Under the pieces are notes generated by a model. The model was not told the origin of the DNA and ran no database searches. It saw only the letters and a list, made by a program, of their open reading frames with translations. A program made the position numbers and the translations under genes. A stretch of DNA of 64,000 bases, taken from assembly GCF_001953745.1 (NCBI RefSeq), contig NZ_LWLN01000002.1, positions 62,001-126,000 of the forward strand, given 5' to 3'. Source of the stretch: Natrinema saccharevitans. Its GTDB lineage: Archaea > Halobacteriota > Halobacteria > Halobacteriales > Natrialbaceae. Each line of letters opens with the position of its first letter. The first letter of the stretch is position 1. Shown piece after piece: positions 1-64,000 of the stretch.

Positions 1-1
1 C

Positions 2-646
2 CTCGTCGAGCAGGCCGCCCGCCGCGGCCTGCTCGACTTGACCTACTGCATCGATTCAACTGACGTGAGAACGATGCCAGCCGATCAAGATGCGTCGAAA
101 TGCTACGATCCAACCGCCGAAGAATACTACTACGGCTACGGCTGCACGATCGTCTCGACCGGACAAAAGATCCCTATTGCCGCGGAATTCACCGAGAGCA
201 AACAAGCACCAGAAGAGACGGCGATGCGCGTCACGCGTGACGCGCTCGCCGTCGCCAAGCCGATCTGGATGGTCGGTGATAGTGCCTACGACACGCTTGA
301 CTGGCACGACCACCTGCTGGCCGCAGGGGTCGTGCCAGTCGCTCCGTACAACGCACGAAACACTGACGACCCGAAAGATATCGAGTACAGGGTCGAAGAC
401 CGCATCACTGAGCACAGTAAGGACGTTCAGTTGAAGCAGTCGACGTTAGACGAGACGTACAACCGCCGCACAGGAGTCGAACGAACCAACAATGCAGTCA
501 AAGACTGCGGCCTCGGGCACGTCCGAGCCCGAGGCCGCGTCCATGCACGAGCGCAGGTATTTCTTGCTCTATGTCTCCGTCTCGTCGTTGCGATCACCAA
601 CTATGAACGTGGAGACAACCCAGGAAGTACCGTGATCTCGGTGTGA
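2..646 (+). CDS. IS4-superfamily DDE transposase, C-terminal part (cut by window edge)
   Basis: The frame is open from the left edge, so the N-terminal part lies outside the window; about 214 codons are visible. A catalytic Asp sits in IDSTDV and a second in VGDSAYD. The string YNRRTGVERTNNAVK fits the Y-(2)-R-(3)-E-(6)-K signature of IS4-type transposases and supplies the catalytic Glu. The enzyme would cut and join the ends of its insertion sequence. I could not define the right terminal inverted repeat beyond the stop. It marks the left side of an accessory segment. The superfamily is well supported by the YREK motif; the exact IS name is not. Confidence 0.85.
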   Translation, partial: LVEQAARRGLLDLTYCIDSTDVRTMPADQDASKCYDPTAEEYYYGYGCTIVSTGQKIPIAAEFTESKQAPEETAMRVTRDALAVAKPIWMVGDSAYDTLDWHDHLLAAGVVPVAPYNARNTDDPKDIEYRVEDRITEHSKDVQLKQSTLDETYNRRTGVERTNNAVKDCGLGHVRARGRVHARAQVFLALCLRLVVAITNYERGDNPGSTVISV

Positions 647-665
647 GAAGACTTCTATGACACCC

Positions 666-675
666 TATATATTAA
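666..675 (+). promoter_or_regulatory. TATA box for the winged-helix gene at 698
   Basis: An AT-only stretch (TATATATTAA) lies about 25-30 bases before the ATG at 698. That is the distance of an archaeal TATA box from its transcription start, so the message is probably leaderless. Confidence 0.5.
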
Positions 676-697
676 GACAAAGCACGAACTGTCGCTT

Positions 698-1237
698 ATG
701 ACCGAAGATAAATCAAACTCCGAGAGCCTGATGGACCGTCAGACCACGGGTGAAGACCGTGTACGGATGGTCGCACGACAGTTGTCGGAGCCGCGGACGG
801 CAAACTGGATCGCGTCTGAAGCGGGCTGGTCACACGAACCCACCAAGCGCGTCCTCGAGCGACTCGTCGACGACGGGATCCTTCACCGTGACGAGAGTGG
901 CACTCATACCACGTACTATCCCGATTACCGTCGTCAGGCGATGCAAGAGGCAATGCGCCTTCGAGATAGCGGTCACACTGTCGAGGAGCTCACGGATCGG
1001 CTCGCCGACATGAAGGCACAAATCTGTGATTGGAAGGATAAGTTCGATGTCGAGTCGCCGAACCAGCTTCGTGGGACGCTCGCCAACGAGACCCTTGACG
1101 CTGACGAAGAAGACTATCGACGTGAGATCGCTCGTGAGTGGGAGCATCTCCAGCGCCGCATCAAAATCGTCGGGTTCGCCATCCGCGAGTGGGACTTCCT
1201 GTCCCCAACGACAGAGCCCGCTGAGGCCAGCAGCTAA
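698..1237 (+). CDS. winged-helix regulator-like protein, haloarchaeal DUF7342 type
   Basis: A 179-residue acidic protein. Residues about 20-70 read as a winged helix (TANWIASEAGWSHEPTKRVL followed by a short wing, GILHRDESG). The C-terminal half is charged and helical (ADMKAQICDWKDKFDVES). I know it as a common haloarchaeal family with no proven role (DUF number from memory), usually followed by a partner gene starting MSVPHPGG. That partner begins 4 bases downstream here but is truncated, so this protein has probably lost its partner. Regulation of a nearby mobile element or a toxin-antitoxin-like role are both possible; neither is shown by the sequence. Confidence 0.7.
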   Translation: MTEDKSNSESLMDRQTTGEDRVRMVARQLSEPRTANWIASEAGWSHEPTKRVLERLVDDGILHRDESGTHTTYYPDYRRQAMQEAMRLRDSGHTVEELTDRLADMKAQICDWKDKFDVESPNQLRGTLANETLDADEEDYRREIAREWEHLQRRIKIVGFAIREWDFLSPTTEPAEASS

Positions 1238-1240
1238 CGG

Positions 1241-1384
1241 ATGTCGGTCCCGCATCCCGGTGGTGACCCGAACGCGAATCTCTATGCCCAGCTGAAGCGG
1301 GATGTCCTCGACCGTGTCCCACAGATCACGGCAATCGAGTACGAACGAGATCCACCACGGACGACTGTATCCCAACCTCGATGA
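1241..1384 (+). pseudogene. truncated partner of the 698 gene (N-terminal 47 residues only)
   Basis: The ATG lies 4 bases after the stop of the upstream gene. The first about 36 residues (MSVPHPGGDPNANLYAQL, then a region ending ITAIEYERD) match the usual start of the small partner protein of that family, normally well over 100 residues by my recollection. Near base 1347 the DNA switches to sequence belonging to a PadR-type gene in another frame, and this frame stops at 1384. It is a deletion or recombination junction, so no functional partner is expected. Confidence 0.6.
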
Positions 1385-1532
1385 TGTCGTCGACAAAGGA
1401 CTCGTCGAGAAAGGCGAGGTCGACAAACGAACGAACTACTACACGATCACAGCGCGTGGTCGGCGCGAACTCGAGGCCCGTCGGGAGTGGGAAAATCAGT
1501 ACGTCGGTGAGTTACTCTCGAGTTCGAAGTAA
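1347..1532 (+). pseudogene. 5'-truncated PadR-family regulator fragment
   Basis: From EIHHGRLYPNLDDVV onward this frame matches, almost residue for residue, the C-terminal two thirds of the complete PadR protein at 14901. It contains the wing and the terminal RELEARREWE helix. The recognition-helix N-terminal part (MYDLTGFQRDVLYAI in the intact copy) is missing and replaced by the truncated partner gene of 698. A frame upstream to 1302 is open but reads the partner gene out of frame, so it is not a real N-terminus. Confidence 0.75.
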
Positions 1533-1718
1533 GACGATTACAACCGCTGAGCGTGCGCGCTGGATCGAATCCCTCGAGTACTCTATCACGGCCACAGTTT
1601 CAGGATATCGTGAATGATAAGAGAGGCAGCTAGTGGTATAAAGAACCGACTAGTTTGATTAGCTTACAGCTACGTACGTATGGTATAACAAATATCATCT
1701 GGCCTGAATGGCTGGGCC

Positions 1719-1991
1719 ATGGACGACCTTACAGGATTCCAACGAGACCTGCTGTACGTGATCGCGGGCGCCGACCGCCCATCCGGACAGGATGTTAAAG
1801 ACGAGATCGAGCAGTACTACAGTTCAGAGATCAATCATGGTCGGCTGTATCCCAATCTCGATACGGTTGTGAATAAGGACCTTGTCGAGAAAGGACAACT
1901 CGACAGACGCACAAACTATTATGAGATTGCAGACGAGGGGGAGCAAGCGATCGAGGATCGCCGTGAGTGGGAATCACAATACATCGACTAA
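1719..1991 (+). CDS. PadR-family transcriptional regulator
   Basis: A 90-residue winged-helix protein of the short haloarchaeal PadR type, starting MDDLTGFQRDLLYVIAG. The helix-turn-helix covers about residues 5-50 and the wing lies at KGQLDRRTNYYEIADEG. It lacks the C-terminal dimerisation helices of long PadR proteins. A perfect 10-bp palindrome TACGTACGTA at 1671-1680 lies 38 bases before the start and could be its operator. A fragment at 1347 and an intact copy at 14901 are close relatives. The target genes are unknown. Confidence 0.85.
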   Translation: MDDLTGFQRDLLYVIAGADRPSGQDVKDEIEQYYSSEINHGRLYPNLDTVVNKDLVEKGQLDRRTNYYEIADEGEQAIEDRREWESQYID

Positions 1992-2430
1992 ACCGAGATC
2001 AGAATCGTTCAGGATCCTTGTTTTGATTTCTCGAACCGATAAGCACAGGTGAGATAAACATCAGAATATCGCATGTTTGAATCACATCTCATCAATGACA
2101 GCGAGTATCGCACAACCAATGATGACTGTCCCTCCTGGAAATAGGATCATTAATACGGTTTCCGCCAATGGTGATCAAATTAGGTGAACGCCAAAGAACC
2201 AGTAAATTAGGGCACCGAGAAACGCAAAAAATGGCGAACCCACATAGACATATCACCTATTGTTCCACGTCCTGGAACCAAATAGTTTTCCAACTAACAC
2301 ATTTCGCATGCAGAAACGGAGGAATTTCTGTCAAAAATAAATTTCGTTAAGTAAGCAACTGTAGTGTGCGGATGGGATCACTGAAACAGTTGTGATGGAG
2401 TATATTTCAGAGAGTGGCTTGCAATAATAG
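1992..2430. other. AT-rich intergenic stretch, no gene supported
   Basis: This stretch is clearly more AT-rich than its surroundings. The open frame at 2168-2350 (60 codons) has no recognisable motif and unusual composition for this genome, so I do not call it. No repeat or RNA structure was recognised. Confidence 0.5.
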
Positions 2431-3117
2431 GTGAAAGCCCCTGGCACGCTCGAGTTCCGCGTCTGGCGAGACGCACGCGTCTCGCTGCCCTTCGCTCGTT
2501 TTACTCGCGAAGACCTCGCTGCGCTCCTCACAGGCTGTGGTGCTTGCGTCGGCGGGGTTCCTCAAGCGCGCCAGCCCCTTTTAATCCCACCCACGTGGAC
2601 TGATCGGGATGCTGTTGCGTTGGTTGCCTGCTCTTGGTATTCGGCCCGCCCCGCTCGCCGCGTGCCGCCCTCCGCGTCGCTCGCGACCGACCATTCCGGG
2701 CTGCGGTTCGCTCCTGGCGTCGCTCACCGTTCCGGGCTAAAATGAATCTGGTCTCGACGCCAGCATTAAGCGCGTTTTCGGTTGCGCCCCTCGCGGGCTT
2801 TCGCGCTGGACACGAACCCGCAGTTCGGGCCGGACACGAGAAACGGCTTAAAGCTGGCCGCTCGCTTCGGGCGGATCGCCGAGACGCTCACACCGTTCGC
2901 GCCTCGAGCCCTGCCTCGCTTCGCTCGGCAGGACGCCGCGCGGTGCTGGTTGGGACACCGCATTCAGGCGCGCTCTCGCTCGCGCCCAGATGGGCGCTCG
3001 CGAAGGCGCGAGCGCGAGCGCGCAGATTGATCTAGTCGGTCGGTGTCGTCGGAAAACCGCGATGCAGGGACATCGCGGTGGCAGGCGCGTGATCGCCTTT
3101 AGAGTTAGTGAACTCCA
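2431..3117. other. hairpin-rich, GC-rich non-coding leader before the OB-fold gene
   Basis: Open frames exist on both strands, but all have the low-complexity Arg/Ala/Ser composition of non-coding GC-rich DNA. The region is full of short inverted repeats: CGAGACG/CGTCTCG at 2467-2484, CCTGCC/GGCAGG at 2910-2932, and a 19-bp imperfect stem at 2968-3023. The words CGCTCG and CTCGC recur throughout. It ends just before the RPA-like gene at 3118, so it may be a structured RNA leader, a protein-binding region or a replication-associated site. Confidence 0.55.
2968..3023. repeat. long hairpin with nested inner hairpin
   Basis: Bases 2968-2986 pair with 3005-3023: 18 of 19 positions are complementary. 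Inside it, GCGCTCGCG (2994-3002) pairs perfectly with CGCGAGCGC (3007-3015), giving two mutually exclusive stems. Both are almost pure G/C, so they would be stable. The structure lies 95 bases before the ATG at 3118. Confidence 0.7.
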
Positions 3118-4014
3118 ATGTCTAGTAATAACTCGAGTAGCAAGGTCGTTACGGTCGATGAACAGGCACTCAAACAGACGGACGAGCAGGCGGTCGATGA
3201 AGACTGTTTCCCGGTCGTCGACGAAACGCCGGAATTCGAGGCAACGGTCGAACAAGAGGTCCAAGCAAAGGTGGATGCGAACCACCCAGACGGAATCGTC
3301 GATACGAGCGACGACCGGATACACGGAGCCACCCTCGAACAACAAGAGCGCATTCGGGCACGAGAGGATGAGCTCGAGCGGATCAGTGCCCAGGCCGAGA
3401 TAGGAACGCAAGAAGGTCGAGAGAAGCGGACGCGAACGATCGCTGCGAACCAGAACAAAGCGCGGCGTGTGGAATTCCAGAAACGGGCGGCGAGCGTGGA
3501 CCCAATGGCGGACCCGGAGCGGGCGGATCCTCGTACAGAGCTCTCTCGAGAGCAGTTGGCGGCCGTGAACAAACAGTCGATGCGACTCGCGAAGGAGTTG
3601 GATGGCTGGTCTCGAGCAGCGATCAGCCGGCGGTTAAGTGAGGCCGTCGTCGGTGGTCAGGACTTGACGAGTGCAGTCGTCAACGTGTTCGAGGAGTTGC
3701 AGACGGCGCCCGGACACGTTATCCCCATTGTAAAACTCGAGGAGGTCTCTCGGAAGGAGGCGAGCATCGAAGGGCGTGTCGAAACCCTGTGGGATCCCTC
3801 ACATCCGAGCATCGCGCAGGTTGGTCTCATCGCAGACGATAGTGGCCAGACACGCGTGACGATCTGGAAGTCCTCAGACGCGCCGTGGATCGAGGAAGGT
3901 GAGCAAGTGCGCATTCACAAGGCTGCCCGGAACTGGCACGAAGGTCGTGTTTCACTGGCCGTGACCGGGTGGTCGACGATCCACTTCCCCGGGCGCGGCC
4001 GCTGGTGGGAATAG
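3118..4014 (+). CDS. OB-fold (RPA/SSB-like) DNA-binding protein of haloarchaeal plasmid type
   Basis: A 298-residue acidic protein. Residues 1-110 are charged and helical, with probable coiled coil (RIRAREDELERISAQAEIG). The middle (AISRRLSEAVVGGQDLTSAV) is helical. The last about 95 residues form an OB-fold of the replication-protein-A kind: VETLWDPSHPSIAQVGLIAD, TRVTIWKSS, GEQVRIHKAARNWHEG and a final GRGRWWE. Relatives are common on haloarchaeal plasmids and near integrated elements. The expected role is binding single-stranded DNA. A hairpin-rich 600-base region precedes it and a T-run follows the stop. The OB-fold assignment rests on motif reading. Confidence 0.75.
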   Translation: MSSNNSSSKVVTVDEQALKQTDEQAVDEDCFPVVDETPEFEATVEQEVQAKVDANHPDGIVDTSDDRIHGATLEQQERIRAREDELERISAQAEIGTQEGREKRTRTIAANQNKARRVEFQKRAASVDPMADPERADPRTELSREQLAAVNKQSMRLAKELDGWSRAAISRRLSEAVVGGQDLTSAVVNVFEELQTAPGHVIPIVKLEEVSRKEASIEGRVETLWDPSHPSIAQVGLIADDSGQTRVTIWKSSDAPWIEEGEQVRIHKAARNWHEGRVSLAVTGWSTIHFPGRGRWWE

Positions 4015-4025
4015 CCGAAGCAGAC

Positions 4026-4040
4026 CCCTTTTTTGCTGGT
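4026..4040 (+). terminator. T-run terminator after the OB-fold gene
   Basis: Six consecutive T residues (4029-4034) follow a C-run 14 bases after the stop at 4014, as in intrinsic archaeal termination. The rest of the interval to 4334 holds short inverted GC repeats (around 4080-4130) and no gene I can support. Confidence 0.5.
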
Positions 4041-4334
4041 GTGAACGCAGTCACCGCCACCTCCCACCACCTCCACGGTCCGGGCTGCTCACGGCCAGTG
4101 GCCGCTGCGCTGCCGGGCTTTCGCCAGAGTGTGAGTCCAATCCCTGACGCTTCCATCATCTAGAGCAAACGTTGCGACCGGCACACTCACTGCATAGCCA
4201 GTCATGATAGCAGGCAATTTAATCATCAATAGGGAATGAGAGTCCCATTGCTTGGCGAGTGAGAGTTGTATTACGAAGTCGTGAGTCCAGTAATAACAGC
4301 CCTTATCTAGTGGTGAGACCAACGTAGTATTGTG

Positions 4335-4718
4335 ATGGACGCACAAAACAAATCGGATAGTCAGATGGGGTCGCTCACCCGACTCCAGTGGCTCGCAGTT
4401 GTGTTAGTCGCGATTACTGGCGTGCTACACGTGTTTGCTGGCATCATCGAGGGGCGGGTTCCCGTGGCACTAGCAGGCGTTGGTTATGCCGGCGCGCTTG
4501 TACTGTTTTTCCTTAACTACCGACGCCGTCTCCTCTACCTCATCGGCGTCCCGTATACGGCCGTTCAGATCCCGATTTGGCTCGTGGCCAAGTCGGAATA
4601 CGGGGTGGTTGACTACGTCGACAAGGCGGTTCAGGTCGTCTTGATCGTCGTGTTAGTTTACCTCTATCTGAACACGCCAGCTGAACCAGCCAAACCCACG
4701 GCAACGCCAGCAGACTGA
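4335..4718 (+). CDS. small four-helix membrane protein
   Basis: A 127-residue hydrophobic protein with four likely membrane spans: about residues 14-35 (LQWLAVVLVAITGVLHVFAG), 41-60, 66-85 (LLYLIGVPYTAVQIPIWLVA) and 93-112 (AVQVVLIVVLVYLYL). The GTG directly before the ATG is possible as a start but less likely. It resembles a haloarchaeal family of unknown function. The downstream NikR-like gene is convergent, so they are not an operon. Confidence 0.7.
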   Translation: MDAQNKSDSQMGSLTRLQWLAVVLVAITGVLHVFAGIIEGRVPVALAGVGYAGALVLFFLNYRRRLLYLIGVPYTAVQIPIWLVAKSEYGVVDYVDKAVQVVLIVVLVYLYLNTPAEPAKPTATPAD

Positions 4719-4747
4719 ACGACAGTATTTGCTATCTTCCGCCGCTC

Positions 4748-5137
4748 TCAGTTATCTCTGATGACCATGGTTTTTACCCGGTTCACGCCATCGAAATCAC
4801 GAAGGCGGTAGGTCAGTTCTCGGACCCGCTCGCCAGCACCCTGACAGAACAGCGACTCGAGACACCACTCCCCCTGGTGGGTGTGACTGGTATTGAGGAT
4901 CACGTCTTGATACTCGTGTTGGACACCGTGGAGTTCCCCGATTACCTCGTGATGCCGGTAATCGAAGGCAACGAGTGCGATGACATCATCCGTCAAGTCC
5001 TCGAGTTGTGAATACGATTCGATGTACTCCTGCATCGCTTCACGGACCGCTCGTGATCGATTGGCGAGTCCTTCATCTTGCCAGACCTGATCGAACTCTT
5101 CGACAACTGCGTCTGGGATATTGAAGCTCGTTCGCAT
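4748..5137 (-). CDS. nikR: NikR-like ribbon-helix-helix metalloregulator
   Basis: A 129-residue protein. The N-terminal ribbon-helix-helix (MRTSFNIPDAVVEEFDQVWQ, then RSRAVREAM) is followed by an ACT-like metal-binding domain. The four high-affinity nickel ligands of E. coli NikR have counterparts here: His in VQHEY, two His in TSHTHQG and Cys in EWCLES. I chose the internal Met at 5137 because the ribbon strand starts there; an upstream start at 5164 would add nine residues. It lies 60 bases downstream of the MFS gene on the same strand, so the two are probably one operon. It likely represses or senses through Ni(II) or a similar ion. Confidence 0.8.
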   Translation of the reverse strand: MRTSFNIPDAVVEEFDQVWQDEGLANRSRAVREAMQEYIESYSQLEDLTDDVIALVAFDYRHHEVIGELHGVQHEYQDVILNTSHTHQGEWCLESLFCQGAGERVRELTYRLRDFDGVNRVKTMVIRDN

Positions 5138-5197
5138 AGATTTCTGTTCGTCGCCCTTGTACAAGAGTTCTGAGTAAAGCGATCCCCCAGTTCGGCA

Positions 5198-6427
5198 TTA
5201 ACTCGGTCCTCGTTCAATAGGTGCCTCCCAGAGCAAGATCCCCGTCGAGCTGATGATGAGGATGACACCGGCCACTGCGAGAGCGAACAATGGAGTGACG
5301 ATGTCAGAGATAATGCCACTCCCGAGTTGGAAGGGGACAACTGCGAGTCCGCTGACCATCGCCATCGCGCTGAGAACAGTCGCACGTCCCATCGTCTCAA
5401 TCCGGTCGTTGATGTACTGGCTAGCGAACGACCGTGTCACATCAGAAAGTCCGCGAACCAGCAGGAACGTCGGCAAGGCAAGAACCGGGACAAAATACAT
5501 CCCCACCAGTGCTCCGCCGACGACGAAGGGCAGCCCTAGGAACCACATTCGCAGTCCGAGACGGTCGCGAATCGCACCAGTGTAGTAGCTCAGCCCTGCG
5601 CCGAAGAGACTATACGCCGCGTAGAACCATCCAAGCAGGGATTTAACCTGCGTCTGCGACACACCAAAGTCGAGAACGACTGTCTCGAAAATCGGCTGGA
5701 GAAACACGAACACGAGGTACGTCACCGCCGCATAGAGGACATAGTAATACAGCACGAACGCCCGTATGTTACGCTGTGAGACCGTCCGACGGATCATCGA
5801 GAGTGTCCGCCGAAAACTCAGGTCCGTGGTGTCGGCTTGTTCGTAGGTTTCAGGTTCGTCGATCGTCAGGAGGACGAACACACCGATTGCCGTCACTGTA
5901 GCAGCGACGAACCACGGATATGACAGGTCAATACTCCCGAGATAGCCACCGATAATCGCCGCACCTGCGCCAATCGCCAGTGAAACGGACTCTCCCCGCC
6001 CACGGACGTGTGCGAATTCGTCTTCCGAGAGGTCATCCGTGAGCGTATCATACAGCCAGGCATCTTCGCTTCCTGAACGGAAGTTGTAACCTGTCGACCA
6101 GCACACGTACAAGGCCACAAGGGCCCCGAAGGAACTGGACAGCCCGATCCCGAGCAGTGTGAGTGAAATGAGGGCGGTTCCGATGAGGAGACTGTTGCGC
6201 CGACCAACACGGTCACCGATATAGCCTGTTGGAATCTCCCCCAGCAGCGTCGTCAGATTGTATACCGCTTCAACAATGGCGATCTGCGTGAAGGTGAGTC
6301 CTTGGGCAAGAAAGAAGAGATACATAATCGGCCGGTAAAACTCGACCGCTTTTGTCGATTTATAGAGGTAATATTTCAGAACGCTTGGAGAGGGAAGATC
6401 AGAGGGATTCCGAGACGGAACGGCCAT
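5198..6427 (-). CDS. MFS transporter
   Basis: A 409-residue protein with about 12 hydrophobic segments. The typical MFS loop 2-3 signature is visible as GEIPTGYIGDRVGRRNSLLI, and the second half repeats it more weakly (YTGAIRDRLGLRMWFLG). It belongs to the drug/solute facilitator type lacking large loops. It is first in an apparent operon with the NikR-like regulator, which suggests export or import of a metal complex or chelator, but the substrate cannot be read from sequence. Confidence 0.85.
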   Translation of the reverse strand: MAVPSRNPSDLPSPSVLKYYLYKSTKAVEFYRPIMYLFFLAQGLTFTQIAIVEAVYNLTTLLGEIPTGYIGDRVGRRNSLLIGTALISLTLLGIGLSSSFGALVALYVCWSTGYNFRSGSEDAWLYDTLTDDLSEDEFAHVRGRGESVSLAIGAGAAIIGGYLGSIDLSYPWFVAATVTAIGVFVLLTIDEPETYEQADTTDLSFRRTLSMIRRTVSQRNIRAFVLYYYVLYAAVTYLVFVFLQPIFETVVLDFGVSQTQVKSLLGWFYAAYSLFGAGLSYYTGAIRDRLGLRMWFLGLPFVVGGALVGMYFVPVLALPTFLLVRGLSDVTRSFASQYINDRIETMGRATVLSAMAMVSGLAVVPFQLGSGIISDIVTPLFALAVAGVILIISSTGILLWEAPIERGPS

Positions 6428-6828
6428 ATCGGATATGGATACCCTGGTAAAATGGTTGTTGTGTTATGATCACTCTGGCGTTTCGTAATACTGCTGTACC
6501 GAATCGTGAGAGCTGTTCGTCAGTATCCAAGATTCAGAGTCGATTTGAAGGGCTCTGTTGAAGAGCGGTGCTGGCCAGGGCAGTCGAAATTTGAGTCGGC
6601 TTGTCACCGGTTGACGCTAGTGGTTCCAAGATTGATGTCGCTTCACCTTGGCTCAGAGGCTGCTATTCAACACGGCAATTTGAAGTCGCTTCCAATTTAC
6701 TCATTCGGCTGAAACAATACCCACAGCGTCGCTAAACCCCCGTAGTCTCAACTTCCCACCAGAGAAGTTTCTGTGCCCCGTGAGTGGGGTGAGGGGCAGT
6801 CAGAGTTGTTCATTGCCCTTCTAACACC
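6428..6828. other. intergenic stretch with a possible small inverted-repeat element
   Basis: No gene is supported. Between about 6550 and 6680 the words GTTGAAGAGCGG and, inverted, CTGCTATTCAAC stand about 110 bases apart, which could be the ends of a miniature element. The match is short and no target duplication is visible. Confidence 0.3.
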
Positions 6829-7014
6829 ATGACCCTCAGAGAGATCTACCAGACAACATTCGACGAAGACGTCCAGCCCAACTCGAGCGCCAGTCCGTGC
6901 CCCAACTGCAACGGACGGGTGACCACCAACGCAGTCGAAATTCGTTGTGAAGACTGTGGGCTCCTTATCGAACCGCAACACTACCAGGCACAGAAAAGAG
7001 TCAATCCCACTTAG
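6829..7014 (+). CDS. orphan TFB-type zinc ribbon
   Basis: A 61-residue protein resembling only the N-terminal part of haloarchaeal transcription factor B: EIYQTTFDEDV, then CPNCNGRVTTN and CEDCGLLIE. The two CxxC pairs would bind one zinc and contact RNA polymerase. The two cyclin-like core domains of TFB (about 200 residues) are absent; the protein diverges and stops after LIEPQHY. It could be a truncated tfb remnant or a small protein that competes with full TFB for polymerase. It has its own ATG after a likely promoter region. Confidence 0.65.
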   Translation: MTLREIYQTTFDEDVQPNSSASPCPNCNGRVTTNAVEIRCEDCGLLIEPQHYQAQKRVNPT

Positions 7015-7089
7015 ATAGAATGCCATTGGGGAAAATTACACAAGTATTAAAACAAGATATTTACTAGAGTAACAACATAGATTTGGATA

Positions 7090-7227
7090 ATGCCAGAATG
7101 TGATTGCTGTGGCTCTCAGGTCACCGAGAACTACTACCGGGTTTTCGCCGTTGATGGTGATCTGCCAGCGTGTATCCATTGTACCAGCAACCGTGAAGCT
7201 CGAGAAGCAGGACTTCGCCAGCAATAG
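7090..7227 (+). CDS. small zinc-finger protein, haloarchaeal DUF7563 type
   Basis: A 45-residue protein, MPECDCCGSQVTENYYRVF followed by CIHCTSNREAREAG. Two cysteine pairs make a single zinc-binding knuckle. Many haloarchaeal genomes carry close relatives starting MPEC and about this size (family number from memory). The ATG is 76 bases after the previous gene and is preceded by an AT-rich segment suitable for a promoter. Its function is unknown; a DNA- or protein-binding regulator is plausible. Confidence 0.7.
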   Translation: MPECDCCGSQVTENYYRVFAVDGDLPACIHCTSNREAREAGLRQQ

Positions 7228-7309
7228 CGTCTCAGTGATCTCATTTCTAGATCTTCTTTACCGGACTGGGACCTGATCAAGACGCGAGACAACACGATCC
7301 ACTAAGCCA

Positions 7310-8194
7310 ATGACTGACCGAGATTCTGACTTTGAGGAGCTTCGTCCGACCGGCGAAGCGTCGCATATCCCAGACGAGACACCCAGCGAAGATGATGACG
7401 GTAAGCCTGATCGACAGCGAGTTGCGACGGCGACGGCTGGGTATCCAGGCACTCCAACGGAAACAGACACCGAGTGTCGGTCCTGTGGCGCACCGATCCC
7501 AGCTGACCGGACCAAATGCCTGTTCTGTCTCACCAACAATCTCGAGGACTGCTCTTCTAAGACAAACGCACCAGCAACAGAGTGGACACTCCTCGGTGTC
7601 GTCCACATGCTTGTTGAGTCGTCGACGTTCTACGGCGCCGTCGCGAAAGGCGCGGCTGCTGCGACGCTCCTTGCCTCGAATGCGACCGAACAGGCTGTCG
7701 ACGACTGCACGATCATCTACGATTTCGAGGACGAGCCTGCAGCCCAATTGACCGATCGGTGGCCTGTACTACCCGATGCAGTACGGATCTCATCCACTGA
7801 CGGTGAGCAGCTTTTCGCAGCGGCCCATGATCGAACAGCGTGGACTGACCAATCAGCGGTGGATAGTGACCACGAACCCACAACGTATCTCTACGACGAA
7901 GGTGGAACTGGCATTCGCGACGAGCAGCGGCTTGCGACGTTGCTCGACAACGCCGGCGATGATGCGTGGTTAGTCCCCGCAATTGCTCTCCAGCAGACAG
8001 CTGACGAGCGTGAACCCGAGCATCAGGACAGTTGCATTCCGACCAAACAACGCCTCGAGTGCCACCAGTGCGGACGCACAACCGATCATCGATTCAGCGG
8101 TCATGAATCAGTTCCCGACGAAACCTGGACCGGCCACGCAATCGGGGAGTGCCAGGTCTGCGGGACGCCGCGCTATGGGCCGTGCCCAGAATGA
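7310..8194 (+). CDS. zinc-ribbon protein of haloarchaeal mobile elements
   Basis: A 294-residue protein of unknown function. The N-terminus (1-50) is acidic and disordered. A first zinc pair set lies at CRSCGAPIPADRTKCLFC. The centre (TEWTLLGVVHMLVESSTFYG through IYDFEDEP) is globular. The segment YLYDEGGTGIRDEQRLATLL through WLVPAIAL is related to the C-terminus of the protein at 10893. A second zinc ribbon closes it (CHQCGRTTDH and CQVCGTPRYG). The architecture suggests nucleic-acid or protein binding. The related gene at 10893 is followed by a separate zinc-ribbon pseudogene, which suggests that this protein is a fused version of that pair. Confidence 0.6.
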   Translation: MTDRDSDFEELRPTGEASHIPDETPSEDDDGKPDRQRVATATAGYPGTPTETDTECRSCGAPIPADRTKCLFCLTNNLEDCSSKTNAPATEWTLLGVVHMLVESSTFYGAVAKGAAAATLLASNATEQAVDDCTIIYDFEDEPAAQLTDRWPVLPDAVRISSTDGEQLFAAAHDRTAWTDQSAVDSDHEPTTYLYDEGGTGIRDEQRLATLLDNAGDDAWLVPAIALQQTADEREPEHQDSCIPTKQRLECHQCGRTTDHRFSGHESVPDETWTGHAIGECQVCGTPRYGPCPE

Positions 8195-8212
8195 CTTGCT
8201 CCGCGTCATGTC

Positions 8213-8254
8213 TTAACCAACAGACGGCGATGGTGCAGCGTGGCTGTTGGTTAA
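8213..8254. promoter_or_regulatory. long-spaced dyad TTAACCAACAG / CTGTTGGTTAA
   Basis: TTAACCAACAG at 8213-8223 is matched exactly by its reverse complement at 8244-8254, with 20 bases between. A near-identical arrangement is found at 12730-12770. Both lie upstream of small plasmid-type genes, so a shared regulator binding two half-sites about three helical turns apart is likely. Confidence 0.6.
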
Positions 8255-8317
8255 CAGAACGGTCGCCCGTGCTATCGTGTCATGTTTGTCTGCGCCGCGA
8301 TCGGCTGAGGCGATTCA

Positions 8318-8506
8318 ATGGACCCACGAAACACACCAGGATACAGACTGCATCGTGCACTCAGCCAACTCAACCATCTCGAGGGCAATCAACTGACTGA
8401 CGCAGACAGAGACCGAATCGAGGCAGCAACGGCGCTCTTGGAGGAAGTGAGTCTTCTCACTCGACCAGAGCGTGGTGAACCTACTGATACCCACAGTAAC
8501 TCCTAA
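8318..8506 (+). CDS. small hypothetical protein
   Basis: A 62-residue helical, acidic protein starting MDPRNTPGYRLHRALSQLNH. The central segment DADRDRIEAATALLEEVSLL is amphipathic. I recognise no domain. It lies 64 bases after the TTAACCAACAG dyad and may be controlled through it. Composition fits a real haloarchaeal gene. Confidence 0.5.
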   Translation: MDPRNTPGYRLHRALSQLNHLEGNQLTDADRDRIEAATALLEEVSLLTRPERGEPTDTHSNS

Positions 8507-8704
8507 CCGAGCATGTCATAAAACCGATCACAGGTCTATTGGACTCTGTAGTGAACGGTCAGTACAGGTGAGCGATGTAACGGAGCTGGTAGCAACATAC
8601 TCAATTCCTGTCGCAAGTGCCGTGCAAGACTTAGAGAGTGAAGTTAGCACACTTCGTGTGTTATATCAGGTTGAATTAGATGTTCGAATGGACATGCAAA
8701 TCGG

Positions 8705-9460
8705 TTAATTTTCAACGGGTGCGTCAAATTGGGGAAGGATCACCCGTTTGTAAAAGACAAAATAGGTGACCGTGACGAAAAGATACAATGCACTTATCAA
8801 CAGAGGTGGCCAGTCCAGTACAAAAATCAAAAACACGGCCCAAAACCCACCTAACACGACACCACCAAGCGAAATGATATGCAGTCCCTCTGTAGACTGA
8901 ACTTGTAGGTCGTTGCCAGTTGTCAGCCGAATTCCAATCATTCCGACTGTAAGAGATGCCCACGTGAGAATCGGGAGTCCGACTACCGTCCAGACGGTTG
9001 CTGGCAACTGATCGGATGTGCTGATGAGTATTGCCCAACCGAATAAACCGAGTCCGGCCCACGCAATACTCCGTAGGAACTCTTCACGGAAGATCAGATG
9101 GACTCGTGGATGATGTAGGAATTCATAGAGTGGGTTCCCTGTCTCGGCCGACTCTCGGTTCAGTGCCTGCTTTCCTTCTGGTGAGAGCGGCCACTCTGAT
9201 TCCGGATGGTTGATGTAATACAGAGTCAGTGAGTCGGCAAGCGTTTCTGTTGCGATAATCCCGTGTTCTTCCAGTTCGTCCAACCGATTGCGGACAGTGA
9301 CCTTCGAGACATCTGGTTTGATCTGCTGTTGAATCTGCTGTAGTGAAAAGAATGGCCGATCGGACTGATGCATTGTCTCAATGACGTGCCGTTGCGTGAG
9401 CTTCGTATTCACCCTCCTGTTTTCCGGCAATTGCTCAGAGATCCATGGAGGGAGTGACAT
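8705..9460 (-). CDS. winged-helix domain fused to a four-span membrane domain
   Basis: A 251-residue protein. Residues about 20-75 are a winged helix (TQRHVIETM, SLQQIQQQI, VSKVTVRNRLDELEEHGII). From about residue 125 four hydrophobic spans follow, beginning IFREEFLRSIAWAGLGLFGW. This makes it a membrane-tethered transcription-factor-like protein. The next gene upstream on the same strand (9555) is a copy of just the membrane half. Signal sensing at the membrane with direct DNA binding is the natural inference; the ligand is unknown. Confidence 0.65.
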   Translation of the reverse strand: MSLPPWISEQLPENRRVNTKLTQRHVIETMHQSDRPFFSLQQIQQQIKPDVSKVTVRNRLDELEEHGIIATETLADSLTLYYINHPESEWPLSPEGKQALNRESAETGNPLYEFLHHPRVHLIFREEFLRSIAWAGLGLFGWAILISTSDQLPATVWTVVGLPILTWASLTVGMIGIRLTTGNDLQVQSTEGLHIISLGGVVLGGFWAVFLIFVLDWPPLLISALYLFVTVTYFVFYKRVILPQFDAPVEN

Positions 9461-9554
9461 CTGTTGTTCACAAACCGTCAGAGAAATATGGACGTTTCGG
9501 ATTGGAAGACCAGTCTGCTGGTCCTGGCCTGAAGTCGCTGTCCCCGAGAAGGGA

Positions 9555-9965
9555 CTACGTCGTCATTGGAGTGTCAACGGTATCTGATCCCACGAACCAG
9601 TACCAGAGGACGGTAATACCAGTCACGGCGACATACGCGGCAATAATCCACAGAGCAGAATACCCACCTGCTGTGACAAGATACACTGCGCCGACGCCGC
9701 CAAGCACGATCCCGAAAAGGAGGCTTATCGAGAGACCAACCGGAGTCTGAACCTGTAACTCTGTGGATGTCGCAACGCGGACGGCGATCGCGCCTGTCGT
9801 CAATAACGCCCACGTGAGCGCGGGTAGGCCAAAGACCGTCAGAGCCGTCGTATCTAACCACGCTACCTCCGAAATCACGATTGGCCATCCAACAATTCCG
9901 AGACCAATCCACGCGATACTTCGCAACAGTTCTTCCCGTATGATACGCCGTAGTTGTGGTTTCAT
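9555..9965 (-). CDS. four-span membrane protein, paralogue of the 8705 membrane domain
   Basis: A 136-residue protein aligned along its full length with the membrane half of the protein at 8705: IIREELLRSIAWIGLGIVGW versus IFREEFLRSIAWAGLGLFGW, and TELQVQTPVGL versus NDLQVQSTEGL. It lacks the winged helix. It lies 94 bases upstream of that gene on the same strand, so the two form a tandem duplicate and probable operon. They might associate in the membrane. Function unknown. Confidence 0.65.
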   Translation of the reverse strand: MKPQLRRIIREELLRSIAWIGLGIVGWPIVISEVAWLDTTALTVFGLPALTWALLTTGAIAVRVATSTELQVQTPVGLSISLLFGIVLGGVGAVYLVTAGGYSALWIIAAYVAVTGITVLWYWFVGSDTVDTPMTT

Positions 9966-10315
9966 ATCTACAGGTCGACCAAGGATTGCTGCTCATAAAG
10001 CAACGTTGAGAATTTTGTGTCTGAATGGTGGAATTTTCCGGGCGGAAAACGCACTTTGCGTCTGCAAAGGCAGGTTCTGAGGCTCTTTCGGAGCAATCTC
10101 TCGTCTTGGCGATGATTCGATGAACTTGATTTGGATTCCTCTATCGGTGCGAGATACGCGTTCTATATTGCACAACTCCAAGAACATTTACCGTATCTGG
10201 CAGAACCCACACTGGTCGGTTCGCATACGCAGTTACCGGTTAGTACAGCACGGAGAGTTAGTGATCAGTACGGCCTAACGATTACTATGTAGGCAGCATA
10301 CGCAGAACTACAAAC
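9966..10315. other. intergenic stretch, no gene supported
   Basis: A 64-codon open frame on the minus strand at 9993-10187 has no recognisable motif. The region must contain the promoters of the flanking divergent genes. The word pair GGAATTTTCCGGGCGGAAAA near 10030 is a weak inverted repeat. Confidence 0.4.
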
Positions 10316-10546
10316 ATGACCAATAGAGTGAACGAGTATCTGCGGAAACGGCCTTTTCTTGGCACAGCGTTTTTTCTACTGATGTTTGTCAGTGGCAGTA
10401 TCATGTGGATAGCGATAATGCAGCCGTCTCGTCCGCTATTCTCAATTTTATCCGATGGGGGAGTCTGGTTTACTATTGGCCTACTCGCAGCGCCCTCTGG
10501 ACTGGTCTATTTTATCGTTTCGAAGCGGACTCACTCGCAGACCTGA
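10316..10546 (+). CDS. small two-span membrane protein
   Basis: A 76-residue protein with two clear hydrophobic spans (FLGTAFFLLMFVSGSIMWIA and WFTIGLLAAPSGLVYFIV) and a short basic tail (SKRTHSQT). It starts with ATG preceded by an AT-rich segment. No family recognised. Confidence 0.55.
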   Translation: MTNRVNEYLRKRPFLGTAFFLLMFVSGSIMWIAIMQPSRPLFSILSDGGVWFTIGLLAAPSGLVYFIVSKRTHSQT

Positions 10547-10892
10547 TTGAGGAGAGACCTTCCAGTCAATACGCACATCTACTTGCAGCTGCTTCAATCA
10601 AAAGGGGGGGTGAAGCAAACCACTTGCGCGTCTGTCTGTCATATGCTCCCTAACCAGCAACTCCACTCGAGGCAGAGGTGCAAGTTTCCGAAGGCACCCG
10701 CAGCCAATTCGAAGCTGTTGACGAGTTGAGCGACCTGACGATCGCTGTCGATGCTATTATCCATCCGGATCGCTCTACTCCATGAGACAGACGCGTTCCA
10801 ACAGTGATTTTGTGCGCCGAGAATGGCTGCCGGCGCACTGAGTAAGAACAGACGAGTACTGACCAGAGCGTCGGCACAGTGAGGTATCCCAG
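10547..10892. other. intergenic stretch, nothing recognised
   Basis: Only short frames without motifs occur here. A CTCATTGAGT-type or other clear operator was not seen. It probably contains the promoter of the 10893 gene. Confidence 0.4.
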
Positions 10893-11393
10893 ATGCATAT
10901 GATCATTTACGCACTGGTAGAGGCATCGACAGCAGACGAGGCACTGTCAACCGGAAAGACCGTGTTCGACCGACTGGTTGGCGCAGAGCCGCATTCCTGT
11001 GCAGTGTTCGACTACTCCGTCACCTTCGACGAAGAGGAGACGACAGTGGCTGGAAAAGCACGGTGGGGCGACCTGCCGACGGCTGCGCCCGTTATGTCCG
11101 ACGAAGGTGAAGAACTCCTCGAGCGGGCCTGGGAGACCACGACGGAAACGTTCCAACGAAATCTGGATCGGGTGAAGAAAGCACTCGAGGAACGCAGCGA
11201 CGATGAGATCATGCGCGATGAGGGCCTCGCTCGGCACGCCTTCCAGCAGGTCGGTGCTTCCCGTGGCCCGTCGATCTGCCTGTATGATCAACACGCGACA
11301 GGCATCCGCCATCGCGGACATCTCGATCGCCTCCTCGAGGACACTGACGAGCGCGAGACGTGCTGGATCGTGCCGGCAGACGTCCATTTCTGA
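10893..11393 (+). CDS. haloarchaeal plasmid-type protein of unknown function
   Basis: A 166-residue protein starting MHMIIYALVEASTADEAL. It has an acidic centre with a helical stretch (RNLDRVKKALEERSDDEI). The C-terminal 45 residues (ICLYDQHATGIRHRGHLDRL to CWIVPADVHF) are related to a segment of the protein at 7310. A zinc-ribbon pseudogene starts 7 bases after its stop, so the two were once an operon. In the 7310 protein the equivalent parts are joined in one chain. No catalytic motif recognised. Confidence 0.6.
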   Translation: MHMIIYALVEASTADEALSTGKTVFDRLVGAEPHSCAVFDYSVTFDEEETTVAGKARWGDLPTAAPVMSDEGEELLERAWETTTETFQRNLDRVKKALEERSDDEIMRDEGLARHAFQQVGASRGPSICLYDQHATGIRHRGHLDRLLEDTDERETCWIVPADVHF

Positions 11394-11399
11394 GTGACC

Positions 11400-11764
11400 A
11401 TGCCTCGAATCACCAACTGGACACGTGAGAGTCGAACACCCACGCAGGCATATCGAAACACGGAGACTGGAGCGCGAGCAGTCTGCATCGTGCCCCGAAC
11501 TCCTACGCGTACAAGTGGCGGGCAGCGATCCTCGTCGACGGCTATCCAGTGTGGTCGCGCGGCTTCGAGACAAAAGAAGCGACCAGTGTTCGGGATGCAC
11601 TCCGGGACCGACCAGCCCCCGAACTCGCTTGTCCGGAGTGTCCGAACGACAACGTCATCGTCGGCCAGAAATCTGCGGATGGTGCGAAGGTCTAACGATG
11701 GTTTGACTGTCCCAACTGTGGCTACGAAGCTCCTTCCCAGATCGTCTATGGCGCAGAACGCTAA
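11400..11764 (+). pseudogene. zinc-ribbon protein gene with frameshift and nonsense mutation
   Basis: It begins MPRITNWTRESRTPTQAYR in one frame. Near base 11490 the reading must move one frame to continue as NSYAYKWRAAILVDGYPVWS and CPECPNDNVIVGQKS. A TAA at 11693-11695 interrupts this second frame, after which RWFDCPNCGYEAPSQIVYG continues to the normal stop at 11764. The CPEC/CPNC pairs make a zinc ribbon. Two independent lesions argue for a real pseudogene rather than one sequencing error. Intact length would be about 120 residues. Confidence 0.7.
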
Positions 11765-12646
11765 CAGCTGGTGAGAGCGCAAGCTAATCGCTCAGAGTAA
11801 CCATGTGTCTCGAGGTAGCGGAGCAAGGCGTCGATTTCGTCTTCGAGGCCATACTTCACCGCCTGCTCTCGGAGGGCCGCCTCGTCGATGTCGATGTGGC
11901 TGAGCAGGAGGAGACAGTACGAGCGGTGGCGGCTGCCGTCGTCGATTAACAGTGTGTGACAGCAGAGCTCCGCCGGCGAGACTGCGTCGAGGTCCTCGGA
12001 GTAGACGTAGTAGCGGTGGCCGGTAAGCAGAAACTGGAGGTCGAAGGCCGCGAATCGAGCGAGGCCGGTTTCGTGGAACGCCTCTGCGTCGATCTCCGTC
12101 TCGGTCTGGGTGAGGAATTCGTCGTAGTCCTCCCAGAGAATCGTGCCCTTCGGGGCGACGGCTTCGAGGCGTTGACGATGCAGATGGTGTGCGAGTTCAC
12201 GGGCGAACTCGTGGAGGCGGTCGAAATCGGCGTTGAAGTCATAGCGGCCGTCGGCCGTCCCGACAAGCCCACGGTCACGAAACCGCTTGAGGACGCGGTT
12301 GACCGTGTTGCGGTAATTGTCGCTTCGGTCGGCGATCTCGGAGACGGTTCGCGGCTGGTTGAAGTAGAACAGCACCTCGAGTGCCTTCCCGGTCAGCAGT
12401 TCGGGGAACTCGATGTGGGAGTGCTAGCGGACGAGGTCCCGATAGAGTTCGACGGCACGAGCATCCGACGGGACGACTTGTTTTCGCCGGCCATCGCGTT
12501 CCGTGTAGACGAGCCCCCTTCTCGACGAGGTCGCCGACGGCACGAGAGAGGTAACTCTCGCTGTGGTCGAACTTCGTCGCGAGTTCGGAGATCGTGTCGC
12601 CGCGGTCGACCGTGGCGAGGACCTCGAGTTCGATGCGCCGGAGCAC
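11761..12646 (-). pseudogene. double winged-helix regulator gene with frameshift and nonsense mutation
   Basis: The frame starts at 12646 (MLRRIELEVLATVDRGDTIS, winged helix 1, HSESYLSRAVGDLVEKG). A run of five G on the minus strand near 12513-12517 has one base too many; skipping it continues as LVYTERDGRRKQVV. An in-frame TAG at 12424-12426 follows. The rest is intact: KALEVLFYFNQPRTVSEIA, a second winged helix (NYRNTVNRVLKRFRDRGLV), then a C-terminal domain with FDLQFLLTGHRYYVYSEDLD. The whole would be about 295 residues. Its stop overlaps that of the convergent pseudogene at 11400. Confidence 0.75.
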
Positions 12647-12660
12647 GATGTAACATAGTA

Positions 12661-12686
12661 CGAAACTTATATATAAAGAAGTTTCG
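12661..12686 (-). promoter_or_regulatory. TATA box inside an 8-bp dyad (operator of the 12646 regulator)
   Basis: CGAAACTT (12661-12668) and its exact inverse AAGTTTCG (12679-12686) flank a TATATAAA-type core. The site lies 15-40 bases upstream of the ATG at 12646. A regulator bound here would block TBP, which suggests self-repression by the now broken winged-helix protein. Confidence 0.6.
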
Positions 12687-12729
12687 AGTAGTGTTACAGT
12701 CAGCAGGCACGAGAGCCGTCTCCACCGTC

Positions 12730-12770
12730 TTAACCAACAAAACTATCGATTCGTGGGACGTGTTGGTTAA
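12730..12770. promoter_or_regulatory. long-spaced dyad TTAACCAACA / TGTTGGTTAA
   Basis: Two exact inverted 10-mers separated by 21 bases, 14 bases before the ATG of the gene at 12785. Same half-sites as at 8213-8254, with total length one base shorter. It lies between divergent genes and overlaps the expected core promoter of 12785. Confidence 0.6.
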
Positions 12771-12784
12771 CACGAGAGTAGCCG

Positions 12785-13105
12785 ATGTCCTACGAACCCC
12801 CGACCCTACCGGCGAATCTCCCGACGGAGGTCGTCAACACGCTCAACGAGTCGGACCCGGAGCAGTTCCGAAACGTTGCTTTGTACGCTGAAGCGCTCGC
12901 CGAGCACAAGGAACGAGAGGCTCGTCTCGAGGAGTCGGCAGATCAAGAAGAGGTCGAAGAGCGACCAGACGATCTTCCGGACGACGTCCCTGCCAAAGCA
13001 ACGATCGCGATCAAGGAGATCAACGACAATCGCTACTACTGGCAGTGGCGGGAGGGAGCGAAGATTCGTTCTCAGTACAAGGGTCCGGTCAACCCGGACG
13101 AGTAA
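12785..13105 (+). CDS. DUF6788-type small haloarchaeal protein
   Basis: A 106-residue acidic protein. The N-terminal part is helical (LPTEVVNTLNESDPEQFRNV, then charged EHKEREARLEESADQ). The C-terminal 40 residues (IAIKEINDNRYYWQWREGAK and IRSQYKGPVNPDE) match a conserved haloarchaeal domain I know as DUF6788 (from memory), often found beside mobile elements. It may bind nucleic acid through the aromatic/basic tail. The TTAACCAACA dyad lies directly in front, and origin-like repeats follow its stop. Confidence 0.7.
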   Translation: MSYEPPTLPANLPTEVVNTLNESDPEQFRNVALYAEALAEHKEREARLEESADQEEVEERPDDLPDDVPAKATIAIKEINDNRYYWQWREGAKIRSQYKGPVNPDE

Positions 13106-13126
13106 AACTCGATGAGGGAGGACACC

Positions 13127-13145
13127 CACCCCACGTTTCCGTCGT
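13127..13145 (-). repeat. ORB-like box 1
   Basis: Reads ACGACGGAAACGTGGGGTG on the minus strand. All 19 bases are identical to box 3, which lies in opposite orientation. Confidence 0.6.
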
Positions 13146-13187
13146 AACTGGATGTGGGTGGAGGGGGTGCGGCTGATTTCGAAGGGA

Positions 13188-13210
13188 CCACACCCCCGCG
13201 TTTCCGTCGT
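13188..13210 (-). repeat. ORB-like box 2
   Basis: Reads ACGACGGAAACGCGGGGGTG on the minus strand: the same core as boxes 1 and 3 with a longer G-run. Confidence 0.6.
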
Positions 13211-13238
13211 TTCTCCACGACGGCGTAGGGAGAGGCTA

Positions 13239-13350
13239 CAGTTAGTAGTATACAGTCACTAATTATGTTAGCCTAAAATTAATATAAGATGAATTAACTT
13301 CTGGAATACATAGATTAAAGTAGTATAGCTAGAAAACTTTCATTAAGTGT
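13239..13350. other. AT-rich candidate DNA unwinding element
   Basis: About 110 bases rich in TA, TTA and AAT words between ORB-like boxes 2 and 3, in a GC-rich genome. No gene or promoter pair explains it. Confidence 0.5.
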
Positions 13351-13365
13351 ACTTCGACCAACGAG

Positions 13366-13385
13366 GGGGCGAAGTACTTCGCCCC
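13366..13385. repeat. 20-bp perfect palindrome
   Basis: GGGGCGAAGTACTTCGCCCC is its own reverse complement. It lies inside the putative origin, just right of the AT-rich stretch. It could be a protein site or a cruciform-forming element. Confidence 0.7.
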
Positions 13386-13510
13386 TCAGATGAAACAATC
13401 CTTTCCAGTTGCTTCTATAGACGGCCAACTTTGGACGGCTAGGCCGCTCTCGTCTTTGTAATCTTGTCGTGGACGTCTTCTTCGAGTCCCTCCCCACCTG
13501 TTCAGTGATT

Positions 13511-13533
13511 ACGACGGAAACGTGGGGTGTGTG
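13511..13533 (+). repeat. ORB-like box 3
   Basis: Reads ACGACGGAAACGTGGGGTG plus TGTG on the plus strand, inverted relative to boxes 1 and 2 and about 300 bases from box 2. Confidence 0.6.
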
Positions 13534-13772
13534 GGTTCTGGATTCGACATCGAGGCGACCAACGAAGCGCTTCGAGAACAACTCAGCGACTGTCAGGAGA
13601 CACTCGAGCGTCGTGAGCAGTCTTCGAACCCCGAGATGGATGAGACTGGGTGCTGGTGAAGACGACTCGATCTGGGGCCGTGCACGGCGGTTCGTCGGGG
13701 ATAACAACTGAAGTCCGTTCCAAAGCACTCTGACGGGTTTATCGACTCCCCGGAGGGGTGAGGCGTTCAACG

Positions 13773-14027
13773 ATGACTGCAACCAACCAGACAGATGACC
13801 ACGGCATTGTGTGGTTAGACGAACCACTCGAGGAGTGCGGGCATGATCCGATTCCAGCGACGATTGGTTCGACTGGATCACCAATCGACTGCTCGAGATG
13901 CGGCGCATCAGGCGTACTGATCAATCACTATGCAGAAATTCAAGCAGAACTGCATTCGACGGCGCTAGACGAGGATACATTAATGACGCTGCCGACCGAG
14001 TATGTAGCTAGAACCCATGGCAACTGA
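13773..14027 (+). CDS. small hypothetical protein with a CxxC motif
   Basis: An 84-residue acidic protein starting MTATNQTDDHGIVWLDEP. CGHDPIPATIG and CSRCGASGV offer three cysteines and a histidine that could bind zinc. I preferred the ATG at 13773 over the in-frame GTG at 13758. Its 3' end overlaps the start of the UPF0175 gene by 11 bases, so it may be the first gene of that operon. Confidence 0.55.
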   Translation: MTATNQTDDHGIVWLDEPLEECGHDPIPATIGSTGSPIDCSRCGASGVLINHYAEIQAELHSTALDEDTLMTLPTEYVARTHGN

Positions 14028-14247
14028 TCGCCACAATCCCCATGCCGATCACACTGAGGAGCTCGCGACCACGATCGGGCTCTACGTGCTCGGTGAAATC
14101 TCCCTAGGGAAGGCTGCAGAGCGGGCTGATGTCACCCGCTGGGAGATGAAAGAGATTCTCACTGAGGCCGGTGTTGAGATTCGACTTGGCCCACAGACCA
14201 TGGACGATCTTGAGGATGAGGTCGAGACAGCACTCGATATCGAATGA
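14017..14247 (+). CDS. UPF0175-family antitoxin
   Basis: A 76-residue protein with the UPF0175 core: ATTIGLYVLGEISLGKAAER, then DVTRWEMKEILTEAGVEI. This is a small helix-turn-helix-like fold, found as the antitoxin partner of DUF3368 PIN proteins. Its stop overlaps the toxin start in ATGA at 14244-14247, which means tight co-translation. The acidic tail (DDLEDEVETALDIE) probably covers the toxin active site. Confidence 0.85.
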   Translation: MATDRHNPHADHTEELATTIGLYVLGEISLGKAAERADVTRWEMKEILTEAGVEIRLGPQTMDDLEDEVETALDIE

Positions 14248-14777
14248 GTGAGTCGTTTTCGCCGCCGGTCATTCTTGATGCAACAGTGTTGAGCAACTTC
14301 GCGAGCACTGAGTCGGTAACGTGGCTTACGTCGGTACTTGAGAACCTAACGACTGTTCCTGCCGTTGAACAGGAACTTCAACGCGGTACCGAGAATGGGT
14401 ATCCGTATCTTGAGAACGCACTCGAGGCCATTGAGACTGGACAAATTCCTCTCGAGAAGAGTGCAACAGAACAACTCGAGCAAGCGTATCCAACGATTCG
14501 AGACCAACTCGATCTAGGTGAGGCAGAGGCATTCGTTGTTGCCGATAGAACTGGTGGCACACTCGTGACCGATGACAGTGCAGCCCGAAACCTTGCTTCT
14601 ACATACGAGATTGAACTTACGGGTTCTATTGGGATACTCGTTCGTGGTGTTGTACGGGAGGATCTCACTGTCGAGACAGCTGACAGTTGGCTCACAACCT
14701 GGATTGATGAATGCAGTTACTATGCACCAGTTGAGAGTGTCAGTGATGCTCTTCCTGACGAGTATACTCCAGAATAG
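14244..14777 (+). CDS. PIN-domain toxin (DUF3368 type)
   Basis: A 177-residue PIN-fold nuclease. Acidic residues that would bind the metal are in VILDATVLSNF (Asp), the central Glu of VEQEL, LGEAEAFVVA (Glu/Ala-Glu) and VTDDSAARNLAS (Asp-Asp). PIN toxins cut RNA, often tRNA or mRNA. It is coupled to the UPF0175 gene by a 4-base overlap. The last 40 residues (WIDECSYYAPVESV) are typical of the longer DUF3368 members. The pair likely stabilises the accessory segment or plasmid. Confidence 0.85.
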   Translation: MSESFSPPVILDATVLSNFASTESVTWLTSVLENLTTVPAVEQELQRGTENGYPYLENALEAIETGQIPLEKSATEQLEQAYPTIRDQLDLGEAEAFVVADRTGGTLVTDDSAARNLASTYEIELTGSIGILVRGVVREDLTVETADSWLTTWIDECSYYAPVESVSDALPDEYTPE

Positions 14778-14900
14778 CTTCTCTCGCTGTGGTCTCAGCA
14801 GGATTCAAGATTCGTTTCTCACGCAATCCTGTCCCTGAAGTGCACGTTTTCTTTCACCCGTTCTCGGAACGCTTATAGCCTTATACTCAATAATTTCGAT

Positions 14901-15194
14901 ATGTACGATTTGACTGGCTTTCAGCGTGATGTCCTGTATGCAATCGCCGGCCAAGACGAGCCCCACGGGCTTGCGATCAAAGACGAACTCGAGAGCTACT
15001 ACGAGACAGAGATTCATCACGGCCGGCTGTATCCAAACCTCGACGAGGTCGTCGACAAGGGTCTCGTCGAGAAAGGCAAACTCGACAAGCGAACGAACTA
15101 CTACACGATCACTGCCCGTGGTCAGCGCGAACTCGAGGCCCGGCGCGAGTGGGAAGACCAGTACGTCGATGGATTCGACTCGAGCGACGAGTAG
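14901..15194 (+). CDS. PadR-family transcriptional regulator
   Basis: A 97-residue short PadR protein: MYDLTGFQRDVLYAIAGQDE, recognition region KDELESYYETEIHHGRLYPN, wing KLDKRTNYYTITARG and a final RELEARREWE helix. A TATA-like CTTATAGCCTTATA lies 25-40 bases before the ATG. It is the intact relative of the fragment at 1347; the copy at 1719 is more distant. Its own promoter is the likeliest target. Confidence 0.85.
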   Translation: MYDLTGFQRDVLYAIAGQDEPHGLAIKDELESYYETEIHHGRLYPNLDEVVDKGLVEKGKLDKRTNYYTITARGQRELEARREWEDQYVDGFDSSDE

Positions 15195-15494
15195 CTAGCT
15201 CGGCCGGCTATCGGAGGATGGACCCTCCCTTGTCCGAATACGCCGTTTCCTCAGGTGACGCGCGTGGTCGAATTGAACAAATCCTCTCCTCACGAGTCTT
15301 GTTGTGACGCTCCTCGAGTTGCTCGCTACGCTCGCAGCGGTGGGAGGGCTGTGGGTGTCTCACGGATGGGTCTCGGCATGCCCTGCCGAGTGCTACGGCG
15401 AACGTAATCCACCTCCCTCCAGTCGTTTATCAGATACTACCTATGAATAGCAAGGTTACCGATAGTGATATGGTAATATATAGCTAAAAGACTT
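15195..15494. other. intergenic stretch before the IS6 element
   Basis: It contains GC-rich segments with repeated CTCGC words (15290-15350) and a terminal AT-rich run (15430-15490). No gene or clear repeat was recognised. Confidence 0.4.
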
Positions 15495-16235
15495 TTAATA
15501 GATCTGTTTGATAGGCACTATCCAGTTCTGAACCTTCTCAATCGGCGTCTTTCCATCGAGAGCTTGATGCGGTCTCTGATGATTGTAGTAATGCATGAAC
15601 TGTTCAAGCCACTCGCGGACGCTCGACCGACTGCCCACCCACGAGTTATGGAAGCGGTCGATACGCATTTTGAGGGTGTGAAACCACTTTTCGATGGGGT
15701 TTCGGTCGGTATAGTTGACCTGACCGCTCAATCCTAATCGAGCAAGGGCAGTCCGATAGCCGAATTGATCAACGAGAAACTCAGCATCCGAGAGATCGTG
15801 TTTCTCGGTGAGTCGATGGAGAAACGCAGCTGCCGGATCGGTGCCATGCCGCCCAAATAACGCAACATCGAGAATCAACTTTGTCTCGGTGTCTATTGCA
15901 GCGTATAACCAAGACCACTCGCCGTTAATCTTGACAGCGGTTTCGTCAACGGCGACCCGCTTCGGCTGCGCCTCAGGCGGGTCGCGTCCGCTGTCAGCTA
16001 GCCGATGAACCCAGTTCCAAACCGCTCCGTGAGAGCGTTGAACGCCTAATTCAGCGAGAATCGTTGTTGTCTCTCGAAGCGAACAACCGGTCTGATGGAG
16101 GCGGACGGCGAACGCCCTGACGGGCGTCGCCGTCCGCTCGTTCTCCCAAGATTCTTCTAAATCCGTCTCATAACTCTCGCTGAGCAGGTCTGCGAGCATC
16201 AACCAACTCAACAGTACGACCTGCTCACTTCTCAA
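15495..16235 (-). CDS. IS6-family transposase
   Basis: A 246-residue DDE transposase. The N-terminal part has a helix-turn-helix (TGCSLRETTTILAELGV then RSHGAVWNWVHRL). The catalytic residues are visible as VAVDETAVKING (Asp), FLVDQFGYRTAL (Asp) and RNPIEKWFHTLKMR (Glu), with RPHQALDGKTP near the end. It is full length for haloarchaeal IS6 enzymes. The last residues read through the left inverted repeat, so the stop lies just outside the element. It is probably functional. Confidence 0.9.
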   Translation of the reverse strand: MRSEQVVLLSWLMLADLLSESYETDLEESWENERTATPVRAFAVRLHQTGCSLRETTTILAELGVQRSHGAVWNWVHRLADSGRDPPEAQPKRVAVDETAVKINGEWSWLYAAIDTETKLILDVALFGRHGTDPAAAFLHRLTEKHDLSDAEFLVDQFGYRTALARLGLSGQVNYTDRNPIEKWFHTLKMRIDRFHNSWVGSRSSVREWLEQFMHYYNHQRPHQALDGKTPIEKVQNWIVPIKQIY

Positions 16236-16257
16236 ACTGGCTCAACTAGACAGTGCC
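15514..16257. mobile_element. IS6-family insertion sequence
   Basis: The left end reads GGCACTATCCAGTTCTGA and the inverted right end GGCACTGTCTAGTTGAGC; the first 14 positions agree at 12. Length is 744 bases. The flanking 8-mers (GTTTGATA, TCGAAAGC) do not match, so no target duplication is preserved. The transposase gene occupies nearly all of it. It lies at the boundary between the accessory segment and the metabolic region. Confidence 0.7.
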
Positions 16258-16431
16258 TCGAAAGCGATGGTCCGGACAGATGGAGTCGAATACCCAACTC
16301 CATCAGTTGACGCGGTGTCCGCTCACGCTCCACAAAATCCAAATCAATCCAGCCGCTACTACCGGTGAAGCGTGCGATTTCTGCCATGAACCAGCTGGAA
16401 ATCAGCACGCCTCACTTTTTACGCTTAATTA

Positions 16432-16515
16432 TATAGTAGCTCTTGAAACGATTTACACACCGATCACAACGCTGTCCTGCGATCGGGTGGGCATTGACTT
16501 TCAGCGGCTACTATA
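16432..16515. mobile_element. 84-bp MITE, copy 1
   Basis: Begins TATAGTAGCTCTTGAAACG and ends TTTCAGCGGCTACTATA, an inverted repeat of about 16 bases. It matches the element at 42730-42813 over all 84 positions with about 4 differences. It carries no gene. It lies 60 bases before the alcohol dehydrogenase ATG and may influence that promoter. Confidence 0.8.
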
Positions 16516-16575
16516 AACACCACCGCCCGACGTGACCAAACAGTTATCCACAGCGGGCGGTAAGATAACCCTGCA

Positions 16576-17652
16576 ATGAGAGCAGCAGTTTATTACGGAC
16601 AGGAAGACGTTCGTGTCGAAGAGATTGAAGAGCCAGACGGACCTGCTGCAGATGAAGTACGTGTTGCCGTGGAAGCGTGTGGGATCTGCGGTTCGGATCT
16701 TCACGAGTATACGGCAGGTCCGATTTTCGTTCCTGACGAAGGAGAGCCAAATCCGGTAACGGGCGAAGAGCTTCCGGTTCCGATGGGTCACGAGTTCGCG
16801 GGCGAAGTAACGGAAGTGGGTGAAGAAGTGAACACCGTCTCCGTTGGCGATCGAGTGGCAGTGAATCCGATCATTTACTGCGACGAGTGCCAGCACTGTA
16901 ATGCAGGGATGTATCACCTCTGCGAGTCGGGTGGATTCATCGGTCTGTCCGGTGGTGGTGGTGGACTCTCCGAGGAAGTCGTCGTTCCCGAGGAGAAAGC
17001 AATCACGCTTCCAGACTCGGTCCCTACGGAGTATGGCGCTCTTGTCGAACCGTTCAGTGTCGGATTTCATGCAGTCCAGACCAGTGATTTCGCCGCTGGC
17101 GATTCAGTTGCCGTCTATGGAACGGGTCCGATTGGGCTGACGGTGATTCAGGTGCTGCAGGCAGCCGGCGCTGGCACGATCTACGGTGTTGAACCGCAGG
17201 ATTCGCGGCGTCACCTCGCAGCTGAAGTTGGAGCAGATGAGACGATAAACCCGATCGAGACTGACGCAACTGAACACATTACTGAGCAGACCGACGGCGG
17301 CGTCGACGTGGCGTTCGAAGCCGCAGGGATCGAGCAGACGGTTCAGGACGCGATCGCGTCGACCGCTCCCAGCGGGAACATTACGATCGTCAGCATCTTC
17401 GAAGACACCGTCGAACTGAATCCCAACGAGTTCGTCATGGGTGAGCGGACACTCAGTGGGACGCTCGCCTACGAAGGTGGTCCACAGTCGGACGAGGAGT
17501 TCGGTGCTGTCATCGATATGTTCGAATCGGAGGCCCTCGATCCGGAAGCGCTGATCAGCAGTCGGATCGACCTGGAGAATGTCGTCGAAGATGGGTTCGA
17601 GGCACTTCTTAACCCGGAGCGAGAAGCGGTGAAAATTCTCGTCGAACTGTAG
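16576..17652 (+). CDS. zinc-dependent 2,3-butanediol dehydrogenase-like MDR enzyme
   Basis: A 358-residue medium-chain dehydrogenase. Catalytic zinc ligands are the Cys of ACGICGSDLHEY, the His-Glu of GHEFAGEV and Glu of LVEPFSVGFHAV. The structural zinc loop is CDECQHCNAGMYHLC. The Rossmann motif is VAVYGTGPIGL. The long loop after HEYTAGPIF (PDEGEPNPVTGEELP) and the FVMGERTLSGTL segment are typical of (R,R)-butanediol/acetoin dehydrogenases. It would oxidise 2,3-butanediol to acetoin or reduce acetoin with NAD(H). A dihydrolipoamide dehydrogenase of the acetoin type follows at 17926. An 84-bp MITE lies just upstream. Substrate is inferred from family resemblance. Confidence 0.8.
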   Translation: MRAAVYYGQEDVRVEEIEEPDGPAADEVRVAVEACGICGSDLHEYTAGPIFVPDEGEPNPVTGEELPVPMGHEFAGEVTEVGEEVNTVSVGDRVAVNPIIYCDECQHCNAGMYHLCESGGFIGLSGGGGGLSEEVVVPEEKAITLPDSVPTEYGALVEPFSVGFHAVQTSDFAAGDSVAVYGTGPIGLTVIQVLQAAGAGTIYGVEPQDSRRHLAAEVGADETINPIETDATEHITEQTDGGVDVAFEAAGIEQTVQDAIASTAPSGNITIVSIFEDTVELNPNEFVMGERTLSGTLAYEGGPQSDEEFGAVIDMFESEALDPEALISSRIDLENVVEDGFEALLNPEREAVKILVEL

Positions 17653-17925
17653 TCGGTTGGCGTTGTAGCTGTTCTATTTTATATTTTCCAGCGGAGATCC
17701 CGATCCAACCGTGGTCGACCGTGGTTCGATGCTCCCGACGGTTCGGTTGTATAGTATTGATTAGTATAGCATAAAATATCCACTACTATGGTTGAACCCA
17801 TCAGGGGCTTTCCTCCGGCTTGTATTCGTCTTTCAGCCCGTATTTGACGCCATCACATGCTACCTATCCACTAATAGTATTGTGGATCGAAGCCAATATT
17901 AGGCGCGGGGATCGAGTCTCAGTTG

Positions 17926-19755
17926 ATGACCTACGAGTTCGAACTCCCGGAACTTGGAAACGGCACAGACGAAGGAACGTTCGTTGCCTGTCACGTCGAA
18001 CCGGGCGACGTCGTTACCGAAGGCGATCTCGTCGCCGAAGTCGAAACCGACAAGTCCGTCATCGAGGTGTCGACACCGGTCGATGGGGCCGTTACCGAAG
18101 TCGTCGCTGACCTCGGCGATACCGTCTCCGTCGGCGACGTCGTCCTGCGCTTCGATCCCGACGGGCAAACCACAGGCGACACTGCCGCTGACGCGGACGA
18201 CGATGATCCCACCCCGGCTGTAACGCGACTCGAGACACCGGACGAGGAAACCGACGCGGACGAGTCGGACTCCGCGGGCGTGACTCCGGTAGTCACCCGT
18301 ATCGATGATGAGGCCGGATCACCCGGACCGGTAGAAGCGTCCGCGAACACCGTCGACGGCGTTCCCGCGTCGACCGAGGTACTCGTCATCGGGGCCGGTC
18401 CCGGTGGATACGTCGCGGCCATCCGCGCCGCCCAGCTCGGGCTCGAGGTCACGCTCGTCGAGAAGGACGCCTACGGGGGCACGTGCCTCAACGACGGCTG
18501 TATCCCGTCGAAGGCGCTCATCCACGGGGCAGACGTGGCCCACGAAGCGACGAGCGCGGAACATCTGGGAATCTCCGCCGAGATCAGCGTCGACGTCGAT
18601 CGGCTGACCGACTGGAAAGACGGCGTGGTCGATCAGTTGACCGGCGGCGTCGAGAGCCTGTGTCGCGCAGCCGGCGTCACGCTCGTGGACGGCCACGCGG
18701 CGTTCGTCGACGACCACCGCGCCCGCATCTCGACCGACGACGGAGAGGCCACCCTCTCGTTCGAGTACGCGATCGTCGCCACCGGCAGCCGTCCCATCGA
18801 GATTCCAGGGTTCGAACCCGACGGTGAGCGGATCCTCGATTCGAGCGATGCACTCGAACTCTCGGACGCCCCCGACCGGCTGCTCGTCGTCGGCGCGGGC
18901 TACATCGGTATGGAGCTGTCGACGGCCTTCGCGAAGCTGGGTACGGACGTCACGGTTGTCGAGATGTTCGACGATGTCCTGCCGATGTACGACGACGAGA
19001 TCTCGCGCGTCGTCCGCGAACGGGCCGTCGAGTACGGCGTCGAGTTCCGATTCGGCGAGCGCGCCGCCGACTGGGAGTCGACCGAGGGCGGCGTCCGCGT
19101 CACGACCGAAGACGAAGACGGCACGACGGCGGAACTCACCGCCGACGCCGTGTTAGCCGTCGCCGGGCGCGAACCGGCGACCGACACGGTGAACCTCGAG
19201 GCGGTCGGAATCGACCGCGACGAGAACGGGTTCGTGCCGACGGACGCACAGGGTCGAACGAGCCGCGACCACGTCTTCGCCGTCGGTGACGTCGCCGGCG
19301 AGCCGATGCTCGCACACAAGGCCAGTCACGAGGGCGAAGTCGCCGCGGCCGCAATCGCCGGTCAGCCGGCCGCCCTCGACCGCGAGGCGACGCCCGCAGC
19401 GGTGTTTACCGATCCGGAAGTCGCGACGGTCGGGTTGACCCGCGAAAGCGCCGCCGAATCAGGATACGACCCGGTCGTCGGTCGGATGCCACTACAGGCA
19501 AACGGTCGTGCGCTGACCGTCGAGGCGACCGATGGATTCGTTCGCGTGGTCGCCGACGCGGCGACAGAACGCGTCCTCGGCGCGCAGATCGTCGCCCCGA
19601 ACGCCTCCGAACTGATCGGTGAGGTCGCTCTCGCACTCGAGGCCGATGCCGACCTCTCGATGCTCGCGGAGACGGTCCACACGCATCCGACGCTGTCGGA
19701 GGCGATCATGGAAGCCGCCGCCGACGCTCGCGACGAAGCGATCCACACCAACTGA
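17926..19755 (+). CDS. lpdA: dihydrolipoamide dehydrogenase with N-terminal lipoyl domain
   Basis: A 609-residue fusion. Residues 1-80 are a lipoyl domain; the lipoylated Lys is in ETDKSVIEV. An acidic, Thr-rich linker (about 85-145) follows. The rest is a full dihydrolipoamide dehydrogenase: FAD motif VLVIGAGPGGYVAA, redox disulfide GGTCLNDGCIPSK, NAD motif LLVVGAGYIGMEL and the catalytic HTHPTLSE. It reoxidises dihydrolipoyl groups with NAD, and here its own arm could be both substrate and product. Such fusions occur in acetoin dehydrogenase systems (AcoL). No E1 or E2 gene is nearby. OsmC and lipoate ligase genes follow on the same strand. The ATG at 17926 is preferred to the adjoining TTG. 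Confidence 0.92.
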   Translation: MTYEFELPELGNGTDEGTFVACHVEPGDVVTEGDLVAEVETDKSVIEVSTPVDGAVTEVVADLGDTVSVGDVVLRFDPDGQTTGDTAADADDDDPTPAVTRLETPDEETDADESDSAGVTPVVTRIDDEAGSPGPVEASANTVDGVPASTEVLVIGAGPGGYVAAIRAAQLGLEVTLVEKDAYGGTCLNDGCIPSKALIHGADVAHEATSAEHLGISAEISVDVDRLTDWKDGVVDQLTGGVESLCRAAGVTLVDGHAAFVDDHRARISTDDGEATLSFEYAIVATGSRPIEIPGFEPDGERILDSSDALELSDAPDRLLVVGAGYIGMELSTAFAKLGTDVTVVEMFDDVLPMYDDEISRVVRERAVEYGVEFRFGERAADWESTEGGVRVTTEDEDGTTAELTADAVLAVAGREPATDTVNLEAVGIDRDENGFVPTDAQGRTSRDHVFAVGDVAGEPMLAHKASHEGEVAAAAIAGQPAALDREATPAAVFTDPEVATVGLTRESAAESGYDPVVGRMPLQANGRALTVEATDGFVRVVADAATERVLGAQIVAPNASELIGEVALALEADADLSMLAETVHTHPTLSEAIMEAAADARDEAIHTN

Positions 19756-19874
19756 CCATCTGCTGTCGTCGGGGCAATTGGCGTCGGGTTGTTGCCGATC
19801 TGTTGTCACACCGACGTGAGTACGCCCGATCCGCAAGGTACTTTCCTGTATGGTGGATACCACACAATACAGAC

Positions 19875-20267
19875 ATGGACGACATCGCTCTAACGACGAC
19901 CAGTGAAGACGGTTTCGACACCGAGAGCGTCATCGGTGATTTCGCGCTCGCTATCGATCCGATGGAAGAGACGGGCCCGAACCCGGTCTCGGTACTCGTC
20001 GCCGACTACGCGTCGTGTTTCCTCCCCGCCGTCCGAGTCGGTGCACAAAAAGCCGGCTACGACGGCCTCGGTCGGATGGAGATAAACGCATCGGCCACGC
20101 TCGACGACGAGGACGACCTCGAGGCCATCGAGTTCACGCTGAAAGTCGAGGCCGATGTCGACGATCCCGACGAGTTGGCGGCCCTCGGCGAAGAAGAATG
20201 CCACGTACACGCGGCGCTTCGCGAGGGCCTACACGCCGACATCACCGTCGAAGACGACGCGTTCTAA
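19875..20267 (+). CDS. OsmC/Ohr-family protein
   Basis: A 130-residue protein of the OsmC fold. Both conserved cysteines are present: the peroxidatic one in DYASCFLPAVRV on the long central helix, and the resolving one in EEECHVHAALREG. The region GPNPVSVLVADYASCF corresponds to the family signature. Ohr/OsmC enzymes reduce organic hydroperoxides and are known to be re-reduced by lipoylated proteins and dihydrolipoamide dehydrogenase. The gene sits between a lipoyl-LPD fusion and lipoate ligase, which fits that chemistry. I chose the ATG at 19875; an open extension to 19803 is not conserved-looking. Confidence 0.8.
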   Translation: MDDIALTTTSEDGFDTESVIGDFALAIDPMEETGPNPVSVLVADYASCFLPAVRVGAQKAGYDGLGRMEINASATLDDEDDLEAIEFTLKVEADVDDPDELAALGEEECHVHAALREGLHADITVEDDAF

Positions 20268-20308
20268 GCCCCCGACTCGGCGGCACGATACCCAACCGGT
20301 TTCCGACT

Positions 20309-20578
20309 ATGCACGACAGCGCGACACTGAAAGTTCCGACTGGAAAGCTCCTCGAGGTCGCGGTCACCTACGACGAACGCGTGACGGACGCCCGTGTGAC
20401 CGGTGACTTCTTTCTCGAGCCACCGGAGAGTCACGCGGCGCTCGAGGCCGCACTCGAGGGACACCCAACAGACGTGTCTCGAACGACGCTCGTCGAGGCG
20501 ATCCAGGACGTCGATGCGACGTGCATCGGTTTCGACGCGGAGCATCTGGCAGATGCAACGCTAGAGGCGATCCGATGA
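20309..20578 (+). CDS. lplB: lipoate-protein ligase, C-terminal-domain subunit (LplB)
   Basis: An 89-residue protein matching the accessory C-terminal domain of lipoate-protein ligase: KVPTGKLLEVAVTYDERV, VTGDFFLEPPE, ALEGHPTDVSRTTL. In archaea such as Thermoplasma this domain is a separate subunit needed to activate lipoate to lipoyl-AMP. Its TGA overlaps the ATG of the catalytic subunit (20575-20578), so the two are translationally coupled. It lies 41 bases after the OsmC gene. Confidence 0.85.
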   Translation: MHDSATLKVPTGKLLEVAVTYDERVTDARVTGDFFLEPPESHAALEAALEGHPTDVSRTTLVEAIQDVDATCIGFDAEHLADATLEAIR

Positions 20579-21321
20579 CCTACCGAATCATCGACGACGG
20601 AACGTACAGCGAGCCGGTGCAACAGGCCCTCGAGGGCGTTCTGGTCGAGCGGCTCGACGAGGGCGATCTCGAGCCGACGTTGCGGTTCTGGTATCGCGAG
20701 TCGCCCGCGGTCGCGCTCGGACGGTTTCAGGCGTACGAAGACGAAGTCGCGGTCGACTACGCCGACCAACGGGATATCGACGTCGTCCGGCGGCTCACTG
20801 GCGGCGGCGCGATGTACGTCGAACCAGGGGCGGTCATCACCTACTCGTTGTACCTGCCACGCGAGGCGGTCTCGGCCGATATCGAGGCCAGTTACGCTGA
20901 ACTCGACCAGTGGGCGATCGACGCCCTCGGGAGTATCGGGCTCGAGGTCTCTCACGAGCCGTTGAACGATATCACTCATCCTGACGGCAAGATCGGCGGC
21001 TCGGCACAACTTCGCAAAGACGACGCGGTCGTCCACCACACGACGATGAGCTACGCACTCGATACGAGCGAGATGCTTCGAGTGCTCCGTATCGGCGAGG
21101 AGAAAGTCTCCGACAAGGCGATCGAGTCCGCCGAAAAGCGCGTTGCTGTCATGCGTGACTACGTCGACGCGAGCCGGGAAGAGATCATTGCTGCGCTGAA
21201 GGACACGTTCGCCGAGCGCTTCGATGCCGAGCCCGGGTCAGTGCCAAACGAGGTTATCGGTGAGGCGCGGACACGTGCCAGCGAGACGTTCGCCACCGAG
21301 GAGTGGAACCGAAAGCTCTAG
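20575..21321 (+). CDS. lplA: lipoate-protein ligase, catalytic subunit (LplA)
   Basis: A 248-residue BPL/LplA-type catalytic domain. Signatures: ESPAVALGRFQAYEDEV, the RRLTGGGAMYVEPGAV loop that binds lipoate/ATP, and DGKIGGSAQLRK with the conserved Lys. It would attach free lipoate to a lysine of lipoyl domains, the obvious target being the lipoyl arm of the LPD fusion at 17926. It starts inside the last codon of lplB (ATGA). The C-terminal about 60 residues (MRDYVDASREEIIAALKDTF) form the usual helical extension. Confidence 0.9.
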   Translation: MTYRIIDDGTYSEPVQQALEGVLVERLDEGDLEPTLRFWYRESPAVALGRFQAYEDEVAVDYADQRDIDVVRRLTGGGAMYVEPGAVITYSLYLPREAVSADIEASYAELDQWAIDALGSIGLEVSHEPLNDITHPDGKIGGSAQLRKDDAVVHHTTMSYALDTSEMLRVLRIGEEKVSDKAIESAEKRVAVMRDYVDASREEIIAALKDTFAERFDAEPGSVPNEVIGEARTRASETFATEEWNRKL

Positions 21322-21329
21322 ACTCGACG

Positions 21330-21352
21330 TTCTCCCCGCCCTGAAGGGCGAG
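21330..21352. repeat. short hairpin of IS200/IS605-end type, relic
   Basis: TTCTCCCCGCCCTGAAGGGCG forms a CGCCC/GGGCG stem with a TGAA loop. Similar hairpins mark the right ends of haloarchaeal IS200/IS605-type elements. A near copy (TTCCCCGCCCTGACGGGGCG) is at 42841-42860. No tnpA or tnpB is nearby. Confidence 0.4.
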
Positions 21353-21502
21353 GCTTTCGCCTCGGACTTTCCGCAAATCGCCTCGGGGGGCAAGCCCCGT
21401 GACACTCGCCTTGCTCGGCTGTAGGTGATAACTGTTCTCCCGAAAATGCGGGACTGGGGTCGAGCGTGTTCAGTTAGGCGCGAAAACGGGGCGTGCTGAT
21501 TC

Positions 21503-21578
21503 TATAGTAGCCACTGGAGTCATTGCACACCCGCTCGAACGACGGCTATGCGATCGGTGTGCCCATCGTTCAGTTGTT
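21503..21578. mobile_element. diverged relic of the 84-bp MITE
   Basis: It begins CTATAGTAGCC and shares, with the inverse of the two good copies, the blocks GTCATTGCACACCCG and GCGATCGGTGTG at matching spacing. The far terminal repeat is decayed. It lies between lplA and the IclR gene. Confidence 0.55.
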
Positions 21579-21689
21579 ACGGGGATACCAAATAGCGGAC
21601 CATGTCGTTCTCAAGTAAACATATCCCGTGGGCGATCCGATCGACGGCCCATGAATTCGTGTCGTGGCGAGACACCCCTCCCGATGTGT

Positions 21690-21706
21690 GTTTGGTATAT
21701 ACAAAC
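21690..21706. promoter_or_regulatory. IclR-type operator candidate, autoregulatory
   Basis: GTTTGGTATATACAAAC: inverted GTTTG/CAAAC arms around a TATATA core, 30 bases before the IclR start. It would overlap the gene's own TATA element. Confidence 0.55.
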
Positions 21707-21736
21707 CTATATGCCGCGGTGAAAATGAGAAATACC

Positions 21737-22540
21737 ATGGACACCGACGACTCGAGCGATTCACCTCGTCGCATCAAATCCATTCAGACAGCGAGTGCCA
21801 TCTTGGAAGCGATTCAGTATCTCGAGACGCCGACGTTTACGGACCTCTGCGACGAGGTCGAAATCTCGAAGGGGACGGTCCACACGTATCTCGAGACTCT
21901 GGAAAGCGAGGGGTTCATCACGAAATCGGGGAACGAGTATCGACTCGGGGTACGACTGGTAACGATGGGCGAGAGCGTCCGAAACCAGACGGATATCTAC
22001 CGCGCGGGACAAGACGAGGTAGAAAAACTCGCCGAGAAGACCGGTGAGTGGGTTCATCTCACGGTCGAGTGTCAGGGGCAAGAAGTGACGCTGTACGAAA
22101 GTAGCGGCGACAGGGCGATCGCGATGGATTACCACCTCCGAATGCGGGAGTCACCGCAGTACCTGTACCACACGGCAGCCGGAAAGGCGATGCTCGCGTG
22201 TTTCAATCGAGACCGGGTCCGGGAGCTAGTCGACCGACAGGGATTCGTCCAGCGAACCGAAAAGACGATCACCGATATCGACACGCTGTTCGAGGAACTC
22301 GATCACATCCAGACCCAGGGGTACGCGGTTAACGACGAAGAGGAAGTGCGAGGAATGCGCTCCGTCGGAACTGCAATCACGAGACCGGACGCCACCGTCT
22401 GTGGGGCAATAAGCGTCACAGCGCCGACCAGCCGTCTCTCCGGGGACTACTTCGAATCCGAGATTCCCGAATTAGTGATGGAGGCCGCAAACATCATCGA
22501 AGTGAACCTCGAGACGGCCGGTGTCAAACAGCCACGCTGA
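21737..22540 (+). CDS. IclR-family transcriptional regulator
   Basis: A 267-residue protein. The winged helix (IQTASAILEAIQYLETPTFT, EISKGTVHTYLETLESEGFI) is followed by the IclR effector domain (LAEKTGEWVHLTVECQGQEV, YHTAAGKAMLACF, GYAVNDEEEVRGMRSVGTAI, ISVTAPTSRL). I chose the Met at 21737 because the operator-like GTTTGGTATATACAAAC lies just upstream; 21725 is an alternative. Related operator words occur before the aminotransferase, a broken IclR gene, the aldehyde dehydrogenase and the second NhaC gene. It probably controls arginine/ornithine catabolism here; the effector is unknown. Confidence 0.88.
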   Translation: MDTDDSSDSPRRIKSIQTASAILEAIQYLETPTFTDLCDEVEISKGTVHTYLETLESEGFITKSGNEYRLGVRLVTMGESVRNQTDIYRAGQDEVEKLAEKTGEWVHLTVECQGQEVTLYESSGDRAIAMDYHLRMRESPQYLYHTAAGKAMLACFNRDRVRELVDRQGFVQRTEKTITDIDTLFEELDHIQTQGYAVNDEEEVRGMRSVGTAITRPDATVCGAISVTAPTSRLSGDYFESEIPELVMEAANIIEVNLETAGVKQPR

Positions 22541-22631
22541 GTCCGATACCCGAGTCGAAGACGGGACTGCTCACGAATCGCCATCGGCGATCACGTTACG
22601 AGCCGATGTCCGCCGGAGTCTATCGACCGCC

Positions 22632-23921
22632 CTATGGCCAGAGTCCCCGGGCTTCCTTCGCCTCGCCGATGCGGTTGAGCGCCACGATGTACGCCGCATC
22701 CCGCCAACTCACGTCCCGGTCGTCGACTTCCGCTTTCACGTCGGACCACGCGTCGAGCATCGCCGACTCGAGTTCGTCGTTGACCCGCTCTTTGGACCAC
22801 TGACGGCGGTTGATGTCCTGGAGCCACTCGAAGTAGGAGACGGTGACGCCGCCCGCGTTCGCGAGGATGTCGGGAATGACGTGTTTGCCACGCTCGTGAA
22901 GGATCGTGTCCGCGGTCGAGGTCGTCGGACCGTTCGCGCCCTCGACGACGATGTCGGCTTGGATTCGATCCGCGTTGTCGGCCGTGATGACGTTCCCGAT
23001 TGCGGCCGGGATGAGAACGTCCACGTCCAGTTCGAGGAGTTCCTCGTTGGAAACCGTACTCGAGCTGTCGTAACGCATCACGCCTTCCGGTTCCTCCTTG
23101 TGGGACGGAACGTCCTGTGTATTTAGGCCGTCCGGATCGTACAGCCCCCCGTTGACGTCGCTGACGGCCACGACGTCCGCACCCCACTCGTCGAGCAGGC
23201 GGGCGGCGTTCGCACCGACGCTCCCGTACCCTTGCACCGCGATCGACACGTCCTCGAGTCGCTCGTCGTAGTACTCGACTGCTTCCCGCGCGACGATGGC
23301 GACGCTCCGTCCTGGCGCTTCCTCGCGACCGTAACTCCCGCCGATGACGGGCGGTTTGCCGGTGACGACGCCGGGGATCGTTTCCCCTTCCTGCATGCTG
23401 TACGCGTCCATGAACCAGGCCATCGTCTGTGCGTCGGTCCCCATATCGGGCGCGGGGATGTCCCTGCTGGGACCGACCTCGTCACGGATCTCTTCCGCGA
23501 ATCGTCGGGTCAGGCGCTCCTTCTCGTCGTCGCTGAGTTCCTTCGGATCGACGACGATACCGCCTTTCCCGCCGCCGAACGGAATATCCATCACGGCACA
23601 TTTCCACGTCATCCACATCGCGAGCCCGACACACTCGTCGGCGCTCACCTCGGGGTGATAGCGGAGTCCGCCCTTGTAGGGGCCGCGAACGTCATCGTGC
23701 TGTGCGCGATAGCCGGTAAAGACGTCGACGGATCCGTCGTCTCGCTCGAGCGGAATGGAGACCTCGACGACTCTGGTCGGGTGTTTGAGGCGTTCGATGA
23801 CCCCGTCGTCGACATCGGTCCGGCTCGCAGCGGTGCGGAGCTGTCGGCGCGCCGTTTCGAGGGGTGATTCGGTCGTCGATTCGCCGTCCGATTCCGCCTT
23901 GGTGGTCTGCTTCTGTGTCAT
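22632..23921 (-). CDS. gdhA: glutamate dehydrogenase (Glu/Leu/Phe/Val dehydrogenase family)
   Basis: A 429-residue enzyme. Residues about 80-130 hold the substrate site [20 protein letters not shown] and the catalytic Lys in [12 protein letters not shown] with [11 protein letters not shown]. The NAD(P)-binding motif is [14 protein letters not shown]-like ([16 protein letters not shown]). It converts glutamate to 2-oxoglutarate and ammonia, or the reverse. It lies 116 bases downstream of the aminotransferase gene on the same strand, so it is probably the second gene of that operon, disposing of glutamate formed from ornithine. The start at 23921 is where homology to the family begins. Confidence 0.92.
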
Positions 23922-24037
23922 TGTCAGTGGGTCGGTGTTTCGCTGGTCGTGATCGTCGTGCAACGACTGCCGTGAACGCGTAGGTACGTGCCTGAGCCGT
24001 GTCGACGGAGCTGCGTGACTCTCACCTGGGCAATCGG

Positions 24038-25348
24038 TTACGATTCCACGTGGTCGATCGCGTCGTCGAGTAGTTCGACGGCGATGTCGAGTTCGCGCTC
24101 GCGAACGTCGAGGGGCGGGAGCAGTCGAAGCGTCTTTTGCCCGCATCCGAGCGTCAGTAGCCCCTGTTGGAGGGCGGCATCGACGACGGCCTCTCGACGG
24201 TCTTTCGTATCGAACTCGATCGCGGTCATCAGGCCGAGTCCGCGAACGTCGACGACCGTCTCGGGGTGATCGGCCTGCAGTTCCTCGAGTTGTCCCGCGA
24301 ACCGCTCGCCGGCCTGCTTCGCGTGGGTAAGGAGGTCGTGTTCCTGTATGGCTGCAACCGTGAGCGTCCCCTGAATCGACGAGAGGATATCGCCGGCACC
24401 CCACGTCGAGGAGAGGCGACTCTTCTCGTCGGGGAAGACCTCCTCGGACGCGATCGTCGCGCCGACGCGCAGCGCTTTGGCGCTCGTGATGACGTCCGGG
24501 TCGAAGTCGTAGTGGTCCGAGGCCCACATCTCACCGGTGCGGCCGACCCCGGACTGGATCTCGTCGGCGATGAGCGGGATGTCGTGTTCGGCACAGAGAT
24601 CGTTGACCGCACGCATGAACTCCGGCTCCGGAACCTGGTAGCCGCCCTCGCCCTGGACCGGCTCGAGAATGAGGAAGGCGACCTGTTCCGGCGGGATGTG
24701 GCCGTGGTCGGGGTCCAGTTTCTCGCGGAGGCGTTCGACGCCGGCCAGACTGTGGGGCACGTCGTGGATGCCGCTGAGTTCGGGGAACCCACGACGATGC
24801 ACGGACTTCGACCGGTTCAGTGAGAGCGTCCCGAGCGTGCGCCCGTGGAACGCCCCTTCGAACGTGAGTCCGTATTTGGGCTGCTCGCAGTTGTCGTAAC
24901 AGACCTTCATCGCGTTCTCGACCGCTTCAGCCCCGGAGTTCGACAGGAAGACCGTATCCATCCCGTACTGCTCGGTGATGTCCGTCAGCGTGTCCATGAG
25001 ATGGGCGGGGCCGGGAAGATCCGTGTCTGCCGGCGTTCCACCGGTACTGACGTAGAAGTCCTGTCCCGCGATCTTCAACGGATCGACGAGGTCGAACGCC
25101 CGCAGCTTGTCCATCAGCTTCGGATTGTTGTAGCCAAGCGGCGCAGCGGCGACGTGACTCGTAAAGTCGAGCAGAACGTTCCCGTCGGGATCGGTACAGA
25201 ACGGCCCTGCAGCATCTTCGGTGATGTCCCAGACGAAATCGTAGACGTACGTACTCGTCGCTGCCGCCTCGCGGTGAAACTCGACCCACTCTTTGGCCTT
25301 CGGTCCTGGTAAGTTTTGGACTGATGGCTCAGCTTTTTCTCTCTGCAT
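24038..25348 (-). CDS. class III aminotransferase (ornithine/GABA type)
   Basis: A 436-residue PLP enzyme. Visible features: [20 protein letters not shown] (phosphate-binding), [20 protein letters not shown], the Asp-Glu of [18 protein letters not shown] and the PLP lysine in TSAKALRVG. Family members transfer the terminal amino group of ornithine or 4-aminobutyrate to 2-oxoglutarate. Arginase (28292), a semialdehyde-type dehydrogenase (30274) and gdhA lie close by, so ornithine is the favoured substrate. An IclR-type operator lies 80-96 bases upstream. The start MQREKAEPS is supported by a second, broken copy at 27935-28121 that begins MQRETAEPT. Confidence 0.88.
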
Positions 25349-25428
25349 ACATTGGCCACATCCGCTACCACGATATAAACATTTCGTCCGATGACGGTGT
25401 CTCGGTGCGATAGGACTGGCACCAATTA

Positions 25429-25444
25429 TTTGATATAACCAAAC
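25429..25444. promoter_or_regulatory. IclR-type operator candidate before the aminotransferase operon
   Basis: TTTGATATAACCAAAC: arms TTTG/CAAA with an AT-rich core, 80-96 bases upstream of the ATG at 25348. Similar words stand at 21690, 30160, 31884 and 32046. Confidence 0.5.
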
Positions 25445-26455
25445 TATTGCGGGACGAATCCGTGTCAGTCGCCGATCATCGCCATCCGAAATACGACCGA
25501 GAATTACAAACATATGGACGTATGGAAAGATCGCTCGTCCGCCGTCATCGTCTCGCCCCGTGAACGGAACTACGAGGAAACATCGACGAGTGCCGGGTAC
25601 AATGTTTTGAAATTTTCAAACAGAGCCGTACTCGGATCGCCGTCAAACGGATACTCGGACGACGGCCGACCGCTGCCCGTCCCGTATTCGTTCGGTCGCC
25701 GTGGGATTGATGTCTGTTCGCTCTACACTCGTGTCACGTGGCTGCCCTTGCCGACCGCAACCGTTTCGAACGAACCCGTTGCCCGCGATATTGCCAGTTC
25801 AGTGTCCGCGCCAGAACACGAACGAGTCGCAACGAGAGTGTCACTGCAATCCGTCCGGAAAGCGGGACAGAACGCGAATTTAAACGAATAGTCCCGGCCC
25901 GGGTTCGTGTACCTCAAACGAGTGGCTCGAATATCCTGGCCGATTTCTCGGCGGAATAGCAGCGTGTAACCGCGCTGATTTCTCCCGTCTCGAGGTGAAC
26001 TGGCAAGAGCGGTAAACGGCCGTCAACCGCTCTCGATGGGTCAATGGAAGGCAATCTTCGCTGTACCGTCTCGAGAACCGCTGAAGTCGTGACTCGAACC
26101 GGAAATGACGAACGCTTCGGTCGCTCGAGCGGGCATCAGGTGTGCTCCCGTACGGAACGAACGGAGCGATCAATCCAGGAGGTCACCCTCTGACCGCTAC
26201 GTCGGCCGTCACACTCTCGGGTTCGTTATAATCAAACTGGGTACTGTCACATTGTGGTCGGTAACCTCATAGATATAGACACACGACGTTCTCCGAGAGC
26301 ATAAGATACATAAACGATCATTGTAATCGTTGAACCGGAATGCATTGTCAACCCTACCCTTACGGAGCGGACATATCGTCGACTGGATCTCGAGGAACGG
26401 TTGTCCGGACTGCGAACGCGTCAGAATCGCGCGTGACCTGTCGTGACTGAAAACA
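25445..26455. other. 1-kb intergenic stretch, no gene supported
   Basis: Open frames (for example 25514-25891 plus) have no motif and biased composition. TTTTGAAATTTTCAAAC at about 25605 and TATAATCAAAC at about 26228 resemble half of the operator motif. The right part holds the promoter of the NhaC gene at 26456. The length is unusual and may reflect decayed genes. Confidence 0.4.
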
Positions 26456-27922
26456 ATGGACTACGATATTCAACTCTACGACGATCTCGATCCGGATACC
26501 CGTCCCTCGTTGGGTGAGGCGTTGGTACCGGTCGCGGGGATGCTGTCGTTTCTCGCCATCGGCATCGGCATCTACGGGCTGGACCCACAGTTCCCCCTGT
26601 TCTGGGGCATCACGTTTACCGGGTTGTTCAGTTACTACTGGCTCGATATCTCGTGGGACACGTTGTACGAGGGGATCACCCAGAGTCTCCTGATGGGGAT
26701 TCAGGTGGTGTTCATTCTCTTTATCGTGTACGCGCTTATTTCCACGTGGATTCAGGCGGGCACGATACCCGCGATGATGTACTACGGGCTCAGTCTACTG
26801 ACGCCTGCAGTGTTCCTCCCGATGACGGCGGTGATCACCGCCGTCATCACGTTCGCCATCGGATCCTCGTGGACGGCAGCGGGGACGCTCGGCGTCGCTT
26901 TTATCGGAATCGGCTCCGGGCTCGGTCTCCCCGCACCGATGACGGCCGGAGCGATACTCACTGGGGCGTACACGGGCGACAAGCAGTCACCGCTGTCGGA
27001 CACGACGAACCTCGCGGCAGCCGTTACCAACACCGATCTCTACGACCACATCAACGCGATGCGGAACGGAACGACGCTCGCGTTCGTGATCAGTGTCGCG
27101 TTATTCGCGTTCCTCGGTCTCCGCGCCTCCGGATCCATTCCGGCCGATCGGGTCGCCGAGATACAGACGGCACTCGCCGGGACGTACACGATCTCCCCGC
27201 TCGCGTTCTTCCCGATCGTGGTGACGTTCGCGCTCGCGATATACGGTATTTCCGCGATCCCGGCCCTCGGGACGGGAATCTTCGCCGGCGCAGCGACCGC
27301 GATCGGACTGCAAGGAACGGGCTTCGAGCAGATCTGGACGGCGGCCCAGAGCGGCACGAACCCCGAAACCGGACTCGAGGTCGTCAACGACCTCCTGGCG
27401 AGTGGCGGCATGGTCGGCGGCTCGTGGGCCGTTACGATCGCCATTTCCGCGCTCGCACTCGGCGGGATGCTCGAATGTACCGGTATTATCGCCGTCCTCG
27501 CTCACCATCTCGGTCGGCTGAGTCGTAGCGTCGCGAGCCTGACCGGCGTGACTGCGTTCTCGGCCGTGTCGATGAACGTTCTCGCTGCGGAGCAATACGT
27601 CAGCATCGTCGTTCCGGGAATCACGCTTCGGAATCTCTACGAAGAGAAAGGCCTCAAGAGCGAAAACCTGTCGCGAGCCATCGAGTCGTCCGGGACGGTG
27701 ACGAGCGCGCTCGTCCCGTGGAACAGTGGCGCCGTCTTCATGGCGGGAACGCTCGGCGTCAGTACGTTCGACTACGCGCCGTACTATTTCCTCGGCTTCC
27801 TCTCGCCGCTGATACTCGTCCTGATGGGTGTTACTGGATGGAACATTACGCACAAGGAGACGGCAAACGCGGAGAGTTCCACAGTCGAACACGCCGAACC
27901 CGTTCCAGCCGGGGACGAGTAA
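26456..27922 (+). CDS. NhaC-family Na+/H+ antiporter-like transporter
   Basis: A 488-residue membrane protein with about 11-12 spans. The NhaC signature GDKQSPLSDTTNLAAAV follows AIGSSWTAAGTLGVAFIGIG, and a second inverted-repeat half has GMVGGSWAVTIAISALALGG. NhaC-type carriers exchange Na+ for H+ or an organic anion or amino acid. Its place between an ornithine-type aminotransferase and arginase suggests an amino-acid/cation exchange role in arginine use, but this is inference. A broken second aminotransferase gene lies just downstream on the opposite strand. Confidence 0.85.
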   Translation: MDYDIQLYDDLDPDTRPSLGEALVPVAGMLSFLAIGIGIYGLDPQFPLFWGITFTGLFSYYWLDISWDTLYEGITQSLLMGIQVVFILFIVYALISTWIQAGTIPAMMYYGLSLLTPAVFLPMTAVITAVITFAIGSSWTAAGTLGVAFIGIGSGLGLPAPMTAGAILTGAYTGDKQSPLSDTTNLAAAVTNTDLYDHINAMRNGTTLAFVISVALFAFLGLRASGSIPADRVAEIQTALAGTYTISPLAFFPIVVTFALAIYGISAIPALGTGIFAGAATAIGLQGTGFEQIWTAAQSGTNPETGLEVVNDLLASGGMVGGSWAVTIAISALALGGMLECTGIIAVLAHHLGRLSRSVASLTGVTAFSAVSMNVLAAEQYVSIVVPGITLRNLYEEKGLKSENLSRAIESSGTVTSALVPWNSGAVFMAGTLGVSTFDYAPYYFLGFLSPLILVLMGVTGWNITHKETANAESSTVEHAEPVPAGDE

Positions 27923-27934
27923 GGCCACTCGGTC

Positions 27935-28121
27935 GTTCGACGCGACTCGACTGACGCTCGCGATCGCCGCCTCGAAGAGGTCCACGCCGACGTCGAGTTC
28001 GCGGTCGCGAACGTCAAGCGGCGGCAGCAATCGGAGCGTCTTCCGCCCACAGCCACGCGTTAACGGCCGTGCTCGAGCGCGGCAGTTACGGTACAGTTGG
28101 CTCCGCTGTTTCGCGCTGCAT
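27935..28121 (-). pseudogene. remnant of a second class III aminotransferase, middle deleted
   Basis: The minus strand starts MQRETAEPTV at 28121, matching the first residues of the intact enzyme ([10 protein letters not shown]). Within about 15 bases the sequence jumps to the extreme C-terminus: AALEHG, then [20 protein letters not shown], which aligns with [19 protein letters not shown]. About 370 codons between are missing and the reading frame is broken at the junction. It ends near the stop of the NhaC gene. Confidence 0.75.
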
Positions 28122-28291
28122 ACCCTCTCACATTGAGACGAGTGTGTTATAAGTCAGTGTTTCGATAAGATAGTGTCCTCGCGGGCGGCGATGGGTGGCC
28201 GACAGGGAGGTCGCTTCGGCGGGGGGCCGCTACGCTGTGCCGGTCGTTTCTCCCGCAACAAGGGGACTCAAATCGAACGGTGACCGGAGCG

Positions 28292-29248
28292 TTACGCGAT
28301 CCGCTTGCCGAGGAGGCTGGCGGCGAGTTCGGCCGCGACTTCCGCGGTGCGGTTATCCCGATCGAGAATCGGATTCACTTCGACGATGTCGACCGAGCGA
28401 AGTAGCTCCGCGCCGCGGTCGCGGTCGGCAACGCACTCGAGTGCAGCGTGGGCCTCCCTGTATTCGACGCCGCCGCGAACGGGAGTCCCGACGCCCGGTG
28501 CGACCGTCGGGTCGAGCCAGTCGAGATCGAGGCTGACGTGAACCCCGTCCACGCCGTCGGTCGCGATATCGAGGGCGTCCTCGACGACGGCGGTGATACC
28601 GCGTTCGTCGATGTCGTGCATCGTGAACACGGTGACGTCACTTTCCTCGAGGGCGACCCGTTCGGCGTCGTCGAGGCGACGAGCGCCGACAACGACCGCA
28701 TTCGACGGTTCGACAGTCGGTGTCGCCGTCCAGTCGAGACCGTCGAACGCACCGTCGCCAGTGACGGCCGCCAGGGGCATCCCGTGGACGTTGCCGCTGG
28801 GAGAAGTGTCGGGCGTGTTGTAGTCCCCGTGGGCGTCGAACCAGAGGACTCCGATATTCGCCGCTCGTGCTGCGCCGCGGACGGTTCCCATCGCAGTCGC
28901 GTGATCGCCGCCCAGAGCGATCGGAACGTCGCCGTCCGCAATCGCGTCGGCGACCTCGTCGGCGAGTTCGTCGGTGACGTCGGCGATCTCGTCGAGATAC
29001 TTCGCATCGTCCGCCGTGTCCGGGACGTCGCACTGCTCGAGTCGGGGGACACGCAGATCACCGAAATCGGTGCAATCAACGCCGGCTGTTTCGAGTTCGC
29101 CAGCGATATCCGCATACCGGATGGCTCGCGGTCCGATGTCGACGCCGCGCCGATCCGCTCCGAGATCGAGCGGCGCGCCGAGCAGGCGAACGGTTCGAGT
29201 CGTCGATCGGTTCGAGTGATCGGTTCTGTCCTCGGTTGATGTCGTCAT
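28292..29248 (-). CDS. rocF: arginase (ureohydrolase family)
   Basis: A 318-residue ureohydrolase. The binuclear manganese ligands are in GGDHATAMG (His), WFDAHGDYNT (Asp-His-Asp) and VSLDLDWLDP (Asp-Asp). SPSGNVHGMPLA and PGVGTPVRGG are the loops that favour arginase over agmatinase. VEVNPILD closes the fold. It splits arginine to ornithine and urea. With the aminotransferase, aldehyde dehydrogenase and glutamate dehydrogenase nearby it completes a route from arginine to 2-oxoglutarate. Confidence 0.9.
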   Translation of the reverse strand: MTTSTEDRTDHSNRSTTRTVRLLGAPLDLGADRRGVDIGPRAIRYADIAGELETAGVDCTDFGDLRVPRLEQCDVPDTADDAKYLDEIADVTDELADEVADAIADGDVPIALGGDHATAMGTVRGAARAANIGVLWFDAHGDYNTPDTSPSGNVHGMPLAAVTGDGAFDGLDWTATPTVEPSNAVVVGARRLDDAERVALEESDVTVFTMHDIDERGITAVVEDALDIATDGVDGVHVSLDLDWLDPTVAPGVGTPVRGGVEYREAHAALECVADRDRGAELLRSVDIVEVNPILDRDNRTAEVAAELAASLLGKRIA

Positions 29249-29479
29249 ACTGGTGGAAAGACTCGTCGATAGGTTCGTCTCGTCGGCGGGACGTCAGCCT
29301 TCGTGTCCCACGCGTCGCGACGTCGCTGCCACTGGATAGCACGGACGGCAGTTCGCCACGTGACGTCTCGCTTTTCGATCGCCGTCCGGTCGGCCGGCAG
29401 GGCTCGAACGGGAGTTTCCCGCTTCGTCACGGACGTACTCGAGCGATCAGCTCCGAGGGCGAGCTGCCGGAGACGCGCG

Positions 29480-29599
29480 TCAGTCACTCGGTTGTTTCGC
29501 GCCGTTGCTCCAGTAGCAGTTCCCGCACCTCGGTTCCGGTTCGTGAGTGTCAATAACAGTACCACACGCTGGACACCGTCGCTTGGTAGTTACAGGCAT
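29480..29599 (-). CDS. tiny zinc-ribbon protein
   Basis: A 39-residue protein with CPACGTVIDTHEPEPRCGNCYW: two cysteine pairs spaced for one zinc. A TATA-like AGTATATATAC lies at 29632-29642, 33-43 bases upstream. Proteins of this size and pattern are frequent and expressed in haloarchaea. Function unknown. Confidence 0.55.
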   Translation of the reverse strand: MPVTTKRRCPACGTVIDTHEPEPRCGNCYWSNGAKQPSD

Positions 29600-29624
29600 C
29601 GTTCCGTCTATCGTCACGGTAACT

Positions 29625-30108
29625 CTACGGCAGTATATATACTCTTTGCAACTTCCGGCTCGACGTCGAGACGGAGCAACCGTCACGCTGTGCGGTTTCG
29701 AGGGTGACCTCGATGAGAGCGGCGGTCTCCATAACGAGTTCGGGGACTGCCGACCGAAACCGCTCGTCTTTCAGCCGGCTGGCCGGTGCGCTCATACTCA
29801 CACGAGGTGGACGTATTCACCGGTACGTTCGGCGAGTTCGTCGATCTCGTCGTGGCCCGCCATGGACAGACCGGTTTCGTTCGTACGTGTTCCGCGACCG
29901 TGACGAACTGTACGCTGAGTCGGTAGACGTCGTCTTCCTCCGTAAGGTAGCCACAGTTGTGAAGCGTCCGGAGATACGTATGGGCCGTCCCCTTCGTCAG
30001 ATCGACTGTCTCGGTGGTCTCCGTGAGCGTCCCCTCGGTGAGTCGTTTCGTGATGGCCAGTATTTCATCGAGCTTGTGGACTGGTTTGATCTCTCGTCGA
30101 CCGTTCAT
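29625..30108 (-). pseudogene. IclR-family regulator, middle deleted and frameshifted
   Basis: From 30108 the winged helix is recognisable (KPVHKLDEILAITKRLTEGT, LTKGTAHTYLRTLHNCGYL) and reads to VAEHVR. A missing base shifts the frame; in the next frame NETGLSMAGHDEIDELAERT continues to GEYVHLV. Directly after, the extreme C-terminus of an IclR protein follows (SMSAPASRLKD, VPELVMETAALIEVTLETA). About 110 residues of the effector domain are missing. The intact homologue at 21737 aligns at both ends. Confidence 0.75.
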
Positions 30109-30159
30109 TTCCGTTCCGGTTCCGAACAAAACCCTTCGTCTATAGCGCTGTTTTCCGAT

Positions 30160-30176
30160 ATTTGTATATATCAAAC
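30160..30176. promoter_or_regulatory. IclR-type operator candidate
   Basis: ATTTGTATATATCAAAC with TTTG/CAAA arms, 50 bases before the start of the broken IclR gene. It is probably its former autoregulatory site. Confidence 0.5.
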
Positions 30177-30273
30177 GGATTCATCCGAGCGCGGAACCGG
30201 GACCGACCTCGAGAGGGAACCGCGAAAGGGAAAATCGTCACCGACTCGCAGCCGATCCGACTCGCGAGCCCAG

Positions 30274-31806
30274 TTAGTCGTCGGTCGTGATGTCGGCCGA
30301 CAGTCCCTGAGCCATCTCGATCTCTTTGGAGTTGTTCATCGTCCAGGCGGTGCGTTCGGTGACGGCCTCGATCGCCTCGCGAGCGCTCGGGTAGCCGTTG
30401 CCCGATTTCTTGACGCCGCCGAACGGGAGCTGGACCTCCGCGCCGATACACGGCAGGTTCGCGTACGCGAGCCCGATATCGGCGTGATCGCGGAAGTAGT
30501 TGACTTGTCGGTAATCCTCCGAGATGATCGCCCCCGCCAGCCCGTAGGGCGTGTCGTTGTGGATCTCGACGGCGTCCTCGATCGTCCCCGAGTACTCGAG
30601 GAGGGCGACGTGGGGGCCGAAACACTCCTCGTTCAGACAGCGCAGGTCGGACTCGTAGTCGATCTCGTAGACGAACGGGCCGACCCAGTGGCCCTCCGCG
30701 TGGCCCTCGGGAATCTCCTCGGCCTCGAGTTCGAATCGATCGACCAGCACGTTCGCGCCCTCCTCGCGCGCGAGTTCGTTGTGCCGGCGGATCTTCTCGA
30801 CGTGGTCGGCCTCGATCGCCGGCCCCATGAACGTCGACTCCTCGAGCGGGTCGCCGACGGCGACGTCTTCGGCGATATCGACGAACCGTTCTTTGAACTC
30901 GTCGTAGACATCGGTGTGGACGATCAGGCGCTCGGAGGAGACACAGCGCTGGCCGGTCGTCTTGAAGCTGGACATGACCGCCGCGTGGACGGCAATGTCG
31001 AGATCGGCCTCCTCGGTGACGACGATCCCGTTCTTGCCGCCCATCTCGCAGGCCGCGAGCTTGCCGGGCTCGCCGCCGACTTTGTCGGCGATCTCGTGAC
31101 CGACTTCGGCCGAGCCGGTAAAGAGGACGGTATCGACGCGCTCGTCGTCGGTGATCGCCGCACCGGCGTCGCCGAAGCCCTGCACCATGTTGAAGACGCC
31201 GTCGGGAATCCCGCTGTCCTCGAACATCTCGGCGATGATCTGGGCACACCACGGGGTCTGCTCGGCGGGCTTCCAGACGACCGTGTTGCCCTCCACCAGC
31301 GCGATGGCCATGTGCCAGAACGGGATCGCGACCGGGAAGTTCCAGGGCGTGATACAGCCGACGACGCCCCGGGGCTTGCGGCGCATGTACGCGTCCTTGC
31401 TCCCGATCTCGGAGGGGACCACGTCGCCGTGTGGGTGTCGGGCGTTGCCCGCCGCCCACTCGACCATGTGCCAGGCCTCGGTCACGTCCGCTTTCCCTTC
31501 CGAAATCTCCTTGCCACACTCCCTCGAGACGATCTCGCCGAGTTCCTCGTGGCGCTCGCGCAGCTCGTGGTAAATCTCCCAGAGGTACTCCGCCCGGTCG
31601 ATCGCCGACAGTTCGCGCCACTCCTCGAAGGCCTCGTCGGCCGCCTCGAGGGCCCGATCGACGTCCGCCTCGGTTCCGCGCTGGAACGTCGCCAGCGTCT
31701 CGCCGGTGGCAGGGCTTTCGCTCTCGAAAGTCTCGGAGCCGGTTCCGCTCGTCCATTCGCCGTTGATATAGTGGAGATTGGCTCCACTCGCTGTTGATCG
31801 ACTCAC
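30274..31806 (-). CDS. aldehyde dehydrogenase (glutamate-semialdehyde/P5C type likely)
   Basis: A 510-residue NAD(P) aldehyde dehydrogenase. The catalytic Cys is in TTGQRCVSSERL, the general-base Glu in ACEMGGKNGIVV, the oxyanion Asn in ITPWNFPVAIP, and the NAD site in FTGSAEVGHEIA. The length fits the family. Arginase and an ornithine-type aminotransferase nearby suggest that it oxidises glutamate semialdehyde to glutamate. Other semialdehydes are possible. An IclR-type operator lies 78-95 bases upstream. It is divergent from the NhaC gene at 32188. Confidence 0.85.
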   Translation of the reverse strand: MSRSTASGANLHYINGEWTSGTGSETFESESPATGETLATFQRGTEADVDRALEAADEAFEEWRELSAIDRAEYLWEIYHELRERHEELGEIVSRECGKEISEGKADVTEAWHMVEWAAGNARHPHGDVVPSEIGSKDAYMRRKPRGVVGCITPWNFPVAIPFWHMAIALVEGNTVVWKPAEQTPWCAQIIAEMFEDSGIPDGVFNMVQGFGDAGAAITDDERVDTVLFTGSAEVGHEIADKVGGEPGKLAACEMGGKNGIVVTEEADLDIAVHAAVMSSFKTTGQRCVSSERLIVHTDVYDEFKERFVDIAEDVAVGDPLEESTFMGPAIEADHVEKIRRHNELAREEGANVLVDRFELEAEEIPEGHAEGHWVGPFVYEIDYESDLRCLNEECFGPHVALLEYSGTIEDAVEIHNDTPYGLAGAIISEDYRQVNYFRDHADIGLAYANLPCIGAEVQLPFGGVKKSGNGYPSAREAIEAVTERTAWTMNNSKEIEMAQGLSADITTDD

Positions 31807-31883
31807 GTTCGACCGTTCGCCGGTGGCGCATATAATTGTTCATCTTTGAGTGAGCGATCCGTGATACGGCTCGCTGGGAGATG

Positions 31884-31901
31884 TTTTCGTATATATCAAA
31901 C
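31884..31901. promoter_or_regulatory. IclR-type operator candidate before the aldehyde dehydrogenase
   Basis: TTTTCGTATATATCAAAC; the right ten bases are identical to the site at 30160-30176. It overlaps the expected TATA region of the gene starting at 31806. The surrounding interval 31807-32187 otherwise holds only promoter-like AT-rich DNA. Confidence 0.55.
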
Positions 31902-32045
31902 ACAGACTCGAACGAACGCGGCGACTGCGAGGGGAGCGAACACGAACGGTAGAGCGTGGTAGGCGGTCACCTATCGGACGCTACACGATCACACGAACCC
32001 CGAGATATTACATACATATGTTAGTAATGTAGGGCGATGCGCGTG

Positions 32046-32062
32046 GTTTGATATTCTGAAAT
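32046..32062. promoter_or_regulatory. weak IclR-type operator before the second NhaC gene
   Basis: GTTTGATATTCTGAAAT keeps a perfect left arm (GTTTGATAT) and a poor right arm, about 125-140 bases upstream of the ATG at 32188. Confidence 0.35.
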
Positions 32063-32187
32063 GAAGCGGTATCGTGACGGGAGTTCCCGGGACCGTCGAC
32101 CACGCGAACGCGAACACGGACTCGATACCATGTCATAGAACATCACCCATGGAAAGACTTATCAATAGACATGATGGAGTAAGCTCC

Positions 32188-33870
32188 ATGGGTGAATTCG
32201 GGATACTATCCCTCGTACCACCGCTTTTAGCAATCACGTTAGCAATTACTACGAGGCGTATAATCCTTTCACTGTTCGGTAGCATCTGGTTCGGTGCCGT
32301 CATCTATACCGGCGGACTCGGCGTCGGACAGACGTTCGACTGGGTCGTCGCCGCCATCATCGCCGATGGCGGGTTTCACGCGGAAATCCTGATTTTCACG
32401 CTCCTCCTCGGGTCCGGCGTTGCGCTGATCTGGCGACTGGGCGGTGCAATCGCTATTCAGGAGATTGCGAGCGAGCGCCTCGAAACGAGACGGAAAGTCG
32501 GGGTCGTCGCCTGGCTGTTGGGTATCGCGCTGTTTTTCGACGACTACGCAAACACCGCGATCATCGGAAACACGATGCGCGAAACGTCGGACCGCGTCAA
32601 CATCTCGCGCGAGAAGTTGTCCTACATCGTCGACTCGACGGCCGCTCCCGTCGCGACGATCGGAATTTCGGGATGGGTCGCGTTTCAGCTGTCGATGATC
32701 GACGAGGCGTTCGGCAATATCGAAACCGAAGCGGGCGTCCGGACACCGGACGTCTTCACCGTCTACCTCGAGTCGATCCCGTACAACGCCTATGCGATTC
32801 TCGCGATCGTCATGGTCGGCATCATCGTGGTTACACAGCGGGATTACGGCGAGATGCTCACGGCGGAGCGCCGGGCCTGGCAAACGGGCAAGGTCAACGA
32901 CGACGATGCGGACCCGCTACAGGAGGTCGAGGGCAATCTCAGTGATCCGATCACTGATCGACCCATGCTTCGGACGTTCCTGCTCCCGATCGTGGTCCTG
33001 ATCGCCGTTACGATCGGCAGCGCGCTCCGTACCGGGTACGACGGCCAGCCGGTGGTCGAGTCGCTGCTCGCGGGCGAGTTCGCGACGTTCGTCGAAACGG
33101 CGACGACCGTCGCCGGCAACGGGTCCTGGACGACTGCACTGGTCTGGGGCTCGTTTGCAATGGTCGCGACAGCGTTCACCATCGGTATCGTATACGACCT
33201 GTGTACGGCCGACGAAGGCGTCGACGCGGTCCTCGAAGGGTTCGAACTCATGCTGACTGCGGTGACGGTTCTGATCCTCGCGTGGTCGATCAGTACCGTC
33301 GCCGACGCGCTGGGGACGGGGGCGTACGTCGCGACGCTGGTCGAAGGTACGATTCCGATGACAGTGTTTCCCGTTGCCGTCTTCATCACCGCGACGTTCA
33401 TCTCGTTCACGATGGGATCGTCGTGGGCGACCATGAGTCTGCTGACGCCCGTTGCACTCTCCGTCGCGTTCGATCTCACCGGCGGGTTCGGGCTCGCTCC
33501 CGCCACCGTGGGAGCGGTGTTCTCCGGCGCGATCTTCGGGGACCACACGTCACCGATCTCCGACACGACCGTTCTCTCGTCTACCTTTACGGGTGCCGAT
33601 CTCGTCGACCACGTCCGGACGCAAGCGTACTACGCGACGACCGTTGCGACCGTCGTCGTCGTTTGCTATCTCCTGTACGGGTTCTTCGACGTGCCGCCGC
33701 GGGTATTCTTGCCGATCGGCGTCGTCCTGCTTGCCGGACTCGTATACGGTCTGTCGGAATTCGACGCTAACCGGAGAGGAATCGACGTCGGGGCAGTACG
33801 ACGCGGCGTTGCCCCGGCCGAGCAGGATGCCGACTCCGACCGCGGTACGTCGCCGGAGGGGACCGACTAA
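32188..33870 (+). CDS. NhaC-family transporter
   Basis: A 560-residue membrane protein with about 12-13 spans. Family signatures: LFFDDYANTAIIGNTMR in the first half and FTMGSSWATMSLLTPVALS with GDHTSPISDTTVLSS in the second. The start MGEFGILSLVPPLLAITLAI fits the family; an ATG at 32149 would add 13 residues. The C-terminal tail is acidic and cytoplasmic. It is divergently transcribed from the aldehyde dehydrogenase, with IclR-like words between. Likely a Na+-coupled exchanger for an amino or organic acid. Confidence 0.85.
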   Translation: MGEFGILSLVPPLLAITLAITTRRIILSLFGSIWFGAVIYTGGLGVGQTFDWVVAAIIADGGFHAEILIFTLLLGSGVALIWRLGGAIAIQEIASERLETRRKVGVVAWLLGIALFFDDYANTAIIGNTMRETSDRVNISREKLSYIVDSTAAPVATIGISGWVAFQLSMIDEAFGNIETEAGVRTPDVFTVYLESIPYNAYAILAIVMVGIIVVTQRDYGEMLTAERRAWQTGKVNDDDADPLQEVEGNLSDPITDRPMLRTFLLPIVVLIAVTIGSALRTGYDGQPVVESLLAGEFATFVETATTVAGNGSWTTALVWGSFAMVATAFTIGIVYDLCTADEGVDAVLEGFELMLTAVTVLILAWSISTVADALGTGAYVATLVEGTIPMTVFPVAVFITATFISFTMGSSWATMSLLTPVALSVAFDLTGGFGLAPATVGAVFSGAIFGDHTSPISDTTVLSSTFTGADLVDHVRTQAYYATTVATVVVVCYLLYGFFDVPPRVFLPIGVVLLAGLVYGLSEFDANRRGIDVGAVRRGVAPAEQDADSDRGTSPEGTD

Positions 33871-34057
33871 CGCCCGCGACGATGTCCCGGCACCCGCCGT
33901 CTCTCGGTATCGTTCCGCTCGATTCGAAAGGCGAGTCGCCCCCTCCGAACCCCCCGTCCGGAACGGATACGTAGCAACGAGCGGGCCAAACCGCTTCAGC
34001 CGGCGAAGTGATAACCGGAAGGGGAGATCATAAGTATCTGGTTTACGATGACAGTGT

Positions 34058-35704
34058 ATGGACGTTAATCGGGCAGTGATAGAACGACTGACGAGCAATG
34101 GGATCGACACGATGTTCGGCATCCCGGGCAAACAGACGCTCCCGTTGAACGAAACGATCGGGACACGCGATGACATCCGGTTCGTCGTCGCACGCCACGA
34201 AACCGCCGTGTCCCATCAAGCGTGGGGGTACGCGGAAACGAGTGGCGCGCCGGCGGCGACGGCCGTCGTCCCCGGGCCGGGCGACATGAACGCGATGAAC
34301 GGGCTGAAGAACGCGCTCAACGATTGTACCCCGCTCGTTCACATCGCCGTCGAGACCGACCCCGAGGTTCGCGGGGGTGACGGAATCCACGAGACGCCGC
34401 CGGAGACGTACGACACCGTGGTCAAGGAGAACCTGCTCGTCGAGCGTCCGGAAAGTACGGCCGCCGTCGTCGAGGAAGCCATCGCGATCGCCGAGACGCC
34501 GCCCAAGGGCCCGGTCCGGATCGGAATCCCGAAGAACTTCTTGACCATGGACGTCCCGCTGGCGACACCCGGCGAGTACGACCGGACGTACGTCGAGGGA
34601 GTCGCCGAATCGGACATCGAGGCGGCTGCGACGCTGCTGGCCGAGGCGACGGCGCCGGTCATCGTCGCCGGCGGTGGCGTCCGTGCCGCGAACGCGAGCG
34701 ACTCACTTCGGCGGCTCGCCGACCGACTCGAGGCACCCGTCGTGACGACGTACAAGGGCAAGGGCGTTCTCCCCGACGACCCCGACGGGTACGTCGCCGG
34801 AACGCTCTCCGGCAGTGCGTCTCCCGAATTGCTCGAGTTGCTCGCGACCGCCGACGCGGCACTCGCGGTCGGAACGGACTTCGACGCGGTCGCGACCCGG
34901 ACCTGGAGCGTCGACCTGCCCGAGGACCTCGTCCACGTGACGCTCGACGCAGACGATTTCGGGAACGGCTACGATCCCGCGGTCGGCATCGTCGCCGATG
35001 CCGGGGTGGCGCTGTCGGAACTCGGGGCCGCGCTCGCGGACCGAACGATTCGCGCCCGCGACGGGATAGAGCGGGCGACGGCGATCCGGAAGGCGACGAG
35101 CGACCGTCTCGACGCCCTCCGGGACTCGTCGCCGCCGCTGACGTCGGTGAGCGCACTCGAGAGCGTCCGGGAAGCCGTGCCACGGGACGCGATCGTCTCC
35201 GCCGACGCCGGTGGGTTTCGCGTCTGGGCGCTCAACGTCTTTGCGGCGGCCGGTCCACGGTCGTACGTCAACCCGGGGTCGTGGGCGACGATGGGGACCG
35301 GTCTACCGGCGGGAATCGGCGCACAGTTGGCCAATCCCGACGAAGACGTCGTCGTTCTCACCGGCGACGGCGGCCTCATGATGTGCATCCACGAACTCCA
35401 CACGGCCGTTGCGGAGAACGTTCCGATTACGGTCGCCGTATTCACGAACGAGGACTACGCGATCATCAGCGACCAGGCGGGACGGGACTACGACCTCTCC
35501 GACGGCGAGTACAGCTGGAGCGGCGCGCCGATCTCGTTCACGTCGCTCGCGGAGAGTATGGGAATGCGCAGTGAGTGCGCCGAAACCCCCGCCGAGATAC
35601 GGTCGACGATCGGGGCCGCAACCGCGGCGGACGAACCGGTCCTCGTTCGGATCCCCACCGATCCGTCGGAGCCACAGGCGAGCGACTGGATGAGTCCCGA
35701 GTGA
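34058..35704 (+). CDS. ThDP-dependent enzyme, acetolactate-synthase-like
   Basis: A 548-residue ThDP enzyme with three domains. The catalytic Glu is in VARHETAVSHQAWG. The central domain runs about 185-330 (APVIVAGGGVRAAN). The ThDP-Mg site is GDGGLMMCIHELHTA with the Asn of FTNEDY. The family includes acetolactate synthase, benzoylformate decarboxylase and sulfoacetaldehyde-type enzymes. No small regulatory subunit gene is near, so a classical biosynthetic acetolactate synthase is unlikely. An IclR regulator is convergent downstream. Substrate is not determinable. Confidence 0.8.
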   Translation: MDVNRAVIERLTSNGIDTMFGIPGKQTLPLNETIGTRDDIRFVVARHETAVSHQAWGYAETSGAPAATAVVPGPGDMNAMNGLKNALNDCTPLVHIAVETDPEVRGGDGIHETPPETYDTVVKENLLVERPESTAAVVEEAIAIAETPPKGPVRIGIPKNFLTMDVPLATPGEYDRTYVEGVAESDIEAAATLLAEATAPVIVAGGGVRAANASDSLRRLADRLEAPVVTTYKGKGVLPDDPDGYVAGTLSGSASPELLELLATADAALAVGTDFDAVATRTWSVDLPEDLVHVTLDADDFGNGYDPAVGIVADAGVALSELGAALADRTIRARDGIERATAIRKATSDRLDALRDSSPPLTSVSALESVREAVPRDAIVSADAGGFRVWALNVFAAAGPRSYVNPGSWATMGTGLPAGIGAQLANPDEDVVVLTGDGGLMMCIHELHTAVAENVPITVAVFTNEDYAIISDQAGRDYDLSDGEYSWSGAPISFTSLAESMGMRSECAETPAEIRSTIGAATAADEPVLVRIPTDPSEPQASDWMSPE

Positions 35705-35841
35705 CGACTCGCCGAACGGCTTCCGTTCCGGACGCGCTGACTGGGTTTACAGCCATATTACTGTCACACCCGATCGACCGTCCGATCGAGTCGAACGGCA
35801 CGAAAACGACGGCCGATGTCCCCCGATCGGCGACTCGTGGC

Positions 35842-36621
35842 TCATCTGATCGAGAGATCGACCTCGATCTCGTTGACTGCGGTTTCGATCTCCTCGACGA
35901 GTTCTCGCCGGTAGTCGTCGTCGAGTCGCTTGGTCGGTCCCGCGATCTCGAGGGCACCGTAGGGTCGTCCGTCGTCGTCCAGTATGGGCATCGCGATCTC
36001 GAGCAGCCCTTTGACGCTCTCCTCGCGAGCGTACGCGATGCCGTCCGTCCGGATCGTCTCGAGTTCGGCGGCGAGTTCCGCCTGGTCGGTAATCGTCCTC
36101 GGAGCCGCTTGGGGCATCCCCCATCGTTGGACGATCTCGTCGGTCCGTTCGGGTGGCAGGTGTGCGAGGATCGCCTTGCCGGTCGCGGTGTTCGTCATCC
36201 GTGCCTGGCCGCCGGGCAGGAACTGCCTGCGGATCGACCGTTCGCCCTCGGCGACGACGACGTTCGTAGCGAGACCGTTCTCCTCGACGGCGAAGTAGGC
36301 CTGTTCTCCCGTCTCAGCAGCTAACGTTTCGACCGTCGGCGAGACGATCCGGCGCAGTTCGTGTGATTGCTCGATCGTCCGACCGAGGTGAACGAGCCGG
36401 TAACTGAGACGGTAGGTACCGTCCTCGTTGATCAGATAGCCCAGCTGGTTGAGCGTCGTCAGATGCGAATGGACCGTACTCTTGGGTAGCTCGAGTCGGT
36501 CAGCGAGCCCCGAGACGCTCTCGGCCGTGTTTCGTTTGAGTGATTCGATGATCTTGAACGTCGTTCGAACGGATTGGAGCTGATTCGTTTTCGGCCCGTG
36601 TCGTGCCATACCGTATGCCAT
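35842..36621 (-). CDS. IclR-family transcriptional regulator
   Basis: A 259-residue protein: winged helix (VRTTFKIIESLKRNTAESVS, ELPKSTVHSHLTTLNQLGYL) and IclR effector domain (LAAETGEQAYFAVEENGLAT, TATGKAILAHLPPE, GIAYAREESVKGLLEIAMPI, LEIAGPTKRL). It is convergent with the ThDP enzyme gene and upstream of, and on the same strand as, the carboxyltransferase genes. It may control either unit. Its own promoter region shows no copy of the GTTTG/CAAAC operator, so it probably recognises a different site from the IclR at 21737. Confidence 0.87.
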   Translation of the reverse strand: MAYGMARHGPKTNQLQSVRTTFKIIESLKRNTAESVSGLADRLELPKSTVHSHLTTLNQLGYLINEDGTYRLSYRLVHLGRTIEQSHELRRIVSPTVETLAAETGEQAYFAVEENGLATNVVVAEGERSIRRQFLPGGQARMTNTATGKAILAHLPPERTDEIVQRWGMPQAAPRTITDQAELAAELETIRTDGIAYAREESVKGLLEIAMPILDDDGRPYGALEIAGPTKRLDDDYRRELVEEIETAVNEIEVDLSIR

Positions 36622-36983
36622 TCGGGCCGATCAATAAAGCCATCCAATAATCTCGGACGCGGGCCGATCGAGAGAAACGACCGTGGGCTCGAGTCGCAGA
36701 TCCGTCCCGATCGGGTTGGACCCGCCCGCGCGAGAACAAAACCCCCTTCCGGTGAACGCCGGCTCACCTCGAGTCGGGCTCCAAACCCGTCGGCGTAGTC
36801 GTCGGTCTCGGTCAACGCCTCGCCGCGTTCGCCCTCTCGTTCGAGACCCTGCTCGAGCAGGGTATCCAGTGCGACGTTCAACAGTTCCCGGGCGTGTGTT
36901 ATACCGAACGGGGCGTTTTCGGTCGACTCGTCGACCCACCCGCGAGCCCCGTCGGTCGGCGACGTGACCGGCGTCCGGGCCGC
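36622..36983. other. intergenic stretch, no gene supported
   Basis: It lies between the IclR start and the end of the carboxyltransferase gene. Open frames here are extensions of frames opposite real genes. No repeat recognised. Confidence 0.4.
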
Positions 36984-38555
36984 CTAGATCGGGTTGATCG
37001 ATCGCTTTTTCGGCGGCCAGTCCCGGTCGCGGCCGTCGTCGGCTCGGTCGAACGCCCGCCGAATGCGGTCACGCGTCTCCTCGGGTTGGACGACGCCGTC
37101 GACGCCGACGCGTGCGGCCGCGCGGACGGCGTCGGTCCGGTCTTCGAACCTGTCGATCAGTTCCTGCCGACGGCTCTCGGGGTCGTCGGCCGACTCGATC
37201 TCGTGTCCGTAGGCGATGTCGACGGCGCCTTCGATTCCCATCGCCGCGAGTTCGGCCGTGGGCCACAGCACCGTCAACTCGGAGTCGAGCGAGCGGCCGC
37301 CGCCCATGGCGACGTAGCCGAACCCGTAGCCGCGTCGCAACACGACGTTGGCGATCGGCACCGTCGCTCGAGCCAGTTCGAACGGGAGTTTCGCCGAGTG
37401 GCGTGCGATCCCCTCCCGTTCGGAGTCCGGGCCGGGCAGGATACCGGGGACGTCGGTCAGGGTGACGATCGGCAGTCCGAACGCGTCACAGACGGCCGCG
37501 AAGTGGGCGGCCTTCTCCGAGGCGGCGGTATCGATCGTCCCCGCTTTGAACCGCGGATTGTTCGCGATGACGCCGGTCGGCTCGCCCTCGAGGCGGGCGA
37601 ACGCCGTGACGATGTTGCGACCGTACGTCGGTTTGAGTTCGAACGTCGAGTCCCGATCCACGATGCCCTCAATGATCGCGTCGATGTCGTAGCCCTTTCG
37701 CGGACTCGAGGGAATGATCTCGCGCAACCGCTCTCGAGCGCTCTCGGTCGGCGGTGTCGGCTCGACGGTCGGGGGCTCACACTCCGCGTTTCGCGGCAGG
37801 TACGAGAGGTACGTCCGGATGGCGTCGAGACACGCCTCGTCGTCCTCGCAGGCGAGGTCGGCCATCCCGGTCTCGGTCGTCTGGAACCGCGCGCTGCCGA
37901 GTTCCTCCTTGGTTCCCTCGACGCCGAGGGCGGACTCGACGAGCGAGGGGCCGGCAACGCCCATCGTTCCGGTCCCCTCGACGATGGGGACGAAATCCGA
38001 GAGCGCGGCGAAGTTCGTCGGTGCCGCGAAGGCCGGCCCCATCATCGCGGAGACGACGGGGACCCAGCCCGAGAGCGCCGTCTGGAGGTTCGAGAAGCCG
38101 TTGTCGCCGCGAGCGAACGGTGCCGCGTCGAGGCCCTCCTGAATTCGGTGGCCGCCGCCGTCGTGCAGCATGATCAGCGGGATGCCACGCTCCAAGGCGC
38201 GTTCGGTCACGCGCGCGATCTTCCGGCCGCCGGCGTGGCCGATCGAGCCGCCCTTGACGGTAAAGTCCGTCGCGAAGATGGCCACGGGTCGATCGTCGAT
38301 CCGACCGAATCCGGTAACGACGCCGTCGGCCGGTGCGTCCTCGCGCTCCCAGCCGGTCGTCTCCGGCGTCGTCGGCATCGGCGCGGCGAGCCGTCCGATC
38401 TCGTCGAACGACGCCGCGTCCAGCAGGTAGTCGATTCGCTCTCGAGCCGTGAGCTTACCGAGATCGTGTTGGTACTCGACGGCGTCTTCGCGGGCGTCGT
38501 CAGAGAGCGCGTCTTTCGCGTCGGCGACGGCCTCGAACGGATCGTCGTCGCTCAT
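36984..38555 (-). CDS. acyl-CoA carboxylase carboxyltransferase subunit
   Basis: A 523-residue carboxyltransferase of the propionyl-CoA/methylmalonyl-CoA decarboxylase beta type. The N-terminal half has LTARERIDYLLD, DFTVKGGSIGHAGGRKIARV and MLHDGGGHRIQEGLD; the C-terminal half has NNPRFKAGTIDTAASEKAA, LTDVPGILPGPDSEREG and YGFGYVAMGGGRS. The family moves CO2 between carboxybiotin and an acyl-CoA. No biotin carboxylase or biotin carrier gene is nearby, so those would be encoded elsewhere. Its ATG overlaps the stop of the acyl-CoA ligase (38552-38555), linking it to that acid's activation. A longer upstream frame reads through the ligase gene and is spurious. Confidence 0.88.
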   Translation of the reverse strand: MSDDDPFEAVADAKDALSDDAREDAVEYQHDLGKLTARERIDYLLDAASFDEIGRLAAPMPTTPETTGWEREDAPADGVVTGFGRIDDRPVAIFATDFTVKGGSIGHAGGRKIARVTERALERGIPLIMLHDGGGHRIQEGLDAAPFARGDNGFSNLQTALSGWVPVVSAMMGPAFAAPTNFAALSDFVPIVEGTGTMGVAGPSLVESALGVEGTKEELGSARFQTTETGMADLACEDDEACLDAIRTYLSYLPRNAECEPPTVEPTPPTESARERLREIIPSSPRKGYDIDAIIEGIVDRDSTFELKPTYGRNIVTAFARLEGEPTGVIANNPRFKAGTIDTAASEKAAHFAAVCDAFGLPIVTLTDVPGILPGPDSEREGIARHSAKLPFELARATVPIANVVLRRGYGFGYVAMGGGRSLDSELTVLWPTAELAAMGIEGAVDIAYGHEIESADDPESRRQELIDRFEDRTDAVRAAARVGVDGVVQPEETRDRIRRAFDRADDGRDRDWPPKKRSINPI

Positions 38556-40228
38556 TCGAGGAGTCGCTCCCTGAGTTCGACCTTTCGCATCTTGTTCGTC
38601 TCCGTCGTCGGGATTTCGTCGACGAGAAACGTCTCGTCGGGATGCATGAACGACGGGATCCGCCCCTCGAGATGCGAACCGATCGTCGCTTCGGTCACCG
38701 ACTCGTCGCCGCGGGGTTCGACCGCGAGCCCGATCCGGTCCTCGCCGCCTTCGGGTGCCGGAATCGGGAACACGGCGGCCGCTTCGACGGCGTCGTGAGT
38801 CGAGACGGCGTCTTGAATCTGCATCGAGGAGATGTTCTCGCCGCGCCGACGGATCACGTCGCCGAGTCGATCGACGAAGTAGAAGTTGCCGTCCGCGTCG
38901 CGGTAGGCCGCGTCGCCCGTGTGAAACCACAGGTTCGACATCGCTTCGGCCGTCCGCCCGGGTTTCGCGTGATAGCGCTCGAGCAACAGTCCCGGCCGCT
39001 TCGGCCTGATACAGAGTTCGCCGACCTCGCCCGTCTCGACCTCGCGGTCGTGTTCGTCGAGGACGGCGACCTCGACGATGTCTTCGCGAACGCGACCCAT
39101 GTAGCGCTCCTCGTCGACGCTCTCGACCACGGGGAGGTTCATCTCGCGGGCTCGCTCCTCGACTGCGTCGGGCTCGAGGCCGCGGCGGTACGACGGCGGC
39201 GTTCCCCCCGCGTCGTCCGTGCGAATGACGCCGACGATCGGCGACCCGGTCTCGGTCTGGGCGAAGGCGACGGTCGCGATCTCGAATCCGAAGCGGTCGG
39301 CCAACTCCTCGTACTCCTCCGGCAGCGGCTGCATGTGGACCTTGTTGAGCGTGTTCTCGTGGTCGGAGTCGGTCCGCGGTGCGTTCATCAGCCACGGCAT
39401 CATCACCGAGATGAGCGTCACCGACGTCGCCTCGTAGGTGTCGATGCGGTCCCAGAACGCCTGCGGGGAGAACCGGTCCCAGAGCGCGACCGTCCCGCCC
39501 GCGACCAGCCCGGCGACGACGTCGGCGTAGACGCCACCGATGTGGTACAGCGGCAGCGAGGTGTGGACGACGTCGTCCCCGTTCAACACCGCGCGTTTGG
39601 GCGCGATGTAGTTCGCGAAGATCCACCGGTGCGGGATGACGACCCCCTTCGGCATCCCCGTCGTCCCGGAGGTGTAGACGATACTCGCGGTGTCGTGCCA
39701 GGCGACGTCGACGTCGGGATCGATCGCCGGCTGTTCTCGCAACTCGTCGAACGACGTCGCCTCGAGGCTCGTCTCCGGACGCGGGCCGTCCGTCTCGATC
39801 ACGACGAGTTCGGGGTCGGTCTCGAGGTCATCGCGGACGGCCTCGAAACGGTCGAGATACCGGTCCTCGAGAACGAAGACGTCGGGGTCGGTATCGTCGA
39901 GTTGGTAGGACAGCGTCTCGCCTTCGTACTCGAAGTTGATCGGCGAGTAGACGCCGCCGGCCTTGTTGATCCCGAACATCCCGCGCAGCGTCTCGAGCGG
40001 ATGGGCGGCCATCAACGAGACGTTCGACCCCCGTTCGACGCCCAGCTCGCGGAGGCCGTTCGCGATCCGGTTTGCGGTCGCGTCGAGCTGTTCGTACGTG
40101 ACGTGGATGTCGTCCGGGCCGTAGATCAGCGCCGTTTCGTCGGGGATCCGATCCGCTCGCGCCCGGAGCATGCTGTCGACCGTAATTTCGTCGATGGGTC
40201 TATCGTCCAATGTGCTTGTAACTCCCAT
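38552..40228 (-). CDS. acyl-CoA ligase (ANL superfamily, carnitine-CoA-ligase-like)
   Basis: A 558-residue adenylate-forming enzyme. Motifs: SIVYTSGTTGMPKGVV (ATP loop), AFAQTETGSP, LWFHTGDAAYRD (ATP ribose), FVDRLGDVIRRRGENIS and the C-terminal catalytic Lys in ETNKMRKVELRE. It converts a carboxylic acid, ATP and CoA to acyl-CoA. Overlap with the carboxyltransferase gene suggests that its product is carboxylated or decarboxylated next. I chose the ATG at 40228 over a GTG six bases upstream. A pathway for a short or branched organic acid is likely; the acid is unknown. Confidence 0.87.
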   Translation of the reverse strand: MGVTSTLDDRPIDEITVDSMLRARADRIPDETALIYGPDDIHVTYEQLDATANRIANGLRELGVERGSNVSLMAAHPLETLRGMFGINKAGGVYSPINFEYEGETLSYQLDDTDPDVFVLEDRYLDRFEAVRDDLETDPELVVIETDGPRPETSLEATSFDELREQPAIDPDVDVAWHDTASIVYTSGTTGMPKGVVIPHRWIFANYIAPKRAVLNGDDVVHTSLPLYHIGGVYADVVAGLVAGGTVALWDRFSPQAFWDRIDTYEATSVTLISVMMPWLMNAPRTDSDHENTLNKVHMQPLPEEYEELADRFGFEIATVAFAQTETGSPIVGVIRTDDAGGTPPSYRRGLEPDAVEERAREMNLPVVESVDEERYMGRVREDIVEVAVLDEHDREVETGEVGELCIRPKRPGLLLERYHAKPGRTAEAMSNLWFHTGDAAYRDADGNFYFVDRLGDVIRRRGENISSMQIQDAVSTHDAVEAAAVFPIPAPEGGEDRIGLAVEPRGDESVTEATIGSHLEGRIPSFMHPDETFLVDEIPTTETNKMRKVELRERLLE

Positions 40229-40342
40229 ACCCACAAATCGACAACCACCTTTGATAAACGTTCTGGTGAATAACCCGTCGATCGTGACGGGTCGCCGTCA
40301 GTATCCCGCGAACGTGCGATAATCGTTATGTAATAGCCTATT

Positions 40343-40687
40343 ATGCCGTGGTATGAATTATTACAACAATGCGATAGCGATCGGGGAGCCGATGGCACCG
40401 TCTCCGCGTCGCTGGTTACGGACGCGCCCTCGGTCGAGAAGGTTGTTCGCGAGCGAACGACCGCTGGCGTCTGTCTCGTCGACGTCTCGTCGCTTCCTGC
40501 CGACGACGAGAGAGAACTGGCAACTCTCATGCGGACGGTCATGGACCGCCTCAAGTGTGACCCGTGGGATCTCGCCGACCATCCGCGGTTCAGGCTCGCG
40601 GTCGCACAGCGGTACAACATTCGAGCGAAGTGGCGGTACTGGTCGCGGGCGGACACGACCGGTGGTTCGGTGTCGTCCCCGTCCTGA
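40343..40687 (+). CDS. hypothetical protein
   Basis: A 114-residue frame starting MPWYELLQQCDSDRGADGTV. The region DDERELATLMRTVMDRL and DPWDLADHPRFRLAVAQRYN looks like structured, coding protein. It starts after an AT-rich promoter-like segment. No family recognised. The end (SRADTTGGSVSSPS) may be frayed, as a gene graveyard begins just downstream. Confidence 0.45.
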   Translation: MPWYELLQQCDSDRGADGTVSASLVTDAPSVEKVVRERTTAGVCLVDVSSLPADDERELATLMRTVMDRLKCDPWDLADHPRFRLAVAQRYNIRAKWRYWSRADTTGGSVSSPS

Positions 40688-40759
40688 CGATCCCCGTTGT
40701 GATCGTGTGGGCCCGGTATGGTTCAGACAGATATATCGCTTTCGAGTAGTGATCAGACC

Positions 40760-41000
40760 CTCTATATATGGGTGGATCGTCCGGACAGATTCGCCGACGA
40801 CGCCGACCGCCCAGAGCATGCGCACGTTCCGTTCGGCGACGGACCTCGTCACTGCATCGGGGTGTGATGTCCGCCCGTGGGAACGAAGGCCGACCTCGCA
40901 GCCGTTCGCAACGAGTACTCGTTCGAACTCGCGTCCGACCCGAACCCGGAGCTGATCGCCGGTACGGGCTTCACGTCCGGCGAACCGATCGAGACCGAAC
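40760..41000 (+). pseudogene. cytochrome P450, C-terminal remnant
   Basis: One frame reads AHVPFGDGPRHCIGV, the P450 heme-thiolate signature FxxGxRxCxG with the heme Cys at 40853-40855. A TGA (40865-40867) interrupts it, after which KADLAAVRNEYSFELASDPN and LIAGTGFTSGEPIETE match the last P450 helix and strand region. About 300 residues of the N-terminal part are absent. It runs into the convergent P-type ATPase remnant. Confidence 0.65.
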
Positions 41001-41434
41001 GAAGACGGCGATCGCGAGGTGCGCTGGGAGACACAGAGCGAGTACGGTACCGATGAGGCCCCAGTCCGATGGTTCGAGCGGAACGGTCCCGAAGTGCCGA
41101 TCGAGCGGCGTGTAGAGTACCGCGAGTGGGAGCGTGATCGAAGCCGCGACGGCGGCCGCGAGCCACCGGTTCGACAGCACCGGCGTCCCACGAAGCCAGC
41201 GGCTGACGTAGAGCTTCCCGAACCGCTCCCGGCGATCAGTCCGAGCATCGGTCGGTCGATGATCCCCTGGTCGGGATCGCGCGGCGGACGATCCATCACC
41301 CCGTCGCTCGTCAGTCCGTCGGAACGCGACTCGAGGGACCCCACGACGCGTTCGGCCGCGAGTTCGTATGGCTTCTCGGACACTAATCGGCGTTCATCCC
41401 GGTACCCATAGATGTACGCGCCGGATCGGGCCAC
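40971..41434 (-). pseudogene. P-type cation ATPase, both ends kept, middle deleted
   Basis: Near 41400-41300 the minus strand reads EKPYELAAERVVGSLESRSD and GLTSDGV, the usual N-terminal domain of Ca2+-type P-ATPases. It is directly followed by MDRPPRDPDQGIIDRP, which belongs near the C-terminal membrane region. After a frameshift the last segment continues as RFGKLYVSRWLRGT, then LDRHFGTVPLEPSDWGLIGT. The phosphorylation (DKTGT) and nucleotide domains are missing, roughly 600 or more residues. It cannot function. Confidence 0.65.
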
Positions 41435-41464
41435 TGGATCGTGAAAGCGTGTCTATCGGCGACG

Positions 41465-42724
41465 TTACGACTGGTCCCCGTCGTGACGTGCCGTCGGCCG
41501 GTCCACTCCTGGCGCTCGCTGCTGGATGCCGGTGGCCCGAAGGAGAGACGGGAGTAACGTTCCTTGGACGAGCGTCCCGATGATCGCGACGCCGAAGACG
41601 ACCGCGTGAATGAACTCGCGATGGGGGACCCACGCAGGGAGACCGAGCGCCAGCGAAATCGGAACGACGGTGTGTAACCCGCCCGAGACGAGGACGTGCT
41701 GATAGCTGCGGGGAAGCGGTCTCGAGACGATCTCGTTGACAGCGGCCACGAGAACGTAGACGACCGCCGCTCGGACGAACAACACGAGGACGGTGACGAG
41801 AAGCGCCGACGGCAGGTACCCGACGAGCGTGTCGATCGGAACGTGAACGCCGAGGAGTACGTAGACGGCCGTAGACAGCAGGAACGACCCGCCGGCCCAA
41901 ATGTCGTGGACGAACTCGAACGCGTCCCGGTCGATACCGTCGTCAGCCTCCAGTTCCACGAACGAGCCCGCGCCGACCGTCGCGAGGATGCCACTCATGC
42001 CGACGCTCTCGGCGAGGACGTAGCTTCCGTACGCGGCCAGAACCGTGACGAGCAGGACTGCCATCCGCTCGGGAAGTCGACGGATGAACCGCGTGGTCCC
42101 GTATCCGAGGATGCACCCGAGGAAGAAGCCGCCGAGGCCGACGATCAGGAAATCCGTAACGACGCGCTCGGCGATCTCGAGGCCCGACATCGGTCCCGAC
42201 TGCTCGGCGACGAGCGCAAGTAGCACGTTGACGATGGCGATCGCGACGCCGTCGTTGAACAGGCTCTCGCTGTCGATGATGACCGTCAACCGCTCGGGCG
42301 CGTCCAGGTCCTCGAACAAGGAGAGGACGGCGACCGGCTCGGTCGGAACGAGGATCGCGGCAAGCAACAGCGAAACCCCGATCGAAAGCCCGAACACGAG
42401 GTCGATGATCGGTCCCAGTAGCACGACCGCCAGCGGGATGCCAAGGCCGACCAGCGTCAGTGGGACGGCCAGGTTCTCGCGTAGCGCCGTTCGATTCAGT
42501 TCGATGACCCCGTTGAACAGGATCACCGGCAGGATGAGACCCATAATGACGTCGGTCAAGAGCCGGATTCCGACATCGACGCGCAGCAGCGAGATCGCGA
42601 CCCCGACCAGAATGAGAACCACCGAATACGGCACGTCGATCCACGCGTCGACGACGATCCGAACCGCCAGCGCGAGCGCGAGCAAAGCACACACCCGGGT
42701 GAGGATCTCGAGAACGGCGACCAC
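41465..42724 (-). CDS. CPA1-type cation:proton antiporter (NhaP-like)
   Basis: A 419-residue membrane protein with about 12 spans. The CPA1 core is ILVPTEPVAVLSLFEDLDA followed by IIDSESLFNDGVAIAIVN, containing the conserved ion-binding Asn-Asp. It would exchange Na+ or K+ for H+ across the membrane, fitting a halophile. I chose the GTG at 42724 because the 26 codons upstream (MKVNAHPIAGQRCDRCVNRF) come from an inserted MITE ending 6 bases before. The ATG inside the MITE at 42802 is in frame and could give a longer protein. The insertion may have replaced the native start. Confidence 0.85.
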   Translation of the reverse strand: MVAVLEILTRVCALLALALAVRIVVDAWIDVPYSVVLILVGVAISLLRVDVGIRLLTDVIMGLILPVILFNGVIELNRTALRENLAVPLTLVGLGIPLAVVLLGPIIDLVFGLSIGVSLLLAAILVPTEPVAVLSLFEDLDAPERLTVIIDSESLFNDGVAIAIVNVLLALVAEQSGPMSGLEIAERVVTDFLIVGLGGFFLGCILGYGTTRFIRRLPERMAVLLVTVLAAYGSYVLAESVGMSGILATVGAGSFVELEADDGIDRDAFEFVHDIWAGGSFLLSTAVYVLLGVHVPIDTLVGYLPSALLVTVLVLFVRAAVVYVLVAAVNEIVSRPLPRSYQHVLVSGGLHTVVPISLALGLPAWVPHREFIHAVVFGVAIIGTLVQGTLLPSLLRATGIQQRAPGVDRPTARHDGDQS

Positions 42725-42729
42725 CGAGC

Positions 42730-42813
42730 TATAGTAGCTCTTGAAACGATTTACACACCGATCACAACGCTGTCCTGCGATCGGGTGTGCATTGACTTTC
42801 AAGAGCTACTATA
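42730..42813. mobile_element. 84-bp MITE, copy 2
   Basis: TATAGTAGCTCTTGAAA at the left and its perfect inverse TTTCAAGAGCTACTATA at the right. It has the same length and about 95% identity with the copy at 16432-16515. Its perfect ends suggest that it is younger. It sits against the 5' end of the antiporter gene. Confidence 0.85.
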
Positions 42814-42819
42814 GTACTC

Positions 42820-43827
42820 GAGGAACGGATCCTTGACATCTTCCCCGCCCTGACGGGGCGTTCCCCTCGTCCTTCCGTACTACCTGAGAGGCCCGGGGAT
42901 CGCGTGAGCGAACGAGCGGCGACGCCGCGACTCCGAGCCGGTTCACCGAAGACGACGCGCTTCGACTCCTGCGGCGGCCGAGAACGGCAGCGAACGACCG
43001 GTCGCTCCGTGCAGTCCCGATCGTGATCATCGCATGGATCTGGACCGTACCGCGTCGGGTCCCGGGAGCCAAGCAGAAACGGTCGACCGACTTCTCTGCA
43101 TCCGGCTGTGGTAGCTCGAAACGGACGGACGAGACGGTCGGCCGCCGTGGTCCCTTCGCTTGCCTGCGAAGCGATCCGTCTCGCCGTGGCCGTGTGTTTT
43201 ATTGTGAAGAAAATACAATACAGAGCGATGATTCCACCGATCGGACGGGCGAAGAAACGGACGACGGGCAGGGACCGGTGCCCCGGACAGTCCTCCCGAA
43301 CGTTGAGACGGTCCCCTCTGCAGTCGGGGCACTTGCCGAGCGACAGACCGAGGGACACGGGTACCCGAAGGTCCCGTAAGCGATTCCGTCGGGCCACGGG
43401 GACGCTCCAGTCGCGTGACGTCGTTCTCGAGCTGGAACCGGGGGAGGGCGGAGACGTGACGGCGTCGTCCCGAGGGACGTGCTGTTCCCGTCGGGAACAC
43501 TGATTTCATCAGTGTTCCGGGGCAATACGATATTACCCTCGTTATTTCGACGATATCGAACGTTGTTCTGCATCGAGTGCGAGCGAAAGGTTGTCGTATA
43601 TAATTCTTAGTAATATTGTATTAAAATTGCAACTATGTCCCCGGGGATGGGTCGCATCCTGATCGCCGACGTCGCGGCGCTCGGCGGCGGTATCGTCGCG
43701 ACGGAGTCGGCCGTCCCGTGAAACTGACTCACTCTCGCGTTTGCAGTCGCGATCGCTCCGTCGGGCTCCTCGCGGGCCGGGACGCGAGAGGCGGCGCGGT
43801 TCGAAACGCCTGCCCGTCGTCGATCGA
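42820..43827. other. 1-kb stretch of probable gene remnants
   Basis: A relic hairpin TTCCCCGCCCTGACGGGGCG stands at 42841-42860. On the minus strand between about 43397 and 43190 a frame reads GKCPDCRGDRLNVREDC and FFARPIGGIIALYCIFF, which looks like a former zinc-ribbon membrane protein, but its frame then loses character. At 43635 a 28-codon frame starts MSPGMGRILIADVAALGG after an AT-rich promoter-like segment. None is strong enough to call as a gene. Confidence 0.4.
42841..42860. repeat. short hairpin of IS200/IS605-end type, relic
   Basis: TTCCCCGCCCTGACGGGGCG, a near copy of the hairpin at 21330-21352. Both lie within about 200 bases of a MITE copy, and no transposase gene accompanies them. 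Confidence 0.4.
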
Positions 43828-45033
43828 TCACGGCCCTCCTCGAGACGTATATTCCCACGAATCGGTATAGGACTCGTAGACGCGACGGATCATCCCGGCG
43901 TCGGAGATCAGTTCGAGCGCGGTCGCCGGTCGCCCCGCGACGCGTCGCATCACGGTTGCGGGTCGGCGGGTGACGTCGTCGATCGTCAGTCCCTCGAGCG
44001 CCTCCGTGACGGCCGCCAAGAGGTCGATGTCCTCGTGTTCGACCCACGCGCCGCGCATCAGCCGGGCGAGGCGGTACTCGGACCGCATCAGTTCGTAGAG
44101 CTTCCGCGGATACGCCGACTCGTTCCCGTCCGCGATCAGTTCCGTGAGGAGGTACGCCGATCTGATTCCCTGACAGATCCCCTCGCCCTGATATCGGTTA
44201 GCGATCCCGGCCGCGTCGCCGACGAGAAACACCTTCGCCTCGGGATCGCAGACGCGGTCGGGACCGAGGCTCGGTCCCCTCGGGATGGTGGCGATGTTCA
44301 CGTCCGCCCGGTCCGGGACCGGAAACGCGTTCCGCTCGGCGGCGGTCTCGAGCGCGGCGAAGTAGTCGGCGGGACGCCGATCGCCTGCCCAGCCGATGCC
44401 GACGTTCGCGTGGCCATCCGACTTGGGGAACGCCCACGCGTAGCCGACGTATCCCTCGAAGAAGATCCGCGGCCGGTTCCGATACGCCGAGAAGTCGCCC
44501 TCGACGGTCGCGTTGAGGGCGACCATGTCGCCGGTGTACTCGCTCGCGTTCCCGTTCGCTTTGAGCGTCAGGGACGGCTGCCCCGACGCGTCGACGACGT
44601 AGTCGTACGAGTTCACGATGTCCGCGTAGTCGGTCGGCGAGACCGATCGCCCGGTCCGGAACTCGACGCCCCTGGCCTCCAGTTCCGCCGCCCACCGTCG
44701 TTCGACGACGGGGCGTTCGCAGATGTAGCCCGACTCACAGCACACGTTCGATTTCGCGAGCGGCGGGGCGTCGAGCGGCCGGTCAGTCCCGTCGTAGACC
44801 CGGATCTGGAACCCGTCGATGTCGTTGACGAACCCGTTTTCGGGCGTCTTCGGGAGCGGTATCAACGTCGTATCGTTGATCGCCTCGCCGCAGTCGACGC
44901 GTTTGTCGTCGTACTCCTGCCGTTCGTAGACGGTCACTCGGTCGAACTCCTCGATTCGGAGCAGTCCCGTCGCCGCCGCGAGGCCGGAGACAGAGCCACC
45001 GAGTACCGCCGCAGTCGGCTGGTTGTCGTCCAT
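43828..45033 (-). CDS. geranylgeranyl-reductase-family FAD oxidoreductase
   Basis: A 401-residue flavoprotein. The N-terminal FAD motif is AVLGGSVSGLAAATGLL (GxGxxG variant, with GGSVSG), and the second FAD-binding motif is VFLVGDAAGIANRYQGEGI. FEGYVGYAWAFPKSDGHANV is the YxWxFP substrate-channel signature of geranylgeranyl reductases. In archaea these enzymes saturate isoprenoid chains of lipids; other members act as halogenase-like or quinone-related oxidases. I took the Met at 45033 since the flavin fold begins there. A multicopper oxidase remnant lies divergently upstream. Confidence 0.8.
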   Translation of the reverse strand: MDDNQPTAAVLGGSVSGLAAATGLLRIEEFDRVTVYERQEYDDKRVDCGEAINDTTLIPLPKTPENGFVNDIDGFQIRVYDGTDRPLDAPPLAKSNVCCESGYICERPVVERRWAAELEARGVEFRTGRSVSPTDYADIVNSYDYVVDASGQPSLTLKANGNASEYTGDMVALNATVEGDFSAYRNRPRIFFEGYVGYAWAFPKSDGHANVGIGWAGDRRPADYFAALETAAERNAFPVPDRADVNIATIPRGPSLGPDRVCDPEAKVFLVGDAAGIANRYQGEGICQGIRSAYLLTELIADGNESAYPRKLYELMRSEYRLARLMRGAWVEHEDIDLLAAVTEALEGLTIDDVTRRPATVMRRVAGRPATALELISDAGMIRRVYESYTDSWEYTSRGGP

Positions 45034-45078
45034 CGCTGTACCGTCCGAACACAATCACGTCGACGGTAATGAGCGTAA

Positions 45079-45459
45079 CCGATCCACCATCGGTCCGGAA
45101 CAGTCACGGCGCAGTGCTGGTCTCGTTGCTCGGGCGACTCCAGCGAATCCGGCGGGGTCGAGTCGCCCTCCGGGACCATCGACGGTCAGGTGTATCCGGA
45201 CGCCGACACGCTCGAGATCAGCGAGGGCGATCACGTCCGTGTGCGGATGGTAAATCGCAGTCCGGCGATCCACCCGATGGACCTCCACGGTCACTTCTTC
45301 CAGGTCGGCGACGCGGTCAAGGACACCGTTCTGGTCGCGTCCCACGGTGATCGGGTGACGTTCGAGTTCCGCGCGGACAACCCGGGCGACTGGCTGTTTC
45401 ACTGTCACAACGTCTACCACCTCGAGCGGAGGATGGCCCGCGTGTTCGAATACGACTGA
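45079..45459 (+). pseudogene. multicopper oxidase, lipoprotein start plus C-terminal copper domain, middle deleted
   Basis: The frame is open from 45079. It first reads RCSGDSSESGGVESPSG, like the region after the lipobox of haloarchaeal lipoproteins. It then passes directly into the C-terminal cupredoxin domain: SEGDHVRVRMVNRSPAIHP, MDLHGHFFQV, FRADNPGDWLFHCHNVYH and an axial-type Met in LERRMARVF. The HCHxxxH copper motif is intact, but the usual HLH is DLH. Two cupredoxin domains are missing and no good start codon remains. Confidence 0.65.
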
Positions 45460-45707
45460 GCGCCACCGCCGCCTCGGGGACAGTACCCGTCTGACGACCG
45501 AACGGTGTTAGGCGATCTCGGGTCCGTCGCGACAACGAACTGTGCGGCGGCCCCGAAGCGCCGGACCGCCGGTGGGTCGCGACCTCGTGTGCAAGCGGAC
45601 TCGGCCCACGTTCGGCCGGCTCGAGTCGATTACTACCGATGGGGTATATAAACAGCCAACACTGGGTGGAACAACTGTCTTTCGTCGCGGGGCTGTGGGT
45701 CAGGGAA

Positions 45708-46925
45708 ATGACGGCACGAGAACGAACCGGTCCCCTCGACGGGCTCCGGGTCATCGACATGTCCGGGATGATAAGCGGCGCCTTCGCGACGACGATGATG
45801 GGCGATTTCGGCGCCGACATCGTCATGATCGAGCATCCCGAGAACGGTGATCCGATCCGCGAGTGGCCCCAGAAGACCGAGGAGGGCGAATCGCTGGCCT
45901 GGAAGTCACTTGGTCGTAACAAACGGTGTATCACGCTCGATCTCGGCTCCGAGCGCGGGCGCGAGATCGCTCTCCTGTTGATCGAAGACGCCGACGTCGT
46001 CTTCGAGAACTTCCGTCCGGGAACGATGGAGCGGTGGGGACTCGGTCCCGACGACGTCCACGCGGTCAACGAGGAGGCGATCATGGTCCGGCTCTCGGGC
46101 TACGGCCAGACGGGGCCGAAGTCCCAGAAACCGGGATTCGGGACGATTGCGGAAGGCATCTCCGGATGGGCTCACGCGAACGGGTTCCCCGACAGCGAGC
46201 CGCTGTTGCCCCCGATCAGCCTCGCGGACTTGACGGCAGCCCAGTTCGCGATGCAGGCCGCCATGATGGCGATCTTCGAGCGTGACGTCGGCCGCGGCGG
46301 GAGCGGCGAGGGACAGGTGATCGACGTCTCCCTCATCGAACCGCTCTGGCGGCTGTTCTTCGGCGAAGTCGAAGCCTACGACCGGATGGATCACGTCCGG
46401 GAACGGACCGGCAACCAGCACCCCAGTACCGCTCCGCGGAACATCTACGAGACCGCCGACGGCTACATGACGATGTCCGCGTCGAATCAGAAGATCTTCG
46501 AACGCGTCGCCGAGGCCATCGACAAACCCGAACTCGTCGAGGATCCGCGATTCGAAGACAACGAGGCCCGCGTCGAGAACAACGAACCGCTCAACGCGGC
46601 GATCGAGGAGTGGACGGAACGGCGAACGACCGCGGAGGCGACAGAGATTCTCGAGGCCCACGACGCCATCGTCGGCCCGGTCTACGATATGGCCGATATC
46701 TTCTCGGACGAGCAGTTCCAGGCCCGTGACAGCATCGTCGAGGTCGAGGATCCGGATATCGGATCGATCAAGACCTTCGCACCGATCCCGAAGTTCTCCC
46801 GGACGCCCGGAGCGGTGGAGTTCCTCGGACCCGGACACGGCGAACACAACGAGGACGTCTACCGGGGCGAACTCGGGATGACCGACGAGGAGTACTCGGA
46901 GCTGGAGGAGGAAGGGATCATATAG
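45708..46925 (+). CDS. CaiB/BaiF (class III) CoA transferase
   Basis: A 405-residue family III CoA transferase. The N-terminal fold reads GPLDGLRVIDMSGMISGAFA and MMGDFGADIVMIEHPENGDP; DLGSERGREIALLLIEDADV and ENFRPGTMERWGL carry the conserved region. The catalytic Asp is probably that of SLADLTAAQFAMQAA. It moves CoA from a donor thioester to an organic acid. TATA-like GTATATAAA lies at about 45645, so the ATG at 45708 is chosen over an open extension that includes the promoter. The next gene starts immediately after its stop, so the two are one operon. Confidence 0.88.
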   Translation: MTARERTGPLDGLRVIDMSGMISGAFATTMMGDFGADIVMIEHPENGDPIREWPQKTEEGESLAWKSLGRNKRCITLDLGSERGREIALLLIEDADVVFENFRPGTMERWGLGPDDVHAVNEEAIMVRLSGYGQTGPKSQKPGFGTIAEGISGWAHANGFPDSEPLLPPISLADLTAAQFAMQAAMMAIFERDVGRGGSGEGQVIDVSLIEPLWRLFFGEVEAYDRMDHVRERTGNQHPSTAPRNIYETADGYMTMSASNQKIFERVAEAIDKPELVEDPRFEDNEARVENNEPLNAAIEEWTERRTTAEATEILEAHDAIVGPVYDMADIFSDEQFQARDSIVEVEDPDIGSIKTFAPIPKFSRTPGAVEFLGPGHGEHNEDVYRGELGMTDEEYSELEEEGII

Positions 46926-48017
46926 ATGCAACTCACTGATGTGACGCTCCGAGAGGGCGATCAGATGCCGGGACGCGAGTACACCGCCGAGCAGAAGATC
47001 GACTGCGTCCGGGCGCTCGACCACCTCGGCGTCCCGTTCATCCAGCCCGCTTTCCCCGCGACGGGCGAGAAGGATCGGACTGTCGTCTCCGAACTGAGCG
47101 GGACGACCGACGCGACGATCGTGGCACTGGCCCGCGCCCTCGAGCGCGACATCGACGCAGCGGTCGACGCGGGCGCTGATGTCGTCGAGACGTTCGTCTC
47201 GGTCTCCGACAGACACCTCGAACATCTCCTCGATGCCTCCCGCGAGGAGATGCTGACGATGCTGACCGAAGCGGTCGATTACATCGACGAACGGGGTGCC
47301 ACGCCCCACGTCACGCTCGCGGACGCCTTCCGAACGGACCACGATGATTTGGTCGACGTCTTCGAGGCGGTCCCGAAGGTCCCGTTCGTCACCCTTGCGG
47401 ACTCCGTCGGCGCCCGGACGCCAGCGACGGTCAGGTCGTCGCTCGACCGACTCGGCGACGACGTGGACTTCTCCCGCGTCGGCGTTCACTTCCACGACGA
47501 CATGGGCTGTGGGACGGCAAACGCTCTGGCGGCGTATCACGCCGGCGTCGCGAAGGCCGACGTGAGCGTCGCCTCCCTCGGCGAGCGGGCAGGAAACAGT
47601 TCGCTCGAGGAGGTCGTCGTCGCCTGCGCCGTCGACCTCGGGGACGACCTCGGTATCGAGACGGACGAACTCGTCCCCGCTTGCCGGGACGTACTCGACA
47701 CGCTCGACGAGGAGTACGGCGACCGGAAAGCGATCCTCGGCGGGGAAATCTCCGAACACGAGTCGGGGATCCACACCGCGGCGATGCTCAGCGATCCCGC
47801 GACGCTCGAACCGTTCGACCCCGCGGCGTTCGGTGGCGAACGCCGGCTCGTGTTCGGGAAACCGACCGGGAACGACGGCGCGCGCAAACTCCTCGAACGC
47901 GCCGGCCTCGAACCCGACGACGAGACGGTGTCGTCGTTCAGAGCGACGCTGGCCGAGCGCGGCCCGCTCGAACTGGACGAGGCCCTCTCCCTCGCGAGCC
48001 GAGAGTTCGGTGACTGA
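46926..48017 (+). CDS. homocitrate/isopropylmalate-synthase-family enzyme (HMGL-like)
   Basis: A 363-residue TIM-barrel acyltransferase. DVTLREGDQMPGREYTAEQK is the Asp-Arg catalytic/metal motif, HFHDDMGCGTANALAAYH the His metal site, and GERAGNSSLEEVVVA the second signature; HESGIH and a VFGKPTGNDGARKLLERAGL segment match LeuA/NifV types rather than HMG-CoA lyase. It would condense acetyl-CoA with a 2-oxo acid. It has no LeuA regulatory domain. Its ATG follows the CoA-transferase stop with no gap, suggesting a joint organic-acid pathway. Confidence 0.82.
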   Translation: MQLTDVTLREGDQMPGREYTAEQKIDCVRALDHLGVPFIQPAFPATGEKDRTVVSELSGTTDATIVALARALERDIDAAVDAGADVVETFVSVSDRHLEHLLDASREEMLTMLTEAVDYIDERGATPHVTLADAFRTDHDDLVDVFEAVPKVPFVTLADSVGARTPATVRSSLDRLGDDVDFSRVGVHFHDDMGCGTANALAAYHAGVAKADVSVASLGERAGNSSLEEVVVACAVDLGDDLGIETDELVPACRDVLDTLDEEYGDRKAILGGEISEHESGIHTAAMLSDPATLEPFDPAAFGGERRLVFGKPTGNDGARKLLERAGLEPDDETVSSFRATLAERGPLELDEALSLASREFGD

Positions 48018-48114
48018 GTCCCCGATCGATACCCGACTCGAGCCCCCATTAGTGGGGAATACTTAGGCAAGTATTATGTTGCGGGGATAAGTACCACACC
48101 ACACGAGCAGGTAG

Positions 48115-48750
48115 ATGTTCCAAGCCGAGATCCACCTCCAACAGGAGAAGTCCTGCGTCCTCAGCGACTTCGCGGAGTACTTCGATACGTCGTTCGACGT
48201 CGACATCGAGGAACTTCACGACCACCGCGTAACCTTCACCATTCGGATGGAAGAGCCCTACGAGGAGTACATCGAGTTCTTCGAGGACGCCGAACAGGTC
48301 GAACACGTCGAACGGCTCGACGAAGCGAACTACCTGATCACCAAGACGTCGTGTGGGGCGTACTCCGCCGTCGACCGAAACCACGGCGTCCTTCGGCGAC
48401 AGAGCCGCGTCTTCGCGGACCATCGAGTCTATACCGTCCTCTTTTTCCGCCGTGAGGATCTCCGGGCCATGATCGACGATTTCAATCGGATCGGCACCGT
48501 CACGCTCGGCAAACTCACCGAATTCGAAGAGTCGAAATCGATGCTCACCGACCGTCAACTCGAGGTCGTTACCTGTGCGCTCGAGGAGGGATACTTCGAG
48601 TGGCCACGGGGGATCAGCAGCGAAGAACTCGCCGACGAGTTGGGAATCAACCGAACGACGGCGCTCGAACATCTTCGGAAGGCCCAGTCAAAGCTCTTGA
48701 CGAGCGCCATCAAGGAGAATAACCACCTGCAGGGCCACGGTAAACCGTAG
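48115..48750 (+). CDS. Bat-type HTH_10 transcriptional regulator
   Basis: A 211-residue regulator. The last about 60 residues are the HTH_10 domain: LTDRQLEVVTCALEEGYFEW, then SSEELADELGINRTTALEHL and RKAQSKLL. The N-terminal 150 residues are an acidic sensor-like domain (MFQAEIHLQQEKSCVLSDFA; VERLDEANYLITKTSCGAYS). It lacks PAS or GAF domains. It is 97 bases downstream of the CoA-transferase operon, behind its own TATA-like region, and is a candidate controller of that operon. Confidence 0.85.
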   Translation: MFQAEIHLQQEKSCVLSDFAEYFDTSFDVDIEELHDHRVTFTIRMEEPYEEYIEFFEDAEQVEHVERLDEANYLITKTSCGAYSAVDRNHGVLRRQSRVFADHRVYTVLFFRREDLRAMIDDFNRIGTVTLGKLTEFEESKSMLTDRQLEVVTCALEEGYFEWPRGISSEELADELGINRTTALEHLRKAQSKLLTSAIKENNHLQGHGKP

Positions 48751-49279
48751 GCGTCGGTGACCGATGAGACGGCTGCGGCCCTGACCCGCCCTCATCGTCG
48801 GCCATGTCTTCTCTCCGTCCTTCCATCGAATGATCGTTTTGTCTGAGAACGATCGGATCGAGCCGCTAACGATACATGGAATAATCGTCATATTCGGCCT
48901 CCCCTAACTCAGGCGTCAAGTTGGCCGAGCCAGAATCGATGAGGACTTCAGACACCGTCACGCTGTCATTGAGACTTCATCGGCGAAATCGTCCGTCGTC
49001 CTTCATCCAAATCGCGGACGACGGGCGGATGAGCGCATCTGGCGACAGCAACGGAGAGGAGAGCTGTCGTACCTGCGAGGACGTGACGGCGACGCATACC
49101 GGTAATGCGGCGACGCGTTCGTCGTCCCCGCGCTCACGGATGGGAAGTCCCAGCGACTCCTCGTAGACCCCGGCGCTGGATCGAGGTGTTTGGCCTTCGG
49201 ACGATTCGACGGTTGGACGAACATTCGATCGATGGACGCGAAACGATAGATAAGGAAGTGAACTCTCTTCACCTGTCCC
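48751..49279. other. intergenic stretch, no gene supported
   Basis: No motif-bearing frame was found. The last 50 bases (GATAGATAAGGAAG) contain the likely promoter for the redox operon starting at 49280. Confidence 0.45.
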
Positions 49280-49600
49280 ATGAGGATCCCAGTTCCAACG
49301 AACAGGCTCGTTTCGCTCACGCTCGCCGGCGCGGTGTTGACCGGTATCGTCGCGCTCGCGCTGGCAGCCCCCGGGCTCGGACTCGGCGTCGATTCGCTGA
49401 CCGACGACGAGAACCCGACGGTCGCAAGCGACGCGCCGACGGCAAACGAGGACTTCACACCGGCGGTCGGGACGCAAGGCGGCGGTGAACACGAGGACGA
49501 CGAGTACGAGGAACACGAAGACGAGTACGAAGACGAATACGAGGAACACGAAGACGAGTACGAAGACGAATACGAGGAACACGAAGAGGAGGACGATTAG
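49280..49600 (+). CDS. secreted or membrane-anchored acidic repeat protein
   Basis: A 106-residue protein. Residues 1-32 form a hydrophobic signal or anchor (RLVSLTLAGAVLTGIVALAL). The rest is very acidic and ends in repeats of EEHEDEYEDEY rich in His, Asp, Glu and Tyr. Such a tail could bind metal ions outside the membrane. It is the first gene of a tightly spaced set with ApbE, a calcium-binding-type protein and a ferric-reductase-like membrane protein. No known family. Confidence 0.7.
   Translation: MRIPVPTNRLVSLTLAGAVLTGIVALALAAPGLGLGVDSLTDDENPTVASDAPTANEDFTPAVGTQGGGEHEDDEYEEHEDEYEDEYEEHEDEYEDEYEEHEEEDD
49508..49586 (+). repeat. 33-bp coding tandem repeat
   Basis: Two exact 33-base units (49508-49540 and 49541-49573) encode EEHEDEYEDEY, followed by a partial third unit. 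They lie at the C-terminus of the 49280 protein. Confidence 0.9.
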
Positions 49601-49602
49601 CA

Positions 49603-50472
49603 ATGAGTTTGGTGGACGCCGTCACTGCCGCACGCACGCGACTCGGTGACGCCAGACTCGAGTTCCGGTGCTGTGACACCGACTTCGTCGTTCGGACGGC
49701 GGGCTACCGTGCCGACGTCGCGGCCGAGCGCGCCCGGGAAACCGCGCTATCGCTCGAGGTCGAACTCGACGCGTTCGATCCGGAAAGCGCAGTCGCGCGT
49801 CTCAACCGGACCGGACGCGTCGAGAACAAACACGTCGCTCGTCTGGTTCGGCGGGGCCTCGAATACGGCGAGCGCACTCGCGGCGTCTTCGACATCCGGC
49901 AGGGGTCGGTCGAACACGGCCTGAAGGCGTACCTGCGCGGCGACCGAGCATCGATTGCGCCGGCGTTCGAAACCGGGTCGGTGCGCGTCGACGGCGACCG
50001 CGTCGTCACCGAGACGGAACTCGACTTGAACGGCCTCGCGAAGGGGTACATCGTCGACCGTGCGACCGCCGTCGCGGCGGGGCCGGGCCGACGCGGCTTC
50101 GTCAGCGGCGGTGGCGATATGTCGCCGCCGACCGGCCCGGTCGCCGTCGAGAGCCCCTACGGGGATTCGCGCCCGCTCAAAGTCCTCGAGACCGACTGGA
50201 ACGTCGCCACCTCCGGGAACTATCGCCGGGAGCGCGACGGCGTCGACCACGTCTACGATCCGACGACGGAGCGACTCGGTGCGCGCCACGAGTCGGTCAC
50301 CGTCGTCGCACGGCGCGATTGCATGGAGGCCGACGCACTCGCGACGACGCTTGCTGCACTGCCACTGTCGGACGCGCTGGAGCGCGCAGCGGCGTGGCCG
50401 GCCCTCGAGGCGTTCGTGGTTCACGACGGCGTCTTTCGGACGACGGAGGGATTCGATGCACACGTCGCATAG
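49603..50472 (+). CDS. apbE: ApbE-like FAD:protein FMN transferase
   Basis: A 289-residue ApbE protein. Motifs: VELDAFDPESAVARLNRTG, TRGVFDIRQGSVEHGL, LDLNGLAKGYIVDRAT, VSGGGDMSPPTGPVAV, VATSGNYRRERDGVDHVYDP and the metal-binding DCMEADALATTLAALP. ApbE transfers FMN from FAD to Ser/Thr in the motif [ST]GA[ST]. No signal peptide is evident, so it acts inside the cell or is missed by eye. The ATG is 2 bases after the previous stop. The neighbouring protein at 50456 ends in TTGAS and is a candidate acceptor. Confidence 0.88.
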   Translation: MSLVDAVTAARTRLGDARLEFRCCDTDFVVRTAGYRADVAAERARETALSLEVELDAFDPESAVARLNRTGRVENKHVARLVRRGLEYGERTRGVFDIRQGSVEHGLKAYLRGDRASIAPAFETGSVRVDGDRVVTETELDLNGLAKGYIVDRATAVAAGPGRRGFVSGGGDMSPPTGPVAVESPYGDSRPLKVLETDWNVATSGNYRRERDGVDHVYDPTTERLGARHESVTVVARRDCMEADALATTLAALPLSDALERAAAWPALEAFVVHDGVFRTTEGFDAHVA

Positions 50473-50743
50473 CGGGACGATCACCGTTGTCGCGGTCGTA
50501 CTCCTCGTCGCCACGGTTCCAGTGCTGTGGGGGATCGCTGACGTTCGCGAGGCGCAGGCGGTCGACCGCGAGCAGGCGGACCTCGTCGACTCGACGGTGC
50601 CGACGAGACAGGCACCGAACGATTACGACGGCGACGGGATTCGTGACGACGCGGACCAGTGCCCGACGCGACCGGAGACGACGAACGGCTTTCAGGACGG
50701 CGACGGTTGTCCGGACGTCGTCGAGACGACGGGGGCCTCGTAA
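50456..50743 (+). CDS. membrane-anchored thrombospondin-type-3-like calcium-binding protein ending in TTGAS
   Basis: A 95-residue protein. An N-terminal span (ITVVAVVLLVATVPVLWGIA) is followed by a linker and one TSP3-type unit: DYDGDGIRDDADQCP, then NGFQDGDGCPDVVE. These Asp-rich loops bind calcium in related proteins, and the two Cys may pair. The chain ends TTGAS, which resembles the [ST]GA[ST] flavinylation motif of ApbE substrates. It overlaps apbE by 17 bases and its stop overlaps the next start (TAATG), so all are coupled. Confidence 0.75.
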   Translation: MHTSHSGTITVVAVVLLVATVPVLWGIADVREAQAVDREQADLVDSTVPTRQAPNDYDGDGIRDDADQCPTRPETTNGFQDGDGCPDVVETTGAS

Positions 50744-51288
50744 TGGAGATTATCTGGCATCTCGACCGGAGCGCGGCACTCGTCGCCTATCCCGCGCTGT
50801 ATCTGGCGGTCCTGACGGGGATTCTCTACACCGCGCGGTCGTTCGGCCCGCTCTACCGGCTCGCCCGCAAAATCCACATCGAAGTGTCGGTGTTCGCGAT
50901 GCTCGTGACGCTCCTTCACGGCGTCCTCGGCGTCCTCGACACTTGGTTCATCGTCACCGGATCGGCACCCCAGCCTGCGTACTCGACGACGTACCTGCTC
51001 GCCGGCGTCGTGGTCGGCGTCGGAGCGCTGCAGGTACTCGCCGTCGCGGCGCTTGGCTTTCTCGATGCGGAGCGGTTCGACCGTCCCTGGGGTCCGCGAA
51101 TCGTCCACGCGTTCGCTTACGGTGGCTTCGCGTTCGCGACCGTCCACGCCGCGGCCGTCGGAACCGACGTCGCGGGGCTGATCCGACCAGTCTTCGGCCC
51201 GGCAATCTTGTTCCTCACCTCCGTCCTGCTGTTGCGCCTGCTGGCGGCACGGAAGTGGCTGTCGACGCCCGCGACAACGAAGCAGTAG
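50743..51288 (+). CDS. ferric-reductase-like transmembrane protein
   Basis: A 181-residue membrane protein with five spans: AALVAYPALYLAVLTGILYT, HIEVSVFAMLVTLLHGVLGV, a third near TYLLAGVVVGVGAL, IVHAFAYGGFAFATVHAAAV and PVFGPAILFLTSVLLLRLL. His residues in two spans (HIEVS...LLHG; VHAFAY...TVHAA) are placed for two b-type hemes, as in ferric-reductase/YedZ-like domains. It probably passes electrons across the membrane to the partner proteins. No flavin or NAD domain is attached. It is the last gene of the set. Confidence 0.78.
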   Translation: MEIIWHLDRSAALVAYPALYLAVLTGILYTARSFGPLYRLARKIHIEVSVFAMLVTLLHGVLGVLDTWFIVTGSAPQPAYSTTYLLAGVVVGVGALQVLAVAALGFLDAERFDRPWGPRIVHAFAYGGFAFATVHAAAVGTDVAGLIRPVFGPAILFLTSVLLLRLLAARKWLSTPATTKQ

Positions 51289-51828
51289 CTAGTAGCTGTC
51301 CCACAGGTCGAACAGCCGATCGACGACTCGGTCGGTGAACGTCCGCCGGTGGATCGTGTAGAGATACTGCACGCGCTCCGGATCCCGCAGTTCGTATTCG
51401 ACGCTGCGACCCTGCCGCTCCTTGGTCACGAGATCCGCGTCCTCGAGTTTCGAGAGGTGCCACGACACCGTCGACGGCGCCCGCTCGAGGCGATCGCTCA
51501 GGTCGGCGGTCGACAGCGCCCCGTCGACGGCGAGGTGGGCGACGATCCGGCGGGCGTACTCGCGTCGCAGTGCGTTCATGACGGCCTGATCGGTCTCGTC
51601 GAACTCCTCTGCCGGGTAATACCGGGTGTATTTCCCGTCGTCTGACTTCTCGAGCAACCCGTGGGTTTCCAGCCAGCGGAGGTGGTACTGCAGTGTTCCC
51701 TGCGCGTACTCGAGAGCCTCGAGGAGAGCCCGAAAGTGGATCCCGGGATTGTCACGGACGTGCTGGTAGATTCTCCGCCGCGATCGCAGTTCCAGCGCCG
51801 GGTCCGCGTCGGGATCGGAGTCCGTCAT
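51289..51828 (-). CDS. tandem winged-helix transcriptional regulator
   Basis: A 179-residue protein with two ArsR/MarR-type winged helices. The first is RRRIYQHVRDNPGIHFRALL with QGTLQYHLRWLETHGLL. The second is RRIVAHLAVDGALSTADLSD with APSTVSWHLSKLEDADLV. This is a common haloarchaeal arrangement. It is convergent with the redox operon (stop to stop with no gap) and shares an operon with the membrane gene at 51831, which precedes it by 2 bases. It may sense through that membrane protein. Confidence 0.82.
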   Translation of the reverse strand: MTDSDPDADPALELRSRRRIYQHVRDNPGIHFRALLEALEYAQGTLQYHLRWLETHGLLEKSDDGKYTRYYPAEEFDETDQAVMNALRREYARRIVAHLAVDGALSTADLSDRLERAPSTVSWHLSKLEDADLVTKERQGRSVEYELRDPERVQYLYTIHRRTFTDRVVDRLFDLWDSY

Positions 51829-51830
51829 TG

Positions 51831-52160
51831 TCAATCCCAGCTCAGTGCGACGAAGAACGCGAGCAATCCGATCAGGATGAGTCCCGCGGAGCCGTGTTCT
51901 AACAACTCGACGGTCCGCACGGAGAAATACGGCAGGAGGTAGTACTCGAGGAAGACGACGAACCCGTAGACCGCGAACATGAGATAGCCAACGGCGACGA
52001 CGGCCATGCGACGGTCGCGTTCCCGTCGCCACGCCAGCGCGCTGAGCAGTGCGAGCGCCGCGCCGAGAACGAAGATCCCGAAACTGATCGTCTGCTCGAG
52101 TTGCTGGGCCAGCGTCAGTGCAACGAACATCGTGACGAATCCCGAAATGAGCCCTGCCAT
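51831..52160 (-). CDS. four-span membrane protein paired with a winged-helix regulator
   Basis: A 109-residue hydrophobic protein with spans at ISGFVTMFVALTLAQQL, FGIFVLGAALALLSALAW, AVVAVGYLMFAVYGFVVF and GSAGLILIGLLAFFVALSW. Haloarchaea often pair such a protein with a tandem winged-helix gene. Its stop is 2 bases before the regulator's ATG. It is likely the membrane sensor or modulator of that regulator. Confidence 0.72.
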   Translation of the reverse strand: MAGLISGFVTMFVALTLAQQLEQTISFGIFVLGAALALLSALAWRRERDRRMAVVAVGYLMFAVYGFVVFLEYYLLPYFSVRTVELLEHGSAGLILIGLLAFFVALSWD

Positions 52161-52625
52161 TCAATACGATTCGGCAGAGGTGTCGGGAAAGCAAAAGGAT
52201 TGTCGTCCAATCGTCGAATTGGACAGTTGGATCGGTCCCGGCGTCGGGTCGGGGGTCGGTTTGCTGTGGCGGCCGTCCTGTGGTGGATCGTATACGGAAC
52301 GGTTTCGTGACGGTAACAAACTGGTGCGACAGAACGAGATTCCGTTGCCGTTCAGGCCAGATCCGAGAGGTCTCCCCTGCCGTAGCGACTTCCTCACCGT
52401 CGTTCCACGATGTGGGTCGCGACGTTCGAAACGTCGCCGATAGACCGCGTTCGAGGAGGGTTTGATTCGTTCGGGTCGCTCGGAGGGAAGCCGAGACCGA
52501 CGGCGACGGAACGAGGGGCGACGGAGGTCCGACCGAACTGCGAGCGACCGGTACATAAATCACCATCACTGGTTGGGAGAACGCTTACTCGAACTGCTCC
52601 GGTCATGGTATTCGTACGATACCAT

Positions 52626-54689
52626 ATGGCACACAACCTAGGAGTGGACGTGGGTGGGACGTTCACTGACGTCATCGTCTTCGACGAGGACACCCACGAA
52701 CTCACGACCGACAAGGTACTCTCGACGCCGTCGAACCCGTCGGAGGGGGTCATCGTGGGGGTCGAAGAGGCCGTCGAAAAGGCCGGAACGACCGTCGGCG
52801 ACCTGAACCTGCTGTTCCACGGGACGACGGTCGTGACGAACATGCTACTCGAGGAGACGGGGTCTCGAGTGGGACTGCTTACCAGCGAGGGCCACGAGGA
52901 CGTCCTGCACTTGGCACGTGCGTGGACGCCGGGTCCGCTCTACGGCTGGATGGACATGGAGAAACCGGCACCGCTGGCGGACCTCGTCGACACGCGCAGC
53001 GTCGGCGGGCGGATCGGTTCGCCGGAGGGGGACGAACAGGAGCCGATCGACGAGGCGGAGGTCCGAGCGGCGGTCCGGGAACTCGCCGATTCGGGCGTCG
53101 AGTCGCTGACCGTCGCCCTCCTGAACTCGTATCTGAACCCGGCCCACGAGCGACAGGTTCGAGACATCATTCGGGACGAGTGTCCCGACCTGCCGGTATC
53201 GATCTCCGCGGAGATCGTCCCGGAGTACGGCGAGTACGAGCGGACGCTGACGACGGTCATCAACGACTACGCCCGGCCGCAGGTAATCGACTACCTCGAG
53301 GACCTCGACGACTCGCTCGAGGTGGCCGGGTCGTCGGCGACGATGAACGTCGTCCGCTCCGACGGGGGGCTGATGAGTTCCGAGGCCGCGAAACACCGGC
53401 CGGTCGAACTCGCCCTGTCAGGGCCGTCGGGCGGCGTCGTCGGCGCGGCGACCATCGCCGAAAAGAAGGGCGTTCCCGACGTCCTCACTCTGGACATGGG
53501 CGGGACCTCGACTGACGTCTCCCTGGTCGAGGACGGCAAGCCCGAGACGACGCGGCAGACGAAGGTCGGCTACCGTGAGTTCAAGTCTCGGGCCGTGGAC
53601 GTCAACACGGTCGGCGCGGGCGGGGGCTCCATCGCCCGCGTCCAGCTGTCGGGATCGCTTCAGGTCGGGCCCGAGAGCGCCGGTGCGGATCCGGGACCGG
53701 CCTGTTACGGACAGGGCGGCGAGGAGCCGACCGTGACCGACGCGAACGTCGTTCTCGGTCGGATTCCGTCGAACGTCCAGCTCGGCGGGACGATGGACCT
53801 CGACCGCGACGCGGCCCGGGACGCGATTCGAACGGTCGCGGACGAACGCGACAGCTCCGTCGAGGAGGCCGCACAGGCGATCCTCGACATCGTCAACGAG
53901 AACATGTACAGCGCGCTCCGCGTCGTCTCCGTCGAGCGCGGCTACGACCCGCGGGACTTCGGACTCGTCGCCTTCGGCGGTGCCGGCCCGATGCACGCCA
54001 ACGCGCTGGCGGACGTGATGGACGCCTACCCGCTGATCGTCCCGCCGGGTCCGGGAGTCATGAGCGCCTTCGGCTTCCTGACCAGTGACGTCCAGAACGA
54101 GTTCTCCGAAACGTACCTGAAGACGGACCAAGACGTCGACGGTGCGGCGGTGTACGACGCGTATCAGGAACTGAAGCAGGAGGCCACCGACTGGCTCGTC
54201 TCCGAGGGCGTCGGCGAGGAGAACCACGCCTTCGAGTACTACGCCGACTGCCGGTACTACCGGCAAGACGTTCAGATGTCGATCCCGATCGACGTTTCGA
54301 ACCTCCGGACCGACGAGGGCATCGCGGAGATCAAAGACGACTTCGAGACGCGCCACGAGCAGCGCTTCGGCTTCTCGCTCGACGCGCCGCTCGAGATCGC
54401 GAACCTCCGTGTCATCGGCAAAGGCACGATCCAGGGCGTCACGCTCGAGGAACGCGAGATCGGCGGCGAGGACCCGAGCGGGGCCGAGGTCGGTACGCAG
54501 GAGGTCTTCTTCGACGACGATTACCACGAGACGCCGATCTACGACCGGACGCAGTTGCGTCCCGGCAACGCTATCGCCGGCCCGGCGATCGTCACCGACG
54601 ACGACTCGACGGTCGTCGTCCAGCCGGATCACACGGCGACGGTCGATCGGTACGCGAACCTCGAGATAACGCGAGGCGATTCACGATGA
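52626..54689 (+). CDS. hyuA: hydantoinase/oxoprolinase subunit A
   Basis: A 687-residue HyuA protein of the ASKHA ATPase fold. The N-terminal LGVDVGGTFTDVIVFDEDTH and central LDMGGTSTDVSLVEDG are the two phosphate loops; VNTVGAGGGSIARVQ and LVAFGGAGPMHANALAD complete the nucleotide site. With HyuB it hydrolyses hydantoin-type rings or 5-oxoproline, or carboxylates acetone/acetophenone-type substrates, using ATP. The ATG at 52626 starts the fold; upstream frame is not conserved-looking. The 4-base overlap with hyuB (54686-54689) shows one operon. Confidence 0.9.
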   Translation: MAHNLGVDVGGTFTDVIVFDEDTHELTTDKVLSTPSNPSEGVIVGVEEAVEKAGTTVGDLNLLFHGTTVVTNMLLEETGSRVGLLTSEGHEDVLHLARAWTPGPLYGWMDMEKPAPLADLVDTRSVGGRIGSPEGDEQEPIDEAEVRAAVRELADSGVESLTVALLNSYLNPAHERQVRDIIRDECPDLPVSISAEIVPEYGEYERTLTTVINDYARPQVIDYLEDLDDSLEVAGSSATMNVVRSDGGLMSSEAAKHRPVELALSGPSGGVVGAATIAEKKGVPDVLTLDMGGTSTDVSLVEDGKPETTRQTKVGYREFKSRAVDVNTVGAGGGSIARVQLSGSLQVGPESAGADPGPACYGQGGEEPTVTDANVVLGRIPSNVQLGGTMDLDRDAARDAIRTVADERDSSVEEAAQAILDIVNENMYSALRVVSVERGYDPRDFGLVAFGGAGPMHANALADVMDAYPLIVPPGPGVMSAFGFLTSDVQNEFSETYLKTDQDVDGAAVYDAYQELKQEATDWLVSEGVGEENHAFEYYADCRYYRQDVQMSIPIDVSNLRTDEGIAEIKDDFETRHEQRFGFSLDAPLEIANLRVIGKGTIQGVTLEEREIGGEDPSGAEVGTQEVFFDDDYHETPIYDRTQLRPGNAIAGPAIVTDDDSTVVVQPDHTATVDRYANLEITRGDSR

Positions 54690-56551
54690 GCCAGCACGCA
54701 GCCGACGCCACCCCCGATTTCGTCGGCGATCACGACATCGACGCGACGACCCTCGACATCATCGAGAACACGCTCTCGAACACGCGCCACGAAATGGACC
54801 GCGTCCTCGAGACGACGGCGATCAGTCCGGTCATCAGGGAACAGTCCGATCAGTTCCCGCTGATCGCCGACCCGCAGGGACGGATGGTCATGGGACAGTT
54901 CGGCAGCGCCATCGACACGATCATCGAGAACGCCCCCTTCGGCTGGGACGAACTGAACGAGGGCGACGTCATCGCGACCAACGACCCGTACATGTGTGCC
55001 GGTGCGGTCTCACACACGCCGGACATGTTGTTGCTCCGGCCGATCTTCTACGAGGGCGACCTCGTCGGCTTCGGCAGCCAGTGGGGCAACCTGATGGACG
55101 TCGGGGGGAAGACTCCCGGCAGCATGCCCGTTCAGGCGGCGACCATCTTCGAAGAGGGGATGCGACTCCCGCCAGTCAAACTCTACAAGGGCGGCGAGTT
55201 CGACAGCGAACTCCTCGAGACGTTCGCGCACAACACGCGGCTTCCCGAGCACGCCGAGGCGGACATCAAGGCGCTCGCGGCCGGTACGGCCGTCGCCGAA
55301 TCCCGCGTACAGGAACTCTGTGAACGGTTCGGGAAGGAGACCTACCTCGAGGGCTGTGACGCCATTCTCGACCGCACTCGCGACGGGATGATCGATCTCA
55401 TCCGCGAGTTCGTGCCCGAAGGCGAACGCTACACCTTCGAGGACTACGTCGACGACGACGGGATGGGCAACGGGCCGATCAAACTCCACCTCGAGATCTA
55501 CCGCGAGGGCGATACCGTCTACCTCGATTGGGAGGGGACCGACGACCAGGTTCCCGGAACGGTGAACTTCCTCCTGAACGAGAAGATGTTCAAGATGTTC
55601 ACCGGTGTCTTTCTCATCATGGCGTTCGACCCGCTGCTGACGTTCAACGACGGGTACTACGATCTCTTCGAGGTCAACCTGCCCGAGGGGACCGTCGTTC
55701 AGCCGGAGTTCCCGGCCGCCCTGGGTAACCGGTTGCCCCTGATGGCCCGTCAGTTCGACGTCCTGCAGGCGACGTTCTCGAAGCTCATCGACGACTTCAG
55801 CGTCGCCGGCAGCTACGGAACCTCGCCGAATCTGGTCTACGCCGGCACCGACTCCGAGGGGAACGACTTCCAGATGCTCGAGATCCTCTACGGCGGCATC
55901 CCCGCTCGACCGGGCGGTGACGGCCTCGACGGTCACTCCTGGTGGCCGCTGTTCCGGACCGTCCCCGCCGAGTATCAGGAGGCCTACTACCCGCTCACGA
56001 TCGACGAGTACAGCACGCGAACCGATACCGGCGGTGCCGGCCGGTACCGCGGCGGCCACGGAATAACGAAGGTCTACACCTTCGAGGAGGACGGCGCGAT
56101 CACGTTTCAGGACGACCGGGCACACACCTATCCGTGGGGCGTCGACGGCGGGAAACACGCCCAGACCAGCGAGAAGAAGCTCGTCCGAACGGACGGCACC
56201 GAGGAGGAACTCCCCTCCAAGGTCGAGAACGTCGCCGTCTCGACCGGCGACAAGCTCGTCTTCCGGACCGCCGGCGGCGGCGGTCTCGGTGACCCCCTCG
56301 AGCGCGACCCGGAACTCGTCGCCGAAGAGGTCCGGCAGGGGCTCGTCTCGCCCGGCGACGCCCGCGAGGAGTACGGCGTCGTCCTCCAAGACGGAACCGT
56401 CGACGAGGCTGCGACCGACGAAGCTCGCGAGGACCGCCGCGAGACCCGCGGCGAGCCCGCGGAGTTCGATTACGGGCCGCTCCCGGACGACGAGGACCTC
56501 GCCGACCGGATCGCCGACGAGCGCCGCGAGTTCGAGGACCGACACGACTGA
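54686..56551 (+). CDS. hyuB: hydantoinase subunit B
   Basis: A 621-residue HyuB protein. Signatures: DIIENTLSNTRHEMDRVLET, AISPVIREQSDQFPLI, VIATNDPYMCAGAVSHTPDM, GFGSQWGNLMDVGGKTPGS and, near the end, TGGAGRYRGGHGITKVY with RTAGGGGLGDPLER. It is the catalytic partner of HyuA. Cys in DPYMCAGAVSHTPD and several His probably bind metal. An isochorismatase-family hydrolase follows 24 bases later, which points to a hydantoin or carbamoyl substrate. Confidence 0.9.
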   Translation: MSQHAADATPDFVGDHDIDATTLDIIENTLSNTRHEMDRVLETTAISPVIREQSDQFPLIADPQGRMVMGQFGSAIDTIIENAPFGWDELNEGDVIATNDPYMCAGAVSHTPDMLLLRPIFYEGDLVGFGSQWGNLMDVGGKTPGSMPVQAATIFEEGMRLPPVKLYKGGEFDSELLETFAHNTRLPEHAEADIKALAAGTAVAESRVQELCERFGKETYLEGCDAILDRTRDGMIDLIREFVPEGERYTFEDYVDDDGMGNGPIKLHLEIYREGDTVYLDWEGTDDQVPGTVNFLLNEKMFKMFTGVFLIMAFDPLLTFNDGYYDLFEVNLPEGTVVQPEFPAALGNRLPLMARQFDVLQATFSKLIDDFSVAGSYGTSPNLVYAGTDSEGNDFQMLEILYGGIPARPGGDGLDGHSWWPLFRTVPAEYQEAYYPLTIDEYSTRTDTGGAGRYRGGHGITKVYTFEEDGAITFQDDRAHTYPWGVDGGKHAQTSEKKLVRTDGTEEELPSKVENVAVSTGDKLVFRTAGGGGLGDPLERDPELVAEEVRQGLVSPGDAREEYGVVLQDGTVDEAATDEAREDRRETRGEPAEFDYGPLPDDEDLADRIADERREFEDRHD

Positions 56552-56575
56552 GAAACGCACGTCTATCATACCGCT

Positions 56576-57217
56576 ATGAACTGGCTCGACGACACGGAGG
56601 ACCGCTACGACGACCTGGAGTTCGGCGAGAGCGTCGGCATGGGGGACCGGCCGGCGCTGCTCGTCATCGACCTCATCAACGCCTTCACCGATCCGAGTTC
56701 GAACCTCGGGGCCGACGTCGACGACGTCCTCGAGCAGACAGGACGGCTGCTCGAGGCGTTCCGGGAGCGCGACCTGCCCCGATACTTCACCACCGTCGCG
56801 TTCGAGGAGTCGTACGGCGACGCGGGGATGTTCGTCGAGAAGGTCCCCGCACTCAAGGAACTCCGTCTCGGTACTGACCGCGTCGAGGTGGACGAGCGTA
56901 TCGAACCGATCGACGACGAACGGGTCATCCTGAAGAAGTACGCAAGCGCCTTCTTCGGGACCGATCTCCAGTCGGAACTGACGACTAACCGCGTCGATAC
57001 CCTCGTACTCGCCGGCGTTACGACCAGCGGCTGCGTCCGCGCGACGGCGGTTGACAGCCTCCAGCACGGCTATCGAACGATCGTTCCGGCAGACGCCGTG
57101 GGCGACAGAGCGGACGGCCCCCACAGGGCGAATCTCCTCGACATCGACGCGAAATACGGCGACGTCGTACCGACCGAGACCGTTCTCGAGGAGATTCCGA
57201 CCTCGTCCGAGAAGTAA
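56576..57217 (+). CDS. isochorismatase-family amidohydrolase (N-carbamoylsarcosine-amidase-like)
   Basis: A 213-residue cysteine hydrolase. The catalytic triad is Asp in LVIDLINAFTD, Lys in ILKKYASAFFGTDL and Cys in GVTTSGCVRATAVDS. Relatives cleave N-carbamoyl amino acids, nicotinamide or ureidoacrylate. Following hyuAB it would hydrolyse the N-carbamoyl product of ring opening to the amino acid (for example sarcosine), CO2 and ammonia. It is 24 bases after hyuB, on the same strand. Confidence 0.85.
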   Translation: MNWLDDTEDRYDDLEFGESVGMGDRPALLVIDLINAFTDPSSNLGADVDDVLEQTGRLLEAFRERDLPRYFTTVAFEESYGDAGMFVEKVPALKELRLGTDRVEVDERIEPIDDERVILKKYASAFFGTDLQSELTTNRVDTLVLAGVTTSGCVRATAVDSLQHGYRTIVPADAVGDRADGPHRANLLDIDAKYGDVVPTETVLEEIPTSSEK

Positions 57218-57403
57218 GAGCGGACGGACGCGCGACGAGGTGCGAACGGGAGACGGCACCGAGCGTAGTGGGATCGGGTACTACCCGTCACGCTGACCGG
57301 AACCCCCTGTCGCGTTCCTATCGCACCACACGACGGATGTAATCACGGTCTACCGCAGGGGATATACAAGTTTATTGTCCGATGACGCAAGACGATATGC
57401 ATC

Positions 57404-60064
57404 GTGTCACTTAAACGGTCGAAACCGATCGATCGACTGTATCGCGAGGTCGCCGATTCCGACCTCGTGATCGTTCCCGACTCGCCGCTGGCGGACGCCC
57501 TCAACCGACGCCTCGAGCGGCCCCATTTCGGTCCCTTCGCGATCACGCCCCGGCGGCTCGCGACGGCGCGTCGCGAGACCGCGGAGGACCGGACCGCGTT
57601 CCTCGAGGTGATCGGCGAGACCGACCTCGGGTGGAAGGAAGTCGCGTACGCCGTCGGCAACGTTCTCCAGTGTTGGGAGTACCGGGGACGCGCCGACGCG
57701 ATCCTCGAGTACGACGCGTTCGATACGCACGCGACCAGAACCGTCGTCGACGTCGTCGACTCGCTGCAGACGTCCTCGCGGCTGCTCGCGGACTACGAGA
57801 TCGACGTCGGTGCGGACGGGTCGGTCGCGGTCGTCGGCGAGTCCCAACTGACGAACCTCGAGCGGTCGATCCTCCCCGACGAGTACGAGTCGATCGATCG
57901 GTTCACCGAGGACGCGTTCGCTCTCCCGCCGTTTCGGCTCTTCGAGTCGCCGGCGGCGATCGTCGACGCGATCCTCGATACCGTCACGCGGGACAACGCG
58001 GACGAGATCGGTATCGTCCTCGACGCGAGCAGCGCGTATTCCCCGCTCGTCGAATCGGCGCTCGAGACGGCGGAGATTCCGTACTACGGCGGCCCCGACT
58101 TCATGGACGATCGGGATCACCGCGCGTTCGTGCAGTTGCTGCGCCGCGTGACGGCCGGCTCCGATACCCGCGTTCGCGCCGTCAGGGCATTGCTTTCCTG
58201 TCTCGATGCAACGGTATCCGTCGAACACGACGAGAAGCGACTCGTCGACGTCGACGACCCCGAGGTCGAGTGGCTTCGCGAGTTCATCGGGCGAGCGGAC
58301 GCGCTCACCTTCGAAGCGGCGTTGCACGCGTACGAGGAGCGGACGGAACGGACGCTGGAGGCGTTCCGCGACGAACTCGAGCGACTCGGCCTGCTCGCGG
58401 AACCGATCACGGCGGACGCGATCGATCGACTCATCTTCTACCTCGAGACCTACGAGGTGCCGATCGACCGGGACGACGAGGGGGTCCTGCTGGCGGACGC
58501 GAAGTCCGCCTCGTTCGTCGATCGGCCGGTCGTCTTCTATCTGGGACTCGACGAGGACTGGACCCGCGACTCGCCGAACCGGCCGTGGGTCGACCGCGAC
58601 GAGGAGTACGGACGAAACGTCGACGGCTTCCAGTCGCTCCTCCAGAGCGGCGTCGAACGCCACTACCTCGTGCAGGACGCGGCCGGCGGCGCGCCCGTTA
58701 CGCCGTGTCTGTACTTCGACGAACTGCTCGAGACCGAGTTCGACCGGTTCAGCGATCTCGAGTCGGTCCGTCATGCCCGGACGGCCCGACCGACCGGTGG
58801 CGGCTTCGACCGGGAGCCGCTGGCGACGGCCGTCGAATCCGAACGCCTCGAGACGATCAGTCAGTCGAGCCTGAACGCCTACGCGAACTCGCCGCGGGAC
58901 TACGCGTTCGGTCGGCTCGTGGATTCGCCTGACAGGAACCGCTTCGTCGAGGGAACCCTCTTTCACGACTTCGCCGAAGTCGTCGCCACCCATCCCGGGT
59001 TCGTCGACGACGCGCGTCTCGAGGACGTCGTCGACCTCGTGATCGAGGAAACGCGGCCGTTTCATCGGTCGATCGACCTCGAGACACAGCGGACGCGGTA
59101 TCGGATCGGTCTCGAGACGATCCGCGAGTACCTCGAGGGACACGCGCCGATCGAGACGGCGTTTCTGACGCCCTCGAGCGGCCGGGGAACGAATGCCGTC
59201 GCGGACTACTTCGATCGCCCCGTCGACTCGCCGGCGACCGAGCGGTGGTTCGACGACGAGTCGCTTCGGCTCAAGGGCAAGATCGACCTCGTCCGGTCGC
59301 CGACGCAGCTGGTCGATTTCAAGAGCGGGAGCCGAACGTCAGCGTCGCAGGTGACGGAACGCGCCTCGATCGAGGAGCCGAGCGACAGGCCGAACTTCCA
59401 GGCCGTGTGCTATCTCGCGTACTGGCGACGGCAACGGCCCGACGAGCGCCTCGAGTTTACGTTCTTTCACTTCCTCGAGACGCTCGACGACGTCGTCACC
59501 GGCGACGCGTCTCTCGAGGACTGCCTGACGACGGTGACGTACCGTCCCGTCGCGTTCGACGAGTTCGTCCAGTCCCGGACGGTCTTCGACGAGCTCCGAA
59601 ACGATGCCGCCAACAAGTGCAACAAAACGTTCTCGAAGACCGACTACGAGACGTATCTGTCCGTCTTCGACACCCGCGACGTTCCGAGGACGCGGGACGC
59701 CGACGAGCTGGCCGACTCGCCGTTCGGCGAAGCGCTCCGCGAGCGCCTGCTCGACGCCGTCGGCGACTACAAGTACGTCAGGAAGGGCTGTACGCAAGCG
59801 TTCAGACACCTCTGTCGCTATCGGAAATCGGGGTACTTCGTCGAAGACCTCGACGCGTTCGAGCGCTTCGTCGACGAGCAACTCGAGGCGGTGAACCGCT
59901 ATCGCCGCGGCGAGGACCGCTTCCCGGTCGACGGCCGCGCCGGCGAACCGAACTACCGCTACGTGGACAACCGCGAGATGCTGCTTACCGACCCCCGATC
60001 CGCTCGAGACGACACACGAACTCCGACGGGTGCCGGAGACGAGGGCGCGGAGGTGGGTCGGTGA
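57404..60064 (+). CDS. AddB-like nuclease of haloarchaeal helicase-nuclease pair
   Basis: An 886-residue protein. The first about 450 residues resemble an inactive helicase fold (no intact Walker A; VVFYLGLDEDWTRDSPNRPW). The C-terminal part is a RecB/AddB-type nuclease: FVEGTLFHDFAEVVA, LRLKGKIDLVRS and LVDFKSGSRTSAS, containing the Asp and Lys of PD-(D/E)XK. Cys in NKCNKTFSK and KGCTQAFRHLCRY could hold an iron-sulfur cluster as in AddB. It starts with GTG after a TATA-like GATATACAAG. Its stop overlaps the helicase start (GTGA), so the two form one complex for double-strand break end processing. Confidence 0.78.
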   Translation: MSLKRSKPIDRLYREVADSDLVIVPDSPLADALNRRLERPHFGPFAITPRRLATARRETAEDRTAFLEVIGETDLGWKEVAYAVGNVLQCWEYRGRADAILEYDAFDTHATRTVVDVVDSLQTSSRLLADYEIDVGADGSVAVVGESQLTNLERSILPDEYESIDRFTEDAFALPPFRLFESPAAIVDAILDTVTRDNADEIGIVLDASSAYSPLVESALETAEIPYYGGPDFMDDRDHRAFVQLLRRVTAGSDTRVRAVRALLSCLDATVSVEHDEKRLVDVDDPEVEWLREFIGRADALTFEAALHAYEERTERTLEAFRDELERLGLLAEPITADAIDRLIFYLETYEVPIDRDDEGVLLADAKSASFVDRPVVFYLGLDEDWTRDSPNRPWVDRDEEYGRNVDGFQSLLQSGVERHYLVQDAAGGAPVTPCLYFDELLETEFDRFSDLESVRHARTARPTGGGFDREPLATAVESERLETISQSSLNAYANSPRDYAFGRLVDSPDRNRFVEGTLFHDFAEVVATHPGFVDDARLEDVVDLVIEETRPFHRSIDLETQRTRYRIGLETIREYLEGHAPIETAFLTPSSGRGTNAVADYFDRPVDSPATERWFDDESLRLKGKIDLVRSPTQLVDFKSGSRTSASQVTERASIEEPSDRPNFQAVCYLAYWRRQRPDERLEFTFFHFLETLDDVVTGDASLEDCLTTVTYRPVAFDEFVQSRTVFDELRNDAANKCNKTFSKTDYETYLSVFDTRDVPRTRDADELADSPFGEALRERLLDAVGDYKYVRKGCTQAFRHLCRYRKSGYFVEDLDAFERFVDEQLEAVNRYRRGEDRFPVDGRAGEPNYRYVDNREMLLTDPRSARDDTRTPTGAGDEGAEVGR

Positions 60065-62943
60065 CGACACCGACCGAAGAGCGATCGGCGGGCGAGACGC
60101 CGTCGCCCAACGAGCGGCAGCGTGAACTCATCGAGGGAACTGACGGATTGTATCTCGTCGACGCCGGCGCCGGAACGGGCAAGACGTTCACGGTGACCCG
60201 GCGCTACGCGAACGTCGTCGCCCAGCCCGATGTCGAACCCGACGACGTCCTCCTGATCACGTTCACACGGAACGCGGCGACGGAGATGAAAGACCGGATC
60301 GTCGCCGAGTGCGACTACGACATGCGGGCGCTCAACGACGCGCCGATTCAGACGTTCCACAGCCTGTGTCACGACATTCTCGATCAACACGGCTTCCACG
60401 CGCCCACCTATCTCGGGATCGACGACGCGATCACCGGCTCGACGCGGATCCTCGAGAACGAGGCCATCGAGGAGGAGTACTTTCGGGAGTTCGTCGATCG
60501 GTTCGGCGACGACCGCGACGAGTACGCCGACCTCCTCCGGCCCCTCTCCGATCCGACGGACCTGCTCGAACTACTCAACACCCTCGCGTCGAAGGGGATC
60601 TTTCCGACCGCGGACGGCTGGTATCGCGACGGTCGGGAGGCGCTCGAGGGCGACTTCGAGGCGTTCAAAGCGGCGTTCGACGAGGCGAACCGGCCGCGAA
60701 ACGGCGGCAGCAAGCAGTCGACGCTCCGATCGCGGCTCGGTCGCTACGGCCGGAACAAGTGTTACCTGCCGGATGCACCCGATCGGAGCGACCTCCGCGG
60801 CGAGTACGGCTCGAAGGCCGTCCCCGAGGGCGTCGCCGAACGGGTCTTCGACGAAGACCGCGACGGCCTCATCGAGTTCGTCCACGACGTCTACTTCGAG
60901 TATCTCGAGTTCGCGCTCGGGCGGAACTACCTGAACTTCTCGTTCCTCCAGCTGTTCGCGTTCGTCCTGTGCCGTGAGGACGACGACCTCCGCGAGGACC
61001 TCGCGTTCGAGTACGCGATGATCGACGAGTTCCAGGACTCGAGCGAGATCCAGTTCAAACTCGCCTTACTGTTGTCGGGAACTGACAACGTCTGCGTCGT
61101 CGGCGACTGGAAACAGAGCATCTACTCGTTCCAGTACGCGGCGATCGAGAACATCACCGAGTTCGAGTCACGGCTGAAGCGGTTCGCCGACGACCTGAAC
61201 GACGGCACCGAGCGGGTCTCGTTCCCGCTCGAGCCCGTGACGACGATCGAACTCGACCGGAACTATCGCTCGACGCAGTCGATCCTGGACTTCTCCGAAC
61301 GCGCGCTCGTGACGCCGGGTACCAGTACCGAATCGGTCGACCGGGAATCGGTCCTCGAGGACGTCGTCTCGCTGACCGCGAACACCGACCGCCATCACTC
61401 GCGGATCGAGGCCGTCCAGCACGCCGACGAACACGAGGCGATCCTCACGAAGATCCAGGAAATCGTCGGTAACGACGAGTACGCGGTCGACGCCGACGGC
61501 GAGTTGCGGCCGCCGACGTACGGCGATATCGCCGTTCTCACCCGAACCCGTGACTTCGGCCGTGAGCTGCTCTCGACGGCCGAGGCGTACGAGTTCCCGA
61601 TGGCCTACGAGGGCGGGATCGAACTCTTCCGAACCGATCAGGCGAAGCTGCTGTTGGCGTGGCTGCGTATCCTCGAGGACGATGCGGACGCCGACCGGGG
61701 CTGGGCGGTCGTCCTCGAGCGGGCCGGCTACACGCTCGACGAGATCGAGTCCGTCCTCGATCGTGACGCCTCTCCCGACGAGATGGCGGCGTTTCGCGCT
61801 AAACTGGCCGCTCTCGAGACCCACGCGGCGGTCGCTCGCAGCGTGTTCGATCGGTACGGCTACGACGGGGCGACGGCGGACATCGTCCTCACGACGATCC
61901 AGTCGGTTCACAGCGCGACGACGACGACGACGCGTGGCGACCTGATTCGCCACATCGAACGCGGGATCGAGGATGGCGCCACCGAGGACGTGCGGGCCGC
62001 CGCCGGCGACGATTCGGTCACCGTCCAGACGATCCACTCGGTCAAGGGCCTCGAGTATCCGATCGTGATCCTCGGGAACATGAACAGCGGGACGTTCCCG
62101 CCCGATGGCGGCACCGAGGGCACGATCGCGTACTCCGAGACGACGGGGCTCCGCCAGCGGAAGTGTTACGCCGACGCCCACGGTGTCCCCCACGTCTACG
62201 ACAACTGGCGAACCGACGTCCTCCGCAAGTGCCGACCGACCGACCACGACGAGGAACGGCGGCTCCTCTACGTGGCGATGACGCGGGCGGAAGATCACCT
62301 CCTGTTCGCCGGGGGCGACGAACCGAACACCTTCCTCGAGGAGTTGCCGGTCGAGGTCGCCTCGGTCGAGCCGGCCGTTTCGGCGGTCGACGTCGACGAG
62401 GAGCGTCACACGCGACTCGAGGCCGACGTTCCCGATCCGGCGGGGCCGGAGGGGTACTCGCCGCACTCGCTGATGGACGACAGCGTCTTCGAGGACGGTC
62501 CGAGTGGGAGAGGAACGGAGTTCGGCTCGCGGGTTCACGCGTTCGCCGAAGACTACGCACACGACAAGGACGTGACGCCCGCCAGTGCCGACGAAGAACA
62601 CGTGGAAGCGTTCCTCGACGGGCTCTCGGGCGAACTGCGCGTCGAGGAGCGGGCGTACCTCCCGCTCGCGGTCGACGGCGAACGGGTCACGCTCTCCGGC
62701 GTTATCGACCTGGTTCACGTAACCGACGACGCCGTCGAGATCGTCGACTTCAAAACGGATCGCAGTCGGCACGCCGAATCCGAGTATCGAATCCAGCTCA
62801 GCGTCTACTACCACGTTCTCCGAGAGTGGTTCAGTGATCGTCCCGTCGCTGCGTCGCTCTTCTATACGGACGCGGACGCTCGAGTCCCGATCGACCCGCT
62901 GTCGAAAGCGAAACTCGTTGCGATAGCTGAGAGACGATCGTAA
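60061..62943 (+). CDS. AddA/UvrD-like helicase with C-terminal nuclease domain
   Basis: A 960-residue superfamily 1A helicase. Walker A is VDAGAGTGKT (residues 34-43); motif II is MIDEFQDSS; LDRNYRSTQSILDFS is motif IV; VQTIHSVKGLEYPIVIL motif V; RLLYVAMTRAEDHLLF motif VI. The last 130 residues are a PD-(D/E)XK nuclease: GVIDLVHV, EIVDFKTDRSRHA and YRIQLSVYYHVLREW. This is the AddA architecture. The GTG at 60061 overlaps the previous stop; an open frame to 59245 is a shadow of the first gene. Together they would resect broken DNA ends. Confidence 0.85.
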   Translation: MTTPTEERSAGETPSPNERQRELIEGTDGLYLVDAGAGTGKTFTVTRRYANVVAQPDVEPDDVLLITFTRNAATEMKDRIVAECDYDMRALNDAPIQTFHSLCHDILDQHGFHAPTYLGIDDAITGSTRILENEAIEEEYFREFVDRFGDDRDEYADLLRPLSDPTDLLELLNTLASKGIFPTADGWYRDGREALEGDFEAFKAAFDEANRPRNGGSKQSTLRSRLGRYGRNKCYLPDAPDRSDLRGEYGSKAVPEGVAERVFDEDRDGLIEFVHDVYFEYLEFALGRNYLNFSFLQLFAFVLCREDDDLREDLAFEYAMIDEFQDSSEIQFKLALLLSGTDNVCVVGDWKQSIYSFQYAAIENITEFESRLKRFADDLNDGTERVSFPLEPVTTIELDRNYRSTQSILDFSERALVTPGTSTESVDRESVLEDVVSLTANTDRHHSRIEAVQHADEHEAILTKIQEIVGNDEYAVDADGELRPPTYGDIAVLTRTRDFGRELLSTAEAYEFPMAYEGGIELFRTDQAKLLLAWLRILEDDADADRGWAVVLERAGYTLDEIESVLDRDASPDEMAAFRAKLAALETHAAVARSVFDRYGYDGATADIVLTTIQSVHSATTTTTRGDLIRHIERGIEDGATEDVRAAAGDDSVTVQTIHSVKGLEYPIVILGNMNSGTFPPDGGTEGTIAYSETTGLRQRKCYADAHGVPHVYDNWRTDVLRKCRPTDHDEERRLLYVAMTRAEDHLLFAGGDEPNTFLEELPVEVASVEPAVSAVDVDEERHTRLEADVPDPAGPEGYSPHSLMDDSVFEDGPSGRGTEFGSRVHAFAEDYAHDKDVTPASADEEHVEAFLDGLSGELRVEERAYLPLAVDGERVTLSGVIDLVHVTDDAVEIVDFKTDRSRHAESEYRIQLSVYYHVLREWFSDRPVAASLFYTDADARVPIDPLSKAKLVAIAERRS

Positions 62944-63028
62944 CAGACAACGGGCGATCCACCCCCTTCCAAGCGGGGTGAAGCCGGTCGGTTACGTCAC
63001 GAGCGAGGATGCTTCGGTCGACGGCGAA

Positions 63029-63691
63029 CTACTCCTGTGGTACCGTCTGGCTGTGATCGCTGTGGAGGTTTTCCGGGACGTCCGCGACAGGGACTTCGAT
63101 CTCGTTGGTTCGCATAAACGGCGGCGTCCACGGATCGTTGTACTGGAGTAACGCCGACTCGCCGTCCATCTCGAGATCGCGTCGCGTGAGGTCCTCGCGG
63201 AGCCGCTCCCGTTCCCGACGGACGCGCTCGTCCGTCGCGTACCACGAGAACCGGCGAACTGCGACCGTCCGCGGCGGTTCGACGACGAGTCGAACGTCGG
63301 CATCGGTCGGCGTCGGCGCGGTTTCGAACGTGTACGTCTGCGGAAGGTAGAACGCCATCGTCACGTCGCCACCGTCGGACCCCGTTCGCACGGGCGCGGT
63401 CATCGGGATCGAGGTCCCGCGGACCGTCACCGGCGCGGTCATCGCCACCTCCTCGCTGCGCGCGTTCGCGCCCGAGATGTAGCGAAAGAGGCGTCCGAAC
63501 GCCGTCCGCGCGTCCCTCGCCGTCGTTTCGGCGAGAACCGTCCTGGGATAGCGACGGATCTCAACGCCGTCGAAGCGGCCCAGCGTCTCCGACGGGACGC
63601 GTTCGGTCGTTCGATCGACGTACACGCCCCACCCGATCCACAAGACGAGCAGGCCGCCGATACCGAGTAGTGCCTTTCGTGCCGATTGCAT
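63029..63691 (-). CDS. SOUL-family heme-binding protein, membrane-anchored
   Basis: A 220-residue protein. An N-terminal span ([19 protein letters not shown]) anchors it. The SOUL/HBP domain follows: [30 protein letters not shown], the signature [39 protein letters not shown] and [20 protein letters not shown]. Family members bind heme or tetrapyrroles. It is alone on the minus strand, between the helicase operon and an ABC ATPase gene. Confidence 0.88.
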
Positions 63692-63856
63692 AGGGCCCGT
63701 ACACCGTCCCGGTCAATAGTCCCACGGGGTCGCTTCGAGGGATTTCACATCGGTCGTCGATCGCGCAGACTGCCTCGAAGTGACGCCGTGTACCCGACGC
63801 GGGGCGACGACGGTTCGCCTGCTACGTATAAGTCACGAGACGTCGTCGCTCATTGC

Positions 63857-64000
63857 GTGGGCAGCGACAGTCCGGACCCGATCGAACTCGATTCCCTGAC
63901 GAAATACTACGGCGACGTTCGGGGCGTCGAATCCCTCTCGTTCACCGTCGAGCGCGGGGAGAGCTTCGGCTTTCTCGGTCCGAACGGCGCGGGTAAGTCG
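63857..64000 (+). CDS. ABC transporter ATP-binding protein, N-terminal part (cut by window edge)
   Basis: The first 48 codons of an ABC ATPase: [19 protein letters not shown], then Walker A GPNGAGKS ending at the window edge. The GTG at 63857 lies 25-30 bases after TATA-like ACGTATAAG, so the message is nearly leaderless. The pattern resembles the drug/ABC-2 exporter class; the permease would lie outside. Confidence 0.85.

Follow-up and report, generated by a model that had tools for sequence, protein, structure and literature searches.

An ORB array on a 422-kb haloarchaeal replicon is very probably the left half of an Orc4-type plasmid origin, parted from orc4 and most likely silent

A haloarchaeal orc/cdc6-associated replication origin has been defined by inverted ORBs that end in a G string, an A+T-rich unwinding element between them and an adjacent orc/cdc6 gene (PMC3528665). 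In Haloarcula hispanica, ori regions did not replicate when tested in the absence of their own cdc6, each was specific for its Cdc6, and Cdc6 proteins of this species were able to act in trans (PMC3936714). Likewise, oriC4 of Haloferax mediterranei alone did not replicate, and specificity for the cognate Cdc6 was reported in that species (PMC4595724). Deficient or disrupted haloarchaeal origins in variable replicons have also been described, e.g. oriC3-cdc6D of Haloarcula (PMC4441112). An Orc5-clade gene is linked with polB2, and Halobacterium NRC-1 can dispense with orc4 as well as with polB2 (PMC1906834).

The origins most similar to the locus described here are built around orc4, and their layout was read from about 30 fetched regions in which boxes lie beside one Orc gene annotated orc4 (VNG_RS11810 of pNRC200 and relatives 78-99% identical to it). 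The usual order is a leftward HTH gene, a 106-aa gene, two boxes, an A+T-rich element, a third box, orc4, further boxes and a leftward polB, and some of these origins are without the HTH gene, the 106-aa gene or polB.

The window, i.e. the whole stretch of 64,000 nt analysed here, comprises positions 62001-126000 of the 421,898-bp contig C2 in a haloarchaeal genome of three contigs. It contains three exact ORBs of the form ACGACGGAAACGNGGGG, two on the minus and one on the plus strand, which agrees with the description in an earlier note on this DNA, and they lie around A+T-rich DNA and a 20-bp palindrome:

13129-13145, minus strand: ORB box 1, an exact ACGACGGAAACGTGGGG with no window-specific changes
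13194-13210, minus strand: ORB box 2, with a G run one G shorter than in relatives
13238-13350, no strand: A+T-rich element of 74% A+T between boxes 2 and 3
13366-13385, no strand: perfect 20-bp palindrome GGGGCGAAGTACTTCGCCCC, carried with small differences by intact Orc4 origins
13511-13527, plus strand: ORB box 3, in the orientation opposite to boxes 1 and 2

Each of the three boxes carries GGGG, and boxes 1 and 3 share an identical stretch, which runs to 21 bases rather than the 19 first counted. Measured against the definition in PMC3528665, the window has the inverted ORB repeats ending in a G string (boxes 1 and 2 on the minus strand, box 3 on the plus strand) and, by composition, the A+T-rich unwinding element between ORBs at 13238-13350, and no orc/cdc6 gene is directly adjacent. 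As the earlier note had said, no Orc1/Cdc6 gene was found anywhere in the window. Only three exact matches to ACGACGGAAACGNGGGG exist in the 3.98-Mb genome, all of them the boxes of the window, and a reversed-pattern control gave one hit in the same genome even with two mismatches allowed; thus the array is far above chance. Moreover, a weight matrix derived from 42 different Orc4-origin boxes was run over the whole 421,898-bp replicon and scored above 10 bits at exactly these three sites (43, 34 and 43 bits). A fourth exact copy of the 12-base core, ACGACGGAAACG, occurs at 11139-11150; lying inside an ORF and having no G run, it was put down to chance.

The window shares its boxes, their orientation and spacing, the A+T element, the palindrome and the 106-aa gene with the orc4 origin of Halobacterium pNRC200 and its relatives (pNATPE02, pHAR02 and GN101 megaplasmid 2), in DNA that is 90-92% identical over 860 bp. 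This segment, window positions 12700-13559, is 92% identical both to Halobacterium sp. GN101 megaplasmid 2 and to Halorubrum salinarum pHAR02, and the box spacings are 65 and 317 in the window versus mostly 65-66 and 318-321 in intact Orc4 cassettes. The homologous left arm of an Orc4-type origin is present with conserved spacing, its HTH gene as a pseudogene. Unlike the pNRC200-type origins, the window has on its right side neither orc4 nor the downstream boxes nor the polB that most of them carry, its HTH gene is broken, and its A+T element is A+T-richer, with 74% A+T; in 13 intact origins, nearly the same stretch has 59-65%.

Among 293 genomes of the order, 65 had the exact box pattern, and none of the genomes listed from this survey had the reversed control pattern. 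All 39 sampled genomes with an Orc4 (at least 78% identity) had exact boxes, compared with 26 of the 254 remaining genomes (Fisher p about 2e-31). This tight tie between motif and Orc4 origins disposes of the dispersed repeat unrelated to origins that the earlier note had named as its own refutation, and the origin-like array without initiator that it proposed can now be specified, with the motif, spacing and homology of Orc4 origins and with orc4 missing. The array very probably represents the left half of such an Orc4-type plasmid origin of haloarchaea, split from orc4 by rearrangement and most likely silent.

Both ends of the homologous segment, and the genes between them, were then delimited as follows:

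11786-11800, no strand: left junction, 15 bp matching neither side, with Natribaculum-plasmid homology up to 11785 and Orc4-origin homology from 11801
11801-12646, minus strand: pseudogene of the HTH (MarR-like) regulator of the Orc4 cassette, aligned with the intact Halobacterium GN101 gene
12785-13105, plus strand: conserved 106-aa gene, open; many Orc4 origins have a copy of 89-92% identity in this position
13550-13559, no strand: right junction, 10-bp microhomology TCGAGGCGAC, from a three-way comparison of the window, L134 (an Orc4 origin) and L112 (a Natrinema plasmid)
13550-13660, plus strand: C-terminal remnant of an NrS-1-polymerase-like plasmid gene, which reaches further upstream in L112

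Orc4-origin homology comes to a sharp end at 13559, which is 32 bp beyond box 3 and, judged by relatives, about 170 bp ahead of the orc4 start; past this point orc4, the downstream boxes and polB are gone. The sequence TCGAGGCGAC is common to the Orc4 origin L134 and to the L112 gene whose tail runs on in the window; the upstream part of the latter encodes the HBD domain of NrS-1 polymerase, one frame off from the tail. Because homology breaks at 11785/11801 and at 13559, an Orc4-origin fragment of about 1.76 kb lies here with segments of other plasmids on either side. When 84,980 species genomes, among which the closest records to the window's genome may be missing, were searched for an exact match to the right junction, nothing was returned; a misassembly at this 10-bp junction is still conceivable. 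The earlier suggestion of a relict of an integrated plasmid is supported as to the plasmid relict, a truncated Orc4-type origin, and not supported as to chromosomal integration: the window belongs to a separate contig of 422 kb that has an orc-linked origin of its own.

Within the fragment, the HTH pseudogene has a 1-bp insertion in the C run 12514-12518, an in-frame stop at 12424-12426 and no 3′ end. The 106-aa gene has a 3-base in-frame deletion, and its protein had no Pfam or NCBIfam match. In the A+T element, 13 window-specific changes were counted in 111 columns (p = 5e-5 against the rest), which may represent decay after constraint was lost, or a shift favouring melting. That boxes 1 and 3 are unchanged could point to continued service, but by chance alone only about 2 changes would have been expected in them.

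About nine Orc1/Cdc6 genes are present in the genome, one of them on the replicon of the window, 178 kb away. A protein search at E <= 1e-170 found no Orc4 in this genome, but one in 43 other genomes; the best Orc of the genome is 53.7% identical to Orc4 (C1:995911). PolB2 was not found in the genome, in a search without a positive control of its own. The single full Orc of C2, at 253 kb, is 37.9% identical to Orc4 and is flanked left and right by boxes of TCGCACACGGGG, an ORB unlike ACGACGGAAACGNGGGG, seven in all. Because these seven copies flank the Orc, the 422-kb replicon has another complete-looking orc-linked origin (C2:252.4-254.8 kb), which resembles the Orc4 type in that ORBs lie to the left and right of its Orc gene and a remnant of the 106-aa gene is close by, and differs from it in its Orc family and in its ORB. 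A partial orc-like reading frame, L012 (C2:246705-247073), lies about 6 kb from this full Orc, near a transposase-like gene.

Relatives of the C2 Orc in two genomes (G125 and G164) adjoin window-type boxes, which had made service in trans by the replicon's own Orc attractive; this candidate was dropped once seven TCGCACACGGGG boxes turned up around the C2 Orc and its relatives proved to be surrounded by that motif as well. The earlier idea of a plasmid origin served in trans finds no support for a cognate initiator either, as the genome is without Orc4 and the Orc of the replicon sits among different ORBs. Among the chromosomal Orcs, L001, L002 and L004 lie beside TTTCACCGGAAACACGG, ACAGCGGCACTCCGG and CTGAACGAGGGG, respectively, and L003 beside one loose repeat match with no clear array. 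The search for Orcs with the ORB variant of the window, also proposed in the earlier note, led to Orcs that adjoin other ORBs wherever repeats were detectable.

In an intact origin, Orc4 would be expected to bind the inverted ORBs, to open the A+T element and to allow MCM loading. A rearrangement would have parted the array from orc4, the remaining boxes and polB, and the fragment would have been joined at the 10-bp microhomology to the replication gene of another plasmid. We infer Orc4 binding, this order of events and the present inactivity; the homology, the spacing, the missing parts, the junction, the lack of Orc4 and the different ORB beside the replicon's own Orc were observed. The array is most likely silent in its present host, because the host lacks Orc4 and its 422-kb replicon carries a further complete-looking origin, and it would be inert unless a cognate Orc4 came in trans. 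If a plasmid-borne Orc4 did arrive, it could be bound, and the array would perhaps fire with it or compete for it.

It is unlikely that the array is an orphan origin still in use, its boxes recognised in trans by another host Orc, even if only as a dormant back-up. In favour of this, Cdc6 is able to act in trans (PMC3936714), the boxes are intact and the A+T element has turned A+T-richer; moreover, L001 and L003 are 51-54% identical to Orc4, and the similarly diverged OrcL102 adjoins the same box type as that of the window. However, the host Orcs with detectable repeats adjoin other ORB sequences, the published specificity is for the cognate Cdc6, and a GC-skew signal is lacking: skew along the 422-kb replicon, a check the earlier note had called for, has its minimum at 45 kb and its maximum at 357 kb without exceeding shuffled blocks (p = 0.26), and is uninformative either way. 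Cross-recognition of these boxes by host Orcs thus looks unlikely, and it stays conceivable because the winged helices of L001 (46% identical to Orc4) and L003 (43%) are no less Orc4-like than that of OrcL102 (41%). We regard as improbable the specific proposal that a non-cognate host Orc fires the orc4-less array, an A+T-richer unwinding element offsetting weaker recognition.

Two further readings give the boxes another function. The array may have been kept as a sink of binding sites, either titrating an initiator or barring incoming Orc4 plasmids by incompatibility; a separate ORB-rich region lowers oriC2 activity in Haloarcula hispanica (PMC3936714), and half-arrays without adjacent orc4 recur, but the genome holds no Orc4 to titrate and selection on the boxes showed no sign, changes being so few, which leaves this very improbable. 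Hardly credible at all is that the boxes serve the linked HTH or 106-aa proteins as operators instead of being initiator sites: their form is that of ORBs, ending in a G run, the HTH gene of the window is broken, and origins without detectable HTH or 106-aa genes (L072, L093-L095) are still flanked by boxes on both sides of orc4, even though the HTH gene, the 106-aa gene and the boxes do travel together with different Orc families.

Left halves of Orc4-type origins (HTH gene, 106-aa gene and ORBs, in part or whole) without adjacent orc4 recur elsewhere, often joined to origins of other Orc families. In L136 and L137 the left half is joined to an Orc that shares about 35% identity with Orc4, in a region with the repeat ACTCGAAAACGGGGGG, and this Orc type is also found in L139, L103 and L080; in L138 (G125) it is joined to a C2-type Orc with TCGCACACGGGG boxes, and in L140 and L141 no Orc was found in 10 kb. 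On a contig of only 6 kb in G164, of the same genus, three boxes like those downstream of orc4 lie beside a C2-type Orc (L104), which is possibly a reciprocal relict of an Orc4 origin with the other half left. Like Haloarcula oriC3-cdc6D and similar cases (PMC4441112), the origin in the window was damaged by insertion and deletion in a variable region or replicon; unlike them, it kept the ORB array and lost the initiator gene.

The surroundings of the fragment are also of mixed descent. Those parts of 8700-14900 that were searched match pieces of Natrinema, Natribaculum, Halocatena and other plasmids, and G+C is about 52-60% over window positions 1-17000 compared with about 59-68% for most of the rest. 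At 14017-14777 on the plus strand, genes for a 76-aa UPF0175 protein and a 177-aa protein with a weak PIN-domain match overlap by four bases, a pair that looks toxin-antitoxin-like, and a Natrinema zhouii plasmid has DNA 94% identical to it. The minus strand at 15495-16235 carries a gene for an IS240-type transposase.

The array in the window is a real feature of a known kind and most likely no new type of origin. It offers a base-resolution view of a haloarchaeal plasmid origin that was broken and then joined to other plasmid DNA, and the half with HTH gene, 106-aa gene and ORBs turns up joined to several different Orc origins. The case also cautions against taking an ORB array by itself as the sign of an active origin. 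Should non-cognate Orcs fire such arrays, the arrays would provide a direct test bed for initiator specificity.
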